From NCBI RefSeq assembly GCF_000196895.1, contig NC_014297.1, positions 992,001 through 1,056,000 on the forward strand: a stretch of DNA of 64,000 nt. The letters are read 5' to 3'. The translations under genes and the position numbers were made by a program. Below the pieces are notes generated by a model. The model was not told the origin of the DNA. It made no database searches and was given only the letters and a program-made list of their open reading frames with translations. This document shows, piece by piece, positions 1-64,000 of this stretch. Position 1 is the stretch's first letter. Each line of letters opens with the position of its first letter. Source of the stretch: Halalkalicoccus jeotgali B3 (GTDB lineage Archaea; Halobacteriota; Halobacteria; Halobacteriales; Halalkalicoccaceae).

Positions 1-697
1 ATTTCGGGAGGACCTTCTCCATCTCTTCCACGTAGCTCATCGAGAGGATCGTGTCCGTCTCGCCGTGCTCGTGAACCTCCTGTTTGGTTTCGTCGGGGTC
101 GACAAGCGTGTCGTCCGTGTCGCCCTCGGCGCTGAAGAACAGCCCCCAGTTGCGATGCTCGGACTCGCCATCGTAGAACCCAACCGAGATCTGATCGGAC
201 GTCAACCCACAGGCCTTGATCGCCCGCCGGAGCGACCCCACCTCGAGGTCGACACGCGTCGGCAGGTCGAGTTCTGGGAAGTCCGGCTCCTGTCGAATCG
301 TATCGGGGTCGATCAGCGCGATCGACTGGTTGATCTCGCCCGCGCGCAGGTGGAGCATCCGCGTCTCGTCATCGAACCCGATCGAGACGAGCTCGTCGTT
401 GCTGACGAGTCCGATCACGTCCTGGAGGCGATCGATAGCTAATCCGACGACGAGCGTGCCGTTGCCATCCGCACCGGCTCGGTGGCTCTCGAACGCCTGC
501 TTGTCGAGGGCCGTCTCGGTCATCCCGACGTTCGCCGGATCGACAACGCGCGTGTGATAGCCATCGGGCGTAATGTGCAATTTAAACTCGTCGACGTACA
601 TCCCGACGTGGTCCAACCACATGTCGAGCGTCCCTGCCCGGATGATCGACTCGAAGGCCAGGTCCTCGCCGGCCTGCTCGAAGGTCGAGCGGGCCAT
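1..697 (-). CDS. pcn: DNA polymerase sliding clamp (PCNA), 3' end beyond window
   Basis: Sliding clamp that encircles DNA and tethers the replicative polymerase and other repair or replication enzymes. The reading frame is open from an ATG at 695-697 to the window edge, giving 232 residues; archaeal PCNA is about 245-250, so only the C-terminal tip is missing. Visible family motifs are VVDPANVGM (inner DNA-binding face region), LALIDPD-like SIALIDPDTIRQEPDFPELDLP (interdomain region, split here as IDPDTIRQEP and FPELDLP), and AEGDTDD near the second domain. It is less acidic at the N-terminus and diverges from host-type PCNA, which fits a virus- or plasmid-encoded copy. The start overlaps the stop of the upstream PadR gene (ATGA), so the two are translationally coupled. 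Identity is confident; whether it replaces or supplements the host clamp is inference. Confidence 0.9.
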   Translation of the reverse strand, partial: MARSTFEQAGEDLAFESIIRAGTLDMWLDHVGMYVDEFKLHITPDGYHTRVVDPANVGMTETALDKQAFESHRAGADGNGTLVVGLAIDRLQDVIGLVSNDELVSIGFDDETRMLHLRAGEINQSIALIDPDTIRQEPDFPELDLPTRVDLEVGSLRRAIKACGLTSDQISVGFYDGESEHRNWGLFFSAEGDTDDTLVDPDETKQEVHEHGETDTILSMSYVEEMEKVLPK

Positions 698-1014
698 CAG
701 TTCGCACCCCCGGCCATCTCGACCCCAGCTGCAGCACTGAGATACCGCTTCCCGTTCGATCGGAGGAGATCGCGACCGCGCTCGGTGACACGGTACTCGT
801 TCGTCCGCCGATCGCGCGAGGACTTCTCGACTAACCCCTCCTCGACAAGCGTGTCGAGATTCGGGTAGAGACGACCGTGGTTGATCTCAGTCTCGTAGTG
901 CTCCTCGACTCTCGATTTGATCCCGAGCCCGTGCGACGCCCCGAGTTCTGCGGTCGTCATGAGGACGTCGCGCTGGAACGCAGTGAGGCCCGCGAGGGTA
1001 GCGATGTCGCTCAT
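697..1014 (-). CDS. PadR-family winged-helix transcriptional regulator
   Basis: 105-residue DNA-binding regulator. The core has the PadR winged-helix layout: an N-terminal helix (LTAFQRDVLMT), the recognition region with GLGIKSRVEEHYETEINHG, the hallmark GRLYPNLDTLVEEGLVEKS motif of PadR proteins, and a wing with RTNEYRVTERGRDLL. It lacks the C-terminal dimerisation helices of long PadR proteins, as is common in haloarchaeal versions. It lies in a three-gene overlapping unit (winged helix, PadR, PCNA) with 4-base overlaps on both sides, suggesting it controls this replication unit, possibly its own promoter. Ligand unknown. Confidence 0.88.
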   Translation of the reverse strand: MSDIATLAGLTAFQRDVLMTTAELGASHGLGIKSRVEEHYETEINHGRLYPNLDTLVEEGLVEKSSRDRRTNEYRVTERGRDLLRSNGKRYLSAAAGVEMAGGAN

Positions 1015-1364
1015 TCAGCGAACCCCCGGATCGCGACCTCGGTCAGATCATGCAACGACTCGAGGAGGGCCTCCCCCTCGTCTGTGAGACGCCAGTCGTG
1101 AGAGACGCCATCCGCGAACTCGCTTTTCGAGACGAGCCCGCACTCGACGAGCTGGTTGATCGAGCGGTTGACGTTCCGCCGATTCATTCGCTGATCAGTG
1201 ATCTGTTCGATCTGATCGGAGATATCGACCCCTCGGATAGTCGACTTGCCCTGCTTATCGAGCATCTTGATCGCAATGAGCCCCAAAATCGCCCTTGAGT
1301 GGCCAACTTCTTCGATGCTGGAGAGTATCTCGCCGTCCAATCTATCAGTGCCTACCGTTGACAT
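1011..1364 (-). CDS. Winged-helix DNA-binding protein
   Basis: 117 residues from the ATG at 1362-1364. The C-terminal half reads as a winged helix: IEQITDQRMNRRNVNRSINQL (split: RRNVNRSINQL is the recognition-helix part) followed by LVSKSEFADG and the wing HDWRLTDEGEALL. It is the first gene of the leftward unit with PadR and PCNA, with a 4-base overlap to PadR. An in-frame ATG at 1398-1400 would add 12 residues and is a real alternative; the frame stays open farther upstream to 1763, but that part is AT-rich, Asn/Tyr/Ser-rich and looks like promoter DNA rather than protein. Function as a transcription regulator is inferred from the fold only. Confidence 0.72.
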   Translation of the reverse strand: MSTVGTDRLDGEILSSIEEVGHSRAILGLIAIKMLDKQGKSTIRGVDISDQIEQITDQRMNRRNVNRSINQLVECGLVSKSEFADGVSHDWRLTDEGEALLESLHDLTEVAIRGFAE

Positions 1365-1982
1365 TTGTGTAAATTTTGTCTGATTGTCACTGAGCCGCAT
1401 GAGTGCGGCCTGTTCGATTGCTCGAAGCCCCTGCTGGTCCGCATACGAGTAATTATTTAGTGGCGTATAATAGTAGTTTTCTGACGAGAATGACTGACAG
1501 ATATTACGGACGGAAACCGTACATTGTTCCGTGATATATCTCGTGAAAAGTCTATTTCTCCACAAACGACTGTTTGACCAAAGGTAACGTTGTGCTCCCA
1601 ATCCGGGGCGAGATATCCTACTAATAGCCGCGCACTTTCGTATCTGAAACAAACGTCTGACGCTACGCTCAGTAGATACTGTCAACTGATCGGTGTTAAT
1701 TACGGTACGATTCGAGTCGGACAATCCCGTAGTGTTATTACGGGGTCGGTCGTGGTGTGACATGCGAAGCTCCTCGCGTCTCGGTTCCCCCGGTCGCTTC
1801 GACCGCGGGCAGGAACTGAGGCACGCGGGGATCCCAACCTCCTACAGATGAAATCCGATAGCGGTGCGTCTCAGTTCCTAATATCACCTATAGCTCTAGC
1901 GTATTCAACCTTGTGGAACGGACGTCGTGGCACGTACAACGTGGGAAAACCCTATTGGCACTCGACCCGTGGATACTATGTA
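1365..1982. promoter_or_regulatory. Divergent intergenic region, AT-rich, promoters both ways
   Basis: About 600 bases without a convincing gene. The stretch around 1450-1475 is distinctly AT-rich (attatttagt, tataatagta) and, read leftward, offers TATA-like elements about 50-90 bases before the 1364/1400 starts. Around 1791-1805 there is a small hairpin, CGGTCG-CTT-CGACCG. Nothing else recognisable; the in-frame extension of the leftward winged-helix gene covers part of it but does not look coding. Confidence 0.5.
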
Positions 1983-2231
1983 ATGGCGTCTGTATCATCG
2001 GCCATGTCTGGCCGCGACCGAGACGACGGCGGTCGGTTCACAGCGGCGATGAGCCTCGACGATGTCTACGAGTACGTTCGCGAGCAAGGCAACGTGACGA
2101 CGACGGAGGTTGCCGAACACTGGGGTGTGAGCAGCGAGACTGCTAGGCGAAAACTTCGCGAGCTCGAAGAGGAGGATCGCGTTATCGCACGCGATGTTGG
2201 CTCGGCGCTGCTGTGGATGGCTGACGAATAA
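1983..2231 (+). CDS. Small winged-helix regulator
   Basis: 82-residue protein. Residues from about 22 onward form a compact helix-turn-helix: VYEYVREQGNVTTTEVAEHWG, then VSSETARRKLRELEEEDRV and a short wing DVGSALLW. The start at 1983 was chosen because the open frame upstream (to 1848) has no protein-like character; an internal ATG at 2004 is also possible. No Shine-Dalgarno is visible, consistent with a leaderless haloarchaeal mRNA. It is transcribed away from the PadR-PCNA unit, so it may repress the shared intergenic promoter; that is inference. Confidence 0.7.
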   Translation: MASVSSAMSGRDRDDGGRFTAAMSLDDVYEYVREQGNVTTTEVAEHWGVSSETARRKLRELEEEDRVIARDVGSALLWMADE

Positions 2232-2238
2232 GCGACCG

Positions 2239-2604
2239 CTACGCTATCGTATAGTAGCTGGCGTCTTCCTCTGACGGATTATCGTCCTCACCTGATGGTA
2301 TGACTCGACACTCTACATCACCGCTCGCCATCAGATCATCGAGATGGATATTGTACTCTCTTTGTAACATCATCATCCTGTCCCACTCGTCGGATTCGTG
2401 AATCTCGACGAGTTTGTCGGTCTGCCCTGGCTTTTGCAATTCTTCGATCACTTCACCCCAGCGGGTATCCTCGATCGCATCGCACAGTTCTGGCGTTGTA
2501 AATGCTTTATCCGGGTTGGATTCGAGGAACTCAAGAATTCCCGTTTTGTCTGAAATCCCCACGTCAGCTTCTTTCCAGGTGTCGCTTTCTGTCGAAATTG
2601 GCAT
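2239..2604 (-). CDS. Hypothetical acidic protein with helix-turn-helix-like segment
   Basis: 121 residues, not recognised. Residues about 18-55 (KTGILEFLESNPDKAFTTPE, LCDAIEDTRWGEVIEELQK) resemble the first two helices and recognition helix of a winged-helix domain; the C-terminus is a disordered acidic tail (SGEDDNPSEEDAS). It faces the rightward gene at 1983 tail to tail with 7 bases between stops. Possible small regulator or antirepressor-type protein; no function assigned. Confidence 0.6.
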   Translation of the reverse strand: MPISTESDTWKEADVGISDKTGILEFLESNPDKAFTTPELCDAIEDTRWGEVIEELQKPGQTDKLVEIHESDEWDRMMMLQREYNIHLDDLMASGDVECRVIPSGEDDNPSEEDASYYTIA

Positions 2605-2667
2605 AGCTATTCTGGAAGCTATCGGCGCATAATACCTTGGTTACCTCACCAAACCTAGTCTACCGAG

Positions 2668-2856
2668 TTACGCCTGCGCCCGCTCGACAGTACCCTCGAG
2701 GTGCTCCTCGCAGGCGAACTCCGAGAGGACGTCGCCGGTCAGGACGTAGTACTCACCGTCGCGATCGCAGTCCGAGTCCTGGCAGCGCCGAGGCGCGTTG
2801 GTCTCACCGAGCCGGAGGACGAGATCGACGCCAGGACGGGAGAGGCGTTCAGTCAT
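2668..2856 (-). CDS. Small zinc-finger-like protein
   Basis: 62 residues from the ATG at 2854-2856, which overlaps the stop of the upstream gene (ATGA). It has a C-x4-C pair (RRCQDSDCDRDGEYYVL) and a later CEEH (FACEEHLEG), the four ligands expected for a treble-clef or ribbon zinc site, a pattern frequent in small haloarchaeal virus proteins. A longer in-frame start exists but would run far into the upstream gene. Role unknown. Confidence 0.62.
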   Translation of the reverse strand: MTERLSRPGVDLVLRLGETNAPRRCQDSDCDRDGEYYVLTGDVLSEFACEEHLEGTVERAQA

Positions 2857-3206
2857 ACGACCCACCATTCGGCATCCGGGTGTTGTTGTGCCCACGCGAG
2901 CAGGATTGAAAGGGCGTGCCCGGCGTTTCCTGCCGTCGCCTCCCAGTAGTCATCGCTCTGTTCAGTTCCTAGTACATCCACGGCCTCGCGGAGACGCGCT
3001 TCGGTATCTCCAGCACGCTTGTCGTTGAGCCACCGAAGCCCCTCTTCTTCGTCGAGTGCTTCCTCGAAGAACTCGGAATAGTTGAATGTCACACTCATTT
3101 TGGCCTTAGTGACTCCACTGAGCGCGTATGATCCTCCCTCGGTGTGCCGGGGGGCCCCAACAGCTTCCTCGCCGTCTCTGAGTTCAACACTATATCCCAT
3201 TTCCAT
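2853..3206 (-). CDS. Conserved halovirus-type hypothetical protein
   Basis: 117 residues. The sequence contains SVELRDGEEA, RHTEGGSYAL, VTFNYSEFFEEALDEEEGLRWL, AGDTEARLREAV and a C-terminal TAGNAGHALSILLAWAQQHP block; from memory this pattern (an NYS-FF motif, then AGDT and GNAG...LLAWA..HP) recurs as a small protein of haloarchaeal proviruses, function unknown. The ATG at 3204-3206 is preferred to an internal ATG at 3098 because residues before 3098 belong to the recurring pattern. It overlaps the upstream regulator by 17 bases and the downstream zinc protein by 4, so the three are one transcript. Confidence 0.75.
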   Translation of the reverse strand: MEMGYSVELRDGEEAVGAPRHTEGGSYALSGVTKAKMSVTFNYSEFFEEALDEEEGLRWLNDKRAGDTEARLREAVDVLGTEQSDDYWEATAGNAGHALSILLAWAQQHPDAEWWVV

Positions 3207-3429
3207 CTCCGACTCTTGGATCGTCTACGAGTTCGTACAGTCCAGTCGGCTCGTGGACGTACTGTACACAATCTCCCGACAGGAGTGACCGTAACTGATT
3301 CTGGACAGTGTTTCTGGACAGGCCAGTCTGCTCTTGGAGGTAACCTGGCGTTGCTCGACCCTCCTGGAGCACATCAAGAATGGCTTCTGTGGAGGGTGTG
3401 ATCTTGATCGCCATCGTTGCGTTGGGCAT
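3190..3429 (-). CDS. Winged-helix regulator, paralogue of the 61.7-kb regulator
   Basis: 79 residues from the ATG at 3427-3429 (an ATG at 3414 is an alternative). Motifs: LDVLQEGRATPGYLQEQTGLSRNTV (helix-turn-helix, read in two parts GRATPGYLQEQTG and LSRNTVQNQL), a wing with VQYVHEPTGLYEL, and DDPR at the end. The same sequence skeleton, GYL..-TG.SR....L..L....VH..T..YEL..DPR, is found in the rightward regulator at 61733, so they are paralogues within one element. It is divergently placed from the rightward small-gene cassette and next to a structured leader, suggesting it controls one or both units. Confidence 0.8.
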   Translation of the reverse strand: MPNATMAIKITPSTEAILDVLQEGRATPGYLQEQTGLSRNTVQNQLRSLLSGDCVQYVHEPTGLYELVDDPRVGDGNGI

Positions 3430-3546
3430 AATTGTCCTCACATGTTGTTTGTTCCGGTTGTACATATTTCTTTGGTCTATCTGACCACACACTCTTACAT
3501 TACAGGTAGTAGCATTTATGATGCTGGCCCCTATACTATAGCATAA
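3430..3546. promoter_or_regulatory. Divergent promoter region of the 3.4-kb regulator and small-gene cassette
   Basis: AT-rich stretch between two divergent genes. For the rightward cassette, TATA-like sequences are catttatgat (about 3511-3520) and ctatactata (about 3531-3540); the first would place transcription start near 3540, just before a structured leader. Leftward, tacatatttc (about 3461-3470) lies some 35 bases before the regulator start. An interrupted repeat AGCAT-TTATG-ATGCT lies at about 3508-3522. Positions are by eye. Confidence 0.5.
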
Positions 3547-3600
3547 GCGCGGGATGCCCGGCAGAAGTCCGGGCCGGTGCTTGTGACACCGACCCCGTGC
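3547..3600 (+). ncRNA. Putative three-way-junction structured leader RNA
   Basis: 54 bases that can fold into a compact three-way junction. Outer stem of 7 pairs: GCGCGGG (3547-3553) with CCCGTGC (3594-3600), including one G-U. Inside it sit two adjacent hairpins: GCCCGG-cagaagt-CCGGGC (3556-3574) and CGGTG-cttgtga-CACCG (3575-3591), both with 7-base loops and no bases between them; two-base linkers join them to the outer stem. It ends 19 bases before the ATG of the first cassette gene (7 bases before the GTG alternative). The 7-bp closing stem and 5-bp/7-base 3' arm recall a reduced tRNA, but the TpsiC consensus is absent. Could be a regulatory leader, a stable small RNA, or a DNA cruciform operator. 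Confidence 0.5.
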
Positions 3601-3619
3601 TGGAGATGTGACCCAGCAA

Positions 3620-4114
3620 ATGAGTCAGACTCAATCAGCGACCATGAATCGAACGGTCCGAACGGACACCACGTCGGTGCGCTACGGCTTCCGGAGCGAT
3701 CCCGAGCCACTCCCCGAATCGTGGGCTGACTTCGGTGGTCGTGCCCCATGCGGGACTGAGCCGGCGTACGAGGACTCGGAGGCGCAGCTGTACTACGCGG
3801 TCGAAGTGGCGGTACAGGACCGCCAGATTATCGACTACTCCGAGGGGATCGGAGAGAACGCCAACGTCCGAGAGGAGATGGCCGTGATCGTACGCTACAC
3901 TCGCGGAGATGGTGAGGACGCGATCTTCCGCGAGTTCGCGGGTGTCGAGCGAGACGGGGCGGTCGTCCCGCGGATCGTCGCCGAGAGCGGGCCCGGGTCG
4001 TGGCCGGCAGTGCTCTCGCTGACGTCCGCAGCAGCGGATAGGTTCACCGACGCACCGGCACTCGGTGAGCGTGATACGGCCGCGATCACGCGCCTGTATG
4101 GTGATTCGCTATGA
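3620..4114 (+). CDS. Hypothetical protein, first gene of small-gene cassette
   Basis: 164 residues from ATG 3620; a GTG at 3608 would add four. Not recognised. The protein has an all-beta/alpha look with SVRYGFRSDPEPLP at the start, AQLYYAVEVAVQDRQIIDYS in the middle and a Gly/Pro-rich hinge, no transmembrane segment. It is the promoter-proximal gene of five tightly coupled rightward genes (3620-5051), the only rightward block in the left 48 kb apart from the recombinase, so it is probably expressed at a different stage from the structural genes. Function unknown. Confidence 0.65.
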   Translation: MSQTQSATMNRTVRTDTTSVRYGFRSDPEPLPESWADFGGRAPCGTEPAYEDSEAQLYYAVEVAVQDRQIIDYSEGIGENANVREEMAVIVRYTRGDGEDAIFREFAGVERDGAVVPRIVAESGPGSWPAVLSLTSAAADRFTDAPALGERDTAAITRLYGDSL

Positions 4115-4239
4115 GTCGCTGGAGCCGAGACACGGAGAGCGTCCGCCTCGAAATGGCAGAAATTCGCGGCGAACACGGCGACGACGCGGACCTTATCGAG
4201 CACCTTGCCCGGCGCTGGGGCATGGAGGGGTCGGCATAA
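4111..4239 (+). CDS. 42-residue hypothetical protein
   Basis: Tiny ORF starting ATG at 4111 within ATGA overlap of the preceding stop and ending TAA at 4237-4239, itself overlapping the next ATG (TAATG). Product reads MSRWSRDTESVRLEMAEIRG then EHGDDADLIEHLARRWGMEG; predicted helical and charged. The double overlap is the main evidence that it is real. No function assigned. Confidence 0.6.
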   Translation: MSRWSRDTESVRLEMAEIRGEHGDDADLIEHLARRWGMEGSA

Positions 4240-4448
4240 TGCCCTTCAACGGCCCCATGCGTGAGTTGCACGGCGACGAGAATCACCGCGAGGAGTCGGT
4301 TTACTGTACGCAGTGTGGGTCGATATTCGTCAGGAACCAGATCGCCCGCTCATGCCCAGCATGCACGCTCGCCGAGCGCCAAGAGAAGATCATCGAACAG
4401 ATCGACCGGCTTGACCGAGATCTCGATACCATCGACGGAGGGGTCTAA
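4239..4448 (+). CDS. Small zinc-ribbon protein with coiled-coil tail
   Basis: 69 residues, starting at an ATG that overlaps the previous stop by one base. A zinc ribbon is evident: VYCTQCGSIFV and ARSCPACTLAE (two CxxC knuckles 15 residues apart), followed by a charged helix (RQEKIIEQIDRLDRDLDTI) likely to form a coiled coil. Typical of small nucleic-acid or protein-binding adaptors in haloarchaeal viruses and plasmids. No specific partner known. Confidence 0.72.
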   Translation: MPFNGPMRELHGDENHREESVYCTQCGSIFVRNQIARSCPACTLAERQEKIIEQIDRLDRDLDTIDGGV

Positions 4449-4449
4449 G

Positions 4450-4734
4450 ATGAGTTCCAATACGGCGGTCGGCCCCGACCGATCCGACCTCGGAACTCTC
4501 GCCGACAAGCTCGCCGAGCGCGAGGACGTACTGGGCGTGCGGATCCACAACGAGCCCGAGCGCAACTGGCGCGACGCGTGGCTCGAGATGGCGATCGAGA
4601 CCGAGAAGGAAGTGATTCCGTCGGCCGTCCACCGGCTGATCGCCGAGGCGGGCTGTGGAATCACGGAAGCCCACCCGCCCCAACTCGGTCAGACGCATCG
4701 CGCCGTCGAGATCAAGGAGGACCCCAGCGCATGA
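4450..4734 (+). CDS. Hypothetical protein of the early cassette
   Basis: 94 residues from ATG 4450, one base after the stop of the zinc-ribbon gene. Sequence includes LGTLADKLAEREDVLGVRI, WRDAWLEMAIETEK and IPSAVHRLIAEAGCGITE. The alternation of helices and a strand (VLGVRIHNEP) suggests a small alpha/beta domain. Start chosen by spacing; the open frame upstream is in another gene. Stop overlaps the next start (ATGA). Not recognised. Confidence 0.65.
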   Translation: MSSNTAVGPDRSDLGTLADKLAEREDVLGVRIHNEPERNWRDAWLEMAIETEKEVIPSAVHRLIAEAGCGITEAHPPQLGQTHRAVEIKEDPSA

Positions 4735-5051
4735 GCATCCAGCAACCCACTGACCCGTACGCAGTCGAAGCAGCGTTCCTCGGCCACGCAGGGACGGTCG
4801 AACCGCCGGGCGAACCCGGTGAGGTGGACACGTCCTGCGACGAGACGGACGACTTCGACGGGTGCTCGATGGAACTCCGGATCGGCGATGTCTACACCGG
4901 TGACTCGCTGGGCGTGTTGACGCCGTCGGAGGTCGCCGTCGAGGCCCACCAAGATCCCGATGGCTGGCTCGTCCTCGCCGAATCCAACGACGATTGTGAC
5001 TGCCGGTGGATCCAGATGGCGAGTGCCGACACCGTCGAGATCGAACAGTAG
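4731..5051 (+). CDS. Hypothetical acidic protein, last of the early cassette
   Basis: 106 residues, coupled to the previous gene by ATGA. Contains SCDETDDFDGCSMELRIGD and WLVLAESNDDCDCRWIQMA; four to five cysteines among acidic residues could bind metal. The C-terminal part looks like a small beta barrel. It ends the coupled cassette; the next gene starts 130 bases later. Function unknown. Confidence 0.65.
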   Translation: MSIQQPTDPYAVEAAFLGHAGTVEPPGEPGEVDTSCDETDDFDGCSMELRIGDVYTGDSLGVLTPSEVAVEAHQDPDGWLVLAESNDDCDCRWIQMASADTVEIEQ

Positions 5052-5113
5052 CTGATCACCCCGCTGACGTTGCGGTATCTCTCCCCTTACGTGCGACCCG
5101 CCCGCGTGGATTC

Positions 5114-5132
5114 GCCGGGTTCGACTCCCGGC
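5114..5132 (+). other. tRNA T-arm-like hairpin
   Basis: GCCGGGTTCGACTCCCGGC: a 6-bp perfect stem with a 7-base loop TTCGACT that fits the TpsiC consensus TTCRANY exactly. It is followed by CGGGCA as in a tRNA acceptor 3' strand, but no 5' acceptor strand (TGCCCG) is found 60-80 bases upstream, so this is not a whole tRNA. GCCCG at 5100-5104 could pair with CGGGC at 5133-5137. Either a remnant of a tRNA 3' end, as left at attachment sites of tRNA-targeting elements, or a chance hairpin in the leader of the next gene. Confidence 0.35.
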
Positions 5133-5181
5133 CGGGCAATTGCGGTGCAGTACGGTGCGGTCAAAGAGGTCAAACAAAACG

Positions 5182-5739
5182 ATGGCAACAGCAGACAACT
5201 CAACAGAAGCCCGAGAAGCACAGTATCAGAGAATGCACCTCCAAAAGTTCCCCGTTCGTCTCTACTGGAAGATGGGCGACGATGGCGGGGAAGTCCCGGC
5301 GTGCAATATCAAGAACCCTGACGAGAGTGACGCAGCACAGCTCGTCTACGACGCCTACGACGTTGCGTCGTTCGACGAACTCGCCGAAAAGGTGTTCGGA
5401 ACGACTGACCGGATGCCCTTCGGGAGCAGTGAGCAGCGTGTCGGCGTCCTCGTTGACGAGCCCGGTGAGAATGAAGAGTTCTTCACCGATCGGGAGTTGC
5501 TCGGTTTCGCGGACATCCTCGACGAGGAACTCGCCGACGGCTTGATCGAACTCTACGGCGACATTCCGTCGCTGTGTGAGACGGTTCGGGGTGGTCATGC
5601 AGGCGCGATTTGGGAGGATGCCGACATCGAAGGGTTCGAATGGACGGATAAGATTCCAGAAAATCGGGAGATCGAACGGTCGATGAAGCAGGCGAAGGTC
5701 TGGGAGGAGCCCGAGAACGTCACGGCAGACGACTGGTAG
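5182..5739 (+). CDS. Hypothetical protein (185 aa)
   Basis: Soluble acidic protein, not recognised. Motifs: RMHLQKFPVRLYWKMGDDGG, ESDAAQLVYDAYDVASFDEL, FTDRELLGFADILDEELAD and a C-terminal EIERSMKQAKVWEEPENV. The ATG at 5182 is used; an ATG farther upstream would run through the tRNA-like hairpin region and gives non-acidic sequence. It stands alone downstream of the small-gene cassette and ends in a T-rich tract, tail to tail with the leftward late region. Confidence 0.65.
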   Translation: MATADNSTEAREAQYQRMHLQKFPVRLYWKMGDDGGEVPACNIKNPDESDAAQLVYDAYDVASFDELAEKVFGTTDRMPFGSSEQRVGVLVDEPGENEEFFTDRELLGFADILDEELADGLIELYGDIPSLCETVRGGHAGAIWEDADIEGFEWTDKIPENREIERSMKQAKVWEEPENVTADDW

Positions 5740-5824
5740 GCGTACTTTCCTTTTCACGGTCCTCAGAATAGTGTTGCCACTGGCGAGCGTTGCTAACCCG
5801 TCAAAAAGAACGCCCTGCGCCGCT
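5740..5824. terminator. Bidirectional termination region
   Basis: Convergent 85-base gap between the rightward 5182 gene and the end of the leftward late region. Rightward it has a pyrimidine tract ctttccttttc at about 5746-5756; leftward the complement of tcaaaaagaa (about 5799-5808) gives TTCTTTTTGA. Short T-tracts without a required hairpin are the usual archaeal terminator form. Confidence 0.5.
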
Positions 5825-6364
5825 TCAGTCGCCGATCCGCCGCTCTTTGTCGCCGGGATCTTCTTCGCGCTCAGTACCGACACGCAAGCCGAACGAATCC
5901 GCTATCTCTTCGATCCGCTCGGCGATCGGCTCGGGCGCGACGTCGACGACCGTCTCAAGTGGGTCGTACCCATCCAACTCGATGATCCCGTACCACGCCC
6001 ACACGGCGGGGATCCCGACCGTCCAGATCAGGACGATCGCGCTGATGCCCGCGTTCGCATAGACGTGCTCGAGCGCGAGCAAGTGCGAGAGCACCCAGAG
6101 TGTGAAGCCGATCAGTACGGCGATCAGTGCGGCCGGGATCGAAACACCGTCTCGGTCGGGGTGCAAGATCCCGAAGAAGCCACCGAACAGCAGGATGCTC
6201 ACGCCGAGTGCGCCAACGACACGCCGAAGCGAGAACGTCCCATTAAGAAAGCCGATGGCATGACTCGACAGCATCCACGCGACGGCGACGACGATCACCG
6301 CCGTCGTGAGGTTGCGAAACGCTTGCTTCCCCAAATCGGCGGCGACCGTGAGGAGTTTAGCCAT
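5825..6364 (-). CDS. Four-helix membrane protein at end of late region
   Basis: 179 residues from the ATG at 6362-6364, overlapping the preceding gene by 8 bases. Four hydrophobic segments (around AVIVVAVAWML, VVGALGVSILLFGG, ALIAVLIGFTLWVL and ISAIVLIWTVGIPA) and a charged cytoplasmic tail ending EREEDPGDKERRIGD. As the last gene after the tail fibres, with two other small membrane proteins, it occupies the place where tailed viruses keep lysis or exit functions. No family recognised; holin-like role is inference from position. Confidence 0.68.
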   Translation of the reverse strand: MAKLLTVAADLGKQAFRNLTTAVIVVAVAWMLSSHAIGFLNGTFSLRRVVGALGVSILLFGGFFGILHPDRDGVSIPAALIAVLIGFTLWVLSHLLALEHVYANAGISAIVLIWTVGIPAVWAWYGIIELDGYDPLETVVDVAPEPIAERIEEIADSFGLRVGTEREEDPGDKERRIGD

Positions 6365-6614
6365 CGTCACCGTCCCCATCGTTCGAGCCCCCGTCCGAAT
6401 CCTTCGGGGCCTGGATCGACACCAGTCCCTTGAAGAAGTCCCCTCTGAGCGTGGCTTGCTGGCCGAGCAAGAGCAGGAGGATCAGGGCTGCGAGTGGGAC
6501 GAACACCGGTTCGAGCGTGCTTGCGTCCGCGTAGCCGTACGAGTCGCCGGTGTAGATCACGATGACCATGATCACCAGTGCCGACCCCATCATCCGTGCC
6601 AACGTGTTCGTCAT
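6357..6614 (-). CDS. Small two-helix membrane protein, holin-like
   Basis: 85 residues with two transmembrane segments (ALVIMVIVIY near residue 15 and FVPLAALILLLLLG near residue 45) and a short acidic, Asp/Gly-rich tail (DSDGGSNDGDGDDG). Size, two-helix topology and charged tail match the general holin layout, but archaeal virus holins are poorly defined. It overlaps the next gene. A possible own promoter lies about 50 bases upstream. Confidence 0.62.
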   Translation of the reverse strand: MTNTLARMMGSALVIMVIVIYTGDSYGYADASTLEPVFVPLAALILLLLLGQQATLRGDFFKGLVSIQAPKDSDGGSNDGDGDDG

Positions 6615-6663
6615 TTGTTTGCATCAAGATGCCAACTCGGTCCGTGCCTTGCCGCGACCGCGT

Positions 6664-6674
6664 TGTATTTATCA
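6664..6674 (-). promoter_or_regulatory. Possible TATA box upstream of the 6.4-kb membrane genes
   Basis: Read leftward the sequence is atgataaatac, a TATA-like element about 50 bases before the start at 6614, in the only sizeable gap (142 bases) among the membrane genes. A 6-bp hairpin ACGGGG-ctgtct-CCCCGT near 6700-6717 could end upstream transcripts. By eye only. Confidence 0.35.
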
Positions 6675-6756
6675 TGATTGTGTGTGGGTGTGTGCGTCCC
6701 AACGGGGCTGTCTCCCCGTGGGGACAGGCGTCGGGGCAGACTCCCCGGCGCGCTAC

Positions 6757-7347
6757 TCATGCCGGTGGTAGTCCCCCCGATGTGTCTTCGGAGTTGTCTT
6801 CGTTGATCCCGGACTCGTCAGTCTGTCGCACGCCTTCGTTCTCGCCCTCGAGAAGCGTCTCGTCATCGCGCTGGAGGAGTGCCTCCTCTTCGGGGAAGCG
6901 CCCCTCCCAGCGCTCACGCTGTTCGCTCTCGTCGAGCCCGCTGTACTCGTCAGTTCCCTCCTCGATCGACTCGCTGACCTCCCCGCGGGACGTCCCGTGG
7001 CTCATCGTGGTTGCGAGAAAGCGCTCGATCGCCTTTCCAAACCCACGCTGGGCCTGCCGGCGCTCACCATTGATCAGCGCCTTGATGCCGTACTCGACGA
7101 GTGCGACCGTCCCAGCATACGACGTCAGCGCGAAGCCGACGTGCTCGTAGGTCGGTTGGATCCCCAGGACCGCCGAGATCGCGCCGAAGACGCCGCCGAG
7201 GAGCACCGTCGTCGCGAACTTGATCGAATCGAACGTCTCGGGTTCGTCGGGATCGAGTCGCACTCGGGCGAAGAAGATCCCGCCGTACAGCATCGCGCCG
7301 AGGATACCCAGTACAACCGTGTTCTGTGTCAGTGTTTCAAGATTCAT
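6757..7347 (-). CDS. Three-helix membrane protein with acidic cytoplasmic tail
   Basis: 196 residues. Three hydrophobic helices in the first 90 residues (VVLGILGAMLYGGIFF, TVLLGGVFGAISAVLG, ALTSYAGTVALVEYG) and a long soluble acidic C-terminus from about residue 95 with EGRFPEEEALLQRDDE and a disordered end. It follows the last fibre gene by 9 bases. A role in host exit, fibre assembly or membrane modification is possible; no family recognised. Confidence 0.68.
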   Translation of the reverse strand: MNLETLTQNTVVLGILGAMLYGGIFFARVRLDPDEPETFDSIKFATTVLLGGVFGAISAVLGIQPTYEHVGFALTSYAGTVALVEYGIKALINGERRQAQRGFGKAIERFLATTMSHGTSRGEVSESIEEGTDEYSGLDESEQRERWEGRFPEEEALLQRDDETLLEGENEGVRQTDESGINEDNSEDTSGGLPPA

Positions 7348-7356
7348 GAGTTGGGT

Positions 7357-8621
7357 TCAATCCGCCCGCATCGCTGCTTCGACCGCACCGAGGCATCGCG
7401 CACCCGCCTGTGCACTCGCCCGTCGCTTCTCGACACCGCTCGTCCGATCGACACTGGGGGCCGGGGACGTCCCGGTCCAGTTGACCGGCGCGCCCTTCCC
7501 TTCCGACCAGTTCTCGAGGCCGCCGAACTCGTTGCCCGATCGCCGCCAGCCGGTCGGGAAGCTCACGTTACGCTGATCCAGCGCGTCTCCCTCCTCGAAG
7601 TGGACGAACTGACAGTCCCGCGTATCGTAGCCGGGCGCACCCGGTGCCGGATGGCCTCGGATCCCGATCGCCGGACAGCCCGAGCGGGAGTACCATCCCG
7701 GCGTCGCGAAACGCTCGCGGGCGAGGAACGTACACTCGTAGGTGTTGAGGAACTTCCCCGCCGTCAGATCGCCGTCCTCGCCGCCGTTCTCGTCGAGATT
7801 ATGCATGTCGATCGGGGTGAGCATGGCATTCGGTCCGAAGAGGTCGCCGCGACAGGTGTAGCCACAGTCGGGATGGCCAAAGCCCGTAATCGCGTGCCGG
7901 GTCGCGTCGTAGTAGTTGAGCTCCGACGTGACCGTACCGTTGTACAGGTTGATCCCGTAGCCGTATCCCGGAACCGCGCAGTTGTGTAACATCGACCGGC
8001 TCACCGTAACGTCGGGCGTGTGGTTCCGCGATCCGAAGCTGAGCGCCGCGTGCGTGAAGCCACGCGCCTCGATGTTCCGGACCGTTCCGTCGACGCGAGC
8101 GTTCAGCCCGCGCGAGAAGACCTCCGAACGCATGTCGTCGCGCTCCGAGAGTGTGGTTCCGTCGCGCGAGATCGGCTCGTAGCCCGGCCAGTCGATGACG
8201 TCGGCCTGCTCGAGCAGTCGATAGCCGTCAGCCATCTCGGGGCGCCACGAGGGGCCGTCGATCCGCACCCCTTCGAGATGCCACTCGCCGCCCGAGTCGG
8301 CACGGATCGCCCCACGGTAGGCGGCCGATCTCGGACCGGACGTCCGAATGTCGTCGTCCCCGGCTCGACGCCGGGCTTGTGCCGGCCGCCGACCAGGACC
8401 GACCCGGCGATGTCGAAATACTCGTCGGTCACTTGGACGGTCTCGCCGTCGGCGAGGTAGACGATATCGTTGTCGTCGGCGCGCTCGAACTCCGAGGTCT
8501 CGGAGACGATCACGTCGGCGTCGTCCTCACTCCACCGTGGTTCTCGAACGCTCTCCCCGCCACCGACGGCCGACGCTTCGAGTGCCGCCGCTGGGTCGAT
8601 TGCTGACTCGTTCAGTGGCAC
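7357..8621 (-). pseudogene. Tail fibre / receptor-binding protein, interrupted by a 1-base frameshift
   Basis: Two frames together encode one beta-helix protein of about 420 residues. The 5' part starts ATG at 8619-8621 and is sensible to GGRHKPGVEPG; in that frame it then turns into Arg/Pro-rich junk. Sensible sequence resumes one base out of frame with DDDIRTSGPRSAAYRGAIRA and GEWHLEGVRIDGPSWRPEMA, running to the stop at 7357. The junction is a run of four C (four G on the coding strand) at 8358-8361; one extra G restores a single frame. The beta-helix core has RHAITGFGHPD and PIDMHNLDEN, shared with the Tat lipoprotein at 49457. Either a true inactivation, phase variation, or a sequencing error. 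Confidence 0.8.
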
Positions 8622-8624
8622 AGG

Positions 8625-9389
8625 TCAGTCCTCCACGAGATCGTCGAATCCGAGATCGATGTTGGTCCAGTGATGCAGGATCGCGTCCCAGCCGGCGTCC
8701 TGGTAGTCGGCGAAGGCCTGCGATCCGGGCCCGGCACGACCGAGTTGCCACGAACACTCGGCTGTCAGCGGGACCTCTGGATCGTTGATGGCGTTCCAGT
8801 CGGCGATCTGTCGCCCTCGCTTGAGAGCGACGACGTCGTCCCCGGTCGGGTTGGCCGTGTCGCGAGTGATGAAGTACTGCTGGCCCTCGTGGACCGTTAC
8901 GTCAGGATAGATCGTCTGTCGACCTTCCTCGAGGGTGATCTCCCGAGTTGCGATCCGCGAGCCGACGTCGTAGGTCTCGCTGGCCTCGTAGTCCATCGCG
9001 AAGACCTCGAGTAGCATCGACCCCGCCTCGCGGGCGTGGACGTCTGCCCCGCGCCAGTGGGCGTCAGCCTCGGCGGTGACGACGATTCCCCACGCACCGA
9101 TCCCGTTGCCGTCACGAGTGGTGTGGAAGGCTTCGTCGTCGTGGCTCCCACTGGCGAGCGTCCGGGTGTGCGCAGGGCTGCTGACGAGCTGGAGCTCCTG
9201 TCGGGACTGGCGGATCTCCGCGAGTTCGTCCTCGAGTGCGGGTGTCGATCCGGCCCCCTCTCGGTTCGCGATCTCCTCGACGGTCGTACCGAGTTCGGCG
9301 ATCGCCGTTTCTGTTGACTCGACGCGCTCTGTGAGCGCCGCGAGGTCCTCATCAAGCTGTGCTCCGGTCTGCTGATAGTTCTCACTCAT
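8625..9389 (-). CDS. Tail-fibre accessory protein with N-terminal coiled coil
   Basis: 254 residues. Residues about 10-70 form a coiled coil (LDEDLAALTERVESTETAIAE and ALEDELAEIRQSRQELQ), the rest is a beta-rich domain (GAWGIVVTAEADAHWRG, GQQYFITRDTANPTGDDVVAL) ending AILHHWTNIDLGFDDLVED. Coiled coil plus beta head is the usual shape of trimeric fibre or fibre-tip proteins. It sits 3 bases before the interrupted fibre gene, so it is probably co-translated, and could be a fibre connector or chaperone. Confidence 0.68.
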   Translation of the reverse strand: MSENYQQTGAQLDEDLAALTERVESTETAIAELGTTVEEIANREGAGSTPALEDELAEIRQSRQELQLVSSPAHTRTLASGSHDDEAFHTTRDGNGIGAWGIVVTAEADAHWRGADVHAREAGSMLLEVFAMDYEASETYDVGSRIATREITLEEGRQTIYPDVTVHEGQQYFITRDTANPTGDDVVALKRGRQIADWNAINDPEVPLTAECSWQLGRAGPGSQAFADYQDAGWDAILHHWTNIDLGFDDLVED

Positions 9390-9422
9390 GGTTTGAAGAG
9401 TTGCCGCGCCACTCGCATCGCT

Positions 9423-9474
9423 GCCCGGCCCCGTCTGTCTCAGGGACTATTCGAGACGGTCATCAGGGCCGGGC
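9423..9474. repeat. Nested inverted repeat next to the recombinase
   Basis: Outer arms GCCCGGCCC (9423-9431) and GGGCCGGGC (9466-9474) are a perfect 9-bp inverted repeat. Inside lie CCGTCT (9431-9436) and AGACGG (9454-9459), another 6-bp repeat. It occupies the gap between the leftward fibre-accessory gene and the rightward recombinase gene. Could be a recombination site, an RNA hairpin upstream of the fibre genes, or a regulatory dyad. Confidence 0.5.
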
Positions 9475-9629
9475 CATCACGTCCCGTCCGGATCACTTTC
9501 ACCACGCTATCTGCAGCCTTTTGTAGCCAGAGCCGTACCTATCGATACGAAGCGCGGTTTCGCCGATTGCTATGAATGGAATCGGCCCGGAGTCCAGTCC
9601 GGACCGTGCTTCTGGAGGTGCCAGAAGCA

Positions 9630-10349
9630 ATGTCACGTTCACCACCACCGACCAAAGGTATTGCGCACGACTGCCCTCGACACAGTAGCGAGGACGCTCT
9701 GTCCGAACGCGAGTTCCAGCTGTTACTTGAGGGCGCGGCCTCACTCCGAGATCCGTACGCCCAACAGGCCCGATTCGTCATTCTCGTCGCCGGCCGACTC
9801 GGGATGCGCGCCGGCGAGATCGCCCACATGGATCGCTCCTGGATCGACTGGCGGAACCAGATGATCGTCGTCCCACGCCATGATCCCTGCACTAAAGCTC
9901 GAGGCGAGGCTGGCCCGTGTGGGTACTGCAAGCGACTCGCCGAGCAGGCTGCCGATCACAACCCGGAACTCTCGTACGAGGCTGCACTGGCCCGTGCATG
10001 GACGCCAAAGACCGATAGCGCTGCGCGATCGATCCCGTTCGATTTCGACCCACGGACGGATCTCGTAATCGAGCGGTTCTTCGAGCGCTACGAGAAGTTT
10101 CCACACTCGAAGCAGGCGGTCAACCGGCGAGTCAACAAGGCTGCCGAAGTCACCGACGAGCTCGACGAAGACTCGATCTACCCGCACTGCCTTCGGGCTA
10201 CGGCGGCCACTTACCACGCCTCACGAGGTCTGAGCGCACTCCCACTTCAGTCGATGCTCGGGTGGAGTGATCTGTCCACGTCTCAGAAGTACGTTCGTCG
10301 GTCGGGAGAAGCAACGGCCCGGGCACTTCGAACGGTCCACCGACAGTAA
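9630..10349 (+). CDS. Tyrosine recombinase (phage-integrase family)
   Basis: 239-residue site-specific recombinase. Catalytic residues are all visible: Arg60 (GRLGMRAGEIAHM), Lys127 (WTPKTDSA, beta-hairpin), His186 and Arg189 (YPHCLRATAATYH), Trp212 (LGWSDLSTSQ) and the nucleophile Tyr221 (SQKYVRRSG). It carries a Cys cluster, C87, C97 and C100, between Arg I and Lys, common in haloarchaeal integrases. The start at 9630 is supported by a strong Shine-Dalgarno GGAGGTG nine bases upstream (9614-9620). The N-terminal core-binding domain is nearly absent, shorter than the usual 300-plus residues, so it may be a minimal or invertase-like enzyme. It runs against the surrounding fibre genes, as int1 does in phiCh1. 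Confidence 0.9.
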   Translation: MSRSPPPTKGIAHDCPRHSSEDALSEREFQLLLEGAASLRDPYAQQARFVILVAGRLGMRAGEIAHMDRSWIDWRNQMIVVPRHDPCTKARGEAGPCGYCKRLAEQAADHNPELSYEAALARAWTPKTDSAARSIPFDFDPRTDLVIERFFERYEKFPHSKQAVNRRVNKAAEVTDELDEDSIYPHCLRATAATYHASRGLSALPLQSMLGWSDLSTSQKYVRRSGEATARALRTVHRQ

Positions 10350-10367
10350 CGCTACAGCCTGTCGGAT

Positions 10368-10380
10368 ACTTTTTTCTTGT
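10368..10380 (+). terminator. T-tract after the recombinase
   Basis: acttttttcttgt at about 10367-10380, 20 bases past the recombinase stop and just before the convergent asparagine-synthase-like gene. A run of six T on the coding strand fits a haloarchaeal terminator. Confidence 0.6.
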
Positions 10381-10433
10381 ACTTTATTGCACGAGGTTGC
10401 TGTTCGGATCGGCTGTTAGCTGAGTACTCAGTA

Positions 10434-12044
10434 TCACTCGATAGCGATCCGGTTGTTGTCGGGAAGGCGGGAACTGTCCGGTGGCCTGAACGAGAGCAAC
10501 CCGATCGCCTCCGCGGACCGAAACGAGTGATGCGATTCGTATCCTGTATTCAGTTCCTCGTATTGATCCGCGTTCAGAATCCCGTTGTATCCGAGTGGGT
10601 GCGAACCAACGCCTTGACGGCGCTTGTATATCGGGAGTAAGTAATCTCCGAGTGGACTACTCGCCACACGTCGAAGCCCGTCCATCACGACCGACTCAAG
10701 CCCAGCCCCCTCATCGCCACTGGGCGCGTCTGCGCCAGTTACCACCGGGTACAACGCATCTGTGTAGTCTCGCAATATCTGTTTATCAAATCTGTGCGTC
10801 GGAGAGACACCGCCCCACGTTGTGATGAACTCCCGATCAACTAATGGGAACCAAAAGTCATAGCCCCAGTCTGCATACAACATCCCGGCCTTCGCCATAA
10901 ATTTTCCTTGGCGCTCCTTGAACTCCCACGATGCGAATTCTCGCCGGAGATCGGCAGTGGTGGTGATCTCATCAGGGAGTTGAGATGCGATCCGTGCCTT
11001 CATCCGCGCTTCCGTCTCGGATGTGCATCGGAACAGCGTATAGTGTTCGTCAAAGATGTGGTCAACTAACTCCCCCTTGCTTGCGGCACGGTCCGTGGCC
11101 CATCTCGCCGGGACGTGTTCCGAGACGCTCGCGACGGTTTGGCCAGGGACGATGATTGCATCGTCCCCGATCCGACCTGACTCTTTGAGGACTTTGAGCG
11201 CCGGCCAGCTACCGACGGGGGGTAGTGCATCACTGACGCCTGCGAACTCGAAGTAGTCCCGGCGTTCGTCGGAGTCGTACCACTGAGACCATTTCCCGGG
11301 GGTATATTCGACGTGCTCCCATTCCAGGCCGATGTCGTCCGCAACCTGCCGGGCAGTCTCAACCTCGGATTCGCCGGGCTGTCCATAGGTAAACGTGAAT
11401 ATATTGTTGTAGCCGGCTCGTTTGAGATGTAGCGCGATAAGGCGAGAATCAACCCCTCCACTCAGGGGAATGGCGATTTGTCGCCCATTAGCATAATCAA
11501 CCAAACGCCCAATTGCGTTCCCAAGAGCGGAATCGAGGCGCTCGACAGTTTCGGACTTGTCCCGCCCTGTCGATGAGGGGGCGTACTCGCAATGGGTCTC
11601 GCGATCCACGACACTCCCCGTGCCGGTAAGCAGAACGGCTTCCCCGGCCTGGATCTGAGAGACGGATGGTGTCAGCGTATCCGACCCGGTGACGTATTGA
11701 CACAGTAGGAACTCGGCGACCTCCTCCCGGTCAATCTTGGGTTCGTTAACTACGTCCGGTGAATCGCGGATCGCCCCATCAGTATCGTAAAACAGCGGCA
11801 GAGTGCGGAACTGATCGACCGCCGCCCCGACCCCTTCGTTGAGTGGTGTGATGAGTGCAAAGTGGCCGGTGAGATCCCCGACGAATGAGACGAACTGCTC
11901 CCAGGCATCGATACCGCGGAGTTCGTGGACTAATTGAGCAGTCGATAGTTGTTGGTCACCTCTAAAAGCGGTGCCCGCCGCCGCTGTGTCTCCGTCAATC
12001 GCCCATTCGTATCGTGTGAGTTCGGTTTTAATGTCTCTCGACAT
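10434..12044 (-). CDS. Asparagine-synthase-like amidotransferase (cargo gene)
   Basis: 536 residues of the asparagine synthetase B / glutamine amidotransferase class. The ATP-pyrophosphatase loop is intact at residues 193-200 (PLSGGVDS), followed by the adenylating-domain features TFTYGQPGESEVETAR and DIGLEWEHVEYTPG. The N-terminal glutaminase-like domain is present in outline (GDLTGHFALI, DQFRTLPLFYD) but there is no N-terminal catalytic Cys2, so glutamine hydrolysis looks lost. Related proteins are frequent in haloarchaeal surface-glycan clusters and in viruses, where they may amidate sugars or peptides. It lies among tail-fibre genes with its own promoter, a typical moron arrangement; a role in changing the host surface or virion is inference. 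Confidence 0.85.
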   Translation of the reverse strand: MSRDIKTELTRYEWAIDGDTAAAGTAFRGDQQLSTAQLVHELRGIDAWEQFVSFVGDLTGHFALITPLNEGVGAAVDQFRTLPLFYDTDGAIRDSPDVVNEPKIDREEVAEFLLCQYVTGSDTLTPSVSQIQAGEAVLLTGTGSVVDRETHCEYAPSSTGRDKSETVERLDSALGNAIGRLVDYANGRQIAIPLSGGVDSRLIALHLKRAGYNNIFTFTYGQPGESEVETARQVADDIGLEWEHVEYTPGKWSQWYDSDERRDYFEFAGVSDALPPVGSWPALKVLKESGRIGDDAIIVPGQTVASVSEHVPARWATDRAASKGELVDHIFDEHYTLFRCTSETEARMKARIASQLPDEITTTADLRREFASWEFKERQGKFMAKAGMLYADWGYDFWFPLVDREFITTWGGVSPTHRFDKQILRDYTDALYPVVTGADAPSGDEGAGLESVVMDGLRRVASSPLGDYLLPIYKRRQGVGSHPLGYNGILNADQYEELNTGYESHHSFRSAEAIGLLSFRPPDSSRLPDNNRIAIE

Positions 12045-12080
12045 GGTGTGTAAACGAACACATCACCATGTTATAATGGT
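12041..12080 (-). promoter_or_regulatory. Promoter and operator of the asparagine-synthase-like gene
   Basis: Leftward TATA-like element taaccattataac (about 12070-12082) lies about 30 bases before the ATG, predicting a nearly leaderless mRNA. A perfect 8-bp inverted repeat ACATGGTG (12041-12048) / CACCATGT (12064-12071) spans the predicted start site and the start codon, and overlaps the TATA region, a good place for a repressor. This marks the gene as an independently controlled unit inside the late operon. Confidence 0.55.
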
Positions 12081-12090
12081 TATCGTTCCA

Positions 12091-13875
12091 TCAGGCCTGT
12101 GCCCCCCGACAATTGCGAACGGTGAGGTTCGTCTCGTCGGTCAGTGAAATGTCAATATCCACGTCGACGGAGCCCTGTGCATCAACGTCTGAGAGGGTCA
12201 TCCACGGCGAGTCGGCGCGCGACCGAACGTTTTGCCAGTTGCTCGTGAGTTGTCCCCCATCAATCCGAATGAAGTCAGCGGATTTCGTCCCTGATTCGTT
12301 GATATTGATACCGGCCGAATATGCCGACTGGCCGTTGTCCGTACATTGCGGGGCCGTGACATCCACGTAGACGTTCGAGCGAAGTTCAACACCATTCGAT
12401 TCACTCCCTATTGCTCGTGGAGTCGTCAGTACAACCCGATCACATTCACGATATGTCTGGCCGTTGCCAGCATCATTAAGCGATTCCAACCCAGTCCCTT
12501 CAACTTCTGCGCCATCGGCCAGAATTCCGCTATCGCCACCATTGCCGCTCGTGATGACGGATGTCGCTTTAAGCGTTCCATTCTCGACGAACAGGCCTCG
12601 ACCCGTATTTGCCCACGACCGGACATCTGATATATCATAGGTTATGGTTCCTTGGTCCTCGATGAGGTGGAGGCCGTGGTTGCCGTTGTCGTGGGTTCGG
12701 ATGTTCGAGAGATGGACTGTCGCCTCCGTCGTCGCCTCATAGCGGACGTTAACCCCGACCTGCCCGTTTCCATACGATTCGATATTAGTCAAGTAGTATC
12801 CTTTCCCAGCCCCGTCCAACTGGTTTTGAGGACGGACGCCGTGTCGATAATGGTTTCGAGAGATGACGTTATGAGCACGAACATTGTTCGACTCGGGGAT
12901 GTTGAGCCCGTAGTAGCCCCCGTTCTGGACGATGGCATTGCGGATCTCGGATCCATCCGTCTCCCCGAGGCGAACTACTGAGAGATATGCCTGCCCTCCT
13001 GTTTGAGAGGTTCCATCCCACGTTCCCCCGTCAATGACGACGTTATCCGCCCCTTCAGTATCCAAGAGGTACTCGTCGGCCTGTGTTTCGATCAGTGCGC
13101 CATGAGAGATAATGGTCGTGTCAGACGGCGGGGTGAGTTTTGTGCCGCCGCTGGTATGCGTTCCTGGCGTTATCCGAAGGACACCACCCGCCGCCTCCGA
13201 AAGTTTTGCATGAAGGTCGTCGCCCGGCTTGGCCTGAATTGTGTTATTTAGCTCCTCTGTATCTATCGCCGAGTAGTTCTCAAGTGTGGCCGTGCCGGCT
13301 CCGTCCTTCGGCGCTTTCTGTCCGGCTACCGTATCTATTTCTGCTTGTCTGGCAACACCCGTCTCACTCTCAGGCGCGTTCTCGACAGTCGCCTCTTGAG
13401 CGCTGATCGAGCCGAACACGCTGTTGAGTTCGAAGCGCCGGTTCTCGAACGCCGACGCCGAGATCGTCGCCACACCCGATCCGACCCAGATCTCCCAGAG
13501 CGGCGTCCCATCGAACTCGGAGAAGGCCGGCGGTGCGGGCCGAACCGCCCGCTTGCCACTATCGGCCTCCTCGACGGCCGCCTCGGGCGTACCCGGGATG
13601 ATCGACAGATCGCCGGCCGGCGTTGCGATCAACAGGTCACGTCGAGGGTTGTCCGGATCCGACGTCGACACGCCGATCGTCTGCTCGTCGATCTCCTGGA
13701 CGGTCCCGTCGACAAGGGCTGACCCGCCGCCGAACCGAAGGGTGTTCGTTGTGCCGAGATCGCCCGTCTCGATCGACAGCCCACACCCACTGATTACGCC
13801 ATAGCCGGCGAAGGCCATCGCGAGTTGGTTCTGATCGAGTGCCTGAAACCCGTCTCTGTCATCTATTGCGTACAT
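12091..13875 (-). CDS. Tail fibre with parallel beta-helix (paralogue 2)
   Basis: 594 residues. Residues 1 to about 175 are an attachment domain shared with the neighbouring fibre at 13892 (both have AFAGYGV-SG, NPRRD, a PAPP-F-DGTPL-EIWV block). From about residue 190 on it is a right-handed parallel beta-helix of the pectate-lyase type: repeats such as NVVIDGGTWDGTS, GSEIRNAIVQNGGYYGLNI, SNNVRAHNVISRNHYRHGV, and VHLSNIRTHDNGNHGLHL. Beta-helix fibres bind or cut surface polysaccharide. Base composition of the distal half is lower in GC than its neighbours, and it adjoins the cargo gene, suggesting exchange of the tip domain. Target unknown. Confidence 0.82.
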   Translation of the reverse strand: MYAIDDRDGFQALDQNQLAMAFAGYGVISGCGLSIETGDLGTTNTLRFGGGSALVDGTVQEIDEQTIGVSTSDPDNPRRDLLIATPAGDLSIIPGTPEAAVEEADSGKRAVRPAPPAFSEFDGTPLWEIWVGSGVATISASAFENRRFELNSVFGSISAQEATVENAPESETGVARQAEIDTVAGQKAPKDGAGTATLENYSAIDTEELNNTIQAKPGDDLHAKLSEAAGGVLRITPGTHTSGGTKLTPPSDTTIISHGALIETQADEYLLDTEGADNVVIDGGTWDGTSQTGGQAYLSVVRLGETDGSEIRNAIVQNGGYYGLNIPESNNVRAHNVISRNHYRHGVRPQNQLDGAGKGYYLTNIESYGNGQVGVNVRYEATTEATVHLSNIRTHDNGNHGLHLIEDQGTITYDISDVRSWANTGRGLFVENGTLKATSVITSGNGGDSGILADGAEVEGTGLESLNDAGNGQTYRECDRVVLTTPRAIGSESNGVELRSNVYVDVTAPQCTDNGQSAYSAGININESGTKSADFIRIDGGQLTSNWQNVRSRADSPWMTLSDVDAQGSVDVDIDISLTDETNLTVRNCRGAQA

Positions 13876-13891
13876 GTCTTAAAAGTCGTTG

Positions 13892-16099
13892 TCAGTTGGT
13901 CGTGACCACGCTGTACGGGTCGTGAACGGTCGTGTCCGTATGCGCTGTCACACTCGGGGCGTCGACCGGGCCCGTCCAGAGATCCGTGTAGGGCAGCCCC
14001 GTGAGGTCGATGTCAGCGTCCGAATCGACGTTCAGGAGTTTAACCGTCCCGCCAGTCGTATCCGATTCTCCGGCGACGATCGCGTCGAGACCCGTAGCGT
14101 CGATCTCGAAGTCCGTCCCGTCGAACTCGAAGTTGCCTTCCTCGAGAATGAGCGGTCCGATCCCGGTCTGGGCGTCGGCATGGACGCGAATGTCGCACTC
14201 GTCGAACTCAACCCGCCCGCGAACCGTCGCCGAGTAATTCGCGATGAACTCGGTCCCGATCGCCTTGATTGTCGAGTTGACGCCCGAGGAAATGATGCGC
14301 CCGCGCTGGAGCTCCCAGCGCCGGTCTTCGGTCCCACCGTGGTCGTCCATCGTATCGTCCGGGCCCCGGCAGTGAACCGACCCGCCAACCACAACCATCC
14401 GGCCGGCGACCTCGGCACCGTGAAACGAGAGGCCGTTCATCGAGACGCGAGATATCTGCGGATGGATGACCATCAGCGTATCACAGCCCGACCGGATGTC
14501 GGGCCCCCGGCGGACGCCCAGTGCTCGCGGTCGGACGAGCGCTATGTCAGTCGAGCCGTTGAAGTAGAACGGCTCGCCGCAAGACCCCGAGAGATTCATC
14601 GGCCTCTCCGCCCGAAGGTCCGCACCGACTGCGTTCATGTCGTCGCTCGTCGTCCAGACGTGCGAATCGAATCCGCGTGCGTAGACGTCCTGGATTCGTG
14701 CTCCCCGAGTCAGTCGCGTGCCGATGATGTGACGCGGCCCGCCGAGGACCTTCCCCACGCTTTCGTCGAACGTGGGCTCGTTGCGCGGGTAGACTTTGAG
14801 CCCCTGAATCTCGGGGAACTGGATCTGATTCTCGATGTGGGTCGCATACCAGTTGTCCTGGACGTCGTACCGGAGCGCCTTCGTGAGCTTGATCTCGCCC
14901 GTCGAGTCGTTGACCTCGGAGACGGTCGCAACGGTCGGCGTGTACGACCGATCCATCACCGAGCCAGCGGTATCGATATTCCGAACGACGATCCCGTCGC
15001 CGATATCGAATAGCCCTGGGTCGTCGATATACAGCGAGTCGGTGCCTCTCGGCGCACTCGAAGAAATTCCCGCTGTACTCCCGAGTTCGCCCCGGAAATA
15101 GAAGAGGGGTCGGTAGTGATTCTGATCGTTGGGATAGGCGAGCCCGTCGTGATAGTCCGATTCGATCCGCGCGCGGCGGGCGTCGATCGAGATCGCCTGC
15201 GTGATGCGGAGCTGATCCGCGAGGTAGTAAGTCCCGCTTCCGAAGACGATCTCGTCGTGCTCGTCACAGACGTTGTTCGCGAGGTCCTCGATCGCTGCCG
15301 ATGAGTCTTCGATACCAGTGGGGTCCGCGCCGTAGTCGTCGACGTGATACGATGCTCCGGTTCCATCGCCACCACTGCCGCCACCACTACCACCGCCGGT
15401 ATCGACGTTGCCCTGGATCCACCCGATCGTCGCGTACTCGTCCGTTTCGCTGGGGGGCGACGTTGCCCGGGCCGAGCTAAAGTACCCTGTCGCCGGATCG
15501 CCTTCGCTGCCGACCTGCCCACCTTCGTGACCCTGCGAGTCGTGCCCGCCGAGTTCCTGCTGGCGGACTCCGTCGGTCGGCTCCTCGGGCGGGTTCTCGA
15601 TCGATAGCGACTGCGTTGAGACATCACCGAACGTCGGATTGATGTCCGTAAAGCGGCGCAGGATGTCACCGTTCGCGATCTCACTAACACCGGGGTCGAC
15701 CCAGATCTCGCACAGCGGCGTCCCGTCGATCTCCTCGAACGTCGGTGGGGCCGGCCGCTTTGCCGTCTCAAGCCGGACGTACGATTCGCGAGGATGTTTC
15801 TCCTCTGGCGTGCCGTCGTTGACGATGAGCTCGTTACTCGCGTTGATCGAGAGGACGTCCCGTCGGGGATTGTCACTCGTGTTCTCGGGGATCGAGACTG
15901 GCTCGGCGTCGTGCTCCTGGAACGACCCGGCGACGGCGGCAATGCCCTCTGACACGGCAAGGGTATCCGCTTCGCCGACAGTCCCACTGCCGACCGAAAC
16001 CTCGAGGCCGGAGACCACGCCGTAGCCGGCGAAGGCCGCCGCGAGAACGCCGTAGTCGACCGCTTGGTACGCCTGATAATCGTCTAATGTGTATGGCAT
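13892..16099 (-). CDS. Tail fibre / tailspike with parallel beta-helix (paralogue 1)
   Basis: 735 residues. N-terminal attachment domain (to about residue 180) parallel to that of the next fibre. Then a short linker with SARATSPPSETDEYATIGWI and a Gly/Ser hinge (TGGGSGGGSGGDGTG), then a pectate-lyase-like start, YHVDDYGADPTGIEDSSAAI, EIVFGSGTYYLADQLRI, and a long beta-helix with PEIQGLKVYP, GARIQDVYARGFDSH, GLSFHGAEVAGRMVVVGGSV. The VDDYGADPTG motif marks phage tailspikes and pectate-lyase-3 domains. Likely the main host-surface-binding or depolymerising spike. It is the first of the large fibre genes after the baseplate-proximal appendage proteins. Confidence 0.87.
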   Translation of the reverse strand: MPYTLDDYQAYQAVDYGVLAAAFAGYGVVSGLEVSVGSGTVGEADTLAVSEGIAAVAGSFQEHDAEPVSIPENTSDNPRRDVLSINASNELIVNDGTPEEKHPRESYVRLETAKRPAPPTFEEIDGTPLCEIWVDPGVSEIANGDILRRFTDINPTFGDVSTQSLSIENPPEEPTDGVRQQELGGHDSQGHEGGQVGSEGDPATGYFSSARATSPPSETDEYATIGWIQGNVDTGGGSGGGSGGDGTGASYHVDDYGADPTGIEDSSAAIEDLANNVCDEHDEIVFGSGTYYLADQLRITQAISIDARRARIESDYHDGLAYPNDQNHYRPLFYFRGELGSTAGISSSAPRGTDSLYIDDPGLFDIGDGIVVRNIDTAGSVMDRSYTPTVATVSEVNDSTGEIKLTKALRYDVQDNWYATHIENQIQFPEIQGLKVYPRNEPTFDESVGKVLGGPRHIIGTRLTRGARIQDVYARGFDSHVWTTSDDMNAVGADLRAERPMNLSGSCGEPFYFNGSTDIALVRPRALGVRRGPDIRSGCDTLMVIHPQISRVSMNGLSFHGAEVAGRMVVVGGSVHCRGPDDTMDDHGGTEDRRWELQRGRIISSGVNSTIKAIGTEFIANYSATVRGRVEFDECDIRVHADAQTGIGPLILEEGNFEFDGTDFEIDATGLDAIVAGESDTTGGTVKLLNVDSDADIDLTGLPYTDLWTGPVDAPSVTAHTDTTVHDPYSVVTTN

Positions 16100-16117
16100 A
16101 TACGCTGATCACCTCTG

Positions 16118-16951
16118 TCAGTCCCACTCAAAGGCCGTCGTCGGCGGGATCTTCTCGGGGACGTCGATGTAGTAATGGCCACCCGGATTACCCCGAAAGC
16201 CGATCCCGTTCGGGGGGAGGGGATTGCTCTCGTCAGCGGCCATGTAGCCGAACTGCTGGGACGCGTCGCCGGTTCGGATGATCGGGCCGTCATTCTGGAA
16301 GTCGATGTCCGTCAGATACCACTTGCCGTCGACCGTCGGGATGCTCGAGACAGTATCCAGGACGTCACTGTTGTCCGAGCGCCGGAGGACCATGTCTGCG
16401 CCCGATCCAGTGCGGTGCTCGATTCGATACGTTTCAGGGTTCGCCTGTGTCTCGTTTTGCTGACAGACGTAGACCCAGAACTGGCCACTCGACCAGTCCA
16501 TATTTCGCCACCAGACGGCAAAGCGCTCACCAACCGTCGGAAGCGGGTTGAGCGAGTAGGCCGGAAACGTCCAGAATGCCGAGGTGTTCTGGAGGTCCAT
16601 CTCGAAGGCCCACCCGCCCCCGCGACCCTGACCGCTGACGGGCCGCTTGATCATCGTATCCGAATCAGAGCGCCAGTTCCCCGCAGTCCGATCCCAGGGG
16701 TCTTCGTTCGGCCAGTCGGCAAGCGGCTCACGAGCGCTTGAGGCGAGCCAGTACGTCCCGTCGACCGTCTCGATCACGTACGGGAGGTTTGCCTCCTCAC
16801 GAGGGACGGTGCGGATATAGCCTGTCTCTTGGGGCCCACCGACGACAGTCCCCTCCTCGTTGGCATCGAGATGATCGGAGTCGTAGGCGGTCGCCTGGAG
16901 GAGGGTATAATCGCTCTCACCGCCGAACAGGAACTCGCCGATCTTCGGCAC
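16118..16951 (-). CDS. Tail appendage protein, lectin-like beta domain
   Basis: 277 residues, beta-rich with many aromatics: YVIETVDGTYWLASSA, WAFEMDLQNTSAFWTFPAY, RFAVWWRNMDWSSGQFWVYV, KWYLTDIDFQNDGPIIRTG. The layout (jelly-roll sandwich, Trp-rich) suggests a concanavalin/LamG-type carbohydrate-binding domain. It lies between the short collar-like fibre at 16958 and the two tailspikes; a structural adaptor or receptor-binding role is plausible. Family not certain. Confidence 0.62.
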   Translation of the reverse strand: MPKIGEFLFGGESDYTLLQATAYDSDHLDANEEGTVVGGPQETGYIRTVPREEANLPYVIETVDGTYWLASSAREPLADWPNEDPWDRTAGNWRSDSDTMIKRPVSGQGRGGGWAFEMDLQNTSAFWTFPAYSLNPLPTVGERFAVWWRNMDWSSGQFWVYVCQQNETQANPETYRIEHRTGSGADMVLRRSDNSDVLDTVSSIPTVDGKWYLTDIDFQNDGPIIRTGDASQQFGYMAADESNPLPPNGIGFRGNPGGHYYIDVPEKIPPTTAFEWD

Positions 16952-16957
16952 CGTCGA

Positions 16958-17446
16958 TCACCCCTCGAAATCCGGGTCGTGCCGGATCGAGCCCGTGATG
17001 AGCTCACCGCCGTCCCACGACGCAACGGCGAAGTTCTCGACACGGTTGCCATCGCCGACGTCGAGGTTGCCTGTCATCGGGAGTGAGCCGTCTCTGAGCA
17101 GGTAGTCTTCGAGCATCTCGTCGATGTCGTTCTGGCGATAGTACCGCGAGTCGTGATTGTGACTCTCGAAGGCGTTTTGGAGGTCGTTATGGGACTGTTG
17201 AAGGGTCTCGAGGTCGGACTCAAGCTGGTCGATCCGCTCAAGAGCCGCCCCCAGTGCGGCGTTCAACAGCTCGTGGTTCGTCGTTGTCGACGAGTTATGG
17301 TCATTGTCGGTACCGGCATCGGGCTCCTTGCCGGGCTCGTACGCTGCCTCTTCGGGATCGGCAGGCGCTTCGCCGAGTGAAGGCCACGGATAGCCCTCGA
17401 GATCGACTGCGCCTCCCTCGGTGGTCGTGCGTGCTCTCTCTGGCAT
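16958..17446 (-). CDS. Short tail fibre with coiled coil and fibre repeat
   Basis: 162 residues. A disordered N-terminus, then a coiled coil (ALERIDQLESDLETLQQSHN) followed by the fibre-type motif HNHDSRYYRQNDIDEML and DGSLPMTGNLDVGDGNRVENF. The YYRQNDIDEML-like and LPMTGNLDVG motifs recur in phage tail-fibre shafts. It is probably the stalk that joins the baseplate protein encoded just upstream (17486) to the distal fibres. Confidence 0.8.
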   Translation of the reverse strand: MPERARTTTEGGAVDLEGYPWPSLGEAPADPEEAAYEPGKEPDAGTDNDHNSSTTTNHELLNAALGAALERIDQLESDLETLQQSHNDLQNAFESHNHDSRYYRQNDIDEMLEDYLLRDGSLPMTGNLDVGDGNRVENFAVASWDGGELITGSIRHDPDFEG

Positions 17447-17485
17447 GGTTGTAGTAAGGGTCGTATCGAACGTCTGGAACGGTCG

Positions 17486-18373
17486 TCAGCGGTTATACCG
17501 CGACTTGTACGGGGCTTCGTTGTATCCGCGCGTGTGCAGCGTCGGGTCGTCGTCGCTCGCCGGCCGATGGCGGAACGGGTCTTCGATCGTCAACTCGACT
17601 TCGACGCCGGCCGCCGCAGCGCCGAGGACGTACTCGCGCAGCTCCTCGCGCTCGACCGGAGCCTGATCCAACAGTGGGGCGTCGAAGTCCACGACCATCG
17701 TCGCAGGGACCAGATCGAACGGTTCGGAGATGCGGATCTGTTCGCGATCGGTATCCAGGAGGACGGCGAGCATCTGGCGGATCTCGTCGATCGTCCCGCC
17801 GCTTACGCGCTTGAGGAACTCCGCTTTGATCCGGATTCGGTAGGGGTCGTCGCGCTCATCTTGTCGTCGCGGCGTTAACACGAGCGCCCCGATTCGATCG
17901 AGTTGCCGGCCACGGGCGAGATCGACGTATCGCTCGGCGAGCATCTCGTTCCGCATCGAAACCATCGCCTGCGCCATCTCGGAAAACATCCCGACGAGCG
18001 CCCCGAACTCCGTCGCCTCGTAGGTCCCGTCAGTTAGTCGTGGCGTCCGGAAGGGGGCCTTGAGATAGGACTCGAGGCGCTCGCGCTCGCTGATGGAGTC
18101 ACGCGTCGGCGAGACCGTCCCGATCAGATCGGGATACTGCGCCGCAAGCGTCGCGCCGCGGGAGTTCCCGACGACGTCCGTCTCTCCTTCGAGGGTGGCG
18201 ATGGCCGTGATGCGGCCCTGCATTGACGCATGCCCTGATTCGCCGACGGCCGCAGCGCCGACTCGGGCGTCGCCTGCCACGAGGCCGATATCGAACGGGT
18301 ACTCCGTCGATGGCTGGTACCCCTCGTCACCTCCGTATCGGGCCTCTCCGTACCGGTCTTCTCCTGCTCGCAT
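17486..18373 (-). CDS. Baseplate wedge / tail protein I-like
   Basis: 295 residues. Position directly after baseplate J and sequence features (YLKAPFRTPRL, LARGRQLDRIGALVLTPRR, RIRIKAEFLKRVSGGTIDEI, EQIRISEPFDLVP, a beta-alpha C-terminal domain) match the tail protein I / YmfQ group that sits between gpJ and fibres. It likely forms part of the baseplate wedge to which fibres attach. N-terminal Arg/Tyr-rich segment (RYGEARYGGDEG) is unusual. Confidence 0.7.
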   Translation of the reverse strand: MRAGEDRYGEARYGGDEGYQPSTEYPFDIGLVAGDARVGAAAVGESGHASMQGRITAIATLEGETDVVGNSRGATLAAQYPDLIGTVSPTRDSISERERLESYLKAPFRTPRLTDGTYEATEFGALVGMFSEMAQAMVSMRNEMLAERYVDLARGRQLDRIGALVLTPRRQDERDDPYRIRIKAEFLKRVSGGTIDEIRQMLAVLLDTDREQIRISEPFDLVPATMVVDFDAPLLDQAPVEREELREYVLGAAAAGVEVELTIEDPFRHRPASDDDPTLHTRGYNEAPYKSRYNR

Positions 18374-18379
18374 ACCCGA

Positions 18380-18835
18380 TCACCCCGTCTGTGTGATCGA
18401 GCCGGCGAACGAGAGGGTCAGGAGGGCGTCGAGATCGCGATCGCGACGGGTACCGTTTTGGTCCCGTAACGGCGCCGCGCCGATGAGGTGCATCTGGGCG
18501 ACATCATCGGTCAGGGCGGCGAACTCTGCAGCGACAAACCAGGCATCGCTGATTCCGGTGGTGTTCGTCAGATCGAACTCCTGCTCGGCAAATGAGAGCC
18601 GCCAGTCGCCGTTAGCGTTCGCCTCGAGCGTGACGGCCTCACCGTCGAGTGCGTAGGCCAATCGAGCGTACTCGCCGGTCTGGGGCTCGCTCGTGATTGC
18701 ACTCAGGTCGTCTGCATCTGAGAGACGGTCGGCAACGTCGTCATACAACCCGATCTCGAGCGTCGTTACTGCCGACAGGTCGCCGTAGGCCCGACGGACC
18801 ATGTACTCCTTGCCGTAGTTTGAGAGTCCTATCAT
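18380..18835 (-). CDS. Minor tail/baseplate protein, unassigned
   Basis: 151 residues, beta-rich: MIGLSNYGKEYMVRRAYGDL at the start, LEIGLYDDVADRL, ISDAWFVAAEFAAL and ALLTLSFAGSITQTG at the end. Start and stop lie within 3-7 bases of its neighbours baseplate J and I. Similar small proteins are found at this position in phiCh1-like viruses; precise role unknown. Confidence 0.6.
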   Translation of the reverse strand: MIGLSNYGKEYMVRRAYGDLSAVTTLEIGLYDDVADRLSDADDLSAITSEPQTGEYARLAYALDGEAVTLEANANGDWRLSFAEQEFDLTNTTGISDAWFVAAEFAALTDDVAQMHLIGAAPLRDQNGTRRDRDLDALLTLSFAGSITQTG

Positions 18836-18838
18836 GAG

Positions 18839-20221
18839 TTACACCGTCTGGATCGTGATATTATCGGGCCCTGTCACGGCGAGTTCGGCGTCACCGATCG
18901 CCACTGAGGAGGTCCCCGTCGGAGAGGGGTCCGTTCCGATGTGGATGTAGTTGTACTCGTTCCAGCCCGGAACGGAGTCGTCGAGGATGTCCCCCAGTAT
19001 CCAGTGATAGTAGACGTCCTCACCGATCTCAGTCCCCCGATAGCGCTCGCCGTTTAGCTCCCCGCCGATCCGGCTGACGATGTTCTCGACGAGCTGGTCG
19101 ATCCCGTCGTACGGGAACTGGTCGGTCGTCTCTAACTCCGCGCTGACGTAGATCTGAATCTTCTCTGCAGGGTCGAACGCCAGCCCGTCGCCGTAGTCCT
19201 CGCCGGTCGCCTGCGTCGCGACGCCGCTGTACTCGCCGACTGACTGGATACCGCCAGCCCGCGTCTCGTAAATCGCCTGGATTACCTCATCACGTGCCGG
19301 CGGGGTATCCTCTTCGAGGGCGACGATCGGCCTGAACTGTCGACCCGAGTAGGTCCCGTCACCGTTGTCGACGATCGGGAGCTCCTCCTGGACGGTGACG
19401 CTCTGGACGATCTCGCCATTACCGCCGTTTCGAATCGACGCCTCGAGTGCGTCGACCGTCGCCCGGCCGCCGAACGCCAGGCTTGCCTCATATCGCCGGC
19501 GGAACTGCGTGTCGGTCTCGCGATCGCGACCGGATACGAAGTTGTACGGAGTGCCATCCGCGCGTTCGCCCGACCCGCCAGTCGGAAGTGGGTTCGTGAC
19601 CTCACCAACGCCGAGAATCGGATCGATAATGCGCTCGATCGTCCCCGCGTCGACGTTCGTCGCAGCGCCGATCTGGTCGTCGTCGAGATCCGCCGTCTGA
19701 TCGAGCGGGTCGACGGCCCGGATCGGGACCTGTCTGACTTCTGACTCGCCCTCGCGAAGCGTCACGGGCTCGGTCGTCTCGAAGATGATCTCCTCAGTCT
19801 CCTCGTCGGCGCGCGTCGCGACGCGCGTTCGGGCCTGGATCAGCCGATCGTTCGACACCGTGCCGTTGGCGGCGGTGAACGCCACCTCGCCGGTCGCCTC
19901 GCGGCGTTCGAGTCGGCGGAACCCAACGATCTCGAGAAGGTAGTCGAGTTGAGCATCCCGAGCATGCGAGTAGTATCCCGCATAATAGAGCGCCTCCAAG
20001 GTCTCGAAATAGGTGTACGTCCACAGCACCGCCATCTCGACGTACTGCAGCTCGGCCTCGGAGACGGCGGTGATCTGCTTGCCGAAGCGGTCCTCGGCTT
20101 CCCGGACGAACACTTCCCAGATGTGATCGACCGGAGGGCGCTGGAAGCCCTGCCGCGTAACGCCGTACTCACTGAAGAGGTCGGTGATTCCGAAGCCTTC
20201 GTTGTCAGGGATCGCGCTCAC
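18839..20221 (-). CDS. Baseplate J-like protein
   Basis: 460 residues. Baseplate J family of contractile tails: features FTAANGTVSNDRLIQARTRV, the central DLDDDQIGAATNVDAGTIERI (the characteristic GA-x-NV...I block), NPLPTGGSGERADG, and the conserved GRDRETDTQFRRRYEASLAF followed by SIRNGGNGEIVQSVTVQE. Forms the outer wedge of the baseplate. Its start overlaps the stop of the gp25-like gene (ATGA-type). Contractile tail assignment rests partly on this gene. Confidence 0.9.
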   Translation of the reverse strand: MSAIPDNEGFGITDLFSEYGVTRQGFQRPPVDHIWEVFVREAEDRFGKQITAVSEAELQYVEMAVLWTYTYFETLEALYYAGYYSHARDAQLDYLLEIVGFRRLERREATGEVAFTAANGTVSNDRLIQARTRVATRADEETEEIIFETTEPVTLREGESEVRQVPIRAVDPLDQTADLDDDQIGAATNVDAGTIERIIDPILGVGEVTNPLPTGGSGERADGTPYNFVSGRDRETDTQFRRRYEASLAFGGRATVDALEASIRNGGNGEIVQSVTVQEELPIVDNGDGTYSGRQFRPIVALEEDTPPARDEVIQAIYETRAGGIQSVGEYSGVATQATGEDYGDGLAFDPAEKIQIYVSAELETTDQFPYDGIDQLVENIVSRIGGELNGERYRGTEIGEDVYYHWILGDILDDSVPGWNEYNYIHIGTDPSPTGTSSVAIGDAELAVTGPDNITIQTV

Positions 20222-20742
20222 AATTGCGCTCCTCCGAGGCGTTCAGTCGATCGCTCTCGACCGCTCTGGAACCCATCACGAGTCATCCGTCCACGGAGTT
20301 GTGTCGCGAACTCGACCGGCGTCCCGTCGGCGAGGTACACCGTGATATGGACTTCGACGTCGTCCCGATTTCCGGCGGTCCGGTCGAGCTCGATATCGCC
20401 TGGCGCGAGCCGGGCAACGCGACTGTCGGCGTCCGGCCCGATTGCCTCGATGATTGCCTCCTTGGCAAGCGCCTCGGACGTCCCGAGCAACTTCGACCTG
20501 TCGAGTCCGTACTCCGGTCGGAAGGGATCGGTCCCACTGGCTCGATGGAAATCCTCGTCGTATCGATCCTCACACGGGGTGAGCAACGTTCGGACGAGTT
20601 GCTCGGCGACCATCTGCGGGCCACGGAGCACCCGAACGCGGTTCCGAGCGTCTCGACGGAAGTCACCCGAGACATGGTCGAAGCCCATCGCCTCGCCGTA
20701 GCTATCGCTTGCTTCGTCGTAGCTGTTGTAGACGTCTCTCAT
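20218..20742 (-). CDS. Baseplate wedge protein, gpW/gp25 family
   Basis: 174 residues. Matches the gp25/W group of baseplate wedge proteins by the segment VRVLRGPQMVAEQLVRTLLT followed by DEDFHRASGTDPFRPEYGLD, and the later DSRVARLAPGDIELDRTAG and VEVHITVYLADG beta hairpin. In T4 gp25 and P2 gpW this protein starts sheath polymerisation. Overlaps baseplate J by 4 bases. Confidence 0.82.
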   Translation of the reverse strand: MRDVYNSYDEASDSYGEAMGFDHVSGDFRRDARNRVRVLRGPQMVAEQLVRTLLTPCEDRYDEDFHRASGTDPFRPEYGLDRSKLLGTSEALAKEAIIEAIGPDADSRVARLAPGDIELDRTAGNRDDVEVHITVYLADGTPVEFATQLRGRMTRDGFQSGRERSTERLGGAQL

Positions 20743-20753
20743 CGTTTGTCAGG

Positions 20754-21815
20754 TCAGGGGTAGATCGTATCGGCCGCTTCGTCCGCCGGGACCCAGATCT
20801 TGAGTTCTTGGTCTTCGGTATGCCAGAAGATGTGCATCGGAAGCCGGCGCTCGCCGATCTCGTCCTCGATCGCATCAAGGTCGACGTAGGCCGGATTCGT
20901 CGGGTCCGTCACGGCTGGATCGGGATCCATCTCCCGGCGCTCGGGGACTAACCCACGAAGCTCGAAGAACCCGCAGTTGAGCGGGCCCTGTAGCCGCGCC
21001 GTGTCGGGATTCCGGTACTCGGTCTGGGAGGTCTCGCTCGGATCGACGATCGGCGCAACGGGCTCGTCGACGCGATCATACGGCCGGGGGTCGTCGGGAT
21101 CCGTGATCTCCGATTCGGTGTCCTCCCGGTAAGCATCGCGATCGCCGATCGATGCCCGTCCGTCGAGGGTCGCCTCGCCGCGCTCGTCGACGGCGATCGC
21201 GCCGGTCGGGTCGGTTGCGAACTCGTTGAGTGTATCGGGGAGTTGGATCGACGCCTGCTCGTCATCGACGAGGATCTCCGATGTCTCGCCGTCCGAGCGG
21301 GCGAACTCGATCCGGACCTGTCCATCGCTCACTTCGATCTCGTGGCCCTGCGGATGGCGCACGAAGACATCGCTTTCCTCAGTGACGTTGATCTCCGCTC
21401 CTCCGGGAAATCGATACAGGTACTCGAGAGGATCGGTCCCGAGATCCTCTTCGTCGTCGAACCAGATCCCGGGGATGAACAGGCCATCCTCGAACTCGTG
21501 ATCGCGACGCTTCGAGGGCCGCTCGAGATACTCCGACGTCTCGATCTCCTCGGGCGTCGGGCGATCCGGTACGAGTAAGAGCCCCTTCTTCGGCACCTCG
21601 ATCGGGTGTTCCTCGCCCCATCCATCGCCCGCCGACGTCCAGATGATCGGAACGTCCTTTGCCGACTGTTGCTCGTCATGGGCGTTGTGGACGAGGCCGC
21701 GATTCTTTCCGTCGGTGAGCTGCTCGAGGATCGCCCACTCGGCGAAGTACTTCTCCCGACGGACGCGTTCGGTCCCGCGAGCGAGGTCTTCTGCGACGTT
21801 GCTTAGGTCTACCAT
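20754..21815 (-). CDS. Baseplate central spike, gpV-like
   Basis: 353 residues. N-terminal region resembles an OB-type domain (GKNRGLVHNAHDEQQSAKD, VPIIWTSAGDGWGEEHPIEV), followed by an extended beta structure DVFVRHPQGHEIEVSDGQVR, IEFARSDGETSEILVDDEQA typical of the triple-stranded spike of P2 gpV/T4 gp5. Unusual is the long C-terminal part (from about 250), with ARLQGPLNCGFFELRGLVPE and a terminal beta domain, absent from short spikes. No lysozyme domain seen. It would pierce the cell envelope on contraction. Confidence 0.7.
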   Translation of the reverse strand: MVDLSNVAEDLARGTERVRREKYFAEWAILEQLTDGKNRGLVHNAHDEQQSAKDVPIIWTSAGDGWGEEHPIEVPKKGLLLVPDRPTPEEIETSEYLERPSKRRDHEFEDGLFIPGIWFDDEEDLGTDPLEYLYRFPGGAEINVTEESDVFVRHPQGHEIEVSDGQVRIEFARSDGETSEILVDDEQASIQLPDTLNEFATDPTGAIAVDERGEATLDGRASIGDRDAYREDTESEITDPDDPRPYDRVDEPVAPIVDPSETSQTEYRNPDTARLQGPLNCGFFELRGLVPERREMDPDPAVTDPTNPAYVDLDAIEDEIGERRLPMHIFWHTEDQELKIWVPADEAADTIYP

Positions 21816-21830
21816 GATGTACGAAAAGCC

Positions 21831-22748
21831 TCACTGCACGGGATGATACCGGGCCCCAGTCCCACCCTCCTCGACGAGGCGATACTCGCCGTCGGTCGGG
21901 ACGAGCTCGCCACTCATCGTATGACTTCCCGATTCGGTCGACGAGTCGAGCGTGTAGTGGGCCACTCGATAGGCACCGGCGTGCTCGGTCGACTCCAGTG
22001 GGACGAGAGCATCCTTCTCGATCAACGGATCGATTAGCGCCTCGAACTCGATGTTCGACCCACCCTCGGACTTCTTCTGCGTCCCTTCGGCCTCTTCGGC
22101 CCGGATCAGGTTCCCCTGCTCGCCAGACACGAGAGCGTTGATCTCGACCGGAGCGCTCGTGGCCTTCGGAAGGAAGTGTAACGTCCCGGCGATGGCGTAC
22201 CATTCGTACTCTTCATCGCCGAGTTCGCCCGCCTCCTCGACGAGGCGATCGAGGGCGTGTTTGAGCGAATGCTTCTTCGAGATCGACCAGCGCTCGTCGA
22301 GCGTTCCACCGGGGGTATCGATCTGACCGGCCGAGATGCCCGCCATCGAGGCGATGTCTCGGACGACCATCCCGATGTCGGGCGATTCCCAGGTTCGCGT
22401 TCGGTATCGCCCCCGGATCGCTTTCTCTGACTCGTCGGGTCCAGAGATCGTGTAGGACGTATCCGCCTTCTCACTCTCCGGGCTGGCCTTCTCTTCGATC
22501 GTACCGAAGAAGACTGTCCGAACAGGCCCGTCCCGATAGCCCAGCTTGATTCGGAAGGGGTCGCCCTCGTCGATCGCCTGCCACGAGTCCCAGCTGATGT
22601 TCCAGATCGCAACGGTCGCCGACAGGCCATCGTCTTCGCTGTGGCTGACCTCGATCTCCATGCGGACGTCCTCGGGCTGACCGGCGGCCCGGACGGTCCA
22701 CGCCGAGGTCGCTAGCTCTCGGACTTGCTGAAAGGCGTCGTAGCCCAC
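21831..22748 (-). CDS. Baseplate hub protein, gpD/late-control-like
   Basis: 305 residues. Hub protein of the gpD/XkdQ/gp27 type: early beta domain with VSHSEDDGLSATVAIWNISW and RIKLGYRDGPVRTVFFGTIEE (the GY...G...VF.G.I pattern of hubs), then a helical insertion IGMVVRDIASMAGISAGQID and DERWSISKKHSLKHALDRLV, followed by beta domain YEWYAIAGTLHFLPK. It bears the spike encoded just downstream and connects to the tube. Confidence 0.78.
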   Translation of the reverse strand: MGYDAFQQVRELATSAWTVRAAGQPEDVRMEIEVSHSEDDGLSATVAIWNISWDSWQAIDEGDPFRIKLGYRDGPVRTVFFGTIEEKASPESEKADTSYTISGPDESEKAIRGRYRTRTWESPDIGMVVRDIASMAGISAGQIDTPGGTLDERWSISKKHSLKHALDRLVEEAGELGDEEYEWYAIAGTLHFLPKATSAPVEINALVSGEQGNLIRAEEAEGTQKKSEGGSNIEFEALIDPLIEKDALVPLESTEHAGAYRVAHYTLDSSTESGSHTMSGELVPTDGEYRLVEEGGTGARYHPVQ

Positions 22749-22750
22749 CG

Positions 22751-23200
22751 TTACACCTCGACAGGTTCGTCCGCGTTCTCGTCAGTGTCGAGCTGTCGGG
22801 CAAGCCAGGCATCGAATCCGGGCGACCCACGTTCGGGAAGGGCGATCAACTCCACCTCACTCCCGAGGTTTGCGGGCGTGATCCGGCGCTCTCGTCGCGA
22901 GAAATCGACGAAGAGAAACGAGATCCGGTCGCGAAACGTGTACGGGTCGGCGTATCGGACGGGTTGGCGCTCGACGATCGTGGCGTCATCCATCCGTCCT
23001 GCGAGCTCGACAGTCCAGATCCACGCGCCCCCATCCCCGAACGATTCGTTCCATTCGAAGAGAAGAGTGAATGGCTGGCCCGGCCATGCTGGATGGTCGC
23101 GGACCGTTCGTTTGACCGGCCGCTTATCGGAGAGTCGTCCATCCGGGAGGGGAATCGCATCCCACTCCGTAACGTCGTACGTCTCAGGTTCGTTCGGCAT
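22751..23200 (-). CDS. Tail/baseplate protein of unknown role
   Basis: 149 residues, beta-rich: GQPFTLLFEWNESFGDGGAW, TVELAGRMDDATIVERQPVR and TFRDRISFLFVDFSRRERRI. Located between the hub gene and the 204-residue gene with 2-base gaps on both sides, so part of the baseplate-hub module. No family recognised. Confidence 0.58.
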   Translation of the reverse strand: MPNEPETYDVTEWDAIPLPDGRLSDKRPVKRTVRDHPAWPGQPFTLLFEWNESFGDGGAWIWTVELAGRMDDATIVERQPVRYADPYTFRDRISFLFVDFSRRERRITPANLGSEVELIALPERGSPGFDAWLARQLDTDENADEPVEV

Positions 23201-23202
23201 GA

Positions 23203-23817
23203 TCAGGAGAATAGCCCCGCGACGTCGTTCGCGATACTCGTGACGGGTGAGAGAGCACCACTTCCACCGTCACCATCAGTGCCACCCTCGCCATCGCCGC
23301 CATCGACAGTCGCCCCGTCGCTCGTCGATCGGGATTCGGATCCGACGACGTCGTCACCGGGTTGGCTTTCGGCCCCCTCAGTCGCCGGGCCGTCCTCGGT
23401 AACGGCCTCGATCGAGCCCGCGCCGACCTCGGCGACGAACACTTGCCGCCACTCGAACTCGATATCGAATTTGTTCGTGTACTTCCCTTCTCGATTCCGG
23501 CGGACGTTCTCGACGACGACCTCCGAGACGGTCCCTTCCGCCGTCGTAATCGAGATTGGGTCTTCCTCCTCGGCGACAGCCCGCAACTGCGCGATCTCCG
23601 AGGACTCAGCCGCGGCGTAGATCGTCCCCGACTGTGGTATGAGGACGTTGCGCTGGCTGATCTCTGCGCCGTCCTCGAGGGATTTCGTTGGGGCGTCCTG
23701 CCCGCTCGATTGATCGCTCTGGATCCCGGCACGGAGCTCCATGCCGTCGATGATCATCGGCTGCCCGCTACCGTGCGGGTTCGTGACTTTCCGGACGCCG
23801 GGTTCGTCTCCTGCCAT
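23203..23817 (-). CDS. Probable tail-tube initiator or hub-associated protein
   Basis: 204 residues. N-terminal beta domain (residues 1-145): ELRAGIQSDQSSGQDAPTKS, IAQLRAVAEEEDPISITTAE, GTVSEVVVENVRRNREGKYT, FDIEFEWRQVFVA. This resembles the domains that measure off the tube end in contractile tails (position of the LysM/XkdP gene in PBSX-like operons), but no LysM motif is present. The last 55 residues are a disordered Asp/Gly/Ser tail. Role inferred from its place between tape measure and hub. Confidence 0.6.
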   Translation of the reverse strand: MAGDEPGVRKVTNPHGSGQPMIIDGMELRAGIQSDQSSGQDAPTKSLEDGAEISQRNVLIPQSGTIYAAAESSEIAQLRAVAEEEDPISITTAEGTVSEVVVENVRRNREGKYTNKFDIEFEWRQVFVAEVGAGSIEAVTEDGPATEGAESQPGDDVVGSESRSTSDGATVDGGDGEGGTDGDGGSGALSPVTSIANDVAGLFS

Positions 23818-23819
23818 AG

Positions 23820-26800
23820 TTAGTCACCGTCGCGGAACTTCCGGAAGACGCGTTTGACCTCCGTCTCGAACTCGGTCATGCGCTGGTTGAGGAGGGCTTC
23901 GCTGACCGCGTTGCCCACTTCTGCGGGCGTCCCCGCGTCACTGGCGTCGACGATCACGTCGCCGACGTTGGTCGTGATGTGGACGTCGATCGACTGCCCA
24001 GTCTGACCCGCCTGGCCCGTTGCACTCGACTGCCCTTCCGAATCTCCGGATCCAGTCCGGGGTGCCGGTACTGAAACCGGCCCACGAGGCCCGGCAGGCC
24101 CCTGTGGTCCAGGATCGAACCCATCACTCCCACCATCTCCCGAGTCATCCGGTCCCGATCGCGACGTCTGCTGTGGTGTAACGGGGGCGGTCGTCTGCCC
24201 GCCGCCAGCGACGGCCGCCGCAGCACCCGCCCCACCACCACCCGGACCGATCGGGCCAGTGGGTGAGACGGTCGTCTCGGGGGTGACCGGTGCCGAGACC
24301 GGCCCCGGTTGATCGACCGTCGGATTGATCGTCGGGTCGTCCACTTCGGGTGTCAGTATGTCGGTCGGCATGGTGATCGCGTCGTGAGCAGCCCCCGCCA
24401 CACGCTCCATCTCACTTGCGACCTGGCCCTCGCTCGCCCGTGCGCCGAGCGCGAGGGTCTCCGGCAGCGCACGCCCTTGCTCAGTGAGATTCGACAGCGG
24501 GCCCCTGTCGGCATCGCTGGAGGGTAGGTACGAGGCCGCCGTCTCGGCGATCGACGACGCGACGGATTCGACCGCGCCCTCGCCAGCGTTGGCTCCGGAA
24601 GCGTACGTCTTGCCGAGCGCCTGCGAGTCGGCCCCCGGCTCTGCACCGCCCGCGGCGGGCTGGTCATCGCCGCCGAAGAGCCCGCCGATGATCGGGATAT
24701 CCTCCTTCGAGGGGAGGTCGGGCACCTTATCGATCACGCGCTGCATCCAGGCGAGCAGTCGGCGGAACGGGTCGATCGCCGCGTTGATTCCCTGTTTGAA
24801 CGAGTCGAAACGCTGCTTTGCGGCGGCGGTCCGCTCGTTGATCCGGTCGAGTACTGGCGAAAGCGCCCACGAGGCGAAGGCCGAGCCGATATTCAGCAGG
24901 CCACGGAGGACGCCCCGCGCCACGCCCAGTCGGTAGGCCCACACCTCGAGACGGTCGTTGAGTCGGCCGATCGTCCCCTCGACGGCCCAGTCGACGAATG
25001 CGTTGCCGGCGTCGGCGACGCCCTGAATGAGCCCGCCCAGTGGGCCGAGCTTCTCCTCGAGATCGTCAGCGCCGGTCGCCGCCCGGACGAGCCAGTAAAC
25101 CAGCCCCGGCGCGGTGAACAACGACAGGACGCGGATGAACGTCGCCACCCGATCGGCAGCGCCGCCGAAGCGCTCGTTGAATCGGTCGACCGCGGTGTGG
25201 ATCGTCTCGATGTGACTCCGCGTCGACTCGATCGGCGAGGCTGCCCGCTTCAGGAATCCGGTGAAGTAGCCCGCGGCATCGCCGGCAGCGCGGAACGCCG
25301 CGCCGATGAGCGATATCGGGAGCGTGATCGGCAGAGCGGCGATCTTGATTAGGATCCCTCCGAGCCGGCCAAGGACCTTGATGAACGACCACGTCGCGCC
25401 GGCAACGCCCGTGATGATATTCCACAGGCCGCCGATCGTCCCGGTCAGAATACCGACGACGGCGTCGGCCTCTTGGCCGATCCCGAGCCAGTCGAACAGG
25501 CCGGCCCGCCAGGCAGCCCACGCCGCCGTGATCCCGAGGACGATCCAGCCCAGCGGGCCGAGCGAGACGAGCAAGCCTTTCGCGGCGACGGCTGCCCCCT
25601 TCATCGCCCCGCCGGCAGCGGTGACGGCTCCGGTAAGCGTCATCTTGCTCGCCGCCGTCGCGAGTGAGCCCGCACGCGAGGCCCACAGCGCCGACGTGAG
25701 TTGCCCCGTCGAAGCCGTCATCAGCCACTGCGCACCCGCCGCCGCCCGAGAGGCTCCCGAGAGGATGTGCTGGGCGGCCGCGTAGCCGTACGTGCTGTCC
25801 ATCGCCGACATCGCCGCGAGGTTCTGCAGCTTGATCTGGACGATTGCCGCCCCGAGTGCGGCCGTCAGCGCGAGGGAAGCGCCGGTCGCGACGACCATCC
25901 CCGCCCCCATCGCCTCAAGCAACCAGGGCATCTCGCCGAGTGCGTCGGCGGCCGTCATCGCGACGTCCAAGAACGCCGAGATCCCTGGGGCCGCCCCCTG
26001 GAACATCTCGTAGGCGAGCGCCGACGCACTACCTCGTAAGTACGTGATCTGCCCCTGGACGTTGTCCATCGCCGCCTCGGCGAGGTCGGCCGATGTCGTT
26101 GCCTCGTCGATCGACGCGGCGAGATCCTTGAAGCTGCCCTCTGCGTTGGCGAGTTGTGGGGCCAGTTGCTCCGCCGCCCCGGAGTCGATCGCGAGCCCCG
26201 CCTCGAGCATGAACGCCGCCTCCTCTTGCGAACTCGCTTGCTCACTGATCTGCTGGAGGACGTCCTCGGTACTGCCGGGTCGGAGTTCGAAGCCGACCTG
26301 TGCCTGGCGCGTCGCCAGTGCTTCGTCGTCGAGTCCCTGCAGGCGCTCGATCGCCCCGCCGGCCTGTGAGTAGGCCGTCTCCTGGAGCGTCTCGTTGAGC
26401 GACTCGGACTGGGCGATCAGCGAGCCCATCGCCCGAGCGCCTCGGGCGTTGAAGATCTGATTCAGGAGTTGGGATCGCTCGTGGGCGGAGAGATCGGCCA
26501 TCTGCTCGTCGAGCATCGTCGCAACCTCGCCGATCGAGCGCATGTTCCCCTCTTCGTCGAAGAAATCGTCGGTCGTCAGACCAAGCTCCGAGAGCGCTTC
26601 CTCGGCTTTCCCGGCGGGGTTGACGAGCGAACGGAGCATGGCGTCCATCGACGTCCCTGCCGTGCTCGCGTCGAGGCCAGCGTCCGAGAGCGTCCCGACC
26701 GCAGCGGAGAGGTCCGTGACCGAGAGGCCGACCTGATTCGCGGACGTCGCCGCATAGCGCATCGCATCGCCGAGCCCCGAGACGTCGGCCGCCGTACTCG

Positions 26801-27365
26801 AGGCGACCGAGGCGAGCGTGTCGGCGACCGCCGAGACCTGATCGGCTTCAAGACCGAACGCGTTCATCGCGTTCGTCGCGATCGAGGCCGCCTGCCCCAT
26901 CTGGAGGCCACCGGCGACCGCCAGTTGCGAGACGCTCTCGACGGCGGCAAGAGCCTCTTCGGCTTCGAGACCGCGACGGGTGAGCTGCTCGAAGGAGTTC
27001 GCGATCTCCGTCATCGTCAGCGGCATCTCCGCGCCGAGCGTCGAGGACATGTCCCGCATCGCGTTCATCTCCTCGGTCGTCGCCCCGGCCAGCACCTCGA
27101 CCCGGCTAAAGGTCGCCTCGACGGGGCCGCCCGCCCGGACGATCCCGGCGAGGCCCGCAACGAGTGCCGTCGTCCCGGCCGCCGCAGCGAGGAACGCCCC
27201 CTCGAGAGCACGGGCCTTCCCGTCGACGGCATCCATCTCGGCTTCCGTCTGGTCGAGCTCGCCGCGAGCGGCACCCATCGCCGTCGTGAAAGACTGCGTG
27301 TCGCCCTGCAGGACGATCGAGAGCCCGCCGACGGGCTGTGCGCCCCCTCCTGGTGCTCCGCTCAT
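23820..27365 (-). CDS. Tail tape measure protein
   Basis: 1181 residues, the longest gene here. Sets tail length and passes into the cell. N-terminal alpha-helical region has the TP901-type core tape-measure motif with TAMGAARGELDQTEAEMDAV, RVEVLAGATTEEMNAMRDMS, SFEQLTRRGLEAEEALAAVE and GLSVTDLSAAVGTLSDAGLD. The middle holds several hydrophobic segments (for instance ALTAALGAAIVQIKL and LGWIVLGITAAWAA), and the C-terminal third is Gly/Pro/Gln-rich and low in complexity. At roughly 1.5 angstrom per residue the tail would be near 175 nm. Long rightward open frames within it are antisense artefacts of GC-rich coding. Confidence 0.93.
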   Translation of the reverse strand: MSGAPGGGAQPVGGLSIVLQGDTQSFTTAMGAARGELDQTEAEMDAVDGKARALEGAFLAAAAGTTALVAGLAGIVRAGGPVEATFSRVEVLAGATTEEMNAMRDMSSTLGAEMPLTMTEIANSFEQLTRRGLEAEEALAAVESVSQLAVAGGLQMGQAASIATNAMNAFGLEADQVSAVADTLASVASSTAADVSGLGDAMRYAATSANQVGLSVTDLSAAVGTLSDAGLDASTAGTSMDAMLRSLVNPAGKAEEALSELGLTTDDFFDEEGNMRSIGEVATMLDEQMADLSAHERSQLLNQIFNARGARAMGSLIAQSESLNETLQETAYSQAGGAIERLQGLDDEALATRQAQVGFELRPGSTEDVLQQISEQASSQEEAAFMLEAGLAIDSGAAEQLAPQLANAEGSFKDLAASIDEATTSADLAEAAMDNVQGQITYLRGSASALAYEMFQGAAPGISAFLDVAMTAADALGEMPWLLEAMGAGMVVATGASLALTAALGAAIVQIKLQNLAAMSAMDSTYGYAAAQHILSGASRAAAGAQWLMTASTGQLTSALWASRAGSLATAASKMTLTGAVTAAGGAMKGAAVAAKGLLVSLGPLGWIVLGITAAWAAWRAGLFDWLGIGQEADAVVGILTGTIGGLWNIITGVAGATWSFIKVLGRLGGILIKIAALPITLPISLIGAAFRAAGDAAGYFTGFLKRAASPIESTRSHIETIHTAVDRFNERFGGAADRVATFIRVLSLFTAPGLVYWLVRAATGADDLEEKLGPLGGLIQGVADAGNAFVDWAVEGTIGRLNDRLEVWAYRLGVARGVLRGLLNIGSAFASWALSPVLDRINERTAAAKQRFDSFKQGINAAIDPFRRLLAWMQRVIDKVPDLPSKEDIPIIGGLFGGDDQPAAGGAEPGADSQALGKTYASGANAGEGAVESVASSIAETAASYLPSSDADRGPLSNLTEQGRALPETLALGARASEGQVASEMERVAGAAHDAITMPTDILTPEVDDPTINPTVDQPGPVSAPVTPETTVSPTGPIGPGGGGAGAAAAVAGGGQTTAPVTPQQTSRSGPDDSGDGGSDGFDPGPQGPAGPRGPVSVPAPRTGSGDSEGQSSATGQAGQTGQSIDVHITTNVGDVIVDASDAGTPAEVGNAVSEALLNQRMTEFETEVKRVFRKFRDGD

Positions 27366-27430
27366 GAGTTGATGAAAACAGTCTACAGCTGTCGCTCGCG
27401 CTCAGCAAGCGCCGAAAACTACCGTCCGTC

Positions 27431-27610
27431 CTATACGTCGTCGACCGGCCGCCGGAAGATCATCGCGATCGTCGAGCCCTGCCAGGTACAGCGCTCATCG
27501 AGCACCCACCCCTCAGCCGCGAGTTCGTTGATTCGGTCCTCGAGATCGCCATTCCGAACGTCGGCGATATCGGGGTTAAACTGTTTATATTCGAACTGTT
27601 GCGTTGCCAT
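27431..27610 (-). CDS. Small DUF4177-like protein
   Basis: 59 residues: MATQQFEYKQFNPD, then LEDRINELAAEGWVLDERCT and STIAMIFRRPVDDV. The pattern of a first strand, a helix with INELAAEGW, and a closing strand with a FRRP end is that of DUF4177 proteins (small beta-alpha-beta, frequent in viruses and haloarchaea). ATG at 27608-27610, TAG at 27431-27433. It lies between the tape measure and the second chaperone gene. Role unknown. Confidence 0.7.
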   Translation of the reverse strand: MATQQFEYKQFNPDIADVRNGDLEDRINELAAEGWVLDERCTWQGSTIAMIFRRPVDDV

Positions 27611-27658
27611 ACGAGCGACCTCGGCGACCGGAGAGATGAATGCTTTGGCCTGACCGGC

Positions 27659-28102
27659 TCAGGCGAGCCCATCCTCGACGACGTCAATATCGACGTAGTC
27701 CGAGAGACGAACCCAGGCGGCGACGTGATCGAACAAGAGCGACCGCTCGCGTTCGGTGAGGGCGTTCGCCCACCGGTCGTACGTCAGCTCCGGCTCGTCA
27801 ACGACGGCCGAACAGAGTCGGTACCGATCGTCCTCGATGACGGCTAAGAGGATCTGGTTCATCGTCTCCTCGGAATCGGGCTCGGCGAACACGAAGCGCT
27901 TTGGCTCGCCGCCATCAATCGGATGGATTCGGAACTCCGTCCGGGCCGGCTCGCCGATCCACGACTCGGCGATCACCTCGTAGTCACTGTCCTCTTCGAC
28001 TTCGCTGAAGAGTTCGGTGTCAACCTGCTCGCCGGGGCCGAGGTCTTCGCGATCCTCGCCGTCGCCGTCGTACTCGTAGTCCGGTGTCGTTTGCTCGCTC
28101 AT
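27659..28102 (-). CDS. Tail assembly protein downstream of chaperone
   Basis: 147 residues from the ATG at 28100-28102, overlapping the frameshift product by 4 bases. Acidic N-terminus (PDYEYDGDGEDREDLGPGEQ) then a compact domain with SWIGEPARTEFRIHPIDGG, EPKRFVFAEPDSEETMNQIL and LFDHVAAWVRLSDYVDIDVV. Position between the G/GT-type gene and the tape measure suggests an additional tape-measure chaperone. The longer open frame upstream is Arg-rich antisense-like and was rejected. Confidence 0.65.
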   Translation of the reverse strand: MSEQTTPDYEYDGDGEDREDLGPGEQVDTELFSEVEEDSDYEVIAESWIGEPARTEFRIHPIDGGEPKRFVFAEPDSEETMNQILLAVIEDDRYRLCSAVVDEPELTYDRWANALTERERSLLFDHVAAWVRLSDYVDIDVVEDGLA

Positions 28103-29674
28103 GTGTTGTTTTGTTGTTCTTTCGCCCGCTCGAGGAACAACTCGAGTTCGCGGTCGTCCGCCCGCCCCTTCGCGACGTCCTCTTTGATCTGCTCGGGCAA
28201 GAGGCCCCACTCCTCGTCGGTGAGGTGATCGGGCTTCTCGCCGTACTTCGCCCGCTCTTCGGCCCGCTCGCGTTCCTCCTCACGCCATTCGTTCAGGCTG
28301 TTCATGTTGATGAGGTAGAAATCCACGCGATCGCGTGACCAGCGGAGGACGTCCTCGTAGGTGTAGTTATTCCACTCTTGCTCCGCGATGATGAGCCGAC
28401 GGCGCCCGGTCGGCGAATCGGCATACTCCTTAGCGGCGCCTCTGTCGAAATTTGGCGTCGCCGTGGACGAACTGGCCCATGCGCTGGCCGATCATCATGC
28501 GATCGTACCAGCTCATGGCATCCCAGATCGGGGTGGCGTTCGGGTGGCTCGCCAGCCCCTTCGACCCGTCCTCGTCGGCGATCACGAGGTTGCCCCGGTC
28601 GGGATGCTCGACTTGGTAGACGGCTTGGTGTGGGTGACCGTCGATCTCGAGGAGGTCGTCAGCGAGTTCGCGGGCGAAGCGCCGCGCCTGGGCCTCTTGC
28701 TTGCCACTATCGAGATCCTGGAAGTTCTCAAGCAACCCGAGCTTGTCCTCGTACTGCTGCTTGTCCTCAGGCTCCCAGACGTCGAACGGGACGCCCTTGT
28801 AGCCGAATTTGAGGACATCGCGTTCGCCGACCTTCGACGCATCGCTGATAACCTCCTCTTCTTCCCAGGGGAACTCACCGTCGTCGTTCAGGAGGTCGGT
28901 GCTCTCGAGTGTCGGCTCCGACTCCAGGCTCGACTCGTCAGCGTCCGTCATCGGCTCGTGTGCGCCCGTGCTCGACTGGTGTGACGCCGTGGCACTCTCC
29001 GAGGGGGCAGGGTTAGACTCGGCCGTCTCGTCCGTTACGGGCTGGTTCTCGCCCCGAATCGCCTCGGGAAGGACGGCCTCCATCTCCGCTTCGGAGATCT
29101 CGTCGTTCCGGTAGGCGTCGCGCACTTGCTCGACGGTCGGGGTGCGATCAGAGCGCCCGGTCACGACTCTGAGGACGGTGTTGAGGTTGACCTCCTCGTG
29201 GTCGGTTTCGAGTTCGTGATGAGTGCGAGGCTGGCCCTCTGCGCCGTCCGCAGTAGTGTCGTCCTCCCCTTCGTGCCGAGCCTCGAGCTCCTCTTGCAGG
29301 TGGGTGAGTGTGTTGATCGCCTCTTCGCGAGCCTCCTTGGATATCTCGGGATGGTCGAGGTCATCGAGTGTGATATCCATCGGATGCTTCCCGCGGAGAT
29401 GATCGGGGATTCCGATCGAATCCTCGACAGCCCCATCCGACTCGGCGTGCATCTCTCGGAGGCGAGCGACTGCCGAGTCGTCGTTCTCGGTCGATGACGC
29501 TGGGCTGGATGCTCCACTCGTGTCCGGGATGGGGTCCTGATCCTGACGCTGATTCTGATCTCTGTCCCCGATCTCGGTCTCGATCCCGCTGAACGGCTGT
29601 TCGTCGCTCGACTGTGAGCGAGACTGTTCGTCTTGGTGATCGTCGCGATCGCGAGGGTGCGTATCGTCTGGCAT
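28099..29674 (-). CDS. Tail assembly chaperone, frame 0 product and +1-frameshift extension (G/GT-like)
   Basis: Frame-0 product is 414 residues, from ATG at 29674 to TAA at 28430-28432. It has a disordered acidic N-terminus and a conserved C-terminal domain (FGYKGVPFDVWEPEDKQQYE, LASHPNATPIWDAMSWYDRM). Beyond it, another frame continues as protein-like sequence with no start codon: NFDRGAAKEYADSPTGRRRL, IIAEQEWNNYTYEDVLRWSR, DRVDFYLINMNSLNEWREEE, to 28099. Joining the two needs a +1 (or -2) shift; the likely slip is AAA-TTT-C at 28447-28453 on the complement, where Phe tRNA could slip from TTT to TTC before a CGA codon. Position between tail tube and tape measure is exactly where G/GT chaperones sit. 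Confidence 0.82.
28447..28453 (-). other. Putative +1 ribosomal frameshift site
   Basis: On the coding strand the codons are AAA TTT CGA CAG; shifting +1 at TTT C gives TTC GAC AGA GGC and opens the extension frame 21 bases before the frame-0 stop (TAA at 28430-28432). The following GGCGCCGC is GC-rich and might pause ribosomes. The slip site is inferred; a -2 shift within the same overlap would give the same fusion. Confidence 0.55.
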
Positions 29675-29715
29675 GATGGGTGTCGTGCATCCGAAATGCG
29701 GTGTGGATGCGGTAC

Positions 29716-29770
29716 GAAAAAGTGTGCGCTCTCGGGCCGGCAGGTCGTCGCCTGAGGCGGGACGCCTCAG
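29716..29770 (-). terminator. Hairpin and T-tract after the tail tube gene
   Basis: Perfect 7-bp stem CTGAGGC-gggac-GCCTCAG (29752-29770) covers the tail-tube stop codon, and about 30 bases on, the leftward strand has TTTTT (29716-29720). Likely a partial terminator or RNA-processing signal that lowers expression of the chaperone and tape measure relative to the abundant sheath and tube proteins. Confidence 0.55.
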
Positions 29771-30168
29771 ATCACGAAGTCGCCTTCCCAGTCGCCGGTG
29801 TAGAGATACCCGGTGTCGAGCTCGTCCTGGGAGACGTTCGTGAAGCGAACGCCCGTTACTGCATGCCTGCCCTTCGTGTCATCGTCGGGGAGTGTGTAGG
29901 CCACACTCCCGATCTTGCGGGCGAGAATCGCCTCATACATCGCCGAGACGCTCGGCGACGTTGGATAGAGGCTGAACGACCCGCTGGGGTCGACCGGGCG
30001 ATCGTAGTGGACGGTGTCGCCCTCAATAGCTCGCTCGCGCTCGCTCGGGTCCTCGATCTCGAAATCGAAGCCCGAAAAACGAATGAGCGGGACGCCAAGG
30101 ACGTTCCCGGTTGCTTCTTCGACGGCGACGCGAGTGGACTGTCCGCTCGGGGTTTGTTTGATTGACAT
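29767..30168 (-). CDS. Tail tube protein
   Basis: 133 residues, small beta-barrel protein: RVAVEEATGNVLGVPLIRFS, GFDFEIEDPSERERAIEGDT and GRHAVTGVRFTNVSQDELDT. It directly follows the sheath gene by 19 bases, the invariant order of contractile tails, and has the size of tube proteins (about 140-170). It would form the inner tube through which DNA passes. Confidence 0.82.
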   Translation of the reverse strand: MSIKQTPSGQSTRVAVEEATGNVLGVPLIRFSGFDFEIEDPSERERAIEGDTVHYDRPVDPSGSFSLYPTSPSVSAMYEAILARKIGSVAYTLPDDDTKGRHAVTGVRFTNVSQDELDTGYLYTGDWEGDFVI

Positions 30169-30187
30169 TGGTGAATCCTCCAGTCAG

Positions 30188-31561
30188 TTACAGCGTGGCC
30201 CGGATCGTCCCGCTCATGCGGTGGACGGGCTCGTTCAGGTTGATCAGCAGCTCGATGTTCTCCCAGATTCGATTGGCCCGCTCTTCGCGAGCCGTGTCTT
30301 CGGGCTCGGGGACGTTGTGTCCGACCGAGGTGAACATCGCGTTACGCCCACCGATGGCGTCGGCGAACTCCTCTTCGATGGCCTGCTCGATATCGGTCTT
30401 CGTGTACTGATCGAACGACCGATCGTCGGATCGGAGCAAGTCCTGCAGTGCGAGCTTCGCACGGTTCTTCGCGTAGGCGACGCGTCGCGTCCGGTCGAGG
30501 TAGCGATAGTCGTCTTCGATCCCGGCCGTCGTGAGCGAGTTCGTCGCGTACACACCGCCGTCGTCCTCGAGGACGTTCGACGGGCCGCTTCCCTCGTCAC
30601 CACCTTCGAAGGTGCCCGAGAGACCCACATCGCCGATCAGGCGAGTGTACCGCGTGTTGTTCGGCACGCTCGCAGCGATCGACTTGTAGATGATGTTGTA
30701 GTCGACATCGTTCGTCGAGTAGAGCCCCGCGATCCGACCGCCGAGGCCATCGGTCGGCGATTCGTTCGCCATCGGTAGGACCCACTTCGAGGGGGCGTAG
30801 CCACCGACCTCATGGGCGAGCGCGAGCCCCTCCTCGGGCCGGTCGAACGTCTGGCCGTTGACGTACGGCTGCACTCGCATGACCTCCTCGGCGTCCATCC
30901 ACGGGCCGAGTTCGTCCATGTCCCCGATCGAGTGATAGCCATACCGGTGGTTCGCGAGATCGATGATGTCGACCGTGACGCTCTCGAGTTCGTCGAACGC
31001 GTCACGCCACGGGAGTGTCGAGTAGGTGATCTCGATTCCAGTGCCGGTTCCGGACGTCTCGGTGTCGGTGGTCAGTTCGCCGGTATCACGGTTGAGCGCG
31101 GCCAGTGGTGGGGCGTCGACGGACTCCTCGCGACGCTCCTCGGCCTCCGTGATGTCCGGCGGGGCACTAATCACGTCGACGACCTCGGCATCAGTATCGT
31201 CGATAGTGACGGTGACGTCCTCGAGGCCGGTGATCGGCGTGTTCTCGACCTGAGCGGTGTCGGTCGCTTCGGCAGCGCCGAACGTCTCGGTGTGCTCGCT
31301 GGCCTCGAGGACCATCGCACGGAGCATCTCCGTGCCTTCGCCGAAGACCTCCATCGCGGCAGTGTGGACGTCGCTATCCTCGCCGAAGTCATCGGCGACC
31401 GCGCTGGCGTCGGTGTAGTGTGACAGGCTGTTGAAGCCTGCCGTCGGTTCCTCTGCAGTCGGCGCACTGCCGATCAGTGCGACCTCCTGCAGGGTATCTC
31501 GCGGACTCGCCGCGAACTCTTCCTCAACGGTGAATGAAACTGCGTTATCGATGCGTGGCAT
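30188..31561 (-). CDS. Tail sheath protein
   Basis: 457 residues. Sheath protein of contractile tails: N-terminal SVFTVEEEFAASPRDTLQEV-type start (here AVSFTVEEEFAASPR then EVALIGSAPTAEEPTAGFNS), central insertion domain and the conserved C-terminal domain with FEGGDEGSGPSNVLEDDGGV, YATNSLTTAGIEDDYRYLDR, TRRVAYAKNRAKLALQDLLR and PEDTAREERANRIWENIELL. The final TR--AY-KN--K-AL and alpha/beta ending are the standard sheath polymerisation region. Its presence defines the virus as myovirus-like. The stretch 31562-31632 upstream holds no gene. Confidence 0.88.
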   Translation of the reverse strand: MPRIDNAVSFTVEEEFAASPRDTLQEVALIGSAPTAEEPTAGFNSLSHYTDASAVADDFGEDSDVHTAAMEVFGEGTEMLRAMVLEASEHTETFGAAEATDTAQVENTPITGLEDVTVTIDDTDAEVVDVISAPPDITEAEERREESVDAPPLAALNRDTGELTTDTETSGTGTGIEITYSTLPWRDAFDELESVTVDIIDLANHRYGYHSIGDMDELGPWMDAEEVMRVQPYVNGQTFDRPEEGLALAHEVGGYAPSKWVLPMANESPTDGLGGRIAGLYSTNDVDYNIIYKSIAASVPNNTRYTRLIGDVGLSGTFEGGDEGSGPSNVLEDDGGVYATNSLTTAGIEDDYRYLDRTRRVAYAKNRAKLALQDLLRSDDRSFDQYTKTDIEQAIEEEFADAIGGRNAMFTSVGHNVPEPEDTAREERANRIWENIELLINLNEPVHRMSGTIRATL

Positions 31562-31632
31562 CTGTCAGTTGTGTCTCCTGTCTGTGATCGTGCCGCAGCT
31601 CGCGGCGATGATGGTTCTCTGCATTGGACTGC

Positions 31633-32358
31633 TCACTTCGTGTCGTACGGTTCGATCTCCTCGCCGTCGATGGCCGGCGTCGGATGGACACCCGCCTCAC
31701 TCACGAGGTAGCGATACTCGGTCCACTCGTCGGCATATGCCAGTTCGACCGCGGCGTCGTACTGTGCGCCCGCGGCGTCGACCTGGTCGGTGACGTCCTT
31801 GGGCCCCCGCCCCGGGATCGGACGAACCGTTATCTCCGGGTCGATCTCGTCGGCGTACTGTGCGGGGAGCGACGGGTCGTCGGGATCGAGCGGAGCACCA
31901 TCTGAGTCGAAGTGATCAAGCGGACGCGATGGCCAGCGCTCGATCAGGAACGATTTGACCGCATCCGCCAGTGCTGATGCCCGATCGTTGGGAGTGTACT
32001 GCTCGCCCGCGATCGTCGCGTTCCCCCGGGCAGTCACGATCAGGTTGAGGACGTCGTAGACGTCGTATCCCTTCGTGACCGCACCGTGAGCGTGCCCCTC
32101 CTCGACGCCCTCGGGATCGAACACTTCGCGTGAGCGCTCCCGATCGATCGTCTGCTCTTCTTCGAGAACGCCGGTCGGATCGAGAGACATCGTGACCGAC
32201 TCGTACGGCGGCTCGGGCCGGTCGAAGCTCTGATAGTGCCATCGGAGCTGGGGCTGGATTGCCGTCTGCGAGATCCCCTCGTCAGGGTGATCGATATCGA
32301 CCCAGTAGACCTCCGGTAGCGACCTCCGGATCGTCTCGCGTGTTGGCTGGTCGAGCAT
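31633..32358 (-). CDS. Tail completion / tail terminator-like protein
   Basis: 241 residues from the ATG at 32356-32358 (a GTG farther upstream overlaps the previous gene and is less likely). Alpha/beta with EVYWVDIDHPDEGISQTAIQ, SVTMSLDPTGVLEEEQTIDR, VYDVLNLIVTARGNATIAG. The segment YDVLNLIVTARGN with a following helix (ASALADAVKSFLIERW) is similar to the tail-terminator fold. Lies directly before the sheath gene, the usual tail terminator place. Confidence 0.62.
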   Translation of the reverse strand: MLDQPTRETIRRSLPEVYWVDIDHPDEGISQTAIQPQLRWHYQSFDRPEPPYESVTMSLDPTGVLEEEQTIDRERSREVFDPEGVEEGHAHGAVTKGYDVYDVLNLIVTARGNATIAGEQYTPNDRASALADAVKSFLIERWPSRPLDHFDSDGAPLDPDDPSLPAQYADEIDPEITVRPIPGRGPKDVTDQVDAAGAQYDAAVELAYADEWTEYRYLVSEAGVHPTPAIDGEEIEPYDTK

Positions 32359-32368
32359 GCTATCAGGT

Positions 32369-32815
32369 CTATCGGACGGGGTAGCCGCCACTCTCTTCGT
32401 CGCTACTGTCGCCCCGCTCGTCGGCCGTCAGTGCGTACCACGCGATCCGATCGCCGTCGAAGTCCGTCACTTCCGGCGTGCCGACGCGATAGAGACCCGG
32501 CGATTCGTCACGGGCGTCGTCGAACGCCAGCCGGTCGCCCCGAGTGATTCCTCGCTCGAGCATCGCACACAGTGCATACTCGACGTCCTCGTCGGGCCCC
32601 TCGACGGCCCGGTCGAACGGCGAGACCTCCGGCGAGACGATGAGTAGTTCCATCTCGACGGGATCGCCGAACTCGTAGTCGGTCGAGCCATCGGTATCGC
32701 TATCGACGGCCTCGCCCGGACGCCAGACGACCGGCCGAGTAAAATCGGGATCGTCGATGACGCCGGCCAGTGAGTCATTCCACGGGCCAGCGTCGGTGGA
32801 GGCGTGCCAGGACAT
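32369..32815 (-). CDS. Head-closure / head-tail connector protein
   Basis: 148 residues, mostly beta: RPVVWRPGEAVDSDTDGSTD, EFGDPVEMELLIVSPEVSPF, ERGITRGDRLAFDDARDESP, LYRVGTPEVTDFDGDRIAWY. Small barrel proteins of this type (stopper, gp16-like) cap the connector. Gene order (adaptor, this gene, tail completion, terminator, sheath) supports the call; sequence family is not definite. Confidence 0.6.
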   Translation of the reverse strand: MSWHASTDAGPWNDSLAGVIDDPDFTRPVVWRPGEAVDSDTDGSTDYEFGDPVEMELLIVSPEVSPFDRAVEGPDEDVEYALCAMLERGITRGDRLAFDDARDESPGLYRVGTPEVTDFDGDRIAWYALTADERGDSSDEESGGYPVR

Positions 32816-32818
32816 GAT

Positions 32819-33259
32819 CTACCGGATCGCCATGCCGAACTTCAGCGCCAGGATCGCCTTCGCGATGCGCTTCGTGAGGACTGACCGCAGATGTCCGGCC
32901 CGGAGGTGTGTCTTCGCCGGACCCAGGACCTTCCGCGGTGGGATGTCTTCGGTCCCCCATTCGTGTATCTGGATCTTCGGATCGGCGATGCCCAACGTGA
33001 CAGCGTTAGGCCCCGACCGACTCACGAACCCGCTCTGTCGCATGCTGCCGCTCTCGCGAAGGATCCGACTGTGCCCCTTCTTCCGAATCGTCGACTCGGC
33101 CAGCGGCGTCCATGACCGCCCGAGAGCGTCTTTGTCCTGGTCCCAGTTGCGTTCGATCCGTTCGAGTTCCGATCGGGCGGCCTCCAGTAGCCCCGTCGAG
33201 AAGGCCGCGACGATCGCCGTCTCGGCCTCTCGGAGGTTGTCGGATCGGTTGACTGGCAT
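32819..33259 (-). CDS. Virion morphogenesis / tail completion protein (gpS-like)
   Basis: 146 residues. Contains the recognisable gpS/virion morphogenesis pattern: WTPLAESTIRKKGHSRILRE (W.pl...T...K......L..), SGSMRQSGFVSRSGPNAVTL, HEWGTEDIPPRKVLGPAKTH (G....PpR..lG). Proteins of this family join heads to tails. N-terminal helix ARSELERIERNWDQD. Well placed between connector genes. Confidence 0.75.
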   Translation of the reverse strand: MPVNRSDNLREAETAIVAAFSTGLLEAARSELERIERNWDQDKDALGRSWTPLAESTIRKKGHSRILRESGSMRQSGFVSRSGPNAVTLGIADPKIQIHEWGTEDIPPRKVLGPAKTHLRAGHLRSVLTKRIAKAILALKFGMAIR

Positions 33260-33265
33260 GGGCGA

Positions 33266-33871
33266 TTAGCCGTCCGGGTCGTACTCGGGGTGGTGCGGGT
33301 CGCGCCGGGAGAGTCGGGCCGGATTGTTCTCCGACTCCAGACTCAGTTTGACCTGCATCCCACGGGTATCATCACCGCCGTTGGGATCGGTCCGGTAGGG
33401 CACGTCGTACGTTCCCTTATCCGGGTAGAACTCGCCGGCGACCCCCATCGCTGTCGGGACGAAGATCCGGAGCGTTTCAGGTGCGCCGCTGGCGTACGGA
33501 TCGGGGAGGTCGACTCCCTCGAGCCCTGCTTCAGTCGCGCCTGCGCCTTGTCCGGCTCGTTGCATGGCCGGCGACGCGCTCGAACTGTTGACGTCAGCCG
33601 GCGTGAGGTCGGGCTCTTCGGTCGCGAGATCCGGGCCCGAGGTGAGGACGTCGAGTTCCTCGTCGAGCGCGTCGAGTGCCGTGCTCCGGGGGTCATCGCG
33701 GCGCATCTCGACGCGCCGGAAGGTCCGCAACTGCTCGGCGGTGTACTCGCCAGTGTCGATCGCCTCGCGGAGGTCGTCGACGGTGTGGTCTGTTTCGGTG
33801 AGGCGATCGCGCAGTGCCTCGCCGGCCTGTTCGTGCGTGCCGCTCAGTGGATGGTCGTCTGTTAGTGGCAT
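33266..33871 (-). CDS. Head-tail module protein of unknown family
   Basis: 201 residues from ATG 33869-33871; a longer in-frame start lies inside the upstream gene. Helical N-terminus (EALRDRLTETDHTVDDLREA, RTFRRVEMRRDDPRSTALDA), flexible middle, and a beta C-terminus with PETLRIFVPTAMGVAGEFYP and MQVKLSLESENNPARLSRRD. Two-part architecture. Located among connector genes; structural role inferred. Confidence 0.58.
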   Translation of the reverse strand: MPLTDDHPLSGTHEQAGEALRDRLTETDHTVDDLREAIDTGEYTAEQLRTFRRVEMRRDDPRSTALDALDEELDVLTSGPDLATEEPDLTPADVNSSSASPAMQRAGQGAGATEAGLEGVDLPDPYASGAPETLRIFVPTAMGVAGEFYPDKGTYDVPYRTDPNGGDDTRGMQVKLSLESENNPARLSRRDPHHPEYDPDG

Positions 33872-33888
33872 GTATGATCCATGTGGTC

Positions 33889-34284
33889 TCAAAACCGGCG
33901 GGGCGTCCTGCACGTCCGACGATCGCCAACAGAATGAAGCGAGGGGGTGTTATCTCCCGTAATCTCGTCGAGGATTTCATCTCGCCGATTTGAAAGCCGG
34001 TCGATGAACTCCCCGACATCCCAGCTCTTGTCGACATCTGCAGCGCCCTTCGCGTCGAGGAATGCCTGTTTGTCCGAAGTGATGACGCGCCATGCCGCCT
34101 CAATGGCGATCGCCTCATCAACATCCGCAGCATCGGCTGATTCAACGCTCCGCTTTTCGACGAATCGAACCGCTCGCGACAGGTGGTACTCGATCAGGCC
34201 CGCGTCGAGATTCTGCTCAGTATCGCCGAGTTCGTAATGGACGGCACTTACACGATCGGTGCCATCACCGCCGTTCGAAGACAT
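33889..34284 (-). CDS. Head-tail adaptor-like protein
   Basis: 131 residues, mainly helical: LDAGLIEYHLSRAVRFVEKR, VDEAIAIEAAWRVITSDKQA, DVGEFIDRLSNRRDEILDEI. All-helical proteins of this size just after the capsid gene are usually the gp6/gp15-type adaptor that docks on the portal. Sequence family not certain. Confidence 0.6.
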   Translation of the reverse strand: MSSNGGDGTDRVSAVHYELGDTEQNLDAGLIEYHLSRAVRFVEKRSVESADAADVDEAIAIEAAWRVITSDKQAFLDAKGAADVDKSWDVGEFIDRLSNRRDEILDEITGDNTPSLHSVGDRRTCRTPRRF

Positions 34285-34295
34285 AGTCAGTCGGA

Positions 34296-34895
34296 CTACT
34301 CAGCGAGATAGTCGCCGATCGCGTTTTTCACGCCGTCGCGGTCATCCCCGCCGGCCTCAGTTTCCCGAAGGGTTTCGAGCTGCTCGTCGGTGAGGTCAGC
34401 TACTTCGAGATCGGATTTGATCTCCGGAATCGTTTGGTCGAGAAACTCTTCGGGTGAGTCGAAACTCTTCTCTGAACCGGAATCCTCGGGGTTGGTTCCA
34501 TCGTCGGCATCGGTGCTAGTCTCGGTGTCGGTAGTCCCGGACTCACTTTCCGGATCTTCGTCTCCGTCGGTGGGGAGGAGGTTGTCGGCGAACGCCCGAG
34601 CGATCCCCGCTTCGAAGTGCTCGATGTCGCCGGGTTGGGCGTCGCCAATCGGAGTTCGGTGGACACGATACTCCCCCGCCTCGACGGGACCGGGCTGATC
34701 GGCAAGAGTCGACGGACCGCCATTGCCACCAACGACCTGCGAGCGGAACTCGTCATCGGGCAGGTCTTCGTCCGCAGGGTGCAGATTATCCTCGAACGCA
34801 CTTGCCACGTCCGGCGAGAGTTCGATTGTTTCGCCAGGTTGGGTACCGGCGATGGGCTCGTTCAGGACCTGATATTCCTGCGTATCATCTGCCAT
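34296..34895 (-). CDS. Capsid-associated protein with internal duplication
   Basis: 199 residues. Two related repeats: EYQVLNEPIAGTQPGETIEL...AFEDNLHPADED (residues about 7-45) and EYRVHRTPIGDAQPGDIEHF...AFADNLLPTDGDED (about 73-113). A disordered Ser/Thr/Asp linker follows, then a helical domain PEEFLDQTIPEIKSDLEVAD with LTDEQLETLRETE resembling the HeH/Rho-N-like fold. It lies immediately after the capsid gene; perhaps a capsid-linked cement or head completion protein. Confidence 0.62.
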   Translation of the reverse strand: MADDTQEYQVLNEPIAGTQPGETIELSPDVASAFEDNLHPADEDLPDDEFRSQVVGGNGGPSTLADQPGPVEAGEYRVHRTPIGDAQPGDIEHFEAGIARAFADNLLPTDGDEDPESESGTTDTETSTDADDGTNPEDSGSEKSFDSPEEFLDQTIPEIKSDLEVADLTDEQLETLRETEAGGDDRDGVKNAIGDYLAE

Positions 34896-34901
34896 GCGCT
34901 A

Positions 34902-35972
34902 TCAGGCCTCCGAATCAGTACCGGCACCAGCGAAGTGAACGATGCCGGTGTTGCCGTCCTGGTTGTGCTTGATCCTGGGCGCGAGCAGGTGGTAGAGTTT
35001 GAACTGGTTCACGACGCCACCATGGCTATCCCACGAGAGGTTGAGTGGGCCGTCGGGAAGACGCGCCATGTCGATGACCTGCGGACTGGGCTTGAACAGG
35101 ACCGCCTCGCCGTCGGGCATCCGCGGAACGTGGACGATTCGGTCAAGATCCGAGATTTCCTCGAGACGATCCCGGGTCGAGGTGTCGTTGATTGCGGTGG
35201 TCTCGTAATCGCGGTTGAAGTACGTGTCCTGCTTCGTCGCAGTGAGCAGCCACATGCCCGACCCCTCAGCGTAGTACTTCCGGTCTTTCAGCTGACCGAT
35301 GCCTTCGAGGACGTCGTTCTTCGCCGTCGGACCATCGTCCCACGTCCCGGACGTGGGCTGCTGAAGCCGCCCTTCGACGTTCAGCATACCAGGGCAGCCA
35401 AGCGTGTAGCCCTGCTGGGTCGTCAACTGGATGCGCGACCCGTAGAGCATCGTGTCTTCGAGGAGCTCGGACGCGCTCTCGCCCGCACCTTCGGCGTACT
35501 GTGCCTCGATGTCCGTGCCGTAGGCGATCGCCTTCTCGATCTGGGCCTGTGGGATGCGGTAGTCCTTGATCGTGTAGGGCACGGCAATCCCTTCACGACC
35601 CTGTGCGAGTGCGCCCTCTTCGCTGCGAGTCATGAGATCCGAAGAGTGCTCGGCCTCATTCATCCGCCCACGGATCCCCCACGAGGTTTCGGTCTCCCAC
35701 CACTGGAGGTCGTGGGTCAGCTCCGCCTCCTCGAACAACTGCACGAGGACGAGGTTGTCGTACATCGGGGCCATGACCGTATCGTCGATCGAGTCGAGGA
35801 TGGCCGGCGGGAGCGACGATGCATTGACGCGAAGTTCGTCGCGTTCTTCGGCCGAGTTGGCGTTGAGCTGGTCTCGAACGCTGCCGCCCATCTGCCCCTT
35901 GGCGGTCTGATTGAGTCCCTGTCCATCGAGTCCTGTCTGCCCGTCATTCATGTAGTAGTCCTGAGTGCTCAT
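34902..35972 (-). CDS. Major capsid protein (HK97 fold)
   Basis: 356 residues. Encapsulin/HK97-type capsid: N-arm LNQTAKGQMGGSVRDQLNAN, APMYDNLVLVQLFEEAELTH (long helix onset), SWGIRGRMNEAEHSSDLMTR, the GIAVPYTIKDYRIPQAQIEK stretch, ESASELLEDTMLYGSRIQLT (P-domain), and an A-domain with RDRLEEISDLDRIVHVPRMP. The order protease/scaffold, decoration, capsid, connectors is standard. The 356-residue length and lack of a long N-terminal delta domain fit use of a separate scaffold from the upstream gene. Confidence 0.87.
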   Translation of the reverse strand: MSTQDYYMNDGQTGLDGQGLNQTAKGQMGGSVRDQLNANSAEERDELRVNASSLPPAILDSIDDTVMAPMYDNLVLVQLFEEAELTHDLQWWETETSWGIRGRMNEAEHSSDLMTRSEEGALAQGREGIAVPYTIKDYRIPQAQIEKAIAYGTDIEAQYAEGAGESASELLEDTMLYGSRIQLTTQQGYTLGCPGMLNVEGRLQQPTSGTWDDGPTAKNDVLEGIGQLKDRKYYAEGSGMWLLTATKQDTYFNRDYETTAINDTSTRDRLEEISDLDRIVHVPRMPDGEAVLFKPSPQVIDMARLPDGPLNLSWDSHGGVVNQFKLYHLLAPRIKHNQDGNTGIVHFAGAGTDSEA

Positions 35973-36497
35973 TTACATCATCACCTCCAGACGGATTCGG
36001 TTGGGGCCGTCTGACTCCCCACTCGTGTCAACGCCTTCGAGGGCGCGAACGATCGCGTTCTCTGCAGTCTCGCCACCGCCGCTGTCGATCGAACGGAACG
36101 TCCCGTCACCGTTCGAAACGAGGAGATCGTCCTCTTCAACCGTGTTGCCGTCGGCGAGAAGGCCCCACACACGGTGGAGCTTATCGAACCCGGCGAACAG
36201 CGCGGTATCACCCGCAAAGTGAGTTGCGTTGTTGACCGTCGAGAGTTCGTTCGCGAAGATATCGGTATCGTCGGCGAGCATTCCCCAGTCGCGCTTTTCG
36301 ACGGCGAACATCGGCGATGCCGGGCCGCCGTCTTCGGAGTGGTTCTGGAGCTCGTCGCCGTTTCGCTCGACAAGTGCCCCTGGCCGAATGTCTTCGGCCG
36401 CGGGAAGGTCGTCGACTTCGATTTCGTCCATGCCGCGGAGGATGGCGGTGTGGGGGCTGTACGTCTCTGCGTTCGGATTCGGAGATTTGAATGGCAT
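35973..36497 (-). CDS. Head decoration protein
   Basis: 174 residues, beta-barrel-like: DIRPGALVERNGDELQNHSE, SPMFAVEKRDWGMLADDTDI, FAGDTALFAGFDKLHRVWGL, EDDLLVSNGDGTFRS. The pattern of short strands linked by Gly/Asp and a PG-lead-in (RPGALVE) is that of DUF2190-like or gpD-like decoration proteins. Stop abuts the capsid start with no gap, so expressed together. Confidence 0.7.
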   Translation of the reverse strand: MPFKSPNPNAETYSPHTAILRGMDEIEVDDLPAAEDIRPGALVERNGDELQNHSEDGGPASPMFAVEKRDWGMLADDTDIFANELSTVNNATHFAGDTALFAGFDKLHRVWGLLADGNTVEEDDLLVSNGDGTFRSIDSGGGETAENAIVRALEGVDTSGESDGPNRIRLEVMM

Positions 36498-36541
36498 CTA
36501 CGTGTACCTGTGTTGAGTATCGCAGTCAGTCGCGAATCGAC

Positions 36542-37111
36542 TCAGTCGCTCGATTCCGCCTTCTGGTTGGCGGCGTATTCGGCAAAACTCCCGCCAGTAC
36601 TCGTCGTTCCCTCGTCCTCGTCGGCGTTGCCGTCGATATCGGAGGGGAACGGTTCGTTGAGCCCGCCCCAGTCCGCAGCGCTGGTGGCTTCCTGAAGTGC
36701 GTTCGCCGTCGTCTCGAGTACTTCAGTGTCCATCTCGTCGAGTTGCTCGTCGGAGTAGCGATTCGAGTTCGCCTGAATGACGTCCGTCGCCTGCTTGCGA
36801 CGGCGCTGCTCGTTCGCGTCGCGGTTGGCGTTCAGCTCGTCGATGACCTCCTGCTGGGCATTGACCGTCTGGCGGAGATCGGAGAGCTCGTCCTGGAACG
36901 CGTCAGGCAGGGCGTCGATGTCTGAGTTGACGTCAACGTCGTCGGTGTCGGTACCCCCATCGCCGCCCTCTTCAGAGGCTTCCGCAGCGTTCTCGACGAG
37001 AGTGTTGAGGCTCTCGAGTTGGTTGCTATCCATCCGACGGAGTTGCTCGGAGCTAAACTCCGTCGCATTTGCGATGCGCTCGTAGTCGTCGTCAGTAATA
37101 TCGTCTCCCAT
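36542..37111 (-). CDS. Nested scaffold protein (internal start in protease gene)
   Basis: 189 residues from an in-frame ATG (37109-37111) giving MGDDITDDDYERIANATEFS then a coiled coil (FQDELSDLRQTVNAQQEV) and a Glu/Asp-rich tail ending FAEYAANQKAESSD. Like lambda Nu3 within C, tailed viruses often make scaffold from an internal start. No clear Shine-Dalgarno upstream, so this is an inference from domain architecture. Confidence 0.4.
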   Translation of the reverse strand: MGDDITDDDYERIANATEFSSEQLRRMDSNQLESLNTLVENAAEASEEGGDGGTDTDDVDVNSDIDALPDAFQDELSDLRQTVNAQQEVIDELNANRDANEQRRRKQATDVIQANSNRYSDEQLDEMDTEVLETTANALQEATSAADWGGLNEPFPSDIDGNADEDEGTTSTGGSFAEYAANQKAESSD

Positions 37112-38860
37112 TGTTGTGCTGCTCGTGTTCGTATTCGCTGAGTTGATTGCCTTCGTCTCCCGGCCGTTCGCGCTGCAGTGACACTCCTCATGCGTTCCCG
37201 TGTTGCAATCACAGGCAGTGTCACCACCCCCTCGACTGCTATTGAGGCCCGCCCGCTGGAGTAGCGACCCCACCGAGTGAAGGATGCCGGCTGCCTCATT
37301 GGCGTCCACATCGGCCGTGCTGTCACCGTCCTCGAAGTCGTGGCCGAACTCATCGACAAGTAACTGCCGAGCTACCTCGCGGGCGGACTCGCGTTGCTCA
37401 TCGGGGATGGTCCACCGAGAGCCAGTCGTCCCGAGGACGTCCTCGAGAAGCTCCTCATGAAGAACGCCGTCGGGGCTGACCACCGCGCCCATCAGAAGGT
37501 TGTCCTCAGTCTCGGCGTCGGGATTGCCCAGTAGTGACTTCCGGGCAATCCACCCCCGAGCTCCGTCCGGCACTTCGCTCAGTGCGGAGTAAGGATCGCC
37601 CTGATAGTCCGCATCGGTCGCGTCAGCCCATGCCTCAAGGTACTCATCGAGGCCCCACCACAACTCCCAGGATTCGAGGCCTTCGGCGTCCGCTGCTGCA
37701 ACGGACATCGTCTCGTCGTACTCCGGGGTGCGCGCCTCGGAGAGGATATTCCCCTGTATTGACGTACTCGATCGATTGCCGTTAGTAGTCACACCGTTCG
37801 AATCGATTTGCTCCGATGGGAACTCCTCGATGACAGTGAGGTTCTCCTCGAGGACCGTTTCCTCTTCGTCGGTGTTTTCCCACTCGACGCTATCGTCATC
37901 ATCGTCTGTCGGGACTTGCTCGTAAACGGCGACGAGGACAGACTCATCGTCATCGTCGAGTTCGTCGGCTACGATACCATACCGCGTCTCGTCTGTGTTC
38001 TCCGCCTCCCAGCGGACGCGGTCGTCTTCGGATTGATTTAGCTCCATATCATAATCTCCCTCCTCGCTGGATTGGGGCGTAGATGGCCGATCACGTCCGC
38101 CCTCTGGTGGGCGCATGTTGACGAACACGCGATCGGCCGATCGGCCCGGTTGTCCGTTGACGCAGTAGCCCGCGCCGGGAACACCTTCTGGCCCGGCCGA
38201 TGGTGGTGTATGCCCCGACACGCCGATCGTATTCGTGACCGGCGTCTCGGATTCGTCGACCGTCGCCAGTGCGTTCTCGACGATGCCGTCAGATGCATCA
38301 ACACCACACCCATCTGAGCACGAGCACTTTCCGGGGCCCAGATCATCAGGCAACAGCGCGACGTGATCCGGACGGAGGTTGACTTTCACTTCATCGCGGT
38401 ACGATTCACCATCGACGCCCTCGTAGACGCCTGGTGTGCCGGGGTCGCCCCGATATGCCGACGACACTTCGAGCTCGTCGCCATCTTCGAGGATCTCGAT
38501 AATGCGCTCGCCGTACACCCCGAGTGTCTCAGTTTGCTCGACATCGACCCACAGATCACCGTTCAGTTCGCGCTCGTCGGTGTCATACGAGGCGTAGTAC
38601 AACGAACCTGTGACGGCGTTGTCGATGACTTCCGGGAGGCGGGCGGTGATGTAGTTGCCGTGGACATCGACCGGGTGGCCGATCGGCAATGGAACGTGGT
38701 TCCACCCCGGAACGCTCTCAGCGAACGCCTCATCAGGGACGTATCCCCCGTTGAGGCTCATCGGTCGGGCGACCGTTACGTTCGCGACGAGGTACTCACG
38801 TCCGTTTCGTTCTTCTTCACGGACGGTCTCAACGTCGATGCTATTGGTACAGAGTTGCAT
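36542..38860 (-). CDS. Capsid maturation protease fused to scaffold (DUF2213-like)
   Basis: 772 residues, multidomain. Residues 1 to about 190: prohead protease of the DUF2213 type (VANVTVARPMSLNGGYVPDE, WNHVPLPIGHPVDVHGNYIT, ELEVSSAYRGDPGTPGVYEG, VKVNLRPDHVALLPDD). A Cys cluster GKCSCSDGCGVD follows. Residues about 285-345 look like an SH3/KOW barrel (DRVRWEAENTDETRYGIVAD). Residues about 400-520 form a helical domain (GWIARKSLLGNPDAETED), then a second Cys cluster CDCNTGTHEECHC. The last 190 residues are acidic coiled-coil scaffold (AFQDELSDLRQTVNAQQEVI). A start at 37111 would make the scaffold alone. Such added domains are unusual for a head protease. Confidence 0.8.
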   Translation of the reverse strand: MQLCTNSIDVETVREEERNGREYLVANVTVARPMSLNGGYVPDEAFAESVPGWNHVPLPIGHPVDVHGNYITARLPEVIDNAVTGSLYYASYDTDERELNGDLWVDVEQTETLGVYGERIIEILEDGDELEVSSAYRGDPGTPGVYEGVDGESYRDEVKVNLRPDHVALLPDDLGPGKCSCSDGCGVDASDGIVENALATVDESETPVTNTIGVSGHTPPSAGPEGVPGAGYCVNGQPGRSADRVFVNMRPPEGGRDRPSTPQSSEEGDYDMELNQSEDDRVRWEAENTDETRYGIVADELDDDDESVLVAVYEQVPTDDDDDSVEWENTDEEETVLEENLTVIEEFPSEQIDSNGVTTNGNRSSTSIQGNILSEARTPEYDETMSVAAADAEGLESWELWWGLDEYLEAWADATDADYQGDPYSALSEVPDGARGWIARKSLLGNPDAETEDNLLMGAVVSPDGVLHEELLEDVLGTTGSRWTIPDEQRESAREVARQLLVDEFGHDFEDGDSTADVDANEAAGILHSVGSLLQRAGLNSSRGGGDTACDCNTGTHEECHCSANGRETKAINSANTNTSSTTMGDDITDDDYERIANATEFSSEQLRRMDSNQLESLNTLVENAAEASEEGGDGGTDTDDVDVNSDIDALPDAFQDELSDLRQTVNAQQEVIDELNANRDANEQRRRKQATDVIQANSNRYSDEQLDEMDTEVLETTANALQEATSAADWGGLNEPFPSDIDGNADEDEGTTSTGGSFAEYAANQKAESSD

Positions 38861-38872
38861 TGCTGAATTGAT

Positions 38873-39865
38873 CTAACCTGTCAAAACCACTCTACATCTA
38901 CACCGAGGGTGTAAGGGTGGGTTCGGGCCCACGCCCGTCCGGATCTCAGTTAGCGTCCACGATGTCCCCTCGTATGGCGAACACCTGCCACAAACTCTGA
39001 GGTCTCCGGCGGTCGTGTACTCGTATTCAGGATCGTCGTCCTCGATGTCGTACTCGATCGAAACGCCGACTTCTTCGACGCCGACTTCGGCTCCACGCTC
39101 GATGACAGCCGTATTGACTGACTCGACGATCCGAGTATGAGCCGACGTCTCCGTACTGGTTTGGCCGACAGCGTTGACTCGGCCGACGACCTGATTCGTG
39201 AGCTCGCGGATTGTGATCCCGCCAGCAGCCGCAAGCGAGAGATCCTCCGAGAGGGTGCGCTGGGCCTGCGTATGCGTCTCATTGACTGCCCGATTTACGT
39301 CACCATAAATCTGAGTGCGCTCTTGTTTTAGCGCATCCTGATGGCGATCGCGCCCAACCAGGTCGCTCGGGTTTTCATCCCCGTCATCGCCAGTATTCGG
39401 ATCGGGAAGTGACGACTGACGCAGATCGTGATTCGCGAGCGAGAGGCCACGAGCGTACGCCGCAGCGACCATCGCTGCAGTGTAATGGCCCCCCTCTTTG
39501 ACACGCTCTTCATCAAGCGGCTCGAGAACGTGCTCGTCAAGGACGGCACGGAACCACTCGGAGAATCGTGAGAGTCGGTCGGCGTTCGACTCAGTACCGA
39601 AGTCATCGATTACGTCCGGGCGAAGTGTGCCGGGCGCGACCGACCGCTCGGGGCCATGATCGATGTCGCGGAGCCGGAGGGCATCGTTGCGTTCGAGTGT
39701 CTCGCGAAGGATCCCTCGGACAGTCGCCCATCGGTTGTTGAACGTACCAGTGGCGTTCTTTCGGGCTGTCTTCGTCCCCGTCGGGTCCTCGCTTCGAGCG
39801 TCCTGGTTCGGATGAAGCGTTGAGCCCGCTTCGAAGACGTCCGACTGAGACGTGGTACTACTCAT
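38873..39865 (-). CDS. Minor head protein, Mu gpF/SPP1 gp7 family
   Basis: 330 residues. Diagnostic C-terminus: TTAGDLRVCGRCSPYEGTSW followed by GVGPNPPLHPRCRCRVVLTG, the C..C-plus-PPxHPxCRC signature of the phage head morphogenesis (Mu F) family. N-terminal half is helical (VLDEHVLEPLDEERVKEGGH, DVNRAVNETHTQAQRTLSED). These proteins associate with the portal and may be ejected with the DNA. It lies between portal and protease, the canonical place. Confidence 0.9.
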   Translation of the reverse strand: MSSTTSQSDVFEAGSTLHPNQDARSEDPTGTKTARKNATGTFNNRWATVRGILRETLERNDALRLRDIDHGPERSVAPGTLRPDVIDDFGTESNADRLSRFSEWFRAVLDEHVLEPLDEERVKEGGHYTAAMVAAAYARGLSLANHDLRQSSLPDPNTGDDGDENPSDLVGRDRHQDALKQERTQIYGDVNRAVNETHTQAQRTLSEDLSLAAAGGITIRELTNQVVGRVNAVGQTSTETSAHTRIVESVNTAVIERGAEVGVEEVGVSIEYDIEDDDPEYEYTTAGDLRVCGRCSPYEGTSWTLTEIRTGVGPNPPLHPRCRCRVVLTG

Positions 39866-39886
39866 CAGGGATGGGATGTGACGACG

Positions 39887-40291
39887 TTAGGCGAACCGGC
39901 CTTGGTACGGACTCCGCGGGCCATTCTCTGACTCTTCGTTTGGCTTGAGTGGTTCGGGCCAGTTCGCTGTGTAGCCGCTGAACTGATCGGAATGGATGAC
40001 CGTATTGCCAGTCTCACCACATCGACGCCGAACGACCTCGTGTCGAATCCACCCCTCAGACTCACCGACCGTCGAGAAGATGAGACGTTCTCGATAGAAC
40101 GGACACCCCTTTGCCCCACCCCGTGCTTCCGCTTCGAAGGGGTAGGTGGCGTCGATCGTGTGGTACGCCTCGACTTCGAAGTCGCCGTCATTCCATGTGG
40201 TGGTCGTAAGTGTTGTCGGGCCACTGAGTCGGATTGATGCGAGATCCTCGAGAATGGCAACGGCGGCGTCGCGGTCATAATCGTAGTTCAT
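39887..40291 (-). CDS. Hypothetical protein in head module
   Basis: 134 residues: RDAAVAILEDLASIRLSGPT, EVEAYHTIDATYPFEAEARG, CPFYRERLIFSTVGESEGWI, RHEVVRRRCGETGNTVIHSD. Beta-rich with three cysteines; not recognised. Coupled with the 27-residue ORF by 4 bases. Between portal and minor head genes, so presumably head-associated, but could be a non-structural cargo. Confidence 0.58.
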   Translation of the reverse strand: MNYDYDRDAAVAILEDLASIRLSGPTTLTTTTWNDGDFEVEAYHTIDATYPFEAEARGGAKGCPFYRERLIFSTVGESEGWIRHEVVRRRCGETGNTVIHSDQFSGYTANWPEPLKPNEESENGPRSPYQGRFA

Positions 40292-40371
40292 GCGGGCACC
40301 TCGCCGTTACTGTTTTTTACCGATTCGGGCAGCCCGTCGTAGCTTACCGATCGTGGGTCGTCGCCGCTCAT
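40288..40371 (-). CDS. 27-residue coupled small ORF
   Basis: Reads MSGDDPRSVSYDGLPESVK then NSNGEVPA. Its ATG overlaps the upstream stop and its stop overlaps the next ATG (ATGA on both sides), continuing a chain of coupled starts from the portal gene (40475, 40371, 40291). May be a true microprotein or a coupling spacer. Confidence 0.45.
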   Translation of the reverse strand: MSGDDPRSVSYDGLPESVKNSNGEVPA

Positions 40372-40475
40372 CCGTCGCTCTCTTGTTCGTCTTCGTCGTC
40401 CTCATCGCTGTCAGGACGGAGTTCTTCCGGAGTCTGTGCGCGCTCGTCATCGGTCGCGGGCGTGATATCAGTCAT
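40368..40475 (-). CDS. 35-residue acidic small ORF
   Basis: ATG at 40473-40475 overlaps the end of the portal gene by 8 bases; product MTDITPATDDERAQTPEEL then an almost wholly acidic tail (PDSDEDDEDEQESDG). Possibly a disordered accessory peptide; reality rests on overlaps. Confidence 0.45.
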   Translation of the reverse strand: MTDITPATDDERAQTPEELRPDSDEDDEDEQESDG

Positions 40476-42171
40476 CAGTCTGACCCTCGTTGGTTGATTG
40501 AATCGCATCGAATGCCGCCTGCACTTCTGGGTCGTCCTCGTCGATGTTGTAGGCCATGTCGCGATCGAAGCGCCCAGACCCACGCTCACCGTCCGCATCC
40601 GGCGGAGACAGCCCAACGGCCCGATAGGCCGCCTCTTCGTCAGCCCCCATCGCTACCGTATCGTGGATGTTCTTCAGGGCCTGTGAGAGGGTGTGCGTCA
40701 TTTCCGCTTTCTCGAGGTCCGTCAGTTCGAACAACGAGCGCCAGTTGACGAGATACCCACTCGGACCACCCTCGGGTTCGGCGACCGCGCCGTATGCGAT
40801 ATAGTCGTCGATCGTTGGGATGACAAAGCGCTTTGCCGCGACTTGCTCTTGGCGCTCGGACATACGCGAGAGCCAGTTTGATTCATCCTGCGAACTCGCG
40901 AGCTCGCCGCGTTCGGACCCTTTCATGATCCGCTGGGGCTGTTGTGAGACACCCGCAAGCGTGTCGTAGAGTGAGTCGAGCAGCGGAGACGGATCGACCG
41001 ACTCGCCGGAGATCTCTTTGATGTCGAGGTTCTCGCCGTACGCGGTCGTTCGCATCCCGTCGGTCATCTCGCGCATCTGCTCGTCGAACTGCTCGATTAC
41101 CTCTTCGCGATCGGACCCGAGCGATCCCTCTTCCGATCCCATACCGATGAATTTCCGGTCGACGTTCCCGTAGTGAGCCTCGGCGGAACTCCCACGCACC
41201 TTCTCGAAGTCGATCAGGGCGTGGAGGATCGGTTCGAGACACCCCTCGCCCAGATACTCCGAACGGTCAGGCCGCTCGATGATATGTTGGAGCCGGGAGT
41301 AATGGACGATTCGCTTGTCCTCATCAATCGAGCCATCAGGTTTCGACGTCTCGAACGTGATCTCATAGAGAATCGGCTTGTCGGGGCGCTCGATACCATC
41401 CCGAGCTGGCTCACCCTTATCGAAGTCACCCGCGACTGCCCAATTCGTCACGTCTGACTGGCTGAAAACGTTACAGTAGGCGATATCGTCCGGCCCGTTG
41501 ATGTTGTTGGCGTTAACGGGTTGACTCATTTTCCGCCCGTCGCGATAGCCTGTGAAAAGCAGGCCATACTGCACAGGACGCTGAGCTCGATCAGCCCATG
41601 ACCAGTACGTGTTCAACCCAGCGCGCTCGGCATTGGGATCGCGATCCTCGGTCGAACCGTCGAGCAGCTGTTGAACGTCTTGTTCGAACTGGGTAGGATC
41701 GTCGCCGTCGGCCCGCCCCGTATCGCGGATGATCGGCGGGCGCTTCCATGTCGCCCGGACGGGGGCCTCGGTGATGATTCGTGCTTCGGGCTGTACGCGT
41801 GCCCGGAGTTCGTAATCTTCGGCGGACTGGTTGCGTGGGTCGGGATACCCGAACACGTCCCAGTAGTCCCGTCGGCCACGATGAGATCGGCCCACCCCCA
41901 GCGCACCCCGAATCCCGAACTGGGCCATCTGCTGCCGGCGAGCACGCCGTGCTCCTCGGACGGACTGATTCGCCATGTACTGCCCGAGAGCGGATGCCGT
42001 CGTATCGTCTAACTCCGGCGCGTCAGTCCCGTTCCGCGCGGCTGCAAGCGTGGCAACGGCTCGTCCCTGCTCGGCGAGCTGCGAGCGCTGATCAAGGATA
42101 TCGACATCGGCATCACCGCTCCGACGATGTGCGCCGGGAGCCGAACGTTCGTTATCAGTGCTGTCACTCAT
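40468..42171 (-). CDS. Portal protein
   Basis: 567 residues. Portal of the DUF1073-like group: YWDVFGYPDPRNQSAEDYEL, RIITEAPVRATWKRPPIIRD, QYGLLFTGYRDGRKMSQPVN, RIVHYSRLQHIIERPDRSEY, LGEGCLEPILHALIDFEKVR, and DGMRTTAYGENLDIKEISGE, SQQPQRIMKGSERGELASSQ (the P-R-L/I-KG...G-AS pattern), with a helical C-terminus. N-terminal 100 residues are Arg-rich and flexible. It follows the large terminase with 3 bases between, as expected. Forms the dodecameric DNA channel. Confidence 0.9.
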   Translation of the reverse strand: MSDSTDNERSAPGAHRRSGDADVDILDQRSQLAEQGRAVATLAAARNGTDAPELDDTTASALGQYMANQSVRGARRARRQQMAQFGIRGALGVGRSHRGRRDYWDVFGYPDPRNQSAEDYELRARVQPEARIITEAPVRATWKRPPIIRDTGRADGDDPTQFEQDVQQLLDGSTEDRDPNAERAGLNTYWSWADRAQRPVQYGLLFTGYRDGRKMSQPVNANNINGPDDIAYCNVFSQSDVTNWAVAGDFDKGEPARDGIERPDKPILYEITFETSKPDGSIDEDKRIVHYSRLQHIIERPDRSEYLGEGCLEPILHALIDFEKVRGSSAEAHYGNVDRKFIGMGSEEGSLGSDREEVIEQFDEQMREMTDGMRTTAYGENLDIKEISGESVDPSPLLDSLYDTLAGVSQQPQRIMKGSERGELASSQDESNWLSRMSERQEQVAAKRFVIPTIDDYIAYGAVAEPEGGPSGYLVNWRSLFELTDLEKAEMTHTLSQALKNIHDTVAMGADEEAAYRAVGLSPPDADGERGSGRFDRDMAYNIDEDDPEVQAAFDAIQSTNEGQTDD

Positions 42172-42174
42172 GGA

Positions 42175-43788
42175 TTAAAACCCGATGCTGTAGACCCGCG
42201 TTTCCTTTTTCTGCCCGCCTTCGTCGTCGCTGAAGTTTCTGAGGCCGATCTCCGCAGCGTCTAACATGTCATCATGGTCAGCAGATGGGAACGCAACGAA
42301 CTCGTCCTCGAAGCCATCCCAGATCGGGAGTTGCTTGCCCCGCTTGCGAAGTGGGTCGACGATCTTCACATCGCCCGACTCGAACATCGGCGACATGCTG
42401 ATGATCCGGTCTTCTTTGTTACCCGAGCTATGACTCGTTTCAAGCGGGAGACCGTGTTTTTCGCGGCCCTGTTGGGTGAACCAACTCTGAGCCTGATTGC
42501 TCTCGACGAGGCATTTTACAACCCGATTATAGTCCGAGAGATGACCGTCGACCCACTCAAGCGCTTGTGTGAGCGTCATGCCTCGCTTGCGAGCCATATC
42601 CTCAAGGTAGATCGCTTCTGTCGAGATGTCCTGGGCGTAGATCGACAGCGCGAAGTAGTCCGTGTTATTTGACGCCGCCTTCTCCGGGTCCTTCTCCGTT
42701 GCGAGGTCGAGCCCAGCATACCGGACGTAATCGGACTGGCGGCCGGGGAGGGCCGCCGTCCAGTGGAGCATGTCCGACGAGAGGACGGCGCCCGTCAGTG
42801 CGCTCGCGTCGTTCTGCATCTCCCGCTTCCACACCAGCCGGCTCTCGTCACGCCCGAACCCAGTGTGGAGGTCCAAGAGCAGCTCGTCGAGCGGCCAGCG
42901 CTCAGGCCACAGGACGGGGCACTGTCGGTGTGGGTCGGCCTCGATGATCGTTTCGTTCGGACCGCGAGCGCCAATTTCCGACGCGTTGTAGCGACGACGC
43001 TGTCCCGTCTCATCGTCGATCGTGATGAGATCGTACTCCCCGTTCTCGACGATAGACCAGTCTTCGATCGCCTGCTCGACGGTCGTGTTCCACCCGCCGG
43101 CGTCGATCAGGTTCTGGTAGATGTCCTTCGAGTGCTTGCGCGTCCCCAACGTGAGGAACACCGTCTCGTCGCTTGCCCGGAGACGGAGGTGTGCAAGGAA
43201 GTCCTCCTCGATCGTCTTGCGGCGATGGGCCGTCCGTTGGGCCGCCTGGTCGACGATGTCGTCGAAGATGATGTAGTCGTAGCGCCCACCCGTAACGCCC
43301 GTATCGAACCCAGCGGCGCGGATCGTCGGCTCGGCATGGTCAGCATCGCGCTCGAGTGTGAGACGAGTCTTGTTGGATTCAATGATGTTGTGGCCGTACT
43401 TCGGGGCAAGCGCCTCGAGATATCCCTTACACTTCTGGAGCTTGCCCTTCGCTTCCTCCGTGTTCAACATCATGATCAGGATCCGAACGTTCGGATCCTG
43501 TAACGCCTTCCAGACTGGAGTGACGCCCGATCCCGACTCCGATTTGGCGTGTCCACGCGGCTCGATCCGGGCGAGTGTCTTCGGCGCGTCGGGGTGATTG
43601 TCCGAAAAGGCTCGATGGATCGCCCCGTAGATTTCCCGAACGTGCGGCGGGGGGCTCTGCTCGTGGCCGAATACCTCCGACTCGCGAATGGCCAGCGTCA
43701 GTGGGTGGGCAAGGGGCTTGTTCCGGACGAGGTGCTCGAGAATCTCGCGATCGGACTCCCCGAGCGGGGACTGTGCTGTCGTACTCAT
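42175..43788 (-). CDS. Terminase large subunit (packaging ATPase/nuclease)
   Basis: 537 residues. ATPase: Walker A region PRGHAKSESGSGVTPVWKAL (about 78-97), Walker B YDYIIFDDIVDQAAQR (170-185), and coupling motif FLTLGTRKHSKDIYQNLID. Nuclease: YVRYAGLDLATEKDPEKAA (first acidic site, about 355), CLVESNQAQSWFTQQG, and DDMLDAAEIGLRNF (last acidic site). Powers genome packaging at the portal. Overlaps the small zinc gene start by one base and precedes the portal. The Walker A lysine lies in an atypical GHAKSE context, as in T4-like and haloviral TerL. Confidence 0.93.
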   Translation of the reverse strand: MSTTAQSPLGESDREILEHLVRNKPLAHPLTLAIRESEVFGHEQSPPPHVREIYGAIHRAFSDNHPDAPKTLARIEPRGHAKSESGSGVTPVWKALQDPNVRILIMMLNTEEAKGKLQKCKGYLEALAPKYGHNIIESNKTRLTLERDADHAEPTIRAAGFDTGVTGGRYDYIIFDDIVDQAAQRTAHRRKTIEEDFLAHLRLRASDETVFLTLGTRKHSKDIYQNLIDAGGWNTTVEQAIEDWSIVENGEYDLITIDDETGQRRRYNASEIGARGPNETIIEADPHRQCPVLWPERWPLDELLLDLHTGFGRDESRLVWKREMQNDASALTGAVLSSDMLHWTAALPGRQSDYVRYAGLDLATEKDPEKAASNNTDYFALSIYAQDISTEAIYLEDMARKRGMTLTQALEWVDGHLSDYNRVVKCLVESNQAQSWFTQQGREKHGLPLETSHSSGNKEDRIISMSPMFESGDVKIVDPLRKRGKQLPIWDGFEDEFVAFPSADHDDMLDAAEIGLRNFSDDEGGQKKETRVYSIGF

Positions 43789-43985
43789 CAGGGGGTGGAA
43801 AATCGCGGGTGGTAGAGATCGGTACCGTGCTCCATGAACTCAGAACAGCGATCGCAGACAACCGCCTCGATCTCCCAACCGATGACGATGGTTGAGGCAC
43901 CGCACTGACAACGGTACTGAATATGCGGGAACCGTTCGAACGGGCCAGGATCGTAGTCCGTCACCGTGTGGGTTTCTTCGGACAT
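43788..43985 (-). CDS. Small zinc-ribbon protein between terminase subunits
   Basis: 65 residues from ATG 43983-43985: HIQYRCQCGASTIVIGWEIE then AVVCDRCSEFMEHGT. Two CxC/CxxC knuckles form a zinc ribbon. The stop overlaps the terminase large-subunit ATG, so coupled. Longer open frame upstream is Arg-rich and was rejected. Possible packaging accessory; unknown. Confidence 0.68.
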   Translation of the reverse strand: MSEETHTVTDYDPGPFERFPHIQYRCQCGASTIVIGWEIEAVVCDRCSEFMEHGTDLYHPRFSTP

Positions 43986-43992
43986 GATAGTA

Positions 43993-44643
43993 CTACCAGC
44001 CAATCTCAGGAGAGTCCTGGTCTTCGGAGTCTGAGCCATCCTCCCCCGAGCGAGAGGTGTCTTCGACCGCCTCGACCGCGATCTCGTCAGGCCCGCCGGT
44101 AATGCTGTCGAGGGCGGAGTGCTCCCGCTCGCCAAGCTCGTAGTCGTGATCGTGTTGATGCTGGTGGGCGTGTCGGTGGTTGTGCTCCATCTCCTCGCCA
44201 GGGAAGATCTGCGCTTTGTCGCACAGTTGCCGGTACTCGCGCAGGAAGCGCTCGTCGCCCGATCGGCGGAACTGTTCGAGAGCGACGCCAGCCATCATCC
44301 GAGCGTGTTTCTGCGATCCCTTGGGCGTTGAGAGGATTTCCTCGACGATCTCAACGCGACTGGCCTCCTCGTCAGTAAGGTAGTTCTCAAGGAACCCCTC
44401 GCGATACGCTCCGTGGGTTACGGCCCGGTCATTGCCTTCTGGCGCACCATCCCCCCCTCGATTCCCAACGGCGTTCTGGTTGCCTTCATGACTCGACCCG
44501 TCGGGAGACGTCCCGCGGTGTTTGCGGCACTTGCCCGAATCGAAGTCCGTCCCCCACCCTGCGGCGCGTCCGCATGGGTCGCCACGGGAGTTTGTCCCGC
44601 CGTGATCGCCGCATTCGTCGGCGTAATTTCGATTGTCCTCCAT
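43993..44643 (-). CDS. Terminase small subunit
   Basis: 216 residues. N-terminal zinc-like motif (CGDHGGTNSRGDPCGRAAGW and CRKH) followed by the conserved halovirus/bacteriophage TerS block GNQNAVGNRGGDGAPEGNDR and AVTHGAYREGFLENYLTDEE, then helices (ARMMAGVALEQFRRSGDERF). The C-terminal half has a histidine-rich run HNHRHAHQHQHDHDYEL and an acidic tail. Recognises packaging sites and regulates the large subunit. It is the last gene before the terminase large and zinc-ribbon genes. Confidence 0.87.
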   Translation of the reverse strand: MEDNRNYADECGDHGGTNSRGDPCGRAAGWGTDFDSGKCRKHRGTSPDGSSHEGNQNAVGNRGGDGAPEGNDRAVTHGAYREGFLENYLTDEEASRVEIVEEILSTPKGSQKHARMMAGVALEQFRRSGDERFLREYRQLCDKAQIFPGEEMEHNHRHAHQHQHDHDYELGEREHSALDSITGGPDEIAVEAVEDTSRSGEDGSDSEDQDSPEIGW

Positions 44644-44710
44644 GAGGTGTGTCTGTTTCGTGGATTATGAAAATTCGTATACAGGAGTTCGTACGCGGGT
44701 ATCCCACGGT
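44644..44710 (-). promoter_or_regulatory. Possible late promoter before the small terminase
   Basis: Gap of 67 bases. The leftward strand has the AT-rich tract gaattttcataatcc about 18-32 bases before the terminase small-subunit ATG, a reasonable TATA position for a promoter that would drive the whole packaging and structural region. No clear BRE. Confidence 0.35.
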
Positions 44711-45148
44711 TCAACGCAGGTTAGTACAAGAGTCGCTGCGGCCGCCTCCAGAGCGATAGTAGTGCGTCCTGTCCGCGATCTCCTGCACCGGGTACGTCAC
44801 TGAGTGTTCACCAGACGGTCCGTCGAATCGGTCCGGGTCGTCATGCGGGACGAATTGAGCCTTGACAACTTCCCCAGGATACGGGCCCTCAACCGACCGC
44901 CATCCCGGAACTGTAAGAAATGCGTGCCCGGAACGCCACGCCGCCTTTAGCTCCCGTTCGAGTCGCTCGAGAAACTTGATCCGCCCCTGAAGTGAAAACG
45001 GTGGTATCTGTTCGTCATCCGACACGGGCGTTCCCGGGTCGACGAGATAGTCTTTGGGAAACCCGTGGACTGAAACCAGATCCAGTCGTGGGTAGTCATG
45101 CTCCAACTTTGATTCTGCGGCCGCCTCGGTATCACTGGTCTGAGTCAT
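44711..45148 (-). CDS. Hypothetical protein upstream of terminase
   Basis: 145 residues: PRLDLVSVHGFPKDYLVDPG, IPPFSLQGRIKFLERLEREL, AFLTVPGWRSVEGPYPGEVV, QEIADRTHYYRSGGG. Not recognised. Located between HNH nuclease and TerS; could help packaging. Soluble and of normal composition for the element. Confidence 0.6.
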   Translation of the reverse strand: MTQTSDTEAAAESKLEHDYPRLDLVSVHGFPKDYLVDPGTPVSDDEQIPPFSLQGRIKFLERLERELKAAWRSGHAFLTVPGWRSVEGPYPGEVVKAQFVPHDDPDRFDGPSGEHSVTYPVQEIADRTHYYRSGGGRSDSCTNLR

Positions 45149-45166
45149 GGTTCGAAAGTATCAGGG

Positions 45167-45457
45167 TCAAGTATCCGGACTGTCTATCTCTGGCGTCGGC
45201 GGATCGGTATCGAACGGGATCGGGGCCTTTAGTTTCGGGCTGAGTCCGCGCCGGTTGCCATGCTCGCCGCCTTGATGACAGTCCGAGCACAGCCCCATCG
45301 TGTTATCCGGATCGGGGTTGCGCTTGTTTCGGTCTCGGTGGTGGACCTCGATCGCGTCGACGGCCTCTCGAGGGCGACCACAGCCCGGGCACTGATACTC
45401 GCTGCCGTTTCGGTTCTCCCAGAAGACGTCCCGGGAGGTCTTGCGTGGGTCGACCAT
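45167..45457 (-). CDS. HNH endonuclease
   Basis: 96 residues from the ATG at 45455-45457 (a longer start lies inside the upstream gene). Zinc-supported HNH: YQCPGCGRPREAVDAIEVHH (CxxC and the first His pair), RDRNKRNPDPDNTMGLCSDC and CHQGGEHGNRR. The N of the motif is in DNTMGLC. HNH proteins beside terminases cut at packaging sites in many cos-type phages. Stop/start with the previous gene overlaps as TGATG, so coupled. Confidence 0.9.
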   Translation of the reverse strand: MVDPRKTSRDVFWENRNGSEYQCPGCGRPREAVDAIEVHHRDRNKRNPDPDNTMGLCSDCHQGGEHGNRRGLSPKLKAPIPFDTDPPTPEIDSPDT

Positions 45458-45645
45458 CAACCCATGAGCAGCTCGTAGGTGCACTCACCGCAGAGCGTGA
45501 TGGTCGTGCTCTCACTGTAGCCCATCTCGGCGAGTCGGCCACCGATCTCGGTCGTTCGGAAGAACTGTGGCGAGAACTGCCCGAGGAGGCCCGGTGCGGG
45601 CGTGCATTTGTCGTCGCACTTGTTGCAGGTTGCTGTGTAGCCCAT
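45457..45645 (-). CDS. Small zinc-finger protein
   Basis: 62 residues: YTATCNKCDDKCTPAPG with a far C-terminal pair TTITLCGECTYELLM. Four or five cysteines arranged CxxC...CxxC bind zinc. Upstream of and coupled to the HNH gene. Function unknown; may be an adaptor for the nuclease. Confidence 0.72.
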   Translation of the reverse strand: MGYTATCNKCDDKCTPAPGLLGQFSPQFFRTTEIGGRLAEMGYSESTTITLCGECTYELLMG

Positions 45646-45653
45646 CTGATTAG

Positions 45654-45785
45654 TTAGATGTAGTTCGGTGTTTCGGTGGAGTTAGCGACTGGGACTTCGC
45701 CGAGGAACCACGCGAAGCCGTGGACTACGAACGCCCAAACGACCATGACGATGGCGTATGCCACGATGAGATCCGGGTCAGCCAT
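45654..45785 (-). CDS. 43-residue single-pass membrane protein
   Basis: From ATG 45783-45785, product MADPDLIVAYAIVMVVWAFV then VHGFAWFLGEVPVANSTETPNYI. One hydrophobic helix (AYAIVMVVWAFVVHGFAWFL), short tail. It overlaps the previous gene by 8 bases. A longer upstream frame reads as non-protein-like. Possible small membrane accessory. Confidence 0.6.
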   Translation of the reverse strand: MADPDLIVAYAIVMVVWAFVVHGFAWFLGEVPVANSTETPNYI

Positions 45786-46005
45786 TAGAAGGGGACTCGC
45801 CGTATTCAACTCCGTGGCCGGCAGTCCCGTCAAGACCGTAGCGATTGTACGACCGGATCTCCCGCCCGGGTGCGAACTCCCGGTAGTCTTCCCGGCAGTC
45901 GTCATTGCAAAAGTACAGCGGGCCTCGATGCCGCCGGTCGTTGCTCTGAGCGATTCTGACGGCCCACTTCTTGCGGATATGCACTCCGCACTGTTCGCAG
46001 ATCAT
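45778..46005 (-). CDS. Small zinc-finger protein
   Basis: 75 residues: MICEQCGVHIRKKWAVRIAQ, then PLYFCNDDCREDYREFAPG; C-x2-C and C-x3-C form a zinc site of treble-clef type. C-terminal tail is Gly-rich. Start overlaps previous stop by one base or so (ATGA-type at 46005). Reads as a DNA- or protein-binding adaptor. Confidence 0.7.
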   Translation of the reverse strand: MICEQCGVHIRKKWAVRIAQSNDRRHRGPLYFCNDDCREDYREFAPGREIRSYNRYGLDGTAGHGVEYGESPSNG

Positions 46006-46289
46006 CAGTATCGAAGCTCGTCGATGCCCTTGAGGACCTTTTTGGCTGACTTGTCCGAGGTCTGGGCGACGATGTCGGGGATATCATCCGTCGTCAAGAC
46101 GGTCTCCGGTAGACCGTTACACTCCGTTACATCGGTACCAGTTTCAGTTGCTTCGTCGGACTGGTGCTCCTCGAGGCGGTCACAGGCACGGTGGAGTAGC
46201 TCGGTGGCCGACTCGTCTTCACGGCGGTCGAGTAGGTTCTCGAAGCGTTCGGCTGCCTCTCCGGCGACGGAGTAGTGTTGTCGGCTCAT
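46005..46289 (-). CDS. Hypothetical helical protein
   Basis: 94 residues, mostly helical: SVAGEAAERFENLLDRREDE and ATELLHRACDRLEEHQS, then DDIPDIVAQTSDKSAKKVLK. The N-terminal part may form a ribbon-helix-helix-like or coiled region. Coupled to the zinc gene. No function assigned. Confidence 0.62.
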   Translation of the reverse strand: MSRQHYSVAGEAAERFENLLDRREDESATELLHRACDRLEEHQSDEATETGTDVTECNGLPETVLTTDDIPDIVAQTSDKSAKKVLKGIDELRY

Positions 46290-46328
46290 GGTGTAACGGT
46301 GGTGTTACGGTACAGCGGAAATGCGGTG

Positions 46329-46544
46329 TCACCGAGCGTCGGGAAGGGACGTCGCAACGCCAGGGAGGGCAGCGATCCACGTCCCTTCATCCCCGCCGAT
46401 GCCGTTCGGGTCGAAGATCGTGACGCCGTCTTCGCTCGTCATCTTGTGATAGAGCTTGAGCGAGCGATGGCGAGGTGGGTAATCGCGAGGACCGTACGTA
46501 CCTCTCGACGCGCCCCAGTCATCGCGCTCGTCGTACTGGCTCAT
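46329..46544 (-). CDS. Hypothetical protein
   Basis: 71 residues from ATG 46542-46544 (start at 46583 also possible): SQYDERDDWGASRGTYGPRD, then RSLKLYHKMTSEDGVTIFDP and NGIGGDEGTWIAALPGVATS. Overlaps a doubtful ORF upstream by 4 bases. Not recognised. Confidence 0.5.
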   Translation of the reverse strand: MSQYDERDDWGASRGTYGPRDYPPRHRSLKLYHKMTSEDGVTIFDPNGIGGDEGTWIAALPGVATSLPDAR

Positions 46545-46777
46545 CGGGTATTGATTCGTGTACTGAAAGAGCCGATGAGCCATACTCCCAATGGGGAGTC
46601 TATGGGGCCCATCGGCGATGGTCGAGCCAGCATCGTGGATTCACCACGCGACCAGATGCCAATCGACGTGCCCTTCACAGCCAGACGAGTTCGGCCACAA
46701 CCGGGTTGGATTGTGGATTTGTCGATTCGGCGATCTTGCTGGCCGAGAGAACGCCGGACGTAACACGGATCACACAC
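46541..46777 (-). CDS. Doubtful ORF with CxxC knuckle
   Basis: 78 residues from a GTG start; VCDPCYVRRSLG and PGCGRTRLAV look like zinc knuckles, but the rest is basic and Ser/Thr-rich, unlike neighbours, and there is no upstream coupling. The ATGA overlap with the next gene is the only support. Treat as possible only; otherwise 46545-46813 is empty. Confidence 0.3.
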   Translation of the reverse strand: MCDPCYVRRSLGQQDRRIDKSTIQPGCGRTRLAVKGTSIGIWSRGESTMLARPSPMGPIDSPLGVWLIGSFSTRINTR

Positions 46778-46813
46778 CCACGGACGATCCGTGGTGGATC
46801 ATCTCCGGGAGGG

Positions 46814-46909
46814 TCAGGACTCTTGCATCGACTGGCAGGACTCGCAAAAGGGGCCCTCGTCGCGCTCGAGGTCGCGATCGCACTCCGCGCAGTGTTTGAG
46901 TGAGCTCAT
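46814..46909 (-). CDS. 31-residue zinc-ribbon miniprotein
   Basis: MSSLKHCAECDRDLERDEG then PFCESCQSMQES: a near-minimal zinc ribbon (CxxC and CxxC 13 residues apart). ATG at 46907-46909 overlaps the stop of the previous gene (ATGA). Such miniproteins are typical of halovirus accessory regions; target unknown. Confidence 0.65.
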   Translation of the reverse strand: MSSLKHCAECDRDLERDEGPFCESCQSMQES

Positions 46910-47103
46910 GATCGGTGGCCACCGTCGATGGTTGTCGCGTCTCGGATCGAGGCATCGATCAGCTCGTCACGCATCCGGCGAAGGTCGACGGGTGAGACGA
47001 GTGGTCTCAGTGCCTCGAGATCCCGAAGAGATTGCTCGACCGATCGTTTGAACAGGTCGGCATCGAACGTGATCGTGACCTCCTGCGAGTAGGTGTGAGT
47101 CAT
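46906..47103 (-). CDS. Hypothetical small helical protein
   Basis: 65 residues: TYSQEVTITFDADLFKRSVE, QSLRDLEALRPLVSPVDLRR, MRDELIDASIRDATTIDGGH. Coupled to the next zinc miniprotein by ATGA. Not recognised. Confidence 0.62.
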   Translation of the reverse strand: MTHTYSQEVTITFDADLFKRSVEQSLRDLEALRPLVSPVDLRRMRDELIDASIRDATTIDGGHRS

Positions 47104-47297
47104 TCGAGGATGTCCTTCGGCGAGACGGCGATCGTCGTGCCGTTCTCGCGTTCGAGTGTTACACGCTCAGGAGCCCGCAGTGAGGCGAGCCCATAGTCGA
47201 CGTCGGTAACGCGACCGGTGACATGGCGACCGCCGAGGTCGGCCGTAACGGTCCGGTGGAGGTACTCAGCGAGACTACTGTTCGTGTTCGTGCTCAT
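47100..47297 (-). CDS. Small protein with SH3-like barrel
   Basis: 65 residues from ATG 47295-47297: SLAEYLHRTVTADLGGRHVT, then GRVTDVDYGLASLRAPERVT and LERENGTTIAVSPKDILE. Short strands and Gly turns (TGRVTDVDYG) suggest an SH3/KOW-type barrel. Overlaps upstream gene end by 23 bases and the following gene by 4. Unknown role. Confidence 0.62.
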   Translation of the reverse strand: MSTNTNSSLAEYLHRTVTADLGGRHVTGRVTDVDYGLASLRAPERVTLERENGTTIAVSPKDILE

Positions 47298-48051
47298 GGT
47301 CGGAATCGGGATCGGAATCGAACTGGAGGGCTTCGGCCATCGCGTTGATGAACCGGTGTTGATCAGGAGTATGGTTCTGCGGGTCGGTCTTCTGGGCGCG
47401 GACCTCGTCCAGGAGGACGTCCGGATCGTGTGGTGGGGCCTCGCCCTCCTCGCAGAGGACGTCGAGCACGTCCGAGAGACGCAGTGCGTACCCCGCCACC
47501 ATCTCCTCGACGCCCTGGATCGGGCGCACAGTCGTCGTGTGATGGCCGACGCCACAGACGCAGTTGAGGGTATTCGTCGGCTCTTTGGCCGTCTGATAGT
47601 TCGTATCGGGGTGTGGATCGCTCAGAGAGAGCCGATCGCCCGGCCCGCGTTCGGTATGTTTCGTCGGCACGAGCATCGGGTCGAGATGCTCTCGGTTGCC
47701 GTCCTCGCGGAAGTAGGCGTACGGGTCGGCTGGGGACTTCGTCCGGACCGGGTAGCGCCGGTTGGGGAGATTGACGTACCAGACCGCCGTCCGGACTTTA
47801 CTCGAGCCGATCTCCCGACCTTGCTCGACGTACTCGCCGATCTGGTGGAACGAGTTCGCACAGAACCGGGGATCGTGTTTGATGTCGTTCATGATCCCGG
47901 CTGCGTCAGCCCGTCGTCGACAGGCCGGCATGCAGTACGGTTCTGAGTCCGTCTCGTCGACGGGATCGGAGTCCTCGCAGTGGCGGTATCGGCACGTGTC
48001 GTATTCCGTTATCGAGGCGATATCGCCGAGGCTGCTGGTGCTTGATGACAT
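47275..48051 (-). CDS. Cys-rich hypothetical protein, first gene of coupled small-gene region
   Basis: 258 residues from ATG 48049-48051 (the frame upstream is open but Pro/Arg/Ser-rich, not protein-like). YDTCRYRHCEDSDPVDETDS, PYCMPACRRRADAAGIMNDI and CVCGVGHHTTTV carry Cys/His pairs; VRTAVWYVNLPNRRYPVRTK and HLDPMLVPTKHTERGPGDRL follow. The C-terminus is Asp/His-rich (FDSDPDSDHEHEHEQ). Possible metal-binding DNA- or RNA-associated protein. It opens the long leftward region; no gene is seen in 48052-48398. Confidence 0.65.
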   Translation of the reverse strand: MSSSTSSLGDIASITEYDTCRYRHCEDSDPVDETDSEPYCMPACRRRADAAGIMNDIKHDPRFCANSFHQIGEYVEQGREIGSSKVRTAVWYVNLPNRRYPVRTKSPADPYAYFREDGNREHLDPMLVPTKHTERGPGDRLSLSDPHPDTNYQTAKEPTNTLNCVCGVGHHTTTVRPIQGVEEMVAGYALRLSDVLDVLCEEGEAPPHDPDVLLDEVRAQKTDPQNHTPDQHRFINAMAEALQFDSDPDSDHEHEHEQ

Positions 48052-48398
48052 GGATGTGGAATATGAGGCCCCGAGCCCGCCGAGAAAAGCGACGGACCCG
48101 GGGCTATACCTGACGCGCACGGTAGCGCGCCCGTCGAAGGTCATCCGTCCCGTCGTCGCATGGCGGCTCGGGGACGGACTCTGGCCGTGAGGCCGGGATG
48201 GCGAACGTTTGGGGATGGGGTTGCGTGGTCTGGAAGGCCGCCAGGGGAAGCAGGCCAGGATTTCACGAGCCACCGGGGATGATGGCTCTACTGTGGGCGT
48301 GGGGCGGCAACAGTAATAGGTCACCCCAGTTGTAACACATATTGCGGCCGGATTCGACGGACGGATACTGAATCGAGAAGCGTGTGTTTATCGAGAGG
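48052..48398. other. Non-coding stretch upstream of the late region
   Basis: 347 bases with no convincing gene on either strand. An imperfect GC-rich hairpin lies near 48069-48110 (GCCCCGAGCCCGCCG against CGACGGACCCGGGGC). Leftward, the AT-poor sequence around 48315-48345 (attactgttgcc, aatatgtgttac) might hold a promoter for the small-gene region. Nothing else seen. Confidence 0.4.
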
Positions 48399-48545
48399 TT
48401 ACGAAGAGGTATGTCCGCAGCTAGTACACTCGTACTCCGCGCCGACGTTTCGGGTAACGGTTTCGCCGGTCACGTAGTCCTTCTCTCGCTTTCTGATCAT
48501 TTGCTTCTTCATACGCCCGCCACATAGGTTGCAGGTTCCTCGCAT
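48399..48545 (-). CDS. YgiT-type zinc-ribbon protein (48 aa)
   Basis: ATG at 48543-48545 to TAA at 48399-48401: MRGTCNLCGGRMKKQMIRKR, EKDYVTGETVTRNVGAEYEC, TSCGHTSS. Two CxxC knuckles enclose a basic middle, the pattern of YgiT/MqsA-like zinc ribbons, often in toxin-antitoxin or regulatory roles. No partner gene is next to it. It is divergent from the regulator at 48637, sharing the operator region. Confidence 0.72.
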   Translation of the reverse strand: MRGTCNLCGGRMKKQMIRKREKDYVTGETVTRNVGAEYECTSCGHTSS

Positions 48546-48560
48546 TGTCTGACCCCACTA

Positions 48561-48604
48561 TTGCCAACGTTGGCAAAGTACTTGTTTCTTGCCCACATTG
48601 GCAA
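48561..48604. promoter_or_regulatory. Two palindromic operators
   Basis: TTGCCAACGTTGGCAA at 48561-48576 is a perfect 16-bp palindrome; TTGCCCACATTGGCAA at 48589-48604 is the same with one mismatched pair. Centres are 28 bp apart, roughly 2.7 turns. They lie between the leftward zinc-ribbon gene and the rightward regulator, so autoregulation by the regulator is likely. Consensus TTGCCNAC-RTTGGCAA. Confidence 0.8.
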
Positions 48605-48636
48605 CTACTAAGATGGGATGGAGTCGACTGCCCAGC

Positions 48637-48843
48637 ATGTCCGATATTAAAGAGCGGTTGTTAGATGTGATGGTCGTCTGTGAACCCTACTCAACGCGCG
48701 AACTAGCCCAAGAGGTCGGCGAGCCACGACGGACGGTCCTCTACAACCTCGAGCAGCTCGCCGACGATGGGGAAATAAATCGGAAGCAAAGTTCAAAGCG
48801 GGATGTGTCCTGGTGGATCGGGGTTGAGGCGGGACAAGGATGA
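48637..48843 (+). CDS. Winged-helix regulator, likely binds adjacent palindromes
   Basis: 68 residues from ATG 48637 (the TTG at 48589 lies within an operator; ATG at 48613 also possible). MSDIKERLLDVMVVCEPYST, RELAQEVGEPRRTVLYNLEQ, LADDGEINRKQSSKRDVSWW form a compact winged helix with a clear recognition helix (EPRRTVLYNLEQL). The stop overlaps the lipoprotein start by 4 bases (ATGA), so the two are one transcript. Palindromic operators immediately upstream make autorepression the simplest reading. Confidence 0.8.
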   Translation: MSDIKERLLDVMVVCEPYSTRELAQEVGEPRRTVLYNLEQLADDGEINRKQSSKRDVSWWIGVEAGQG

Positions 48844-49454
48844 ACCGTCGACAGTACCTCAAGACAGGCGGTGCAACGGGCCTCGCCCTCGGGACGGCGG
48901 GCTGTCTCGGGTGGCTTCCGTGGCGCGATGATAGTGATCAGAAGCAAGTCCAAGAGGGCGCGCCCAGTGAAGGAAGTGACGAGCCCACGGAGAACGATAC
49001 CTCTCCAGAGACAGACGAGCAGTCTGCAACCGGCGAGAAAGAGGAGGATAAGCGGACAGAGGCCGAAAACGAATCCGAGGGCGAACGGAATCCCCTCCCA
49101 GACGAGAATGATACTGAGATCGATCGAGAACAGTACAATGAGAGTGAAGAACGCGACGTAACGGAACTCGACGAATCATCCGTCTCCGTCGTAACTGATG
49201 CAACAGTTGACGATAGCGGGAGTGTAACTGTCCAGATTAAGGTGACAAATACGACCGACGCGACGATTGATGGCGTCGATCTCGAAGTCATATATCTCGA
49301 TAGTGCGGGTAAGGAGATCGGGTTGGACTTGAAAGTCGTTCAGGGGCTCGGGCCGAGAGGAACAGAGTCCGTCGAAGCTCGTGCAAGCCCAGTCGATCTG
49401 CGTGGAGATATCGCAGAAGTGAGCGTAACCCCGACGCCACAGAACTACTCGTAA
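48840..49454 (+). CDS. Tat-exported lipoprotein with FxLyD-type domain
   Basis: 204 residues. Signal: RR at 3-4 (MNRRQYLKTGGATGLALG), lipobox ending TAGC with the lipid-carrying Cys22. Then a long disordered acidic linker (DEPTENDTSPETDEQSATGE) and a C-terminal beta domain from about residue 118 (SVSVVTDATVDDSGSVTVQI, KVTNTTDATIDGVDLEVIYL) of the FxLyD/DUF3426 type seen in haloarchaeal lipoproteins. Anchored outside the membrane. Co-transcribed with the regulator, so its production is controlled; function unknown, perhaps exclusion or signalling. Confidence 0.85.
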   Translation: MNRRQYLKTGGATGLALGTAGCLGWLPWRDDSDQKQVQEGAPSEGSDEPTENDTSPETDEQSATGEKEEDKRTEAENESEGERNPLPDENDTEIDREQYNESEERDVTELDESSVSVVTDATVDDSGSVTVQIKVTNTTDATIDGVDLEVIYLDSAGKEIGLDLKVVQGLGPRGTESVEARASPVDLRGDIAEVSVTPTPQNYS

Positions 49455-49456
49455 CC

Positions 49457-50665
49457 CTATGGGATCTGTTGGACGGCCTCGAACGGGTTCGCCCACTGGT
49501 TGCCCGATGAATAGATGTTGACGAACCCATGTTCGTCGCGCGTATAGCGCGATGGGACACCACTCTGTTCGATTCCTGCACCAATTCCGGGGTGCGAACA
49601 CCGGTTGTCCTCGAAGTAAAAGCCGTCGAGTGGGACGCCGCGAATCCGAGCGTGGGGAGTTCCACCGCCCTGATTGTGGTTGATGAAGGGGAGATCTGGA
49701 ACTCGCTTGGCGAGGATATCACTCCCGCGGACGAGCATCGTCCCCCCTGCTCGTTGCTCCCAGTTCGAATCGGACGGGTCCGACGACCCACTCTCGTTTT
49801 CCCCAACACGGTGCATATCAAGTGGATGCGAGCTGGTCCACGGCCCGATCGTCGACTCAAGAACGTAGTAGTTCGCGTCGGCATGGCCCGACCCACACAT
49901 TGCGTGACGAGCGGCATCAAGGTATGATTTATAAACAGTCACATCGCCGTGACGAATGTCGACACAGTAGCCGTATGATGTCATCATTGTGTTGTGGACG
50001 TGACTGTACGCGACAATTGCGTTCGAAACCGCCCCCTCACCCCCGACAGCAATCCCTTGTACTGAGAAGGCCCACACTTCGGAGTTGTCCACACGGCAGT
50101 TGTCGCCCTGGATGTGAATACCGCGGGCGAACCGTGCCTCGCGCCATCGCTCGCGCTCAGCTTCGCTCCCTGGAGCGAACGGGAAGTACCCTGGTATCGC
50201 CTGATGCTCTGTAACACTCGTATGCGGTCCACGGATCTCGACGCCCGTGATGCGTGCATTATCCTCCATCCGGATGAGGCCAGTTCCATTCGAGCCGCCA
50301 GCCCATGCAGGCGACGAGGTGCCTTCATCTTCTGTGAGGATCGTCGCTCCACCAGTAGACGATGACCGACCCGAGGCGATCGTAACGTCCGTGACGGTAA
50401 GGGTCGTACCGGAAAAGTCGTAGAGGTTCTCCGACGGGAGCCAAACGACCCGCCCGTCGTTTTGCGAGGCGTGGTGCTTGAGTTGCTCGACAGTATCGGC
50501 CTGCACGTCCGCGTCCCCGGGCTGGATGTCTTGAAGGGCGGGGACGCCACCACTCGGCAGCCGACCCGCACCAGGACCGTTATACTCAACAGTACAACCC
50601 GCCACGCCCACCACCGCCGCTCCGGCAAGCCCGGTGAGGAATTGGCGCCGGGTGGTCGGGTTCAT
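49457..50665 (-). CDS. Tat lipoprotein with beta-helix domain related to tail fibre
   Basis: 402 residues. Twin-arginine signal with RRQFLTGLAGAAVVGVAGCT; lipobox Cys at position 24, so it is anchored on the cell surface. The rest is a right-handed beta-helix: VTDVTIASGRSSSTGGATIL, GLIRMEDNARITGVEIRGPH, CRVDNSEVWAFSVQGIAVGG. The region DAARHAMCGSGHADANYYVL then PLDMHRVGENESGSSD matches the interrupted virus fibre at 7357 (RHA..G.GH.D and P.DMH...EN, same order and spacing). Starts 60 bases from a 40-bp promoter element shared with the secretion operon. Convergent with the lipoprotein at 48840, two bases apart. Likely surface adhesin. Confidence 0.85.
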   Translation of the reverse strand: MNPTTRRQFLTGLAGAAVVGVAGCTVEYNGPGAGRLPSGGVPALQDIQPGDADVQADTVEQLKHHASQNDGRVVWLPSENLYDFSGTTLTVTDVTIASGRSSSTGGATILTEDEGTSSPAWAGGSNGTGLIRMEDNARITGVEIRGPHTSVTEHQAIPGYFPFAPGSEAERERWREARFARGIHIQGDNCRVDNSEVWAFSVQGIAVGGEGAVSNAIVAYSHVHNTMMTSYGYCVDIRHGDVTVYKSYLDAARHAMCGSGHADANYYVLESTIGPWTSSHPLDMHRVGENESGSSDPSDSNWEQRAGGTMLVRGSDILAKRVPDLPFINHNQGGGTPHARIRGVPLDGFYFEDNRCSHPGIGAGIEQSGVPSRYTRDEHGFVNIYSSGNQWANPFEAVQQIP

Positions 50666-50692
50666 TTCTCAGTCAAGAGAACGGTAGTATAG

Positions 50693-50732
50693 GCAATAAT
50701 ACTTACGAACCGTCCAGATAATTCGTCAAGTC
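50693..50732 (-). promoter_or_regulatory. 40-bp promoter element, copy A
   Basis: Leftward strand reads GACTTGACGAATTATCTGG then ACGGTTCGTAAGTATTATTGC (40 bases). It matches copy B (61607-61646) at 33 of 40 positions. It contains an imperfect dyad ACTT-ACGAA / TTCGT-AAGT and a TATA-like TATTAT end about 28 bases before the lipoprotein ATG. Predicted operator-promoter shared by two operons. Confidence 0.75.
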
Positions 50733-50752
50733 CACAGGGTGGAAGGACGGGG

Positions 50753-53599
50753 TTACTCGAGCCGGGATTCTAGATCGGCGAACTTATCCCCGATAGACCC
50801 ACCCGAGCCGGAGGCTGTTGTCTCATCGTCCGGTGCATCCTCAGCAGCACTATCCGCGGTGTCGTCTCCATCCTCAACCAGGGACGTAGGCGTGTACCGC
50901 AGAGGTTCCTCACTCGCCGACAGGAGATCCTCAGTATCCGCCAGATCGCCAAGGTCGTCGAAGGGGACGGCCTCGCCGTGATGGATGAGCGAAAGGTCCG
51001 CTGCCCGTGTCGTCCCTTCAGGAACGATTACGACGGCCCAGTGTTCCCGTGAGAGAGATGGCTCGGGCACGAGTTCGGTCGGTGCCCCAACCGCGACGTA
51101 CTCCTCGCGTTCGGGATCGCCTTCTTCAAAGTCGGATTCGCGAGCGGGATACTTCCCAATGGCACCCGATGAGTCGATGTCTTCGCGTGTTTTGAACGAC
51201 GCTATCGACGTCCCGTCAGTGTCCTCGAGCACCCAGTGATATCCGTCGTCCGGGTCGGGATCGTACCACCACACCGCGTTTCCGCCCTTGACGCGGAGCA
51301 TGGGCTCGCCGTCGACTGTGACTGTTCCGAGATTGTACGAGCGCCGACGCCCGTTCTCGTCGACCTCGCGGCAGTACATCGGATCGGTGAGCGTATCGTA
51401 GACCTTCCATGCTTTCTCGGGACGGGCGGCGTAGAGACATCGTTCGCCGTCCTCGATGGCGTCGTGGAGGTGGCGAAGGGTCTGTCCGGGGCTGGACTCG
51501 CCGGTCGAGTCTTCGAGCTCCACGCGGACGTTCTTGCCTCCTGAGAGGGCAGCGAGTTCGGGGTTCTCCTCCATGAACCGTTCGCGGGCCTGGCGTGAAT
51601 CTTCCGGGGTGACGATGTCCCACGAAACGGCATCCTTGAAGGCCCGCTCGATCGACGCGAACCCGTCGCTGGATCGGCCGATGGTCTGTTGCTCGATCTC
51701 GGTGTCGAAGCCTGCGTCAGTGAGGGCGTCGTAGAGTTCCTTGATCGCTTTGCGGTGGTCGCCCTTGCCGTCAACGGGCGAACCGCTGATCTTCTTGAAG
51801 AGAGTGATGCCACGGGACGTCGTCTTGAGTTTGACCTCACCGTCGCGCTTCTCTCGCTCAACGAGGTCGTCGCCGACCATGTCGAGGACACCCCACACCT
51901 GGGACTCGTGGCCGAGGTCTTCGCGATCGACGCCCAGATTATCGATGAGGCGGTGTTGGATTAGATCGGCAGAGACAAAGCCGTCATCATCACCGTGCTC
52001 GATCGCGACGTCATGGACTGTCTTACAGGTCTGGCGTTCGACACGGTCAAGGTCGATGTCAGCGACGGCCATCGACTTTCGGTTCCCGCTATCGTCGAGG
52101 ATCGCACCGGCCCCGTCGAGCTGCCCGTCGCCGCGATTGAGGAGTAGCTCGTCCATGAGTTGCTGGTCGGACTTTGGCTCATGTCCGTCTCGGCGGACGA
52201 TCCGCTCGATATGGTGGTCGGCTTCGGTTTGAGTGATCGTTGGCGGGAATGGCGGGAGTGCGTAGACACGGTATGGGTCCGGCGGCCCGACCGAAGTCTT
52301 CATCCAGACATGATATTCCTCTTCGTCGCGGAGTGTTTCCCACTTGAGTCCAAGATTTTTCCCGACGACCTTGCAGGCGTCGGCTGAGCCGACGGAGAAG
52401 GACATCTTCGTATCGCACTGGCTGAAGAGTGCTCCGACGATCTCAGGCGGGAGTTGATCGGGATACTGGCAACAGAGGAATAAACAGAGCCGCGAGGTCC
52501 GCGCCTTCGAGAGCATCGTCGGGAGTGAGGACCCCTCATGAGCCAGCAGATCAGCTTCGTCCATAAGGAGATGGAAGTTATCCGGGCCGCTCCCTCGCGA
52601 GCTCTTATCACCATCCCGGTCGCGTGCGGCGGCCCACGTCCGGCGGAGGATGGCCGTCCCAACCATCTCTTTGATACCCTCGTCCTCTTTGTTCATCCGC
52701 ACGATGAGGATCTTGCCCTCGTCAATCACCTCTTGAAGGTTGATCGTATTGCCCCGGTGGGCGAACACGCGCCTCGCGATGGGGTTCTCAACCCAGTTTT
52801 TGAAGCGCCTGCGGATCGCGTCCAGGTCGTCATCATCGTACTCGGCGAGCTTATCGGCGAACAGCGCGAGGAAGATGTGGCCCGATGCGTTGACCATGTC
52901 CCTGTAGCGCTCGCGGTTCTCCTGATCCGCGAGGATGAAGTACAGGTCGATCATCGTGAACTCGGCGTCGTGGCGAGCGGCGAATCGGATGATGTTCTCC
53001 GCGATCGCGTCCATCAGCGGCCCCCAGTAATTACTCGCGCCGAGCATCTGCACCAGGTCGTTAAGGATATTCTCGACGATTAGTTCAAATTCGGGGTGGT
53101 CCGGGGAAACGCCAGGGTCGAGGAAGTTGAACCCGGTCTGGGCAGACCGAGTGCCGGCGGGCTCAAGCCATACGACGTCGCCTTTCCGGTGGTCGGGGAG
53201 GATGGAGTAGAACCGTTTTGCACCGTCGCCTTTGGGTTCGATATAAATCATGCCGTCGCCGGACTCGGCGATCGTCCGGCCGGCATTCATCATGAGGTTC
53301 GACTTCCCATAGCCCGTGCTCCCGAAGAGGACAGTGTGCTGGCGAAGGTCCGTCTGGTCGATTGAGGCGTGGCCACCGCGACGCGTTCCGACGCCGACTG
53401 CGATGGGGCTCTCGGCGTCAGCTCGCGGCGACCGCATCATCTGACGGGCGAGATACCCGGCAAAGACCTGCTCGTTGCTGTGTTCGTCGGTTCCATGTGA
53501 CCGGAGCGTCTCATTCCCTTCGACGGCCTCGGTCGACTCCTCTTCCCAGATGTAGAGGCCGTCATCAGGGCTCAAGGGTTGTGTTGGGGCAGCCGCCAC
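50753..53599 (-). CDS. VirD4/TraG-type coupling ATPase
   Basis: 948 residues. RecA-like motor: Walker A LFGSTGYGKSNLMMNAGRT (93-100), then MIYIEPKGDGAKRFYSILPD, and Walker B NFHLLMDEADLLAHEGSSLP with SKARTSRLCLFLCCQYPDQL (the sensor typical of VirD4/HerA-like ATPases). A C-terminal region of about 500 residues carries a winged-helix-like part and further alpha/beta domains unique to archaeal versions. Couples DNA substrate to the secretion channel, or acts as a packaging-like ATPase. Its start overlaps the stop of the 365-residue partner by one base. Confidence 0.85.
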   Translation of the reverse strand: MAAAPTQPLSPDDGLYIWEEESTEAVEGNETLRSHGTDEHSNEQVFAGYLARQMMRSPRADAESPIAVGVGTRRGGHASIDQTDLRQHTVLFGSTGYGKSNLMMNAGRTIAESGDGMIYIEPKGDGAKRFYSILPDHRKGDVVWLEPAGTRSAQTGFNFLDPGVSPDHPEFELIVENILNDLVQMLGASNYWGPLMDAIAENIIRFAARHDAEFTMIDLYFILADQENRERYRDMVNASGHIFLALFADKLAEYDDDDLDAIRRRFKNWVENPIARRVFAHRGNTINLQEVIDEGKILIVRMNKEDEGIKEMVGTAILRRTWAAARDRDGDKSSRGSGPDNFHLLMDEADLLAHEGSSLPTMLSKARTSRLCLFLCCQYPDQLPPEIVGALFSQCDTKMSFSVGSADACKVVGKNLGLKWETLRDEEEYHVWMKTSVGPPDPYRVYALPPFPPTITQTEADHHIERIVRRDGHEPKSDQQLMDELLLNRGDGQLDGAGAILDDSGNRKSMAVADIDLDRVERQTCKTVHDVAIEHGDDDGFVSADLIQHRLIDNLGVDREDLGHESQVWGVLDMVGDDLVEREKRDGEVKLKTTSRGITLFKKISGSPVDGKGDHRKAIKELYDALTDAGFDTEIEQQTIGRSSDGFASIERAFKDAVSWDIVTPEDSRQARERFMEENPELAALSGGKNVRVELEDSTGESSPGQTLRHLHDAIEDGERCLYAARPEKAWKVYDTLTDPMYCREVDENGRRRSYNLGTVTVDGEPMLRVKGGNAVWWYDPDPDDGYHWVLEDTDGTSIASFKTREDIDSSGAIGKYPARESDFEEGDPEREEYVAVGAPTELVPEPSLSREHWAVVIVPEGTTRAADLSLIHHGEAVPFDDLGDLADTEDLLSASEEPLRYTPTSLVEDGDDTADSAAEDAPDDETTASGSGGSIGDKFADLESRLE

Positions 53600-54696
53600 T
53601 AGTCCGCCACCTCTGGTTCAGAATCGCCGAGGTCGAGATTGGAATGGAACGTGTGGCTTTCCCGCGGGACGCCAGGGCCCGACTCGCGAGTCGCCCACTT
53701 CACGTCGGGGACCTCAATTGACCCGTTCGGAAGGTGGAAGAGCCCTTCCCATTCTTGGATCGTGAATGCGTTCGACGTTCCGTGGAGGAAGCGGCCGACG
53801 GGCGAGCGTTTCCGAACGCGCCGCCGGACGAGATCTTCAGCCTCGTTTATATTGCCAGTGTGCTTGAAGTATGTCGGTCGAAGTTTCTGCTTGTTGGCGT
53901 AGTCGTATTTTGAGAAGGACTTAGCGGCCTTTTCAAGAGCGGTTTGGACATCCGATTTATCAGGGCCGATCGCCATGAGACGGATACTGGTTCGAAACGT
54001 CTCATCGGAGACCTGCTTTTGCATATCTTTCGCGAGGTCTTCGTTGAGGTCAGACTTCACGACCTTTGTCGTCTCTTGGCGCAAGCCGATTGAAAGCGTG
54101 CCCTGTCGGGTCGAATCGGCGATTCGATCACCGTCGCCGCCGATCCGTCCGCGCTTGTACCACTTGCTCGAGATGGGTTTGCCACAGCCCTGAACAATCA
54201 GTCGGACATCATTCTCGTTGACGAACTTCGGGAGTGTCGACGAATACGGGTCGCCATCCAATGGATCACCGGTCGAGTCGCGGAAAGATATCGGGTGGAT
54301 GGCGTCGAGTTGTGGTTCGACGCGGCAGGTAAACACCCACTCGCCGACCTTGGCATCGGGGAGTGGGTCTTGGTACGTCTCCATCCGGCTGTTGGCGTAC
54401 TTAGAGTTGATCAACGACTGGATGTCGCTAAGGTCCTCGTCGGCAGCAGTGATCTGGGCAGTCAATTGATCTCGGAACCACCATTCGAAACTGAAGGTCC
54501 CGCCTTTTCGACCAGTGCCGACAGTGTTATAGATATCTTCAAGGAAGTCTGCGCCGCCGCTCATACCAGCAGTATCGACATAGGGCCGCACCTCTAAGCG
54601 GTTCGGATGTTCGATTTCGTGATAGAGCCGATCGATGCGATCCTCGAGAAGTTTCGTCGGTTTACCACCCCAAGAGACCCAGGAAAGGATGCTCAT
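53599..54696 (-). CDS. Coupling-protein partner (N-terminal domain, split VirD4-like)
   Basis: 365 residues. Features KLLEDRIDRLYHEIEHPNRL, RKGGTFSFEWWFRDQLTAQI, SDIQSLINSKYANSRMETYQ and DAKVGEWVFTCRVEPQLDAI. From memory this resembles the separate N-terminal domain of archaeal VirD4-like proteins. Mainly alpha/beta, no transmembrane helix. It is translated just before the coupling ATPase (one-base overlap), suggesting they form one complex. Exact family name uncertain. Confidence 0.65.
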   Translation of the reverse strand: MSILSWVSWGGKPTKLLEDRIDRLYHEIEHPNRLEVRPYVDTAGMSGGADFLEDIYNTVGTGRKGGTFSFEWWFRDQLTAQITAADEDLSDIQSLINSKYANSRMETYQDPLPDAKVGEWVFTCRVEPQLDAIHPISFRDSTGDPLDGDPYSSTLPKFVNENDVRLIVQGCGKPISSKWYKRGRIGGDGDRIADSTRQGTLSIGLRQETTKVVKSDLNEDLAKDMQKQVSDETFRTSIRLMAIGPDKSDVQTALEKAAKSFSKYDYANKQKLRPTYFKHTGNINEAEDLVRRRVRKRSPVGRFLHGTSNAFTIQEWEGLFHLPNGSIEVPDVKWATRESGPGVPRESHTFHSNLDLGDSEPEVAD

Positions 54697-55700
54697 TCGT
54701 CGCCACCCCTGCTGTGCTGGAGTAGTTCCCAGTTAGGCCCGAGGTCGTACCACTTGCGTGCGAAGAGGTAGGCCGGGATGGAGATGATTGGTAGAAGTGC
54801 ACCCACTGTAACGCCCACTACGAGCGATGCGATACCTGTAGCGACGCTCATTCGAAGGACGAACAGTTCGCGGTCGTAGCGGGGGACCCAGTCGACTCGG
54901 GAGCAGCACCGATCAGCACGAACGGCAGTCTCGAGGTTTGTAAACCCAATAATGCCGCTTGCGATGTACATCGAGAGCCCCAGCGCAAACTGCCCGCTGG
55001 TCGATGCGAGTGGCACCGTCAGAGCCCCACCAACGAGCCCTGCGCTGGCGATCGCGAGAACGGACCACGGGCCATCCGAGAAATTAAATTCCTGAACAGT
55101 CGTCCCACGATGATCATTTTTCTCGCGTTCGTGGAGGTGAAGCCAGTAGCTCCCCACGAGTAAGATCGTGCCTGCGAGGACAATAGCGGAGATATTAGCA
55201 GTGTCGAGGTAGTTCAGGGTCGGAACAAGTCCAGATGTGAATGCAGTCATGATCGTGGTGAGGGCAGTAGCAGCGAAGAGGAGGACGATACCAGCGGCAG
55301 CTCGTCGAGCGAATAGTGTCTTAACAGGTCCACGGCTGACCCAGTGAATCACCTCATCAAGACGGGTGTTGATCTGTTGGTCACGGCGATTCTGTCGAAC
55401 GCGCATCTCCCACTCTTCGGTCCCGTGACAGTCGAGGCAGACGAGGGCATGGCTCTCGTCAGAGAAATCAACCTCATCGAGGTCGACGATGATCCAATCG
55501 CCGAGAGAAGTACCGTCGACAACCGTCCCGCAGCACTCGCAAGTCGAGCTGGCATTCCCGATCGTTCGGAGGATGACGCTTAGGTCATAGTCGTGTGGCG
55601 GCGTCGCTGTGGGGCTATCCCCGTCCGTCTCACCAGCACCATCCGAACTATTTTGAGTTGTCACGTTGGAATTTGTTCCAGTAGACATATTATTAAGCAT
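54693..55700 (-). CDS. Multi-pass membrane protein of the secretion operon with zinc knuckle
   Basis: 335 residues from ATG 55698-55700 (55688 also possible), overlapping VirB4 end by 8. N-terminal TCECCGTVVDGTSLGDWIIV and HALVCLDCHGTEEWEMRV make a CxxC...CxxC zinc site; then five hydrophobic helices (AGIVLLFAATALTTI, ISAIVLAGTILLVGS, VLAIASAGLVGGALT, ALGLSMYIASGIIGF, TGIASLVVGVTVGAL). Conserved position between VirB4 and coupling proteins suggests a channel component, but no recognised family. Confidence 0.65.
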   Translation of the reverse strand: MLNNMSTGTNSNVTTQNSSDGAGETDGDSPTATPPHDYDLSVILRTIGNASSTCECCGTVVDGTSLGDWIIVDLDEVDFSDESHALVCLDCHGTEEWEMRVRQNRRDQQINTRLDEVIHWVSRGPVKTLFARRAAAGIVLLFAATALTTIMTAFTSGLVPTLNYLDTANISAIVLAGTILLVGSYWLHLHEREKNDHRGTTVQEFNFSDGPWSVLAIASAGLVGGALTVPLASTSGQFALGLSMYIASGIIGFTNLETAVRADRCCSRVDWVPRYDRELFVLRMSVATGIASLVVGVTVGALLPIISIPAYLFARKWYDLGPNWELLQHSRGGDE

Positions 55701-57645
55701 TATCACCACCTCCATTGTCAGACGGATCCTTGCCGAGTTTGAGCAGTTCCTCCGCTAACGGTTTGATCTTTACCGGGTACGTCCCGTGGTCGTCGATATC
55801 AGCTAAACAGTGTGAATATCCCCGCTTTGGCGTCCCTTTGTTCATCTTCCGGGCGAAGGCGCACTCGTTCTCAGTGAGGCCCAGCTTCTCGCCATACTCG
55901 TCGAAGTGGATGCCCGGTTCTTTGTGAATAAACTTGTGTGACGTAAGGTTCGCAAGCGTCTCGGCCTTCGGATGGATAAAGAAGTCCTGAGCCTGCTGGG
56001 TGATCATATGCAACGAGATGTCGAAGTGTCGGGAGTGGCGGACAATCTTTTCGAGCCACTCGAGACTGTTTGGCGTCTCAAACAGCCGGTGGATCTCGTC
56101 GATGGCAATGACCATGCGTTTGTCCGACGCCTTAGCGCGCTGGTAGATCACGTTGAATGGAGCCTGGAGTCGGAGGGCCTTCTCCCGATCTGAACCGCCC
56201 TGTTGCACGTCGATTAGCGTGGACTTGCCTGAGAGGTCAATGTTCGAGCGGCGCCCCAGATTGGCAAAGTTTCCACCCTCGAACGAGTCCATCGCCATGT
56301 GAAGGTCCGCAGCAGCGTCTTCCCATTTCTCGGAATCGCGAACGTTCGATGCGCGATCGTCACTCGAGAAGTTGTACTCGCCATCTGGCGTTCGGGCGAA
56401 GAATCCCTCGGCATCGTCGGCGATCATGCCAAGCGTCTCGCGGAGATCGAGCGGTGCTGGACTCGGATTTGAGTGGGTCTTCGGATCTTCGTTGATCTCC
56501 ATCCGGTAGGCGGTCTTGCGGATCCCTTTCTGCAGAACCGTCCACTCGTCTCGTGTGAGACCGCCGTCAGAGCCGCCGGCCTGCGAGAAGAACGTCTCAA
56601 ACCACCCCAGCGTCGTCGATGCCCAATGGTTGAACGGGTTGAGTCCCTCTTCCTCAACAACGTGAATGGGCGTTGGCTGGATCTCCATCGGGTTGACAGC
56701 GTTCTCACCACCGAGAGGGAGGCGCTTTGCTCCAGTTTCATGGGCGAGTTTGTCGAGGCCGTTGACCGGGTCAATCATCACGAGGATGGTGTCGGGATCC
56801 ATCGCAAGCCGTCGAAGCAACATCATCATCGTCCCAAAAGACTTGCCTGACCCGAGGTCGCCGATAGTGAGTGCGTTGTAGCCCCCCTCACGATTCCAGC
56901 GGTCGAAGGCGAACGGCTCGTCAGTAACCGCGTGGTACCCGATCAAGACACCATCGGGCTCGTAAAGCGTACTCGCAGAAAACGGGAACATCGCACCAAC
57001 GGCATCCCCAAGCATCTTTCCCGACGCACCACCGAGCATGTCCTTCGCGATCGGGGACGTGCTTGTTAGTGCGTCGTCGCTCTGGTAGTCGATCGTTCGG
57101 ATCGATATATCGTTCTTGTTGAGCTCGTCAGTGATCGAGCGTGCCTCGTTAGTGACGACATCTCTCGACTTGCCTCGAATGCGAATGTAAACGCCGACAT
57201 CCCAGAGTTTCTGTGACCCCGTCTTGAGTTCATCGCGGATGAACTGGTGCTCTGCGATCTGCTGTTTTGTGAGGCCGATATCCGGATCCTCTTGTTTCTG
57301 CTGCTGGCGGAGTTTGACTTTGAGCTTCTGAATCGACCGGTCGATCTTCTGGACCATCTGCTGACTGTCAGCCGGATTGAAGTGAATGACGGGTTCGACA
57401 GCCGTGTTGGGGTGCGTATTGATCAGGTCAATGATTCCCGGTTCGATCTTCGAGGGCATCGACGTGATACAGAGGTGCTTGATCCAGTCTTCGCCAGACC
57501 GGCACCCGCCTAGTTCGTAGGCGACCGACGACGGGCCGACAGCACGCGCTTGGTGTTCTCGGGCCTCATCGACGGACCCAGTGTCCGCACTCGTGTCGAA
57601 CTTGTCCGATACTTTTTCCTTCAGGTGTGCGATTTTTCCACTCAT
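55693..57645 (-). CDS. virB4: VirB4-type conjugation ATPase
   Basis: 650 residues. N-terminal VirB4 part with FNPADSQQMVQKIDRSIQKL and DVGVYIRIRGKSRDVVTNEA; central linker PFSASTLYEPDGVLIGYHAV; motor with Walker A ALTIGDLGSGKSFGTMMMLL (262-269), the segment MDPDTILVMIDPVNGLDKLA, and Walker B MVIAIDEIHRLFETPNSLEW followed by SRHFDISLHMITQQAQDFFI. This is the signature ATPase of type IV secretion systems. It is preceded by a gene encoding a PrgI/VirB4-N-like protein with 1-base gap. Confident as the energy source; whether it drives DNA transfer or pilus/other export is unknown. Confidence 0.93.
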   Translation of the reverse strand: MSGKIAHLKEKVSDKFDTSADTGSVDEAREHQARAVGPSSVAYELGGCRSGEDWIKHLCITSMPSKIEPGIIDLINTHPNTAVEPVIHFNPADSQQMVQKIDRSIQKLKVKLRQQQKQEDPDIGLTKQQIAEHQFIRDELKTGSQKLWDVGVYIRIRGKSRDVVTNEARSITDELNKNDISIRTIDYQSDDALTSTSPIAKDMLGGASGKMLGDAVGAMFPFSASTLYEPDGVLIGYHAVTDEPFAFDRWNREGGYNALTIGDLGSGKSFGTMMMLLRRLAMDPDTILVMIDPVNGLDKLAHETGAKRLPLGGENAVNPMEIQPTPIHVVEEEGLNPFNHWASTTLGWFETFFSQAGGSDGGLTRDEWTVLQKGIRKTAYRMEINEDPKTHSNPSPAPLDLRETLGMIADDAEGFFARTPDGEYNFSSDDRASNVRDSEKWEDAAADLHMAMDSFEGGNFANLGRRSNIDLSGKSTLIDVQQGGSDREKALRLQAPFNVIYQRAKASDKRMVIAIDEIHRLFETPNSLEWLEKIVRHSRHFDISLHMITQQAQDFFIHPKAETLANLTSHKFIHKEPGIHFDEYGEKLGLTENECAFARKMNKGTPKRGYSHCLADIDDHGTYPVKIKPLAEELLKLGKDPSDNGGGDNA

Positions 57646-57646
57646 A

Positions 57647-59086
57647 TTAACTCATTGCCTCTTTTGTCTCCGCATCTGCATCCGCGGCCTCCGTTGCTGT
57701 GTCCGACTGCTCCATCTCCTCGACAAGGGCCGCAGCAGCCTCTTCTATCGAATCATACTCTTTGCCAAGACTCGCCTCATCGGGCGCGGTCGATCCAGGC
57801 GATTCATCCGAGAGTTCCGGTTCGGAAGCAGTACCGAGATCTTCGTCGACGTTGTCTTCCGGGACGTCTTCAATGGTGCCAGCAGACCGCTGTAGATCGG
57901 AGATGATCTGCTGATCGAGTTCGTCATCGGCCAACTGGTCGGGCGAACGCATGTCGCCCTGCGTTTCCGTATATTCGCGAGACATCGTGACCAGCGGGAG
58001 TGAACGGTCGTCCCGTTCTTCAGTTACGACGCGCTCGCCGGTCCACGACTCCTCGAGGACGCTAATCAAGTCGTCCATTGAGAGTTGGTCCGCATCGCAA
58101 CCAGTGATGCCCGCGAGATTTTTCTTGAGAGAGTTCCGTCGACCATTCATGACCTGCTCTTGTCGATAGCGAATCTCTGGGACAGTGAGATCCCTCGAGG
58201 CCAGCAATGAAGCGATTGTGGAGCCGACCAGAGGAAACTCGTCCAGACGGCCGAGGACCCGGTGGCCCTGCATTTGGACCTCCTCCATCGTGACCGGAGC
58301 AAGCATCTGGAAGCCGCGAATGCTGGCGTTCTTCGACTCCATCTGATTTGAGAGGTTGTCCTTGTACATCGAAACGTTCTGCTGGAGATTCGGGTTACTC
58401 CGGACATCCGTGTCCCCCAGTCGATCGCCGAATTTTCGCTTAACACCCTCAGTATCGATTTTAACCGAGCCGTTTCGGAGTTCTCCCGAGTGGCTGAGGG
58501 AATTGACGATGTCCCCGAGCTCGTCGGCGGCAGTCTCCCAGTCGGCCTGTGTGGCAAGCGAGAGTTCGGCAGGATCAATACTCACACCACCAACCAGAGC
58601 GCCATCGAATCGCCACACAGCATCGGATTGTGGTGCAAACCCATCGACACGGGTGAGATCCTCCAAGGCACGACGATCGCCGTTAGTCGAGATACTGTCC
58701 TTCGTGATCCGTCCCGAGTCGCCCCTGTGTGCCGACCGGTAATCAGACCCGAATTTGAACCCCTTCTTGCACTTCAACCATTTGTAGAAGGACATCCCCG
58801 GTGGCGATACGTAGATGCCGACGACGACGGTTCCGATGAGGAGTGTCGACATACCGAGGGCGAGGAGTGCCCAGTTGCGGCCGTCGGGGACGACGTTGCC
58901 GACGATGAGGAACGTCATCAGCGACCCGAACAAAAGAAGGATGTCCGAGAACGCGATGTCTGTATCGGTAAAGTCCATTACCCCCATCGTCCCGAGCGAG
59001 TCGAGATTCCGACGGGTGGCGTTCTTCTTCCCGTGGAGCGATTCAACCAAATCTTCGATTTGTGTTTGTTCCGAGTTGCTTGCCAT
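57647..59086 (-). CDS. PrgI/VirB3-like plus VirB4 N-domain-like protein
   Basis: 479 residues from ATG 59084-59086. Two hydrophobic helices near the start (SDILLLFGSLMTFLIVGNVV, LLALGMSTLLIGTVVVGIYV) match VirB3/PrgI topology; the remainder FDGALVGGVSIDPAELSLAT, ELGDIVNSLSHSGELRNGSV, LAPVTMEEVQMQGHRVLGRL resembles the N-terminal half of VirB4 proteins, suggesting that VirB4 is split over two genes. Ends in an acidic tail. The long open frame upstream of 59086 is basic antisense-like and rejected. Confidence 0.72.
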   Translation of the reverse strand: MASNSEQTQIEDLVESLHGKKNATRRNLDSLGTMGVMDFTDTDIAFSDILLLFGSLMTFLIVGNVVPDGRNWALLALGMSTLLIGTVVVGIYVSPPGMSFYKWLKCKKGFKFGSDYRSAHRGDSGRITKDSISTNGDRRALEDLTRVDGFAPQSDAVWRFDGALVGGVSIDPAELSLATQADWETAADELGDIVNSLSHSGELRNGSVKIDTEGVKRKFGDRLGDTDVRSNPNLQQNVSMYKDNLSNQMESKNASIRGFQMLAPVTMEEVQMQGHRVLGRLDEFPLVGSTIASLLASRDLTVPEIRYRQEQVMNGRRNSLKKNLAGITGCDADQLSMDDLISVLEESWTGERVVTEERDDRSLPLVTMSREYTETQGDMRSPDQLADDELDQQIISDLQRSAGTIEDVPEDNVDEDLGTASEPELSDESPGSTAPDEASLGKEYDSIEEAAAALVEEMEQSDTATEAADADAETKEAMS

Positions 59087-59087
59087 A

Positions 59088-61046
59088 TTAGATCCCTCGT
59101 GCGTTATCAACAGTCGACCGACTCTCTGCATTCTGTTCAGCTTCCGAAAGGCCGAGGCCATGATTATCTGACTCTGCGACTTCCGAGACATCGTAGAACT
59201 GCTGGTCGTTCTCTCCACGAACGAACAAGTCGCGTTCGCCGTAGGCATCGTCCACTCGCTTGAACGTCTCTCCAGTAACCATCTCCGACGATCGGGGGAC
59301 ATTGAGCATCTTCTGGAACTCGATGTCGGTTCCCGGACCGCTGCCGGTGAAGTACCCTGCACGATACTTCTGGTCGCCGGGCAGATCGTCCGGAGAAGTG
59401 ACCGTCGTAATCGACGGATCATCCACAGAGACACGTCCCTCGGGAGAGTCCCGCACAGTAGCACCAGACGAGGTCCCCGACGAGGAGTGGCTTGCACTCG
59501 CGCTAGCGGACGGCCCTGACGACGGGCTAGGTCCAGATCCACCAGGAAGAGCTGTCCCCGACGGATTCGTTCCAGTAGATGCTCCCGCAGACGTGGGTGC
59601 GCTTGCGCCCGTGTCAGCGGATGCGAGGTCAGAGCCACCCGTAGAGAGTCCCGACGAGGACGAACCAGAACCGAGCGCCCCGCCCGTCCCCGAGCCGCCA
59701 CTGCCGAGTGCGTGCCCATTGACTGCGTTGCTGATACCGCCAGCAGCTGCCGACGTGCCAGACCCAGCAGCCCCACCAGCGGCGGCACCAGCTCCAGCAG
59801 CGCTACCACCGCCGAGTCGGCCAAGCGCACTCGAGATCGCGCCAAGGCCGACCGATCCGGCGATGATGGCACCGGCACCAGCACCGACCCGCTTGAACCA
59901 GAACAAGTATATCGACGAGATGAACGCCAAGAGCCAGATCACGATGATTGCGACTGCGCTCACAGGGACAGCGCCCCACTCTGCAGGCCCCGGCAGGAGG
60001 TTCTCGATCGCACCGAGAACCGAGTATCCCACTGAGAGGACGACAACCGCGGGTAATGGGAAAAACGCCGCGGAGGGGAATAACTCGAGGACGCCTTCGA
60101 ACGCTTCGGCGACACCCTTCATGATCCACACCTTCGGCACGCTCATGGCGATCAGTATCGGCATGGCTGGGAAGATGACATAGAGAAACAGCCAGGTCAC
60201 GAAGAACGTGAATGCCATCGCGAGGGCGAACGCGCCACCGAACGCATAGAATAGGAGGATGCTGATTCCGGCCGCGGCATTGTTCGCAGCGATCGAGGAT
60301 GTATCGGGAGCAATCGTGCTCGGATCAAGTGGAACGGCGTTCATCGCGAACGACGCTGCAAAGAGGATGATCGTTCCGAGCGCCCACGAAAACGGGATGA
60401 GAAGCAGCTTGATCCATGCCTCTTGCTGGGCGATCTTGATCTGCTGGTAGGTCGGCGTCGGCGGCCATACCATCCCCAGGATATACAGAACGAGGGTCAT
60501 GATGAGCCAGATCGCCGCCCCTGCGACTAAACTGACGCCGTACCAATACTCGTACAGGATAGACATCAGGTCTCCATCGGGTTCGCCACTGACGGCGACC
60601 GAGCCATCCTGCATCGGATAGACCGTACTCGACTGGAGTGCCTCGGCCATCGAGACGAGGAGGTCAGTCCCGAACGTGAACCACGGCTCGAAGAAACTGA
60701 TGAGGAGCCCGACGGGATCGATCGATATCGGGAAGATTCCACTGTCATCATTCTCCTCTGGTCGGTAGGTGTCCGAACCGCCGCCCGTCGCGTTTTCAGA
60801 CTCGCTTTCTGAATCATTCACAGCATCCCCGCCCTGTGGAGTAGGGTTCGATGGGACCGAGTCGACGCGATCAGAGGCCGAACTATTACCACTCGCGTTT
60901 GGGCTCTCGACGCCCGTCGTCTCATTGGATTGGGCCACGACAGGCCCAGCCCCAACCATAACTACAGCCCCGACACTCATCGAGATGAGAAGAACAACCA
61001 GCAGGGCAGAGAGTGTCGCGTTGGTCTGTCGGGGACGGGTTATCAT
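59088..61046 (-). CDS. VirB6/TrbL-like polytopic channel protein
   Basis: 652 residues from ATG 61044-61046. An N-terminal signal (TLSALLVVLLISMSVGAVVM), a disordered polar linker, and six to seven membrane helices (ISFFEPWFTFGTDLLVSM, SLVAGAAIWLIMTLVLYI, LLLIPFSWALGTIILFAA, GFAFALAMAFTFF-like region, LFLYVIFPAMPILIAMSV, PAVVVLSVGYSVLGAI, VSAVAIIVIWLLAFIS). The tail is rich in Gly/Ser/Ala with repeats before a small C-terminal domain (GDQKYRAGYFTGSGPGTDIE). This topology is that of VirB6/TrbL inner channel proteins. Confidence 0.78.
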   Translation of the reverse strand: MITRPRQTNATLSALLVVLLISMSVGAVVMVGAGPVVAQSNETTGVESPNASGNSSASDRVDSVPSNPTPQGGDAVNDSESESENATGGGSDTYRPEENDDSGIFPISIDPVGLLISFFEPWFTFGTDLLVSMAEALQSSTVYPMQDGSVAVSGEPDGDLMSILYEYWYGVSLVAGAAIWLIMTLVLYILGMVWPPTPTYQQIKIAQQEAWIKLLLIPFSWALGTIILFAASFAMNAVPLDPSTIAPDTSSIAANNAAAGISILLFYAFGGAFALAMAFTFFVTWLFLYVIFPAMPILIAMSVPKVWIMKGVAEAFEGVLELFPSAAFFPLPAVVVLSVGYSVLGAIENLLPGPAEWGAVPVSAVAIIVIWLLAFISSIYLFWFKRVGAGAGAIIAGSVGLGAISSALGRLGGGSAAGAGAAAGGAAGSGTSAAAGGISNAVNGHALGSGGSGTGGALGSGSSSSGLSTGGSDLASADTGASAPTSAGASTGTNPSGTALPGGSGPSPSSGPSASASASHSSSGTSSGATVRDSPEGRVSVDDPSITTVTSPDDLPGDQKYRAGYFTGSGPGTDIEFQKMLNVPRSSEMVTGETFKRVDDAYGERDLFVRGENDQQFYDVSEVAESDNHGLGLSEAEQNAESRSTVDNARGI

Positions 61047-61066
61047 AGAAAGGGTCACTGGACGGA

Positions 61067-61585
61067 TTAGAGAATGCCGAGCCCACCAGTAACGCACTCG
61101 GCAAATGTGAAGCCGAACACGTCGCCGAAGACCATCTGGATTAAGGTCGGGGCGAGGAGTGCAACGCCGAGTCCCATGAACCCACGCTTGGCCCAGTTGA
61201 TGTCGCCCTCGAGCTTACCCGGTGTTTTGTGTATCGCGTAGGACATGCCGGCAACGATCAAGACGCCAAGGCAGACGACGAAGCCGATACGTTGGAGCAT
61301 CGGAAGGCCATTGGCTGCTGCCTGCTGTGTGATCGTGGAACAACCTTCGCCACCAACATCCTGTGACTGAGCCAAGACAGTCCCGACGGAGAACATGTAC
61401 GCAGTGATCCCGATTAAGGCGTAGATCGCCATGTCGGCCGCCATGGAGCGTGTCTCGTGAAGGGCATACTTCAGCCGACTCGATTCTTCGCGATCAAGTG
61501 GGTTCGTTCGTGAGCGTGCGATTCGGCCCGCCAGGCCGGACATCGCAGGTTCGTCGTCATCGGTACAGGACGTATCTGAGTCCAT
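61067..61585 (-). CDS. Small three-helix membrane protein, VirB2-pilin-like
   Basis: 172 residues. Polar N-terminus (DSDTSCTDDDEPAMSG), then a first hydrophobic region MAIYALIGITAYMFSVGTVL, a loop GGEGCSTITQQAAANGLPML with one Cys, and two more helices IGFVVCLGVLIVAGMSYAIH and FMGLGVALLAPTLIQMVFGD ending AECVTGGLGIL with a second Cys, perhaps disulphide-linked outside. First gene of the secretion operon; position and two-helix hydrophobic core resemble VirB2 pilins, but archaeal identity is not firm. Confidence 0.6.
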   Translation of the reverse strand: MDSDTSCTDDDEPAMSGLAGRIARSRTNPLDREESSRLKYALHETRSMAADMAIYALIGITAYMFSVGTVLAQSQDVGGEGCSTITQQAAANGLPMLQRIGFVVCLGVLIVAGMSYAIHKTPGKLEGDINWAKRGFMGLGVALLAPTLIQMVFGDVFGFTFAECVTGGLGIL

Positions 61586-61606
61586 AGTAGTACACTATCC
61601 TCATGT

Positions 61607-61646
61607 GCAATTAAACTTACGTATCGTCCAGTAAATTCGTAAAGTC
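61607..61646 (-). promoter_or_regulatory. 40-bp promoter element, copy B
   Basis: Leftward: GACTTTACGAATTTACTGGA then CGATACGTAAGTTTAATTGC. Differs from copy A (50693-50732) in 7 of 40 positions. Contains the dyad ACTTTACGAA / ACGTAAGT and an AT-rich end about 22-33 bases before the first gene of the secretion operon. The rightward regulator at 61733 lies divergently on the other side, so is the natural candidate to bind here. Confidence 0.75.
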
Positions 61647-61732
61647 GTACCGAGCAAGCGAATCGAATGGAGGGAGTGACCAACCAGTACAACTATAATT
61701 GATGCCTCTCGAAATTATCACCACTACACTAC
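61647..61732 (+). promoter_or_regulatory. Promoter region of the 61.7-kb regulator
   Basis: AT-rich tract ctataattgatgcc (about 61692-61705) lies about 30-40 bases before ATG 61733 and could be a TATA element for a short-leader mRNA. Upstream it abuts copy B of the shared element, so both directions are probably controlled together. Confidence 0.45.
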
Positions 61733-62098
61733 ATGTCATCCCGATTGACCCCTGTCGACAACCAGATTCTTACTGTTCTCAGCCTTGAATGTGCACGCAC
61801 CCAGGGCTACCTTGCCGACCGGACTGGCCGATCGAGACAACAGATCCACACTCGTCTTCAGATCCTCTCCGAGGGGAGGGCGCTCCGACGCGTTCATTCA
61901 TCCACAGCCACCTACGAGCTTATTACAGACCCGCGGGGTGGCGCTGACCAGCCCCTCGTGGAGCTGCAACTCATCAATCCTGACGGGGACGATCTCGGGA
62001 CTGAAGAAGTACAGCTTGATTCTGCGGGCGTTCCGGTCGTACATCGCTACCAGTGGTATGACGAGGACGGCGATGGCGAGCAGCCCGCCGGCGATTGA
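61733..62098 (+). CDS. Winged-helix regulator, paralogue of the 3.4-kb regulator
   Basis: 121 residues. N-terminal winged helix LTPVDNQILTVLSLECARTQ, GYLADRTGRSRQQIHTRLQI, then RRVHSSTATYELITDPRG; the same skeleton as the gene at 3190. C-terminal part (PLVELQLINPDGDDLGTEEV, GVPVVHRYQWYDEDGDGEQP) is a beta domain. It is divergent from the secretion operon and faces copy B of the 40-bp element, so it most likely represses or activates that operon and, through copy A, the beta-helix lipoprotein. Confidence 0.8.
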   Translation: MSSRLTPVDNQILTVLSLECARTQGYLADRTGRSRQQIHTRLQILSEGRALRRVHSSTATYELITDPRGGADQPLVELQLINPDGDDLGTEEVQLDSAGVPVVHRYQWYDEDGDGEQPAGD

Positions 62099-62486
62099 GG
62101 CCGCACCGCACTCCGCTTCCCTGCTCTTCTCACAGCTTCTGGATCGCCCTGTGTCGACACTCGTTGAGGTGTTGATTAACTCTGCTCGAGGAGATGTTGA
62201 TGGTCTTTATTTGATGAAATGTTGAGATTCTATATGACCCGCTGATCTGTTCTGTTGTGATGTGTTCTGAGTGATGAAGTGTTCACCAGGATCTGCATGA
62301 TGAGATGATAGTGTCCTGGAGCCCCTGGGGTATCGGGTGAGCTTTATCGTGTTCTGTGTCCAGTACCGCTTTCGCACTGCGCGTCACCCCTGCGGGGTTC
62401 CTTACTTCGTCGGAGTTTGAGGCTGTACAGCTATTCTTTTGATGGCTGTAGGGAAGATTAAAGAGAAGAGGAACGTATCATGACAC
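62099..62486. repeat. Repeat-rich non-coding region, possible partition or origin site
   Basis: About 390 bases without a gene. Short direct repeats occur: TGATCTGTTCTG at 62243-62254 and TGATGTGTTCTG at 62258-62269, starting 15 bp apart, and a related tgatgaagtgttcacc follows from 62272; TGTTGA/TGATGA variants appear around 62175-62225. Farther on there is a GC-hairpin ACCCCTGCGGGGT at about 62387-62399 and AT-rich gatggctgtaggga, aagattaaagag before the next gene. It sits next to the partition genes. Confidence 0.5.
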
Positions 62487-63044
62487 ATGGCAATAGCAGT
62501 GGACTCCACCGTCGAGATGGATACCACCCTCCATCACAATGCTGTCAACGTCCTCCTCGCGATCTACGATGCGGAAGACGAGACAGCTAACACAAGCCAG
62601 ATAGGGGCCGTTACGGGGCTCTCAAGTGCCAATATTTCCGGCGGACACGCTCAGACACTTGAACGGGAAGGATTGATTGAACGAGCTGGATCTGTCGAGA
62701 GTAGCGCGCCGAGGGATACGAACGTCTATACCGTAACACACCGTGGTCGGAAGGAAGCAAAGCGTCTTTTAAATGAAACCGATGCCGAGGTTCCGATGTC
62801 GGATGGGGAGAAGTTGGCCCTGTTGAATCTGCTCAAAGACCATGCCGGTGGCATCGAACAAGCCCCCAGGAGTAGAGGGCAGGATGCGGTAAGCCGAGAA
62901 GAGCTCAAGGAACTCCGTCAAGAGGTAGCCGAAGTTAAATCGATGCTGGAGAGTCACGAAGAGCGGCTGAATGACCATGACGATGGTTTCGAAAACGCAT
63001 GGAATACATTAGAGAAGGTCGTAGATAGAGTAGTGGAAGACTAA
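62487..63044 (+). CDS. Winged-helix protein with C-terminal coiled coil
   Basis: 185 residues. N-terminal MarR-like winged helix: NAVNVLLAIYDAEDETANTS, QIGAVTGLSSANISGGHAQT, LEREGLIERAGS and wing NVYTVTHRGRKEAKRLLNET. Then a coiled coil (SREELKELRQEVAEVKSMLE, SHEERLNDHDDGFENAWNTL) for oligomerisation. It neighbours the repeat region and converges with the ParB-like gene, overlapping it by 4 bases at the stops. Could bind the repeats as a partition-site or copy-control protein. Confidence 0.75.
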   Translation: MAIAVDSTVEMDTTLHHNAVNVLLAIYDAEDETANTSQIGAVTGLSSANISGGHAQTLEREGLIERAGSVESSAPRDTNVYTVTHRGRKEAKRLLNETDAEVPMSDGEKLALLNLLKDHAGGIEQAPRSRGQDAVSREELKELRQEVAEVKSMLESHEERLNDHDDGFENAWNTLEKVVDRVVED

Positions 63045-63388
63045 TCCTCGATCCCAAGCACTTCGCGTACAGTCTTCTCGGAGAAGGCTGCCTCCAAGAC
63101 GGCAGGGTAGAAGTCTGCGTTCTTCTGTAGCTTCTCGCCGTGCTCACGGCGATACTCGAGGTTAAGTTCTTGGAATTGGAGATCAAGCGTATCTACTTCC
63201 TCCTCGGACAGGTACATCGTCAGGGCCGTCTTGTCCTTCGTAGACGGCCTACCAGTAGAGTTTGTAGATGATGTTTTGCTCGTTTTGGATGTTTTGTTTG
63301 TTTGTTCTTCAGTAGACGCTTCGTCCGAATTGTTCTGAAAGCGGGCGTTGAGTGAATCCTTTCGGGAGTCCTTTGGGTCATCGCTCAT
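63041..63388 (-). CDS. ParB-like partition partner (small DNA-binding protein)
   Basis: 115 residues. N-terminus is disordered and Ser/Thr/Lys-rich (TNKTSKTSKTSSTNSTGRP); the C-terminal half KTALTMYLSEEEVDTLDLQF, QELNLEYRREHGEKLQKNAD, FYPAVLEAAFSEKTVREVLG resembles small ribbon-helix-helix partners that bind the centromere and stimulate ParA. It overlaps the parA stop by 4 bases (translationally coupled). It is the usual place of the ParB-type gene in haloarchaeal plasmids. Confidence 0.72.
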   Translation of the reverse strand: MSDDPKDSRKDSLNARFQNNSDEASTEEQTNKTSKTSKTSSTNSTGRPSTKDKTALTMYLSEEEVDTLDLQFQELNLEYRREHGEKLQKNADFYPAVLEAAFSEKTVREVLGIED

Positions 63389-64000
63389 CGGACCACCTCA
63401 GCCATTTCGAGGAACACGTCTCCCATATCACACTCCTCCTCATGGTGGAATATGGACGTTCCGTTCGACCAGGCCCGTTTGAGTGCGACGCGTTTTCGGA
63501 TCTCGTAGACTGGCACGGCCGGCTCGAACGTCTCTCGGAACCACGTCATCATCTCGTCTGACTCGCCGTCGTTCTCGACACGGTTCGCCGCGATCGCGTC
63601 GACGGCGATCGTCTCGTCGAAGTTCTCCTCGATAGTATCGACCTGGTCGAACAGTATCTCGACGGCACGGGTCGACGTTGATTCGGCCAGCCCTGGGACG
63701 ACGATGCTATCGCACGCCAATAGTGCCGAGTCCGTGAGGATCCCCAGCCACGGTGGGCAGTCGATGATAATGTAATCCGGGTCAGCGTCGAGCTGCTCGA
63801 GCGCCATGTCGAGGCGTTCTCGATTTCGCATCTCGGTGATGAGCTCCGGTTCGGCGTTGAACATCTCGATGTTCGACGGAGCCAAGCGTAGTTCGTCATG
63901 GTCGACCAGAATGTCGTTGATTGTTGACTGGTCCGAGAGGAGTGTGTCGTATAGAGACGGGCCGGAGGCATCGTCATATTCGCCCGTGAATCCGAGTCCC
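63385..64000 (-). CDS. parA: ParA/Soj partition ATPase, 5' part beyond window
   Basis: Open to the window edge; about 204 C-terminal residues visible. Features: ASGPSLYDTLLSDQSTINDI, LRLAPSNIEMFNAEPELITE, Walker B ADPDYIIIDCPPWLGILTDS, LLACDSIVVPGLAESTSTRA, and AVDAIAANRVENDGESDEMM, VPVYEIRKRVALKRAWSNGT. Order and motifs are those of ParA/MinD deviant-Walker ATPases; the KGGVGKTT loop lies outside the window. Segregates low-copy replicons by moving along the nucleoid. Supports an extrachromosomal, plasmid-like state. Confidence 0.92.
   Translation of the reverse strand, partial: GLGFTGEYDDASGPSLYDTLLSDQSTINDILVDHDELRLAPSNIEMFNAEPELITEMRNRERLDMALEQLDADPDYIIIDCPPWLGILTDSALLACDSIVVPGLAESTSTRAVEILFDQVDTIEENFDETIAVDAIAANRVENDGESDEMMTWFRETFEPAVPVYEIRKRVALKRAWSNGTSIFHHEEECDMGDVFLEMAEVVR

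Follow-up and report, generated by a model that had tools for sequence, protein, structure and literature searches.

Many haloarchaeal mRNAs lack a leader, and to our knowledge structured regulatory leaders are hardly known in these organisms. Does a folded RNA at the head of a provirus gene cassette control translation of the first gene? We addressed this question at a locus of Halalkalicoccus jeotgali B3, within the stretch of NC_014297.1 from 992,001 to 1,056,000 of the forward strand (64,000 nt, hereafter the window).

A three-way junction upstream of a provirus cassette

The original prediction described a fold at 3547-3600, with three stems of 7, 6, and 5 bp, 7-nt loops, and 19 nt to an ATG, and direct reading of the sequence confirmed it (Table 1). 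The three-way junction is the minimum-energy fold of this segment, at -30.8 kcal/mol compared with -21.3 ± 3.0 for shuffled sequences (z of -3.2; 0 of 200 shuffles equally stable). For the whole leader, including the additional hairpin P4 described below, z is -2.6. A single fold with a z of -3 is weak evidence alone in a GC-rich genome, and we regard the fold as solid because of the comparative sequence evidence.

The window carries a tailed provirus, with PHROGs matches for baseplate, tail sheath or head protein, portal, and large terminase, as well as an integrase. Genes for TrwB/TraG-like ATPases at 50753-57645 suggest a conjugative or mobilisable module beside the provirus genes. The divergent ORF upstream of the junction also gave TrmB and HVO_A0261_N Pfam matches below their cut-offs, and in relatives homologous divergent genes precede the leaders. 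No tRNA or tmRNA was found in the 64-kb window with ARAGORN. A start-stop (ATG followed by TGA) occupies positions 3606-3611, inside the P4 loop and ahead of the real ATG.

Table 1. Elements of the leader locus, in window coordinates
Feature	Position	Strand	Details and basis
Divergent winged-helix repressor-type ORF	3190..3492	-	Start codon uncertain; Pfam HTH_24 above cut-off
Palindrome AGCAT-TTATG-ATGCT	3511..3525	.	Overlaps TATA-like box; probable operator; different palindromes here at other loci
TATA-like TTTATG	3515..3520	+	31 nt upstream of P1; agrees with family peak at -33 to -29
Three-way-junction core	3546..3601	+	R1 68.6 bits, R2 66.1 bits
P1 5′ strand	3546..3553	+	7 bp (3547-3553/3594-3600, one G-U), 8 bp with A3546-U3601; minimum-energy fold, covariation
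P2 hairpin	3556..3574	+	6 bp (3556-3561/3569-3574), 7-nt loop CAGAAGU; minimum-energy fold, covariation
P3 hairpin	3575..3591	+	5 bp (3575-3579/3587-3591), 7-nt loop CUUGUGA; minimum-energy fold, covariation
P1 3′ strand	3594..3601	+	Last 4 nt common to P4; covariation, energies, permutation test
P4 hairpin UGCUGG/CCAGCA	3598..3618 (3598-3603 with 3613-3618)	+	Alternative to P1; ends 1 nt before ATG
First cassette ORF, 164 aa	3620..4114	+	Next ATG, 19 nt beyond 3600; no Pfam match; ORF list, Pfam search
Coupled small ORFs downstream	4111..5051	+	Starts and stops overlap

The junction belongs to a widespread RNA family

A DNA search of ten family genomes, the window's own among them, revealed that this genome contains another copy (contig C3), with stems that are changed and still paired. 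A pattern made from these two copies retrieved a third from an IMG/VR contig, where it adjoins a divergent helix-turn-helix gene and precedes an ATG. The covariance model built from the three copies (R1) matched 133 of 391 genomes of the class (E ≤ 0.1). A refined model built from 80 core sequences (R2) had matches in 141 of these 391 haloarchaeal genomes (E ≤ 0.01), and 52 of 86 genera were represented; the E-values are rough and apply per single genome, and about 4 chance genomes are expected among 391 at 0.01. In a sample of 392 genomes of the phylum, of unstated composition by order, 30 matched, all in the window's order.

No Rfam 15 model (4227 searched) matched the window at gathering score, and none matched positions 3400-3750 up to E 10; an Rfam search of locus L008 likewise gave no family over the element. 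Readings of the fold as a K-turn, hammerhead, or purine riboswitch were dropped because of this lack of an Rfam match. Among the other searches, plain DNA similarity to phages and plasmids found nothing, a loose P3 pattern retrieved mostly unrelated bacterial stretches from viral contigs, and a pattern scan of genome contigs gave no haloarchaeal title among the 80 matches listed. The junction is real and is a member of a large RNA family without a match in any RNA library searched. The original prediction, confined to one locus, was right about the element itself and did not see its wide spread. The window copy combines the three features that define the family, i.e., an R2 match, P4 at the AUG, and a divergent regulator gene.

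Four R2 matches lie in the window's own genome. The other three leaders (L250, L373, and L384) all precede one family of Cys-containing proteins of 68-70 aa, from which the window's own first gene differs. Two tandem P3-like matches were seen within 85 bases of a viral contig (L390, 1241-1323).

Compensatory changes in the junction

Covariation in relatives, the check proposed with the original prediction, proved abundant in a structure-fitted alignment of 80 copies (A7; 78 distinct rows), which were taken from 77 of the 90 loci L250-L339 plus the window, L091, and L341. Standard pairs fill 93.2% of its 1437 pairing cells, double (compensatory) changes occur in 19 of 20 base pairs, and the covariation score of 0.347 exceeds those of shuffles (0.140 ± 0.007) and of slid partners (0.097 or less). 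Its pairing cells hold 78 G-U and 33 A-C combinations, an excess that points to pairing in RNA and not in DNA, in an alignment that favors G-U because it was fitted with RNA rules and that leans toward the modeled structure. A conserved folded domain with covariation, as in riboswitches, is thus found in A7. Among unpaired positions, conservation is seen at U in position 2 of the P3 loop (76 of the 78 rows with a letter), at ACC after P3, and in the A-rich P2 loop.

With a MAFFT alignment (A6), RNAalifold detected P3 only, because the P1 and P4 columns are misaligned there; A7 was used instead. The conservation of P3 is inflated because the seed sequences share this stem, and P3 stems that changed yet still pair occur in HJTV-4, ChaoS9, BJ1, L296, L336, and L364. 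Two R1 matches inside coding sequence (L313 and L329), judged to be chance after their flanks were read, were excluded from A6, A7, and the set of 99 loci analyzed below; they remain in the counts of P4 at ATGs and in the first counts after removal of near-duplicates, which were dropped at a similarity cut of 0.93.

The element lies between TATA-like boxes and start codons

A TATA-like box begins 28-42 nt ahead of the core in 65 of 99 loci, compared with 7 of 99 in an equal stretch further up, and many loci have palindromes there, whose sequences differ between loci. The gene directly upstream is divergent in 79 of the 99 loci, coding for a winged-helix protein in 52 and a second repressor-like protein in 27. 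An ATG-initiated ORF starts 6-25 nt after P1 in 96 loci, preceded by the letters AGC in 42 and GCA in 25 (together 67 of 96), and in most copies P4 ends 0-1 nt before the AUG. Shine-Dalgarno-like letters lie between P1 and AUG in 47 of the 96, compared with 15.8 ± 3.7 in shuffled sequences. A run of five T is found in no leader of the 99-locus set, and the leaders therefore contain no obvious terminator.

The original prediction had placed the fold in the 5′ leader of a rightward early cassette, a reading that a transcription start downstream of the fold would contradict. The tailed provirus genes and the TATA-like boxes support it: the 65 boxes, together with a transcript start of the virus phiH1 at the P1 base (see below), put the start upstream of the fold in the family, and we infer the same for the window's transcript.

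The 96 first ORFs fall into 45 unrelated clusters, so the leader travels as a module independent of the downstream gene. Their lack of relatedness also means that the first genes give no pointer to a ligand, and a common metabolic theme of downstream genes, usual for riboswitches and not strictly defining, was not found among them.

P4 competes with P1 at the start codon

The three stems of the original prediction stand; a fourth hairpin, P4, and with it an alternative at the start codon, lay outside its coordinates and were missed. Most copies offer the 3′ end of P1 a second partner, the stretch immediately preceding the ATG, as in CCGUGCUUC...GAAGCAUG, GUGCUGG...CCAGCAAUG, and GGGUU...AACCCAUG; the P4 stems of L317 and L357 take in the AUG as well. 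Among 40 loci not used for R2, P4 (score ≥ 12) was found at the ATG in 33, compared with 86 of 400 other ATGs, and 7 had no clear P4; these loci were picked among R2 matches, a few were already in the R1 list, and their exclusion concerns only the building of the model. The remaining loci gave 77 of 92, compared with 177 of 915 other ATGs.

We permuted pairing partners among leaders, keeping one leader per distinct tail sequence (n = 51), a choice that does not remove all relatedness. P4 scored 14.61 when required to use 3 or more nt from the 3′ strand of P1, compared with 9.33 ± 0.58 for swapped partners, and P1 scored 20.15, compared with 14.14 ± 0.46 (0 of 500 permutations in each case); a control pairing gave no signal (8.27 compared with 8.44). 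As both scores, obtained via common nucleotides, beat all 500 permutations, P1 and P4 both appear to be kept by selection through the nucleotides that they share. The idea that the pre-AUG strand is a mere copy of the P1 5′ strand was tested and found weak (longest identical run of 4.04 compared with 3.80 ± 0.11, a value reached by 11 of 500 permutations).

Three of the 99 loci have no first ORF and 2 of the remaining 96 have no P4 of at least 4 bp; in the 94 leaders left, P1 and P4 compete for at least 3 nt in 91. The energy of the P4-form minus that of the P1-form has a median of +0.9 kcal/mol (quartiles of -1.4 and +2.2), and the P1-form is more stable in 54 of the 94, as computed with parameters for 37°C and 1 M salt rather than 3-4 M KCl. 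In the window, the P4-form is better by 1.7 kcal/mol. One form is far more stable in some leaders, for example, the P1-form in L277 and L254 and the P4-form in L378 and L345.

The leader in haloarchaeal viruses

Judging from sequence and gene context, the element heads the early transcripts that tailed viruses or proviruses and related elements produce, also in the isolates phiH1, phiCh1, ChaoS9, BJ1, and HJTV-4. A scan of 63 genomes with leaders, using two protein families only, located portal or terminase matches within about 22-40 kb of the leader in G000, G061, G126, G163, G247, G259, G298, G310, and G378; other matches were far from the leader or on other contigs, and in most of the 63 genomes the two families detected none.

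HJTV-4 (R2 E of 3.2e-5) and ChaoS9 (7.2e-5) have the junction, P4, and the AUG, and phiCh1 carries a divergent copy (4.2e-4). Two leaders were not reported by R2. The syntenic leader of phiH1 likewise folds into the junction, its P1 being 16 bp long (z of -7.7), and the annotated start of T4, a lytic transcript, is position 34556, where P1 begins; the AUG lies about 90 nt beyond P1, and P4 does not touch it. The BJ1 leader was found by synteny with the repressor; all four stems, P1 to P4, can be drawn there, and P4 is part of the minimum-energy fold.

The annotated starts of ChaoS9_315 (L386, 2498) and BJ1 ORF7 (L385, 1048), which lie upstream of or inside the leader and in frame with the ATG after P4, are probably mis-set. 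In phiH1 (L340), the T5 start is annotated at 34722, 8 nt before the AUG at 34730, with no TATA-like box at the expected distance, and this end may instead result from processing of T4.

A candidate translational switch

The family, the stems P1, P2, P3, and P4, the nucleotides shared between P1 and P4, the AUG position, and the near-equal energies of the two forms were established by computation. The two helices compete, are balanced and conserved, and one of them ends on the AUG, all of which fits a translational switch. Our best reading, in which we have moderate confidence, is a two-state leader that would expose or hide the start codon of the first early gene. The leader, about 80 nt long on early lytic transcripts, would adopt two mutually exclusive folds. 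In the P1-form, P1 would close the P1-P2-P3 junction and leave the start codon unpaired; in the P4-form, the P1 3′ strand would pair with the bases just before the AUG, and in some copies with the AUG, covering the start region. Whatever stabilizes the junction, whether a protein of virus or host, a small molecule, or the kinetics of folding and salt, would maintain translation of the first early gene, and without such stabilization P4 would repress. We infer that the leader switches in cells, that the AUG is free when the junction is formed, and that translation responds.

The element is present in about a third of the sampled haloarchaeal genomes and at the lytic transcript start of the classic model virus phiH, making it possible to test how translation starts on leadered haloarchaeal mRNAs without Shine-Dalgarno pairing and whether RNA switches act in the lysis decision of archaeal viruses. 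Like translational riboswitches with a start-hiding expression platform, the leader family has a covarying domain followed by an exclusive hairpin at the start codon; unlike them, it has unrelated downstream genes, archaeal-virus carriers, no Rfam match, and no known ligand. According to PMC8241225, a synthetic leader that buries the AUG regulates translation in Haloferax volcanii: in theophylline riboswitch E, folding of the upstream domain opens a hairpin that contains the start codon. That riboswitch is engineered, and we claim no relation to the leader family. The same paper states that, among natural riboswitches of archaea, only the one for fluoride in Thermococcus kodakarensis had been demonstrated experimentally at that date.

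More tentatively, and on balance improbably, the leader may be a virus-borne riboswitch-like RNA: the early lytic transcript (T4 in phiH1) would sense a host metabolite, ion condition, or regulator, and P1/P4 exchange would decide translation of the first gene. If so, the leader would add an RNA checkpoint to the repressor-based lysis-lysogeny switch. In the phiH rep/T4 switch, the mapped T4 transcript itself begins with a divergent version of the element, and the portion of PMC4284463 consulted concerns promoter and repressor, not a folded leader. In the open-access literature searched on structured leaders in haloarchaea and their viruses, the element is undescribed and no structured regulatory leader of archaeal viruses is reported; the accessible portions of the phiH1, ChaoS9, BJ1, and 104-motif papers contain no description of it.

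The main rival of the switch is a processing leader, in which an RNase acting on duplex ends would cut the base of P4 beside the AUG and release a small junction RNA and a leaderless mRNA, a common form in haloarchaea. Although the end of P4 at the AUG and the phiH1 T5 start agree with such cleavage, we consider it unlikely, since it leaves the reuse of the P1 strand by P4 and the P1/P4 balance unexplained and no 5′ end is mapped at the AUG in any close relative. A precedent is the processing of phiH1 T1 with T(ant), in which an RNase acting on the ends of RNA duplexes likewise controls an early lytic transcript of a halovirus posttranscriptionally (PMC8707807 and PMC4284463); unlike the leader family, it requires antisense RNA. 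Neither R1 nor R2 matched the T1 leader.

A constitutive architecture, in which the junction would protect the RNA or recruit the ribosome in an IRES-like manner and P4 would be a positioning hairpin that does not switch, seems to us quite improbable. The phiH1 transcript start at the P1 base, the strict spacing to the AUG, and the frequent Shine-Dalgarno-like letters are in line with this proposal, but Shine-Dalgarno pairing is reported to be irrelevant at H. volcanii leaders (PMC3986360). The competition of P1 and P4 for the same nucleotides in nearly all leaders also argues against it.

In phage HK022, early transcripts start with the put RNA, which folds and mediates antitermination in cis. 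A similar role for the leader, whose folded 5′ end would modify RNA polymerase for long early transcription, accords with its position at the cassette start and its independence of the first gene; it is very improbable, as the coupling of P4 to the AUG, absent from put RNA, would be unneeded. We give almost no credence to a DNA-level element (an operator, cruciform, or replication site), which would agree with the adjoining operator-like palindromes but not with the one-sided placement downstream of TATA and before the AUG, nor with the G-U excess, itself favored by the RNA rules of the alignment.

Some first ORFs contain a further hairpin, P5, at codons 5-16, often with a 9-nt loop, which is strong in a subset and weak overall (13.1 compared with 11.1 after codon shuffling; higher in 66 of 96 first ORFs). 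In a subset that includes L258, L260, L288, L317, L358, and L364, among others, the first coding sequence has, about 15 nt from its start, a hairpin whose loop is 9 nt (or 7 nt) long, for example, CUUGAAUCU, CAAAAGUCU, or CUUCAGGAU.

Follow-up and report, generated by a model that had tools for sequence, protein, structure and literature searches.

The beta-helix Tat lipoprotein encoded on the minus strand at 49457..50665 (402 aa, MNPTTRRQFLTGLAGAAVVGVAGCTVEYNG) of the window, i.e., of the whole 64,000-nucleotide stretch of Halalkalicoccus jeotgali B3 DNA that was analysed, has in our estimate an even chance of being the module with which a haloarchaeal conjugation (T4SS) element performs recognition at the cell surface, that is, an exchangeable mating adhesin that recognises, and possibly processes, glycans. 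We consider a glycan-recognition role the best explanation because it joins the homology with a virion protein, the lipid anchoring, the fixed position in the transfer cluster and the exchange of the domain between clusters. The swapping suggests that this domain decides to which cells the clusters attach.

The lipoprotein, its fold and its invariant residues

The protein was assigned from its ORF, BLASTP, a motif alignment, a structure model and NCBIfam, where a TAT signal model scores above cut-off; Tat signal models are also the only curated Pfam or NCBIfam entries that its sequence matches. About residues 1-38 (50552..50665, minus strand) comprise a Tat leader, a lipobox (VAGC) and a linker, and about residues 41-396 (49478..50545, minus strand) form the beta-helix body, which is the exchangeable part according to the model, the identities and the trees. 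The RR motif and the lipobox cysteine are both present (RRQFL..VAGC), and a leader of this type is found in the aligned Halalkalicoccus T4SS-linked copies (the L049 start being extended upstream); in the same alignment it is missing from the viral copies and from the chromosomal two-gene copies. A small second Tat lipoprotein with an FxLYD domain, recognised by synteny and NCBIfam, is the convergent neighbour (48840..49454, plus strand).

The single-chain AlphaFold model of the lipoprotein is a right-handed beta-helix (pLDDT 81.8, pTM 0.84). Foldseek against the PDB returned carbohydrate-active beta-helices and tailspikes with E from 5.8e-5 and TM of about 0.3-0.45, a similarity at fold level only; the top matches comprise epimerases, esterases, lyases and tailspike depolymerases, and on the viral side tailspikes and pectate-lyase-like proteins were matched. 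The best PDB match by sequence, a K1 capsule depolymerase, reaches only E 0.075, and Pfam Beta_helix is above cut-off in distant relatives. Residues R253, H254, Y266, D283, M284 and H285, plus Y233, are invariant in 40/40 aligned distant relatives, mostly bacterial, and are kept in nearly all copies of the family; the relatives were fetched with patterns from around residues 193-200 and 224-233, which biases Y233 but not the other six. By DSSP of the model, several of the invariant residues occupy equivalent strand positions in consecutive coils. The R253-H254/D283-M284-H285 segment (49811..49909, minus strand) together with Y233 looks like a putative binding or active-site face.

Since R-H and D-M-H are invariant in free-standing secreted bacterial relatives as well, an enzyme fits these residues as well as an adhesin does, and an enzymatic role is for this reason the strongest rival. 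Such an enzyme, acting on glycans as a lyase, epimerase or hydrolase, would locally open the S-layer or EPS of donor or recipient for the T4SS channel, with binding being only a part of catalysis. Both the invariance of Y233, R253-H254, Y266 and D283-M284-H285, several of which are stacked in consecutive coils, and the enzymes among the PDB fold matches are in its favour, although no Pfam or NCBIfam catalytic family is matched by sequence, a fold match does not prove catalysis, and the unrelated family that can substitute for the lipoprotein need not share such an activity; on balance we regard it as somewhat unlikely.

The transfer cluster and exchange of the domain

The lipoprotein gene adjoins a T4SS cluster on the same minus strand of the window. 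It encodes a VirD4/TraD-like coupling ATPase (50753..53599; Pfam TrwB_AAD_bind 3.5e-5, above cut-off), two conserved T4SS-cluster proteins identified by synteny (53599..54696 and 54693..55664), a VirB4-like conjugal transfer ATPase (55693..57645; NF045971 4.8e-41, under that model's own cut-off), a protein with homologues in other haloarchaeal T4SS clusters (57647..59086), a membrane protein with homologues in other clusters that is VirB6/TrbL-like by position only (59088..60980) and a pilin-like small membrane protein (61067..61444; T4SS_pilin 4.3e-5, just under cut-off). VirB4/VirD4 homology indicates that this transfer locus is probably a conjugation element. As a side observation, VirB4 has about 650 aa in the window and in L043 (704 aa in L128), and the gene upstream of it is a separate one (window 55693-59086); the other clusters of the genus mostly have one VirB4 protein of about 1030-1190 aa.

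A VirB4 search of the genus, set against the positions of the lipoprotein family, gave 14 judged T4SS clusters (G003 C85, where the cluster fills a short contig, was left out of the count, as was a second, partial match to VirB4 on G005 C99), and in all 14 a beta-helix lipoprotein lies about 2.5-6.5 kb from VirB4. Twelve of the 14 carry the family of the window lipoprotein, hereafter the first family (five in G000, of which those on C3 and C5 score alike, one in G001, G002 C17, G005 C15, C37, C78 and C99, and G006 C6), and in two (G002 C23 and G004 C10) the same place is taken by a Tat lipoprotein from a beta-helix family unrelated to it. By chance about 0.4 of 14 would be estimated to fall within 8 kb (about 46 family matches in about 25 Mb), a figure that serves for orientation and should not be read as a probability, as the clusters are interrelated. 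The mating-adhesin role, which the initial annotation had named as a possibility, gains support from this constant link with either the family or its substitute. The lipoprotein form also occurs in clusters on plasmids and in relatives that lack the window provirus. In one genome (G000), matching T4SS and beta-helix modules were seen on a 363-kb replicon and a 44-kb plasmid (L035 and L036, C3 and C5).

The unrelated family was followed further. Among the neighbours of 20 other haloarchaeal T4SS loci, pectate-lyase-like proteins that are mutually 38-59% identical were found at L128, L136 and L139, and another beta-helix protein at L137; profile comparison detected no homology between this second family and the first (probability 2.5%). 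Among 295 genomes, second-family matches stronger than 1e-95 are mostly about 8-10 kb from VirD4 or adjoin VirB4/TrbL-like genes, as judged from the context of part of the matches, with exceptions seen at L168, L169, L170 and L172; matches below about 1e-66 (frames of 500-600 aa) were set aside. Outside the genus, divergent members of the first family adjoin VirB4/TrbL-like genes in Actinarchaeum, and one is on a Halocatena plasmid with VirD4 about 29 kb off. The tree splits these members from the Halalkalicoccus clade, implying that the first family became associated with T4SS at least twice. Its profile found no member in the 20 other haloarchaeal T4SS loci, and at most other haloarchaeal T4SS clusters examined, some of them partial regions, no beta-helix neighbour was recognisable, which means that the beta-helix is not a universal T4SS part. 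At L141 an 873-aa repeat protein (14737-17358, PQQ-like by eye) sits in the beta-helix place near the T4SS and is possibly another surface module.

Comparison of clusters shows that leader and body have different relatives. Between the window and L043, VirB4 is 87% and VirD4 80% identical and the lipoprotein leader 66%, whereas the body is only 33% identical; the window body is nearer to that of L034 (49%), whose VirB4 is distant. Likewise, L049 and L161 share 82% identity in VirB4 and 84% in the leader, and yet the L161 beta-helix belongs to the other family, while L049 and L035 are 71% identical in the body and 68% in the small neighbouring lipoprotein with a VirB4 identity of 37%. The L049 DNA has its junction between 10543 and 10555, where leader and linker end, and a relative of the FxLYD lipoprotein (48840..49454 in the window) was exchanged there along with the beta-helix. 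In the VirB4 tree the window and L043 are united (100/100) and a group of L049, L035 and L037 is rejected (AU p 4e-47); in the beta-helix tree the latter three are united (100/99) and window plus L043 is rejected (AU p 2e-7). The groupings for the AU tests came from the identity tables, so these p-values are supportive and not blind. Judged from these sequences, L049 arose by recombination at the boundary of leader and beta-helix, and the beta-helix is swapped independently of the transfer machine, with the leader travelling with the T4SS.

A possible mating mechanism and known surface factors

If the lipoprotein is a mating adhesin, the Tat pathway would export the folded beta-helix domain, the lipid would anchor it outside the donor membrane, and the domain may bind a surface glycan of the partner cell, either the S-layer N-glycan or exopolysaccharide, which it may also trim with the invariant Y/RH/DMH face. 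The glycan grip would hold the mating pair during DNA transfer by the T4SS, and domain swapping would alter the recipient range, by analogy with the receptor-binding tips of phages and the TraN tips of F-like plasmids.

Variants of the TraN tip set recipient specificity in F-like plasmids, where TraN proteins stabilise mating pairs (PMC9246713). Like the lipoprotein, TraN is a donor-surface protein encoded by the element beside its T4SS, with a variable recognition part, a constant remainder and variants inferred to set the recipient range (PMC9246713). Unlike it, TraN resides in the outer membrane and has a beta-hairpin tip, while here a single lipid-anchored beta-helix is exchanged as a whole domain in an archaeon, and no TraN model in Pfam or NCBIfam matches. 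The LPxTG wall-anchored conjugation adhesins of Gram-positive bacteria are comparable in that a surface-anchored adhesin replaces a long pilus for mating (PMC12857230), but they have other folds and are anchored by sortase, not as Tat lipoproteins. Archaeal conjugative plasmids (the pNOB8 family, pT33-3) and Ced/Ted DNA import share VirB4/VirD4-type ATPases with the cluster (PMC12857230, PMC9905601). In its archaeal section, a T4SS review from 2025 names VirB4/VirD4 and mentions there no mating adhesin or surface recognition factor, no haloarchaeal system and no beta-helix lipoproteins (PMC12857230), and two articles report no recognisable relaxase or oriT in archaeal conjugative plasmids (PMC12857230, PMC9905601). 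Open-access titles and abstracts on archaeal and haloarchaeal conjugation, its surface factors and beta-helix mating adhesins, and on proviruses and virus receptors, contained no description of a beta-helix mating adhesin, which is weak evidence. For the choice of mating partner in archaea, a constant leader with a swappable domain of tailspike fold in a fixed place of the cluster offers a concrete candidate. If it is an adhesin, the TraN principle would extend to archaea via an unrelated protein and conjugation range would be tied to virus adsorption; the natural swaps between window and L043 and between L049 and L161 are ready-made comparisons.

Exclusion factors would be expected to be swapped as well, and this counts against the adhesin reading. 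A surface-exclusion lipoprotein in a TraT-like role would keep carriers from receiving the same element; as here, TraT is plasmid-encoded in a transfer region, and an element-encoded surface lipoprotein that adjoins transfer genes, diversifies and is swapped is what exclusion groups would be expected to yield. However, the Pfam TraT model does not match the window lipoprotein, the homology with a virion fibre, whose task is attachment, favours outward recognition, and the swapped unit moves apart from the transfer apparatus, to which an exclusion protein would presumably be matched. We therefore consider exclusion unlikely.

Chromosomal and viral relatives

A whole-genome search found about a dozen distinct copies of the family in this Halalkalicoccus genome. 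The family is present in 7/7 genomes of the genus and, at E<=1e-12, in at least 13 of 295 haloarchaeal genomes, the best six candidates per genome being scored; bacteria and methanogens hold distant relatives at about 25% identity. A family ubiquitous on haloarchaeal chromosomes without a link to mobile elements, which would have refuted the proposal of the initial annotation, is not what was found, the lipoprotein form being tied to T4SS clusters.

Three display formats can be distinguished. In the T4SS-linked format, a Tat signal and lipobox are fused to the beta-helix; in the viral one, a signal-less beta-helix is preceded by a gene whose product has a coiled-coil N-terminus (window 8625-9389; L048 10563-11261); and in the chromosomal two-gene unit, the gene ahead of a signal-less beta-helix encodes a protein of about 220 aa with a Tat signal. 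The chromosomal Tat proteins are 43-45% identical to the L048 viral stalk, the L048 and window stalks are 25% identical, and the homology of the chromosomal Tat protein to the viral stalk is in its C-terminal domain. By these alignments, one stalk domain carries either the viral anchor or the cellular signal peptide. The unsignalled chromosomal beta-helix would exit the cell bound to its Tat-tagged partner. One fold would in this way reach virions by the coiled-coil stalk gene and the host surface by the Tat-tagged version of the stalk. At L040 (G000:C1:640067-641061) a chromosomal unit has decayed: its beta-helix is truncated, and what remains of the stalk contains an in-frame stop.

That many chromosomal copies have no T4SS nearby would suit a general surface protein carried as plasmid cargo without a transfer role, but we find this quite improbable given the constant position in 14/14 judged clusters, the two or more separate associations of the first family plus one of the unrelated family, and the retention of the leader while the domain is replaced.

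The mating-adhesin reading draws on the viral relative within the window. This proviral fibre is encoded on the minus strand in two frames, an N-terminal one (8103..8621) and a C-terminal one (7357..8268) that holds the beta-helix, the motifs and a C-terminal helix (BLASTP, alignment and model). A single frame shift lies near 8350, as family members align to the first frame until about there and then to the second. A programmed frameshift was considered; by eye there is no obvious slippery sequence near 8350, and the shift was treated as decay or error. Lipoprotein and fibre match in BLASTP with E 3e-20 (31% identity over 158 aa), and the fibre locus is recovered at 1.4e-17 in the whole-genome search queried with the lipoprotein. 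All three motifs are shared in order, namely ARHAMCGSGHAD / TRHAITGFGHPD, HPLDMHRVGEN / TPIDMHNLDEN and ARIRGVP / GIRGHP (lipoprotein / fibre), and the single-chain model of the fibre fragment is likewise a right-handed beta-helix (pLDDT 71.8) with its elements in equal order, including the short helix after DMH, so the ordered motifs and beta-helix noted initially are confirmed. Foldseek with this truncated, lower-confidence fibre model returned nothing at or below 1e-3.

The special pairing of the two proteins that had been proposed holds as far as homology; they are, however, two of about a dozen genome copies, and since the motifs (GY, RH, DMH) are invariant in bacterial relatives, they are a superfamily-wide signature and do not tie these two genes to each other in particular. 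The idea of fibre and lipoprotein as a dedicated pair was dropped because of the tree, in which the Halalkalicoccus T4SS copies neighbour the fibre of L048 (94/87, a node that is not starred) and the fibre of the window has a long branch at another place. The lipoprotein might have the same target as the virus, but lipoprotein and fibre are only about 31% identical and not nearest relatives in the tree.

The fibre belongs to a tailed provirus, since a Baseplate J-like wedge protein (18839..20221; phrog_6 4.2e-35, Baseplate_J 1.4e-9) and the terminase large subunit (42175..43788; phrog_38 2.7e-68) are in the same minus-strand region. It lies at the end of the late region, preceded by the stalk gene (8625..9389, minus strand; 8.6e-71, its own protein being a row of the query alignment), whose product has a coiled coil and a domain with homology to the Tat stalk proteins of the chromosome. 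With the fibre in a tailed provirus and the lipoprotein bearing a Tat lipobox, the suggestion that one copy is displayed on the virion and the other on the cell is strengthened. A second provirus with a family fibre, L048 in G004, has capsid-region genes in common with the window provirus. The family was found neither in annotated phages nor in IMG/VR, whether searched with the beta-helix or with the stalk, so the viral form is known here from proviruses only. Phage tailspikes and tail fibres (P22-like, Fri1 gp49, HFTV1) have a right-handed beta-helix too, and the fibre copy is likewise in a late region; the window lipoprotein differs in being cell-anchored and not encoded in a tail or late region, and the similarity is at fold level only. 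The beta-helix tail fibre of the haloarchaeal virus HFTV1 was suggested by its authors to bind S-layer glycan (PMC12494034). It is possible, though doubtful, that conjugation elements and tailed viruses of haloarchaea draw recognition domains from a common beta-helix pool, with the lipid-anchored, exchanged cassette setting the recipient species and virus host range and mating range evolving from the same parts.

That the lipoprotein serves as a decoy or excludes superinfection by the co-resident virus, also proposed initially, would accord with the common fold and the location of both genes on one chromosome stretch, but it is highly improbable and without specific support, as the identity is only about 31%, the lipoprotein is not sister to the fibre, and an L043-type T4SS cluster with its lipoprotein is present in G001, where the window provirus terminase, found among the genus genomes in G000 only, was not detected.

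Several further features of the provirus were observed. A tyrosine integrase (Phage_integrase 8.5e-12) adjoins the 3' end of secY (G000:C1; L188, window, L186), and a direct repeat of 17 bp, ATGCGCCAGATGTTCGG, occurs at -6366 and 70601 in window numbering. These suggest that provirus and T4SS may be parts of one integrated element of ~77 kb (-6366 to about 70617), or of two in tandem, the 17-bp match being modest evidence. The provirus late region also encodes an Asparagine-synthase/QueC-like domain protein (window 10434-12044), and a proviral tail-region protein of L048 (15629-17932), related to window 12091-13875, has a twin-arginine-like leader (TTRRSFFGVLGAAAGAVGYLFG), which is odd for a virion protein.

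Follow-up and report, generated by a model that had tools for sequence, protein, structure and literature searches.

A 40-bp promoter element probably unites a type IV secretion operon and a surface lipoprotein gene of Halalkalicoccus jeotgali B3 in one regulon

The promoters of a type IV secretion system (T4SS) operon and of a lipoprotein gene of the beta-helix family share a 40-bp element in a 64-kb stretch of Halalkalicoccus jeotgali B3 chromosomal DNA, referred to here as the window, and three related elements retain the core of the 40-bp sequence at both corresponding promoters. The winged-helix regulator encoded at 61733, divergently from the operon, belongs to a family that is linked to T4SS pilins and to CGTAA-type repeats. 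We consider it fairly probable that the element is a shared operator, likely bound by the 61733 product, which unites the operon and the lipoprotein gene in one regulon. Such a regulon was the core of the original prediction, and both the conservation in related elements and the promoter signature of the regulator family speak in its favour.

Results

The T4SS-like operon occupies the minus strand of the window from 61585 to 50753 and consists of seven genes, including those of a VirB4-like ATPase and a VirD4/TraD-type coupling protein. Its first gene (61067..61585, minus strand) encodes a pilin-like protein of 172 aa, whose match to PF18895 (T4SS_pilin, E 4e-5) is weak, the 23.9 bits being under the gathering cut-off of 26.6. 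The ATPase (55693..57645, minus strand, 650 aa) shows an AAA_10/TraG P-loop and is of the VirB4 type of conjugative-type T4SS, with matches to NCBIfam VirB4-like models (E 5e-41 and 8e-40) that stay under the curated equivalog cut-offs. The coupling protein (50753..53599, minus strand, 948 aa), encoded by the last gene before the second copy of the element, exceeds the gathering score of TrwB_AAD_bind and is of the VirD4/TraD type. Four minus-strand operon genes are without clear family, and their products measure 669 aa (59088..61097) and 745 aa (57647..59884), both lacking a family match, 340 aa (54693..55715) and 365 aa (53599..54696). The lipoprotein gene lies directly 3' of the operon and shares its strand, and read-through from the operon into it is also possible. 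At ~10-44 kb the window carries a tailed-virus-like block with terminase, portal, sheath, tape-measure and baseplate genes.

A VirB4 search detected T4SS genes in 205 of 394 haloarchaeal genomes, so they are widespread in this group. The nearest system among the searched genomes is found on contig C4 of genome G001, where VirB4 is 88% identical, the order of the operon is the same and the divergent regulator reaches 60%. The homologs there amount to 67% for the 669-aa protein, at the same place, 63% for the 745-aa protein, 87-88% for the ATPase, 55% and 79% for the 340- and 365-aa proteins, respectively, and 83% for the coupling protein. Scans of genome-contig and viral-contig collections with degenerate VirB4 peptides returned no close relatives.

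The repeat was measured by an ungapped self-comparison of the window. Copy 1 (61607..61646, minus strand; minus-strand reading GACTTTACGAATTTACTGGACGATACGTAAGTTTAATTGC) stands upstream of the T4SS operon, before the pilin gene, with its proximal arm abutting the TATA-like TTTAATTG, and copy 2 (50693..50732, minus strand; GACTTGACGAATTATCTGGACGGTTCGTAAGTATTATTGC) stands 10.9 kb away, in the gap that separates the stop codon of the coupling-protein gene from the start of the lipoprotein gene. Both copies have the same orientation and are identical at 33 of 40 positions (score 26), so that the predicted agreement was returned at exactly the predicted coordinates. This is the top non-coding repeat of the window and the third in rank among all its repeats. 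The two higher-scoring repeats both fall within neighbouring tail genes at 13.5-16.1 kb. The claim that such similarity is unlikely by chance was upheld, since dinucleotide shuffles of the window (n=5) gave a maximum score of 21 versus 26, and the binomial expectation for a match of at least 33/40 among all same-strand pairs of the window is ~3e-4. A direct comparison of the 150-bp regions upstream of the lipoprotein and the pilin yielded a score of 26 versus a null maximum of 12. The gap to the start codon is 27 nt at the lipoprotein gene (50665) and 21 nt at the pilin gene (61585), within the predicted range of 21-28 bases. Upstream of the FxLYD gene of the window, the comparison of upstream regions revealed nothing exceeding chance.

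The dyad ACTT-ACGAA / TTCGT-AAGT, which had been proposed for both copies, is present in an imperfect form. The left arm reads ACTT(G/T)ACGAA, and the right arm reads TTCGTAAGT at the lipoprotein copy and TACGTAAGT at the pilin copy; the arms differ by one extra base in both copies and, additionally, by one mismatch at the pilin copy. TTTACG (or TTGACG)-N16-CGTAAG is a cleaner description of the dyad. Directly 3' of the elements, TATA-like boxes begin at -36 relative to the start codon of the lipoprotein (TATTATTG) and at -30 relative to that of the pilin (TTTAATTG). These distances are compatible with short or absent leaders, which are the haloarchaeal rule, Haloferax volcanii being 72% leaderless (PMC4983044). 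The right arm CGTAAGT occupies the position expected for the haloarchaeal BRE, directly 5' of the TATA-like box, and some of the similarity might therefore belong to the core promoter.

This position raises the question of whether the similarity is mainly that of a strong core promoter (BRE CGTAAGT plus TATA), accompanied by chance or recently duplicated flanks and implying no specific co-regulation. In haloarchaea the BRE is indeed placed directly 5' of the TATA box, as the conserved CGTAAG is, but the BRE proposed for them is CGAAA (PMC4983044) and not CGTAA. Moreover, the combination of CGTAA and an A/T run no more than 3 nt behind it is confined to the two element copies in the 64 kb, and the core described below is confined to these promoters in two genomes. 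Outside the genome of the window the match shrinks to ~14 bp, as a mere core promoter would lead one to expect; recent copying, on the other hand, would leave it unexplained why three other elements have the core at the equivalent two promoters. On balance, we regard an explanation by core promoter and flanks as improbable.

The promoter-proximal core TGKACNRTWCGTAA, a 14-mer, occurs exactly twice in the source genome and twice in G001, a count that is partly circular, as the pattern was drawn from these four sites. All four copies precede pilin or lipoprotein genes and none is found elsewhere in either genome; in other genomes, the 14-mer has one match in a further genome of the same genus and is absent from four others. 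Since the core was derived from its own sites, the argument rests on two fairer tests. In the first, the motif TGGACGRTWCGTAAG, derived from the window only, was found to match the lipoprotein promoter of G001 with 2 mismatches; this is one of 8 hits with up to 2 mismatches across the G001 genome (7.2 Mb of strand), equivalent to a chance of ~7e-5 per 60-bp promoter. The second is provided by two plasmids of Halalkalicoccus sp. FCH27 (unnamed2 and unnamed3), which were found later and had no part in the definition of the core. All lipoprotein promoters of FCH27 carry TTGACGGTACGTAAG, with 1 mismatch to the window motif, a level reached nowhere in G001, and the pilin promoters carry CTGTACTATACGTAAATTTAAT and CCATACTATACGTAAATTTAAT. 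Thus, the conservation check called for by the original prediction found the core at both pilin and lipoprotein promoters in contig C4 of G001 and in FCH27 unnamed2 and unnamed3. The left arm of the window is retained neither in G001 nor at the FCH27 sites, and the lipoprotein/pilin promoter pair of G001 taken alone is not significant, its score being reached by 12 of 60 shuffles.

The same element was also sought in the loci of a second, distant T4SS lineage (L048-L053) and was rejected there, as the lipoprotein and pilin promoters of these loci share another motif near the start; it is AAACTTATATTAGTATAA-like and, with 0 to 28 of 60 shuffles reaching its score, suggestive at most.

Dyads on a mobile-element-like stretch, present as two copies of the same orientation 10.9 kb apart, might also be recombination, oriT or partition sites that lie in intergenic gaps by chance. 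We hold this to be highly improbable, as all copies, the homologous ones included, directly adjoin a TATA box at 21-40 nt from a start codon, and the core holds this position in four elements.

The regulator encoded at 61733..62098 (plus strand, 121 aa) is a winged-helix protein with weak MarR_2/HTH Pfam hits, divergent from the pilin gene, and is the proposed binder of both elements. G001 and FCH27 have homologs (59-60%) in the corresponding position, and a search of 394 genomes of the order found the family in 29; at ~20 of the 30 loci examined across haloarchaea, a T4SS pilin is divergent from the homolog. Inverted TTACG...CGTAA pairs were present in 11/30 regions upstream of the homologs versus 0/209 control stretches from the same loci, where the 11 include the window locus, several loci are close relatives and one genus contributes many of those with inverted repeats, so that the count overstates independence. 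At Haladaptatus-type loci the promoter-proximal arm (TGTCCGTAAA or TGTGCGTAAGG) directly precedes TATTTAT at pilin promoters, an arrangement as in the window; four loci with 61733 homologs carry a different palindrome, ACTACGAWTCGTAGT, at or after the TATA box. The link of the family to T4SS pilins and CGTAA inverted repeats makes the 61733 protein the best candidate for binding the element, and its suggested role as the switch has gained weight from these results.

Alternatively, the regulon may be real and its switch another one: the element would then serve as operator for some other protein, first and foremost the second winged-helix (MarR/PadR-like) regulator encoded at 62487..63044 (plus strand), or for a host factor. 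The 62487 homolog lies beside the lipoprotein gene, and divergent from it, in the three relatives from G001 and FCH27; upstream of 62487, the window and G001 share a conserved stretch (71% over 456 bp), and its CTGTA repeats look similar to ones found before the G001 pilin. Against this stands an order-wide survey of the 61733 family, in which members from many genera were divergently oriented to T4SS pilin genes and accompanied by CGTAA inverted repeats. A switch other than 61733 thus appears rather unlikely, and the 61733 product is retained as the probable binder.

The second target gene (49457..50665, minus strand) encodes a twin-arginine lipoprotein of 402 aa, assigned to a right-handed beta-helix family, with RR6-7 and the lipobox cysteine Cys24. 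The Tat signal scores over the cut-off of TIGR01409, and R6, R7 and C24 are invariant in 11 homologs, as expected of a Tat lipoprotein. The window protein itself has no Pfam Beta_helix match; the assignment comes from a family member (L056) that matches PF13229 Beta_helix over the cut-off (1e-7). An AlphaFold model computed from two sequences was too poor to use (pLDDT 39), and a PDB sequence search gave only weak N-terminal matches in the signal peptide. No match was found among viral contigs, phages or PHROGs, so the expression "tail-fibre-like", under which the protein had been predicted, describes at most the fold, while its description as a surface lipoprotein holds in the form of a Tat lipoprotein of the beta-helix family. 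Besides the Arg-Arg pair and the lipobox cysteine, the family retains a polar set (R253, H254, D283, H285 and N290), which makes a glycan-active enzyme possible. The proposed adhesin is one among several possible roles, with surface exclusion and glycan enzyme activity as further candidates.

Genes of this family adjoin T4SS genes in ten regions of the same genus (L047-L053 and L056-L058), which are nearly all of its T4SS loci that were examined, and none was seen in L055 or L059. A profile search of the genome-contig collection returned one locus, in Halalkalicoccus paucihalophilus DSM 24557. Convergent with the first lipoprotein gene, its reading frame ending 2 bases apart from it, lies the gene of a second lipoprotein (48840..49454, plus strand, 204 aa) with an FxLYD domain (NF038353, E 9e-11, 41.4 bits vs a cut-off of 23), and the same pairing was observed at 8 other loci of the genus. 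In Halocatena, beta-helix-family lipoprotein genes lie near regulator and pilin genes, and in one genome (G382) the lipoprotein and pilin promoters have GGGTCGTAAA in common, which is anecdotal.

The T4SS proteins of the window share 55-88% identity with those of G001, the lipoproteins only about 33%. Trees place the two parts differently, each time with support of 100/100: the VirB4 of the window clusters with G001 and FCH27, the first T4SS lineage, and its lipoprotein, a long branch, clusters with the second; the identity to lineage-2 lipoproteins (44-48%, versus 34%) agrees with this grouping. From these sequence relationships, the lipoprotein gene of the window has apparently been replaced by one of the lineage-2 type. 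The strongest single point in favour of a role of the element in pairing the two units is that an apparently exchanged gene has the element of its present T4SS in its promoter.

Discussion

In the proposed mechanism, the 40-bp element would be an operator that adjoins the core promoter (BRE/TATA) on its 5' side and overlaps part of it, and the divergently encoded 61733 regulator would be its most likely binder. Through copy 1 it would control the promoter of the T4SS operon, and through copy 2 the gene that follows the operon, that of the Tat-exported lipoprotein anchored at the cell surface. The transfer machine and the surface lipoprotein may in this way form one regulon, switched together upon transfer of the element. 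Binding of the 61733 product itself is suggested by gene arrangement and by the repeats of its family.

The direction of regulation can be approached by analogy. The Haloferax OxsR is a single winged-helix protein with a palindromic motif, and its sites 5' of BRE/TATA activate, while 3' sites repress (PMC9426492). The likeness consists in a small winged-helix protein and a palindromic motif positioned relative to BRE/TATA; OxsR, however, is a thiol redox sensor with a CG-rich motif, and 61733 is likened to it by analogy only (PMC9426492). Judged by this parallel, the window sites would appear to serve activation, with which a position 5' of BRE/TATA is compatible. An arm lying on the BRE would fit repression and could equally block TFB.

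The lipoprotein may have its function where cells touch during transfer, serving in surface exclusion or mating specificity; a mating adhesin and a glycan enzyme are likewise conceivable roles. The quick turnover of the lipoprotein beside a conserved machine fits a specificity factor involved in surface exclusion or mating recognition. We put forward, as a tentative and rather doubtful extension, that the lipoprotein cassette might be an exchangeable specificity module, whose alleles move between distant T4SS lineages, have the operator of the resident T4SS imposed on them and encode the protein that decides on acceptance or exclusion. If true, archaea would have their own equivalent of surface exclusion or mating recognition, with a beta-helix lipoprotein at its base.

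In the literature searched, no regulator, trigger or surface partner of haloarchaeal T4SS machines was found. The present analysis provides a named candidate regulator, two exact putative operator sites and a second target gene outside the machine, along with a family of comparable loci in cultured species. Consequently, how archaeal conjugation-like elements switch on and choose or exclude partners becomes testable.

Several known systems offer points of comparison. Archaeal integrated elements that carry fusexins likewise contain VirB4 and TraG/TraD/VirD4-type genes together with the gene of a surface protein (PMC9259645); here, in contrast, it is a beta-helix-family lipoprotein that is linked to the machine, and through a promoter element. 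In the Sulfolobales, the Ced/Ups systems for DNA import and pili likewise show an archaeal machine for DNA transfer being induced jointly with surface structures (PMC11868833), but the machinery is different and the shared trigger there is DNA damage; the window VirB4 matches the CedB and CedD models weakly (E 0.009 and 3e-4, respectively), far under the cut-offs. On the F plasmid, the surface-exclusion lipoprotein TraT is encoded with the tra genes (PMC11733297, PMC12658005). The window protein, which has no TraT family match in Pfam or NCBIfam, differs from TraT in being archaeal, Tat-exported and of the beta-helix family. It resembles TraT in being a surface lipoprotein encoded together with a T4SS, and here the lipoprotein promoter has the element of the T4SS promoter.

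Lipoprotein genes and their promoters

Convergent genes for two different lipoproteins, whose ends touch or nearly touch, adjoin T4SS genes in nine loci: the window, where the FxLYD lipoprotein (48840-49454) meets the Tat-exported beta-helix-family surface lipoprotein (49457-50665) beside the T4SS genes, and L048, L049, L050, L051, L052, L056, L057 and L058. In six loci of the second, distant T4SS lineage (L048-L053), an inverted repeat, CCTTGTGCAACA ... TGTTGCACAAGG, is conserved 5' of the lipoprotein gene, approximately 90-170 nt ahead of its start. The FxLYD lipoprotein promoters of Halalkalicoccus sp. FCH27 have in common TACGAWTCGTACATACGTA-like palindromes immediately before the start (L148 near 23070, L149 near 16225 and L155 near 1313), in one of them in the version TACGTTTCGTA. 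These resemble the palindrome linked to the regulator in L100-L103.

Related genes and repeats within the window

The 61733 regulator has a paralog at 3190-3492 (-), with 41% identity over 70 residues, upstream of which a matching inverted repeat was not found. The ORF at 7357-8268 (-) shows 33% identity over 135 residues to the surface lipoprotein and retains the motifs DA.RHA..G.GH.D..Y and DMH...EN; it is a relative of that protein, and as called it has no lipoprotein signal. Two adjacent tail genes have extended stretches of DNA in common, at 13472-13872 and 15687-16093, in the form of imperfect repeats with 55/71 and 112/187 identical positions.

Plasmid contexts

The T4SS/lipoprotein region occurs twice on FCH27 plasmid unnamed3 (NZ_CP144464, 1-12 kb and 120-133.5 kb; L149, L153, L154), one copy lacking its start. 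A DUF5817 protein is encoded near the T4SS in the right flank of the window (L061:2757-5846), and on a Halocatena marina plasmid (NZ_CP109786, 29186-34342) such a protein accompanies an AAA-family ATPase, the regulator, the pilin and the lipoprotein. The presence of DUF5817 in both settings may reflect a common plasmid backbone.
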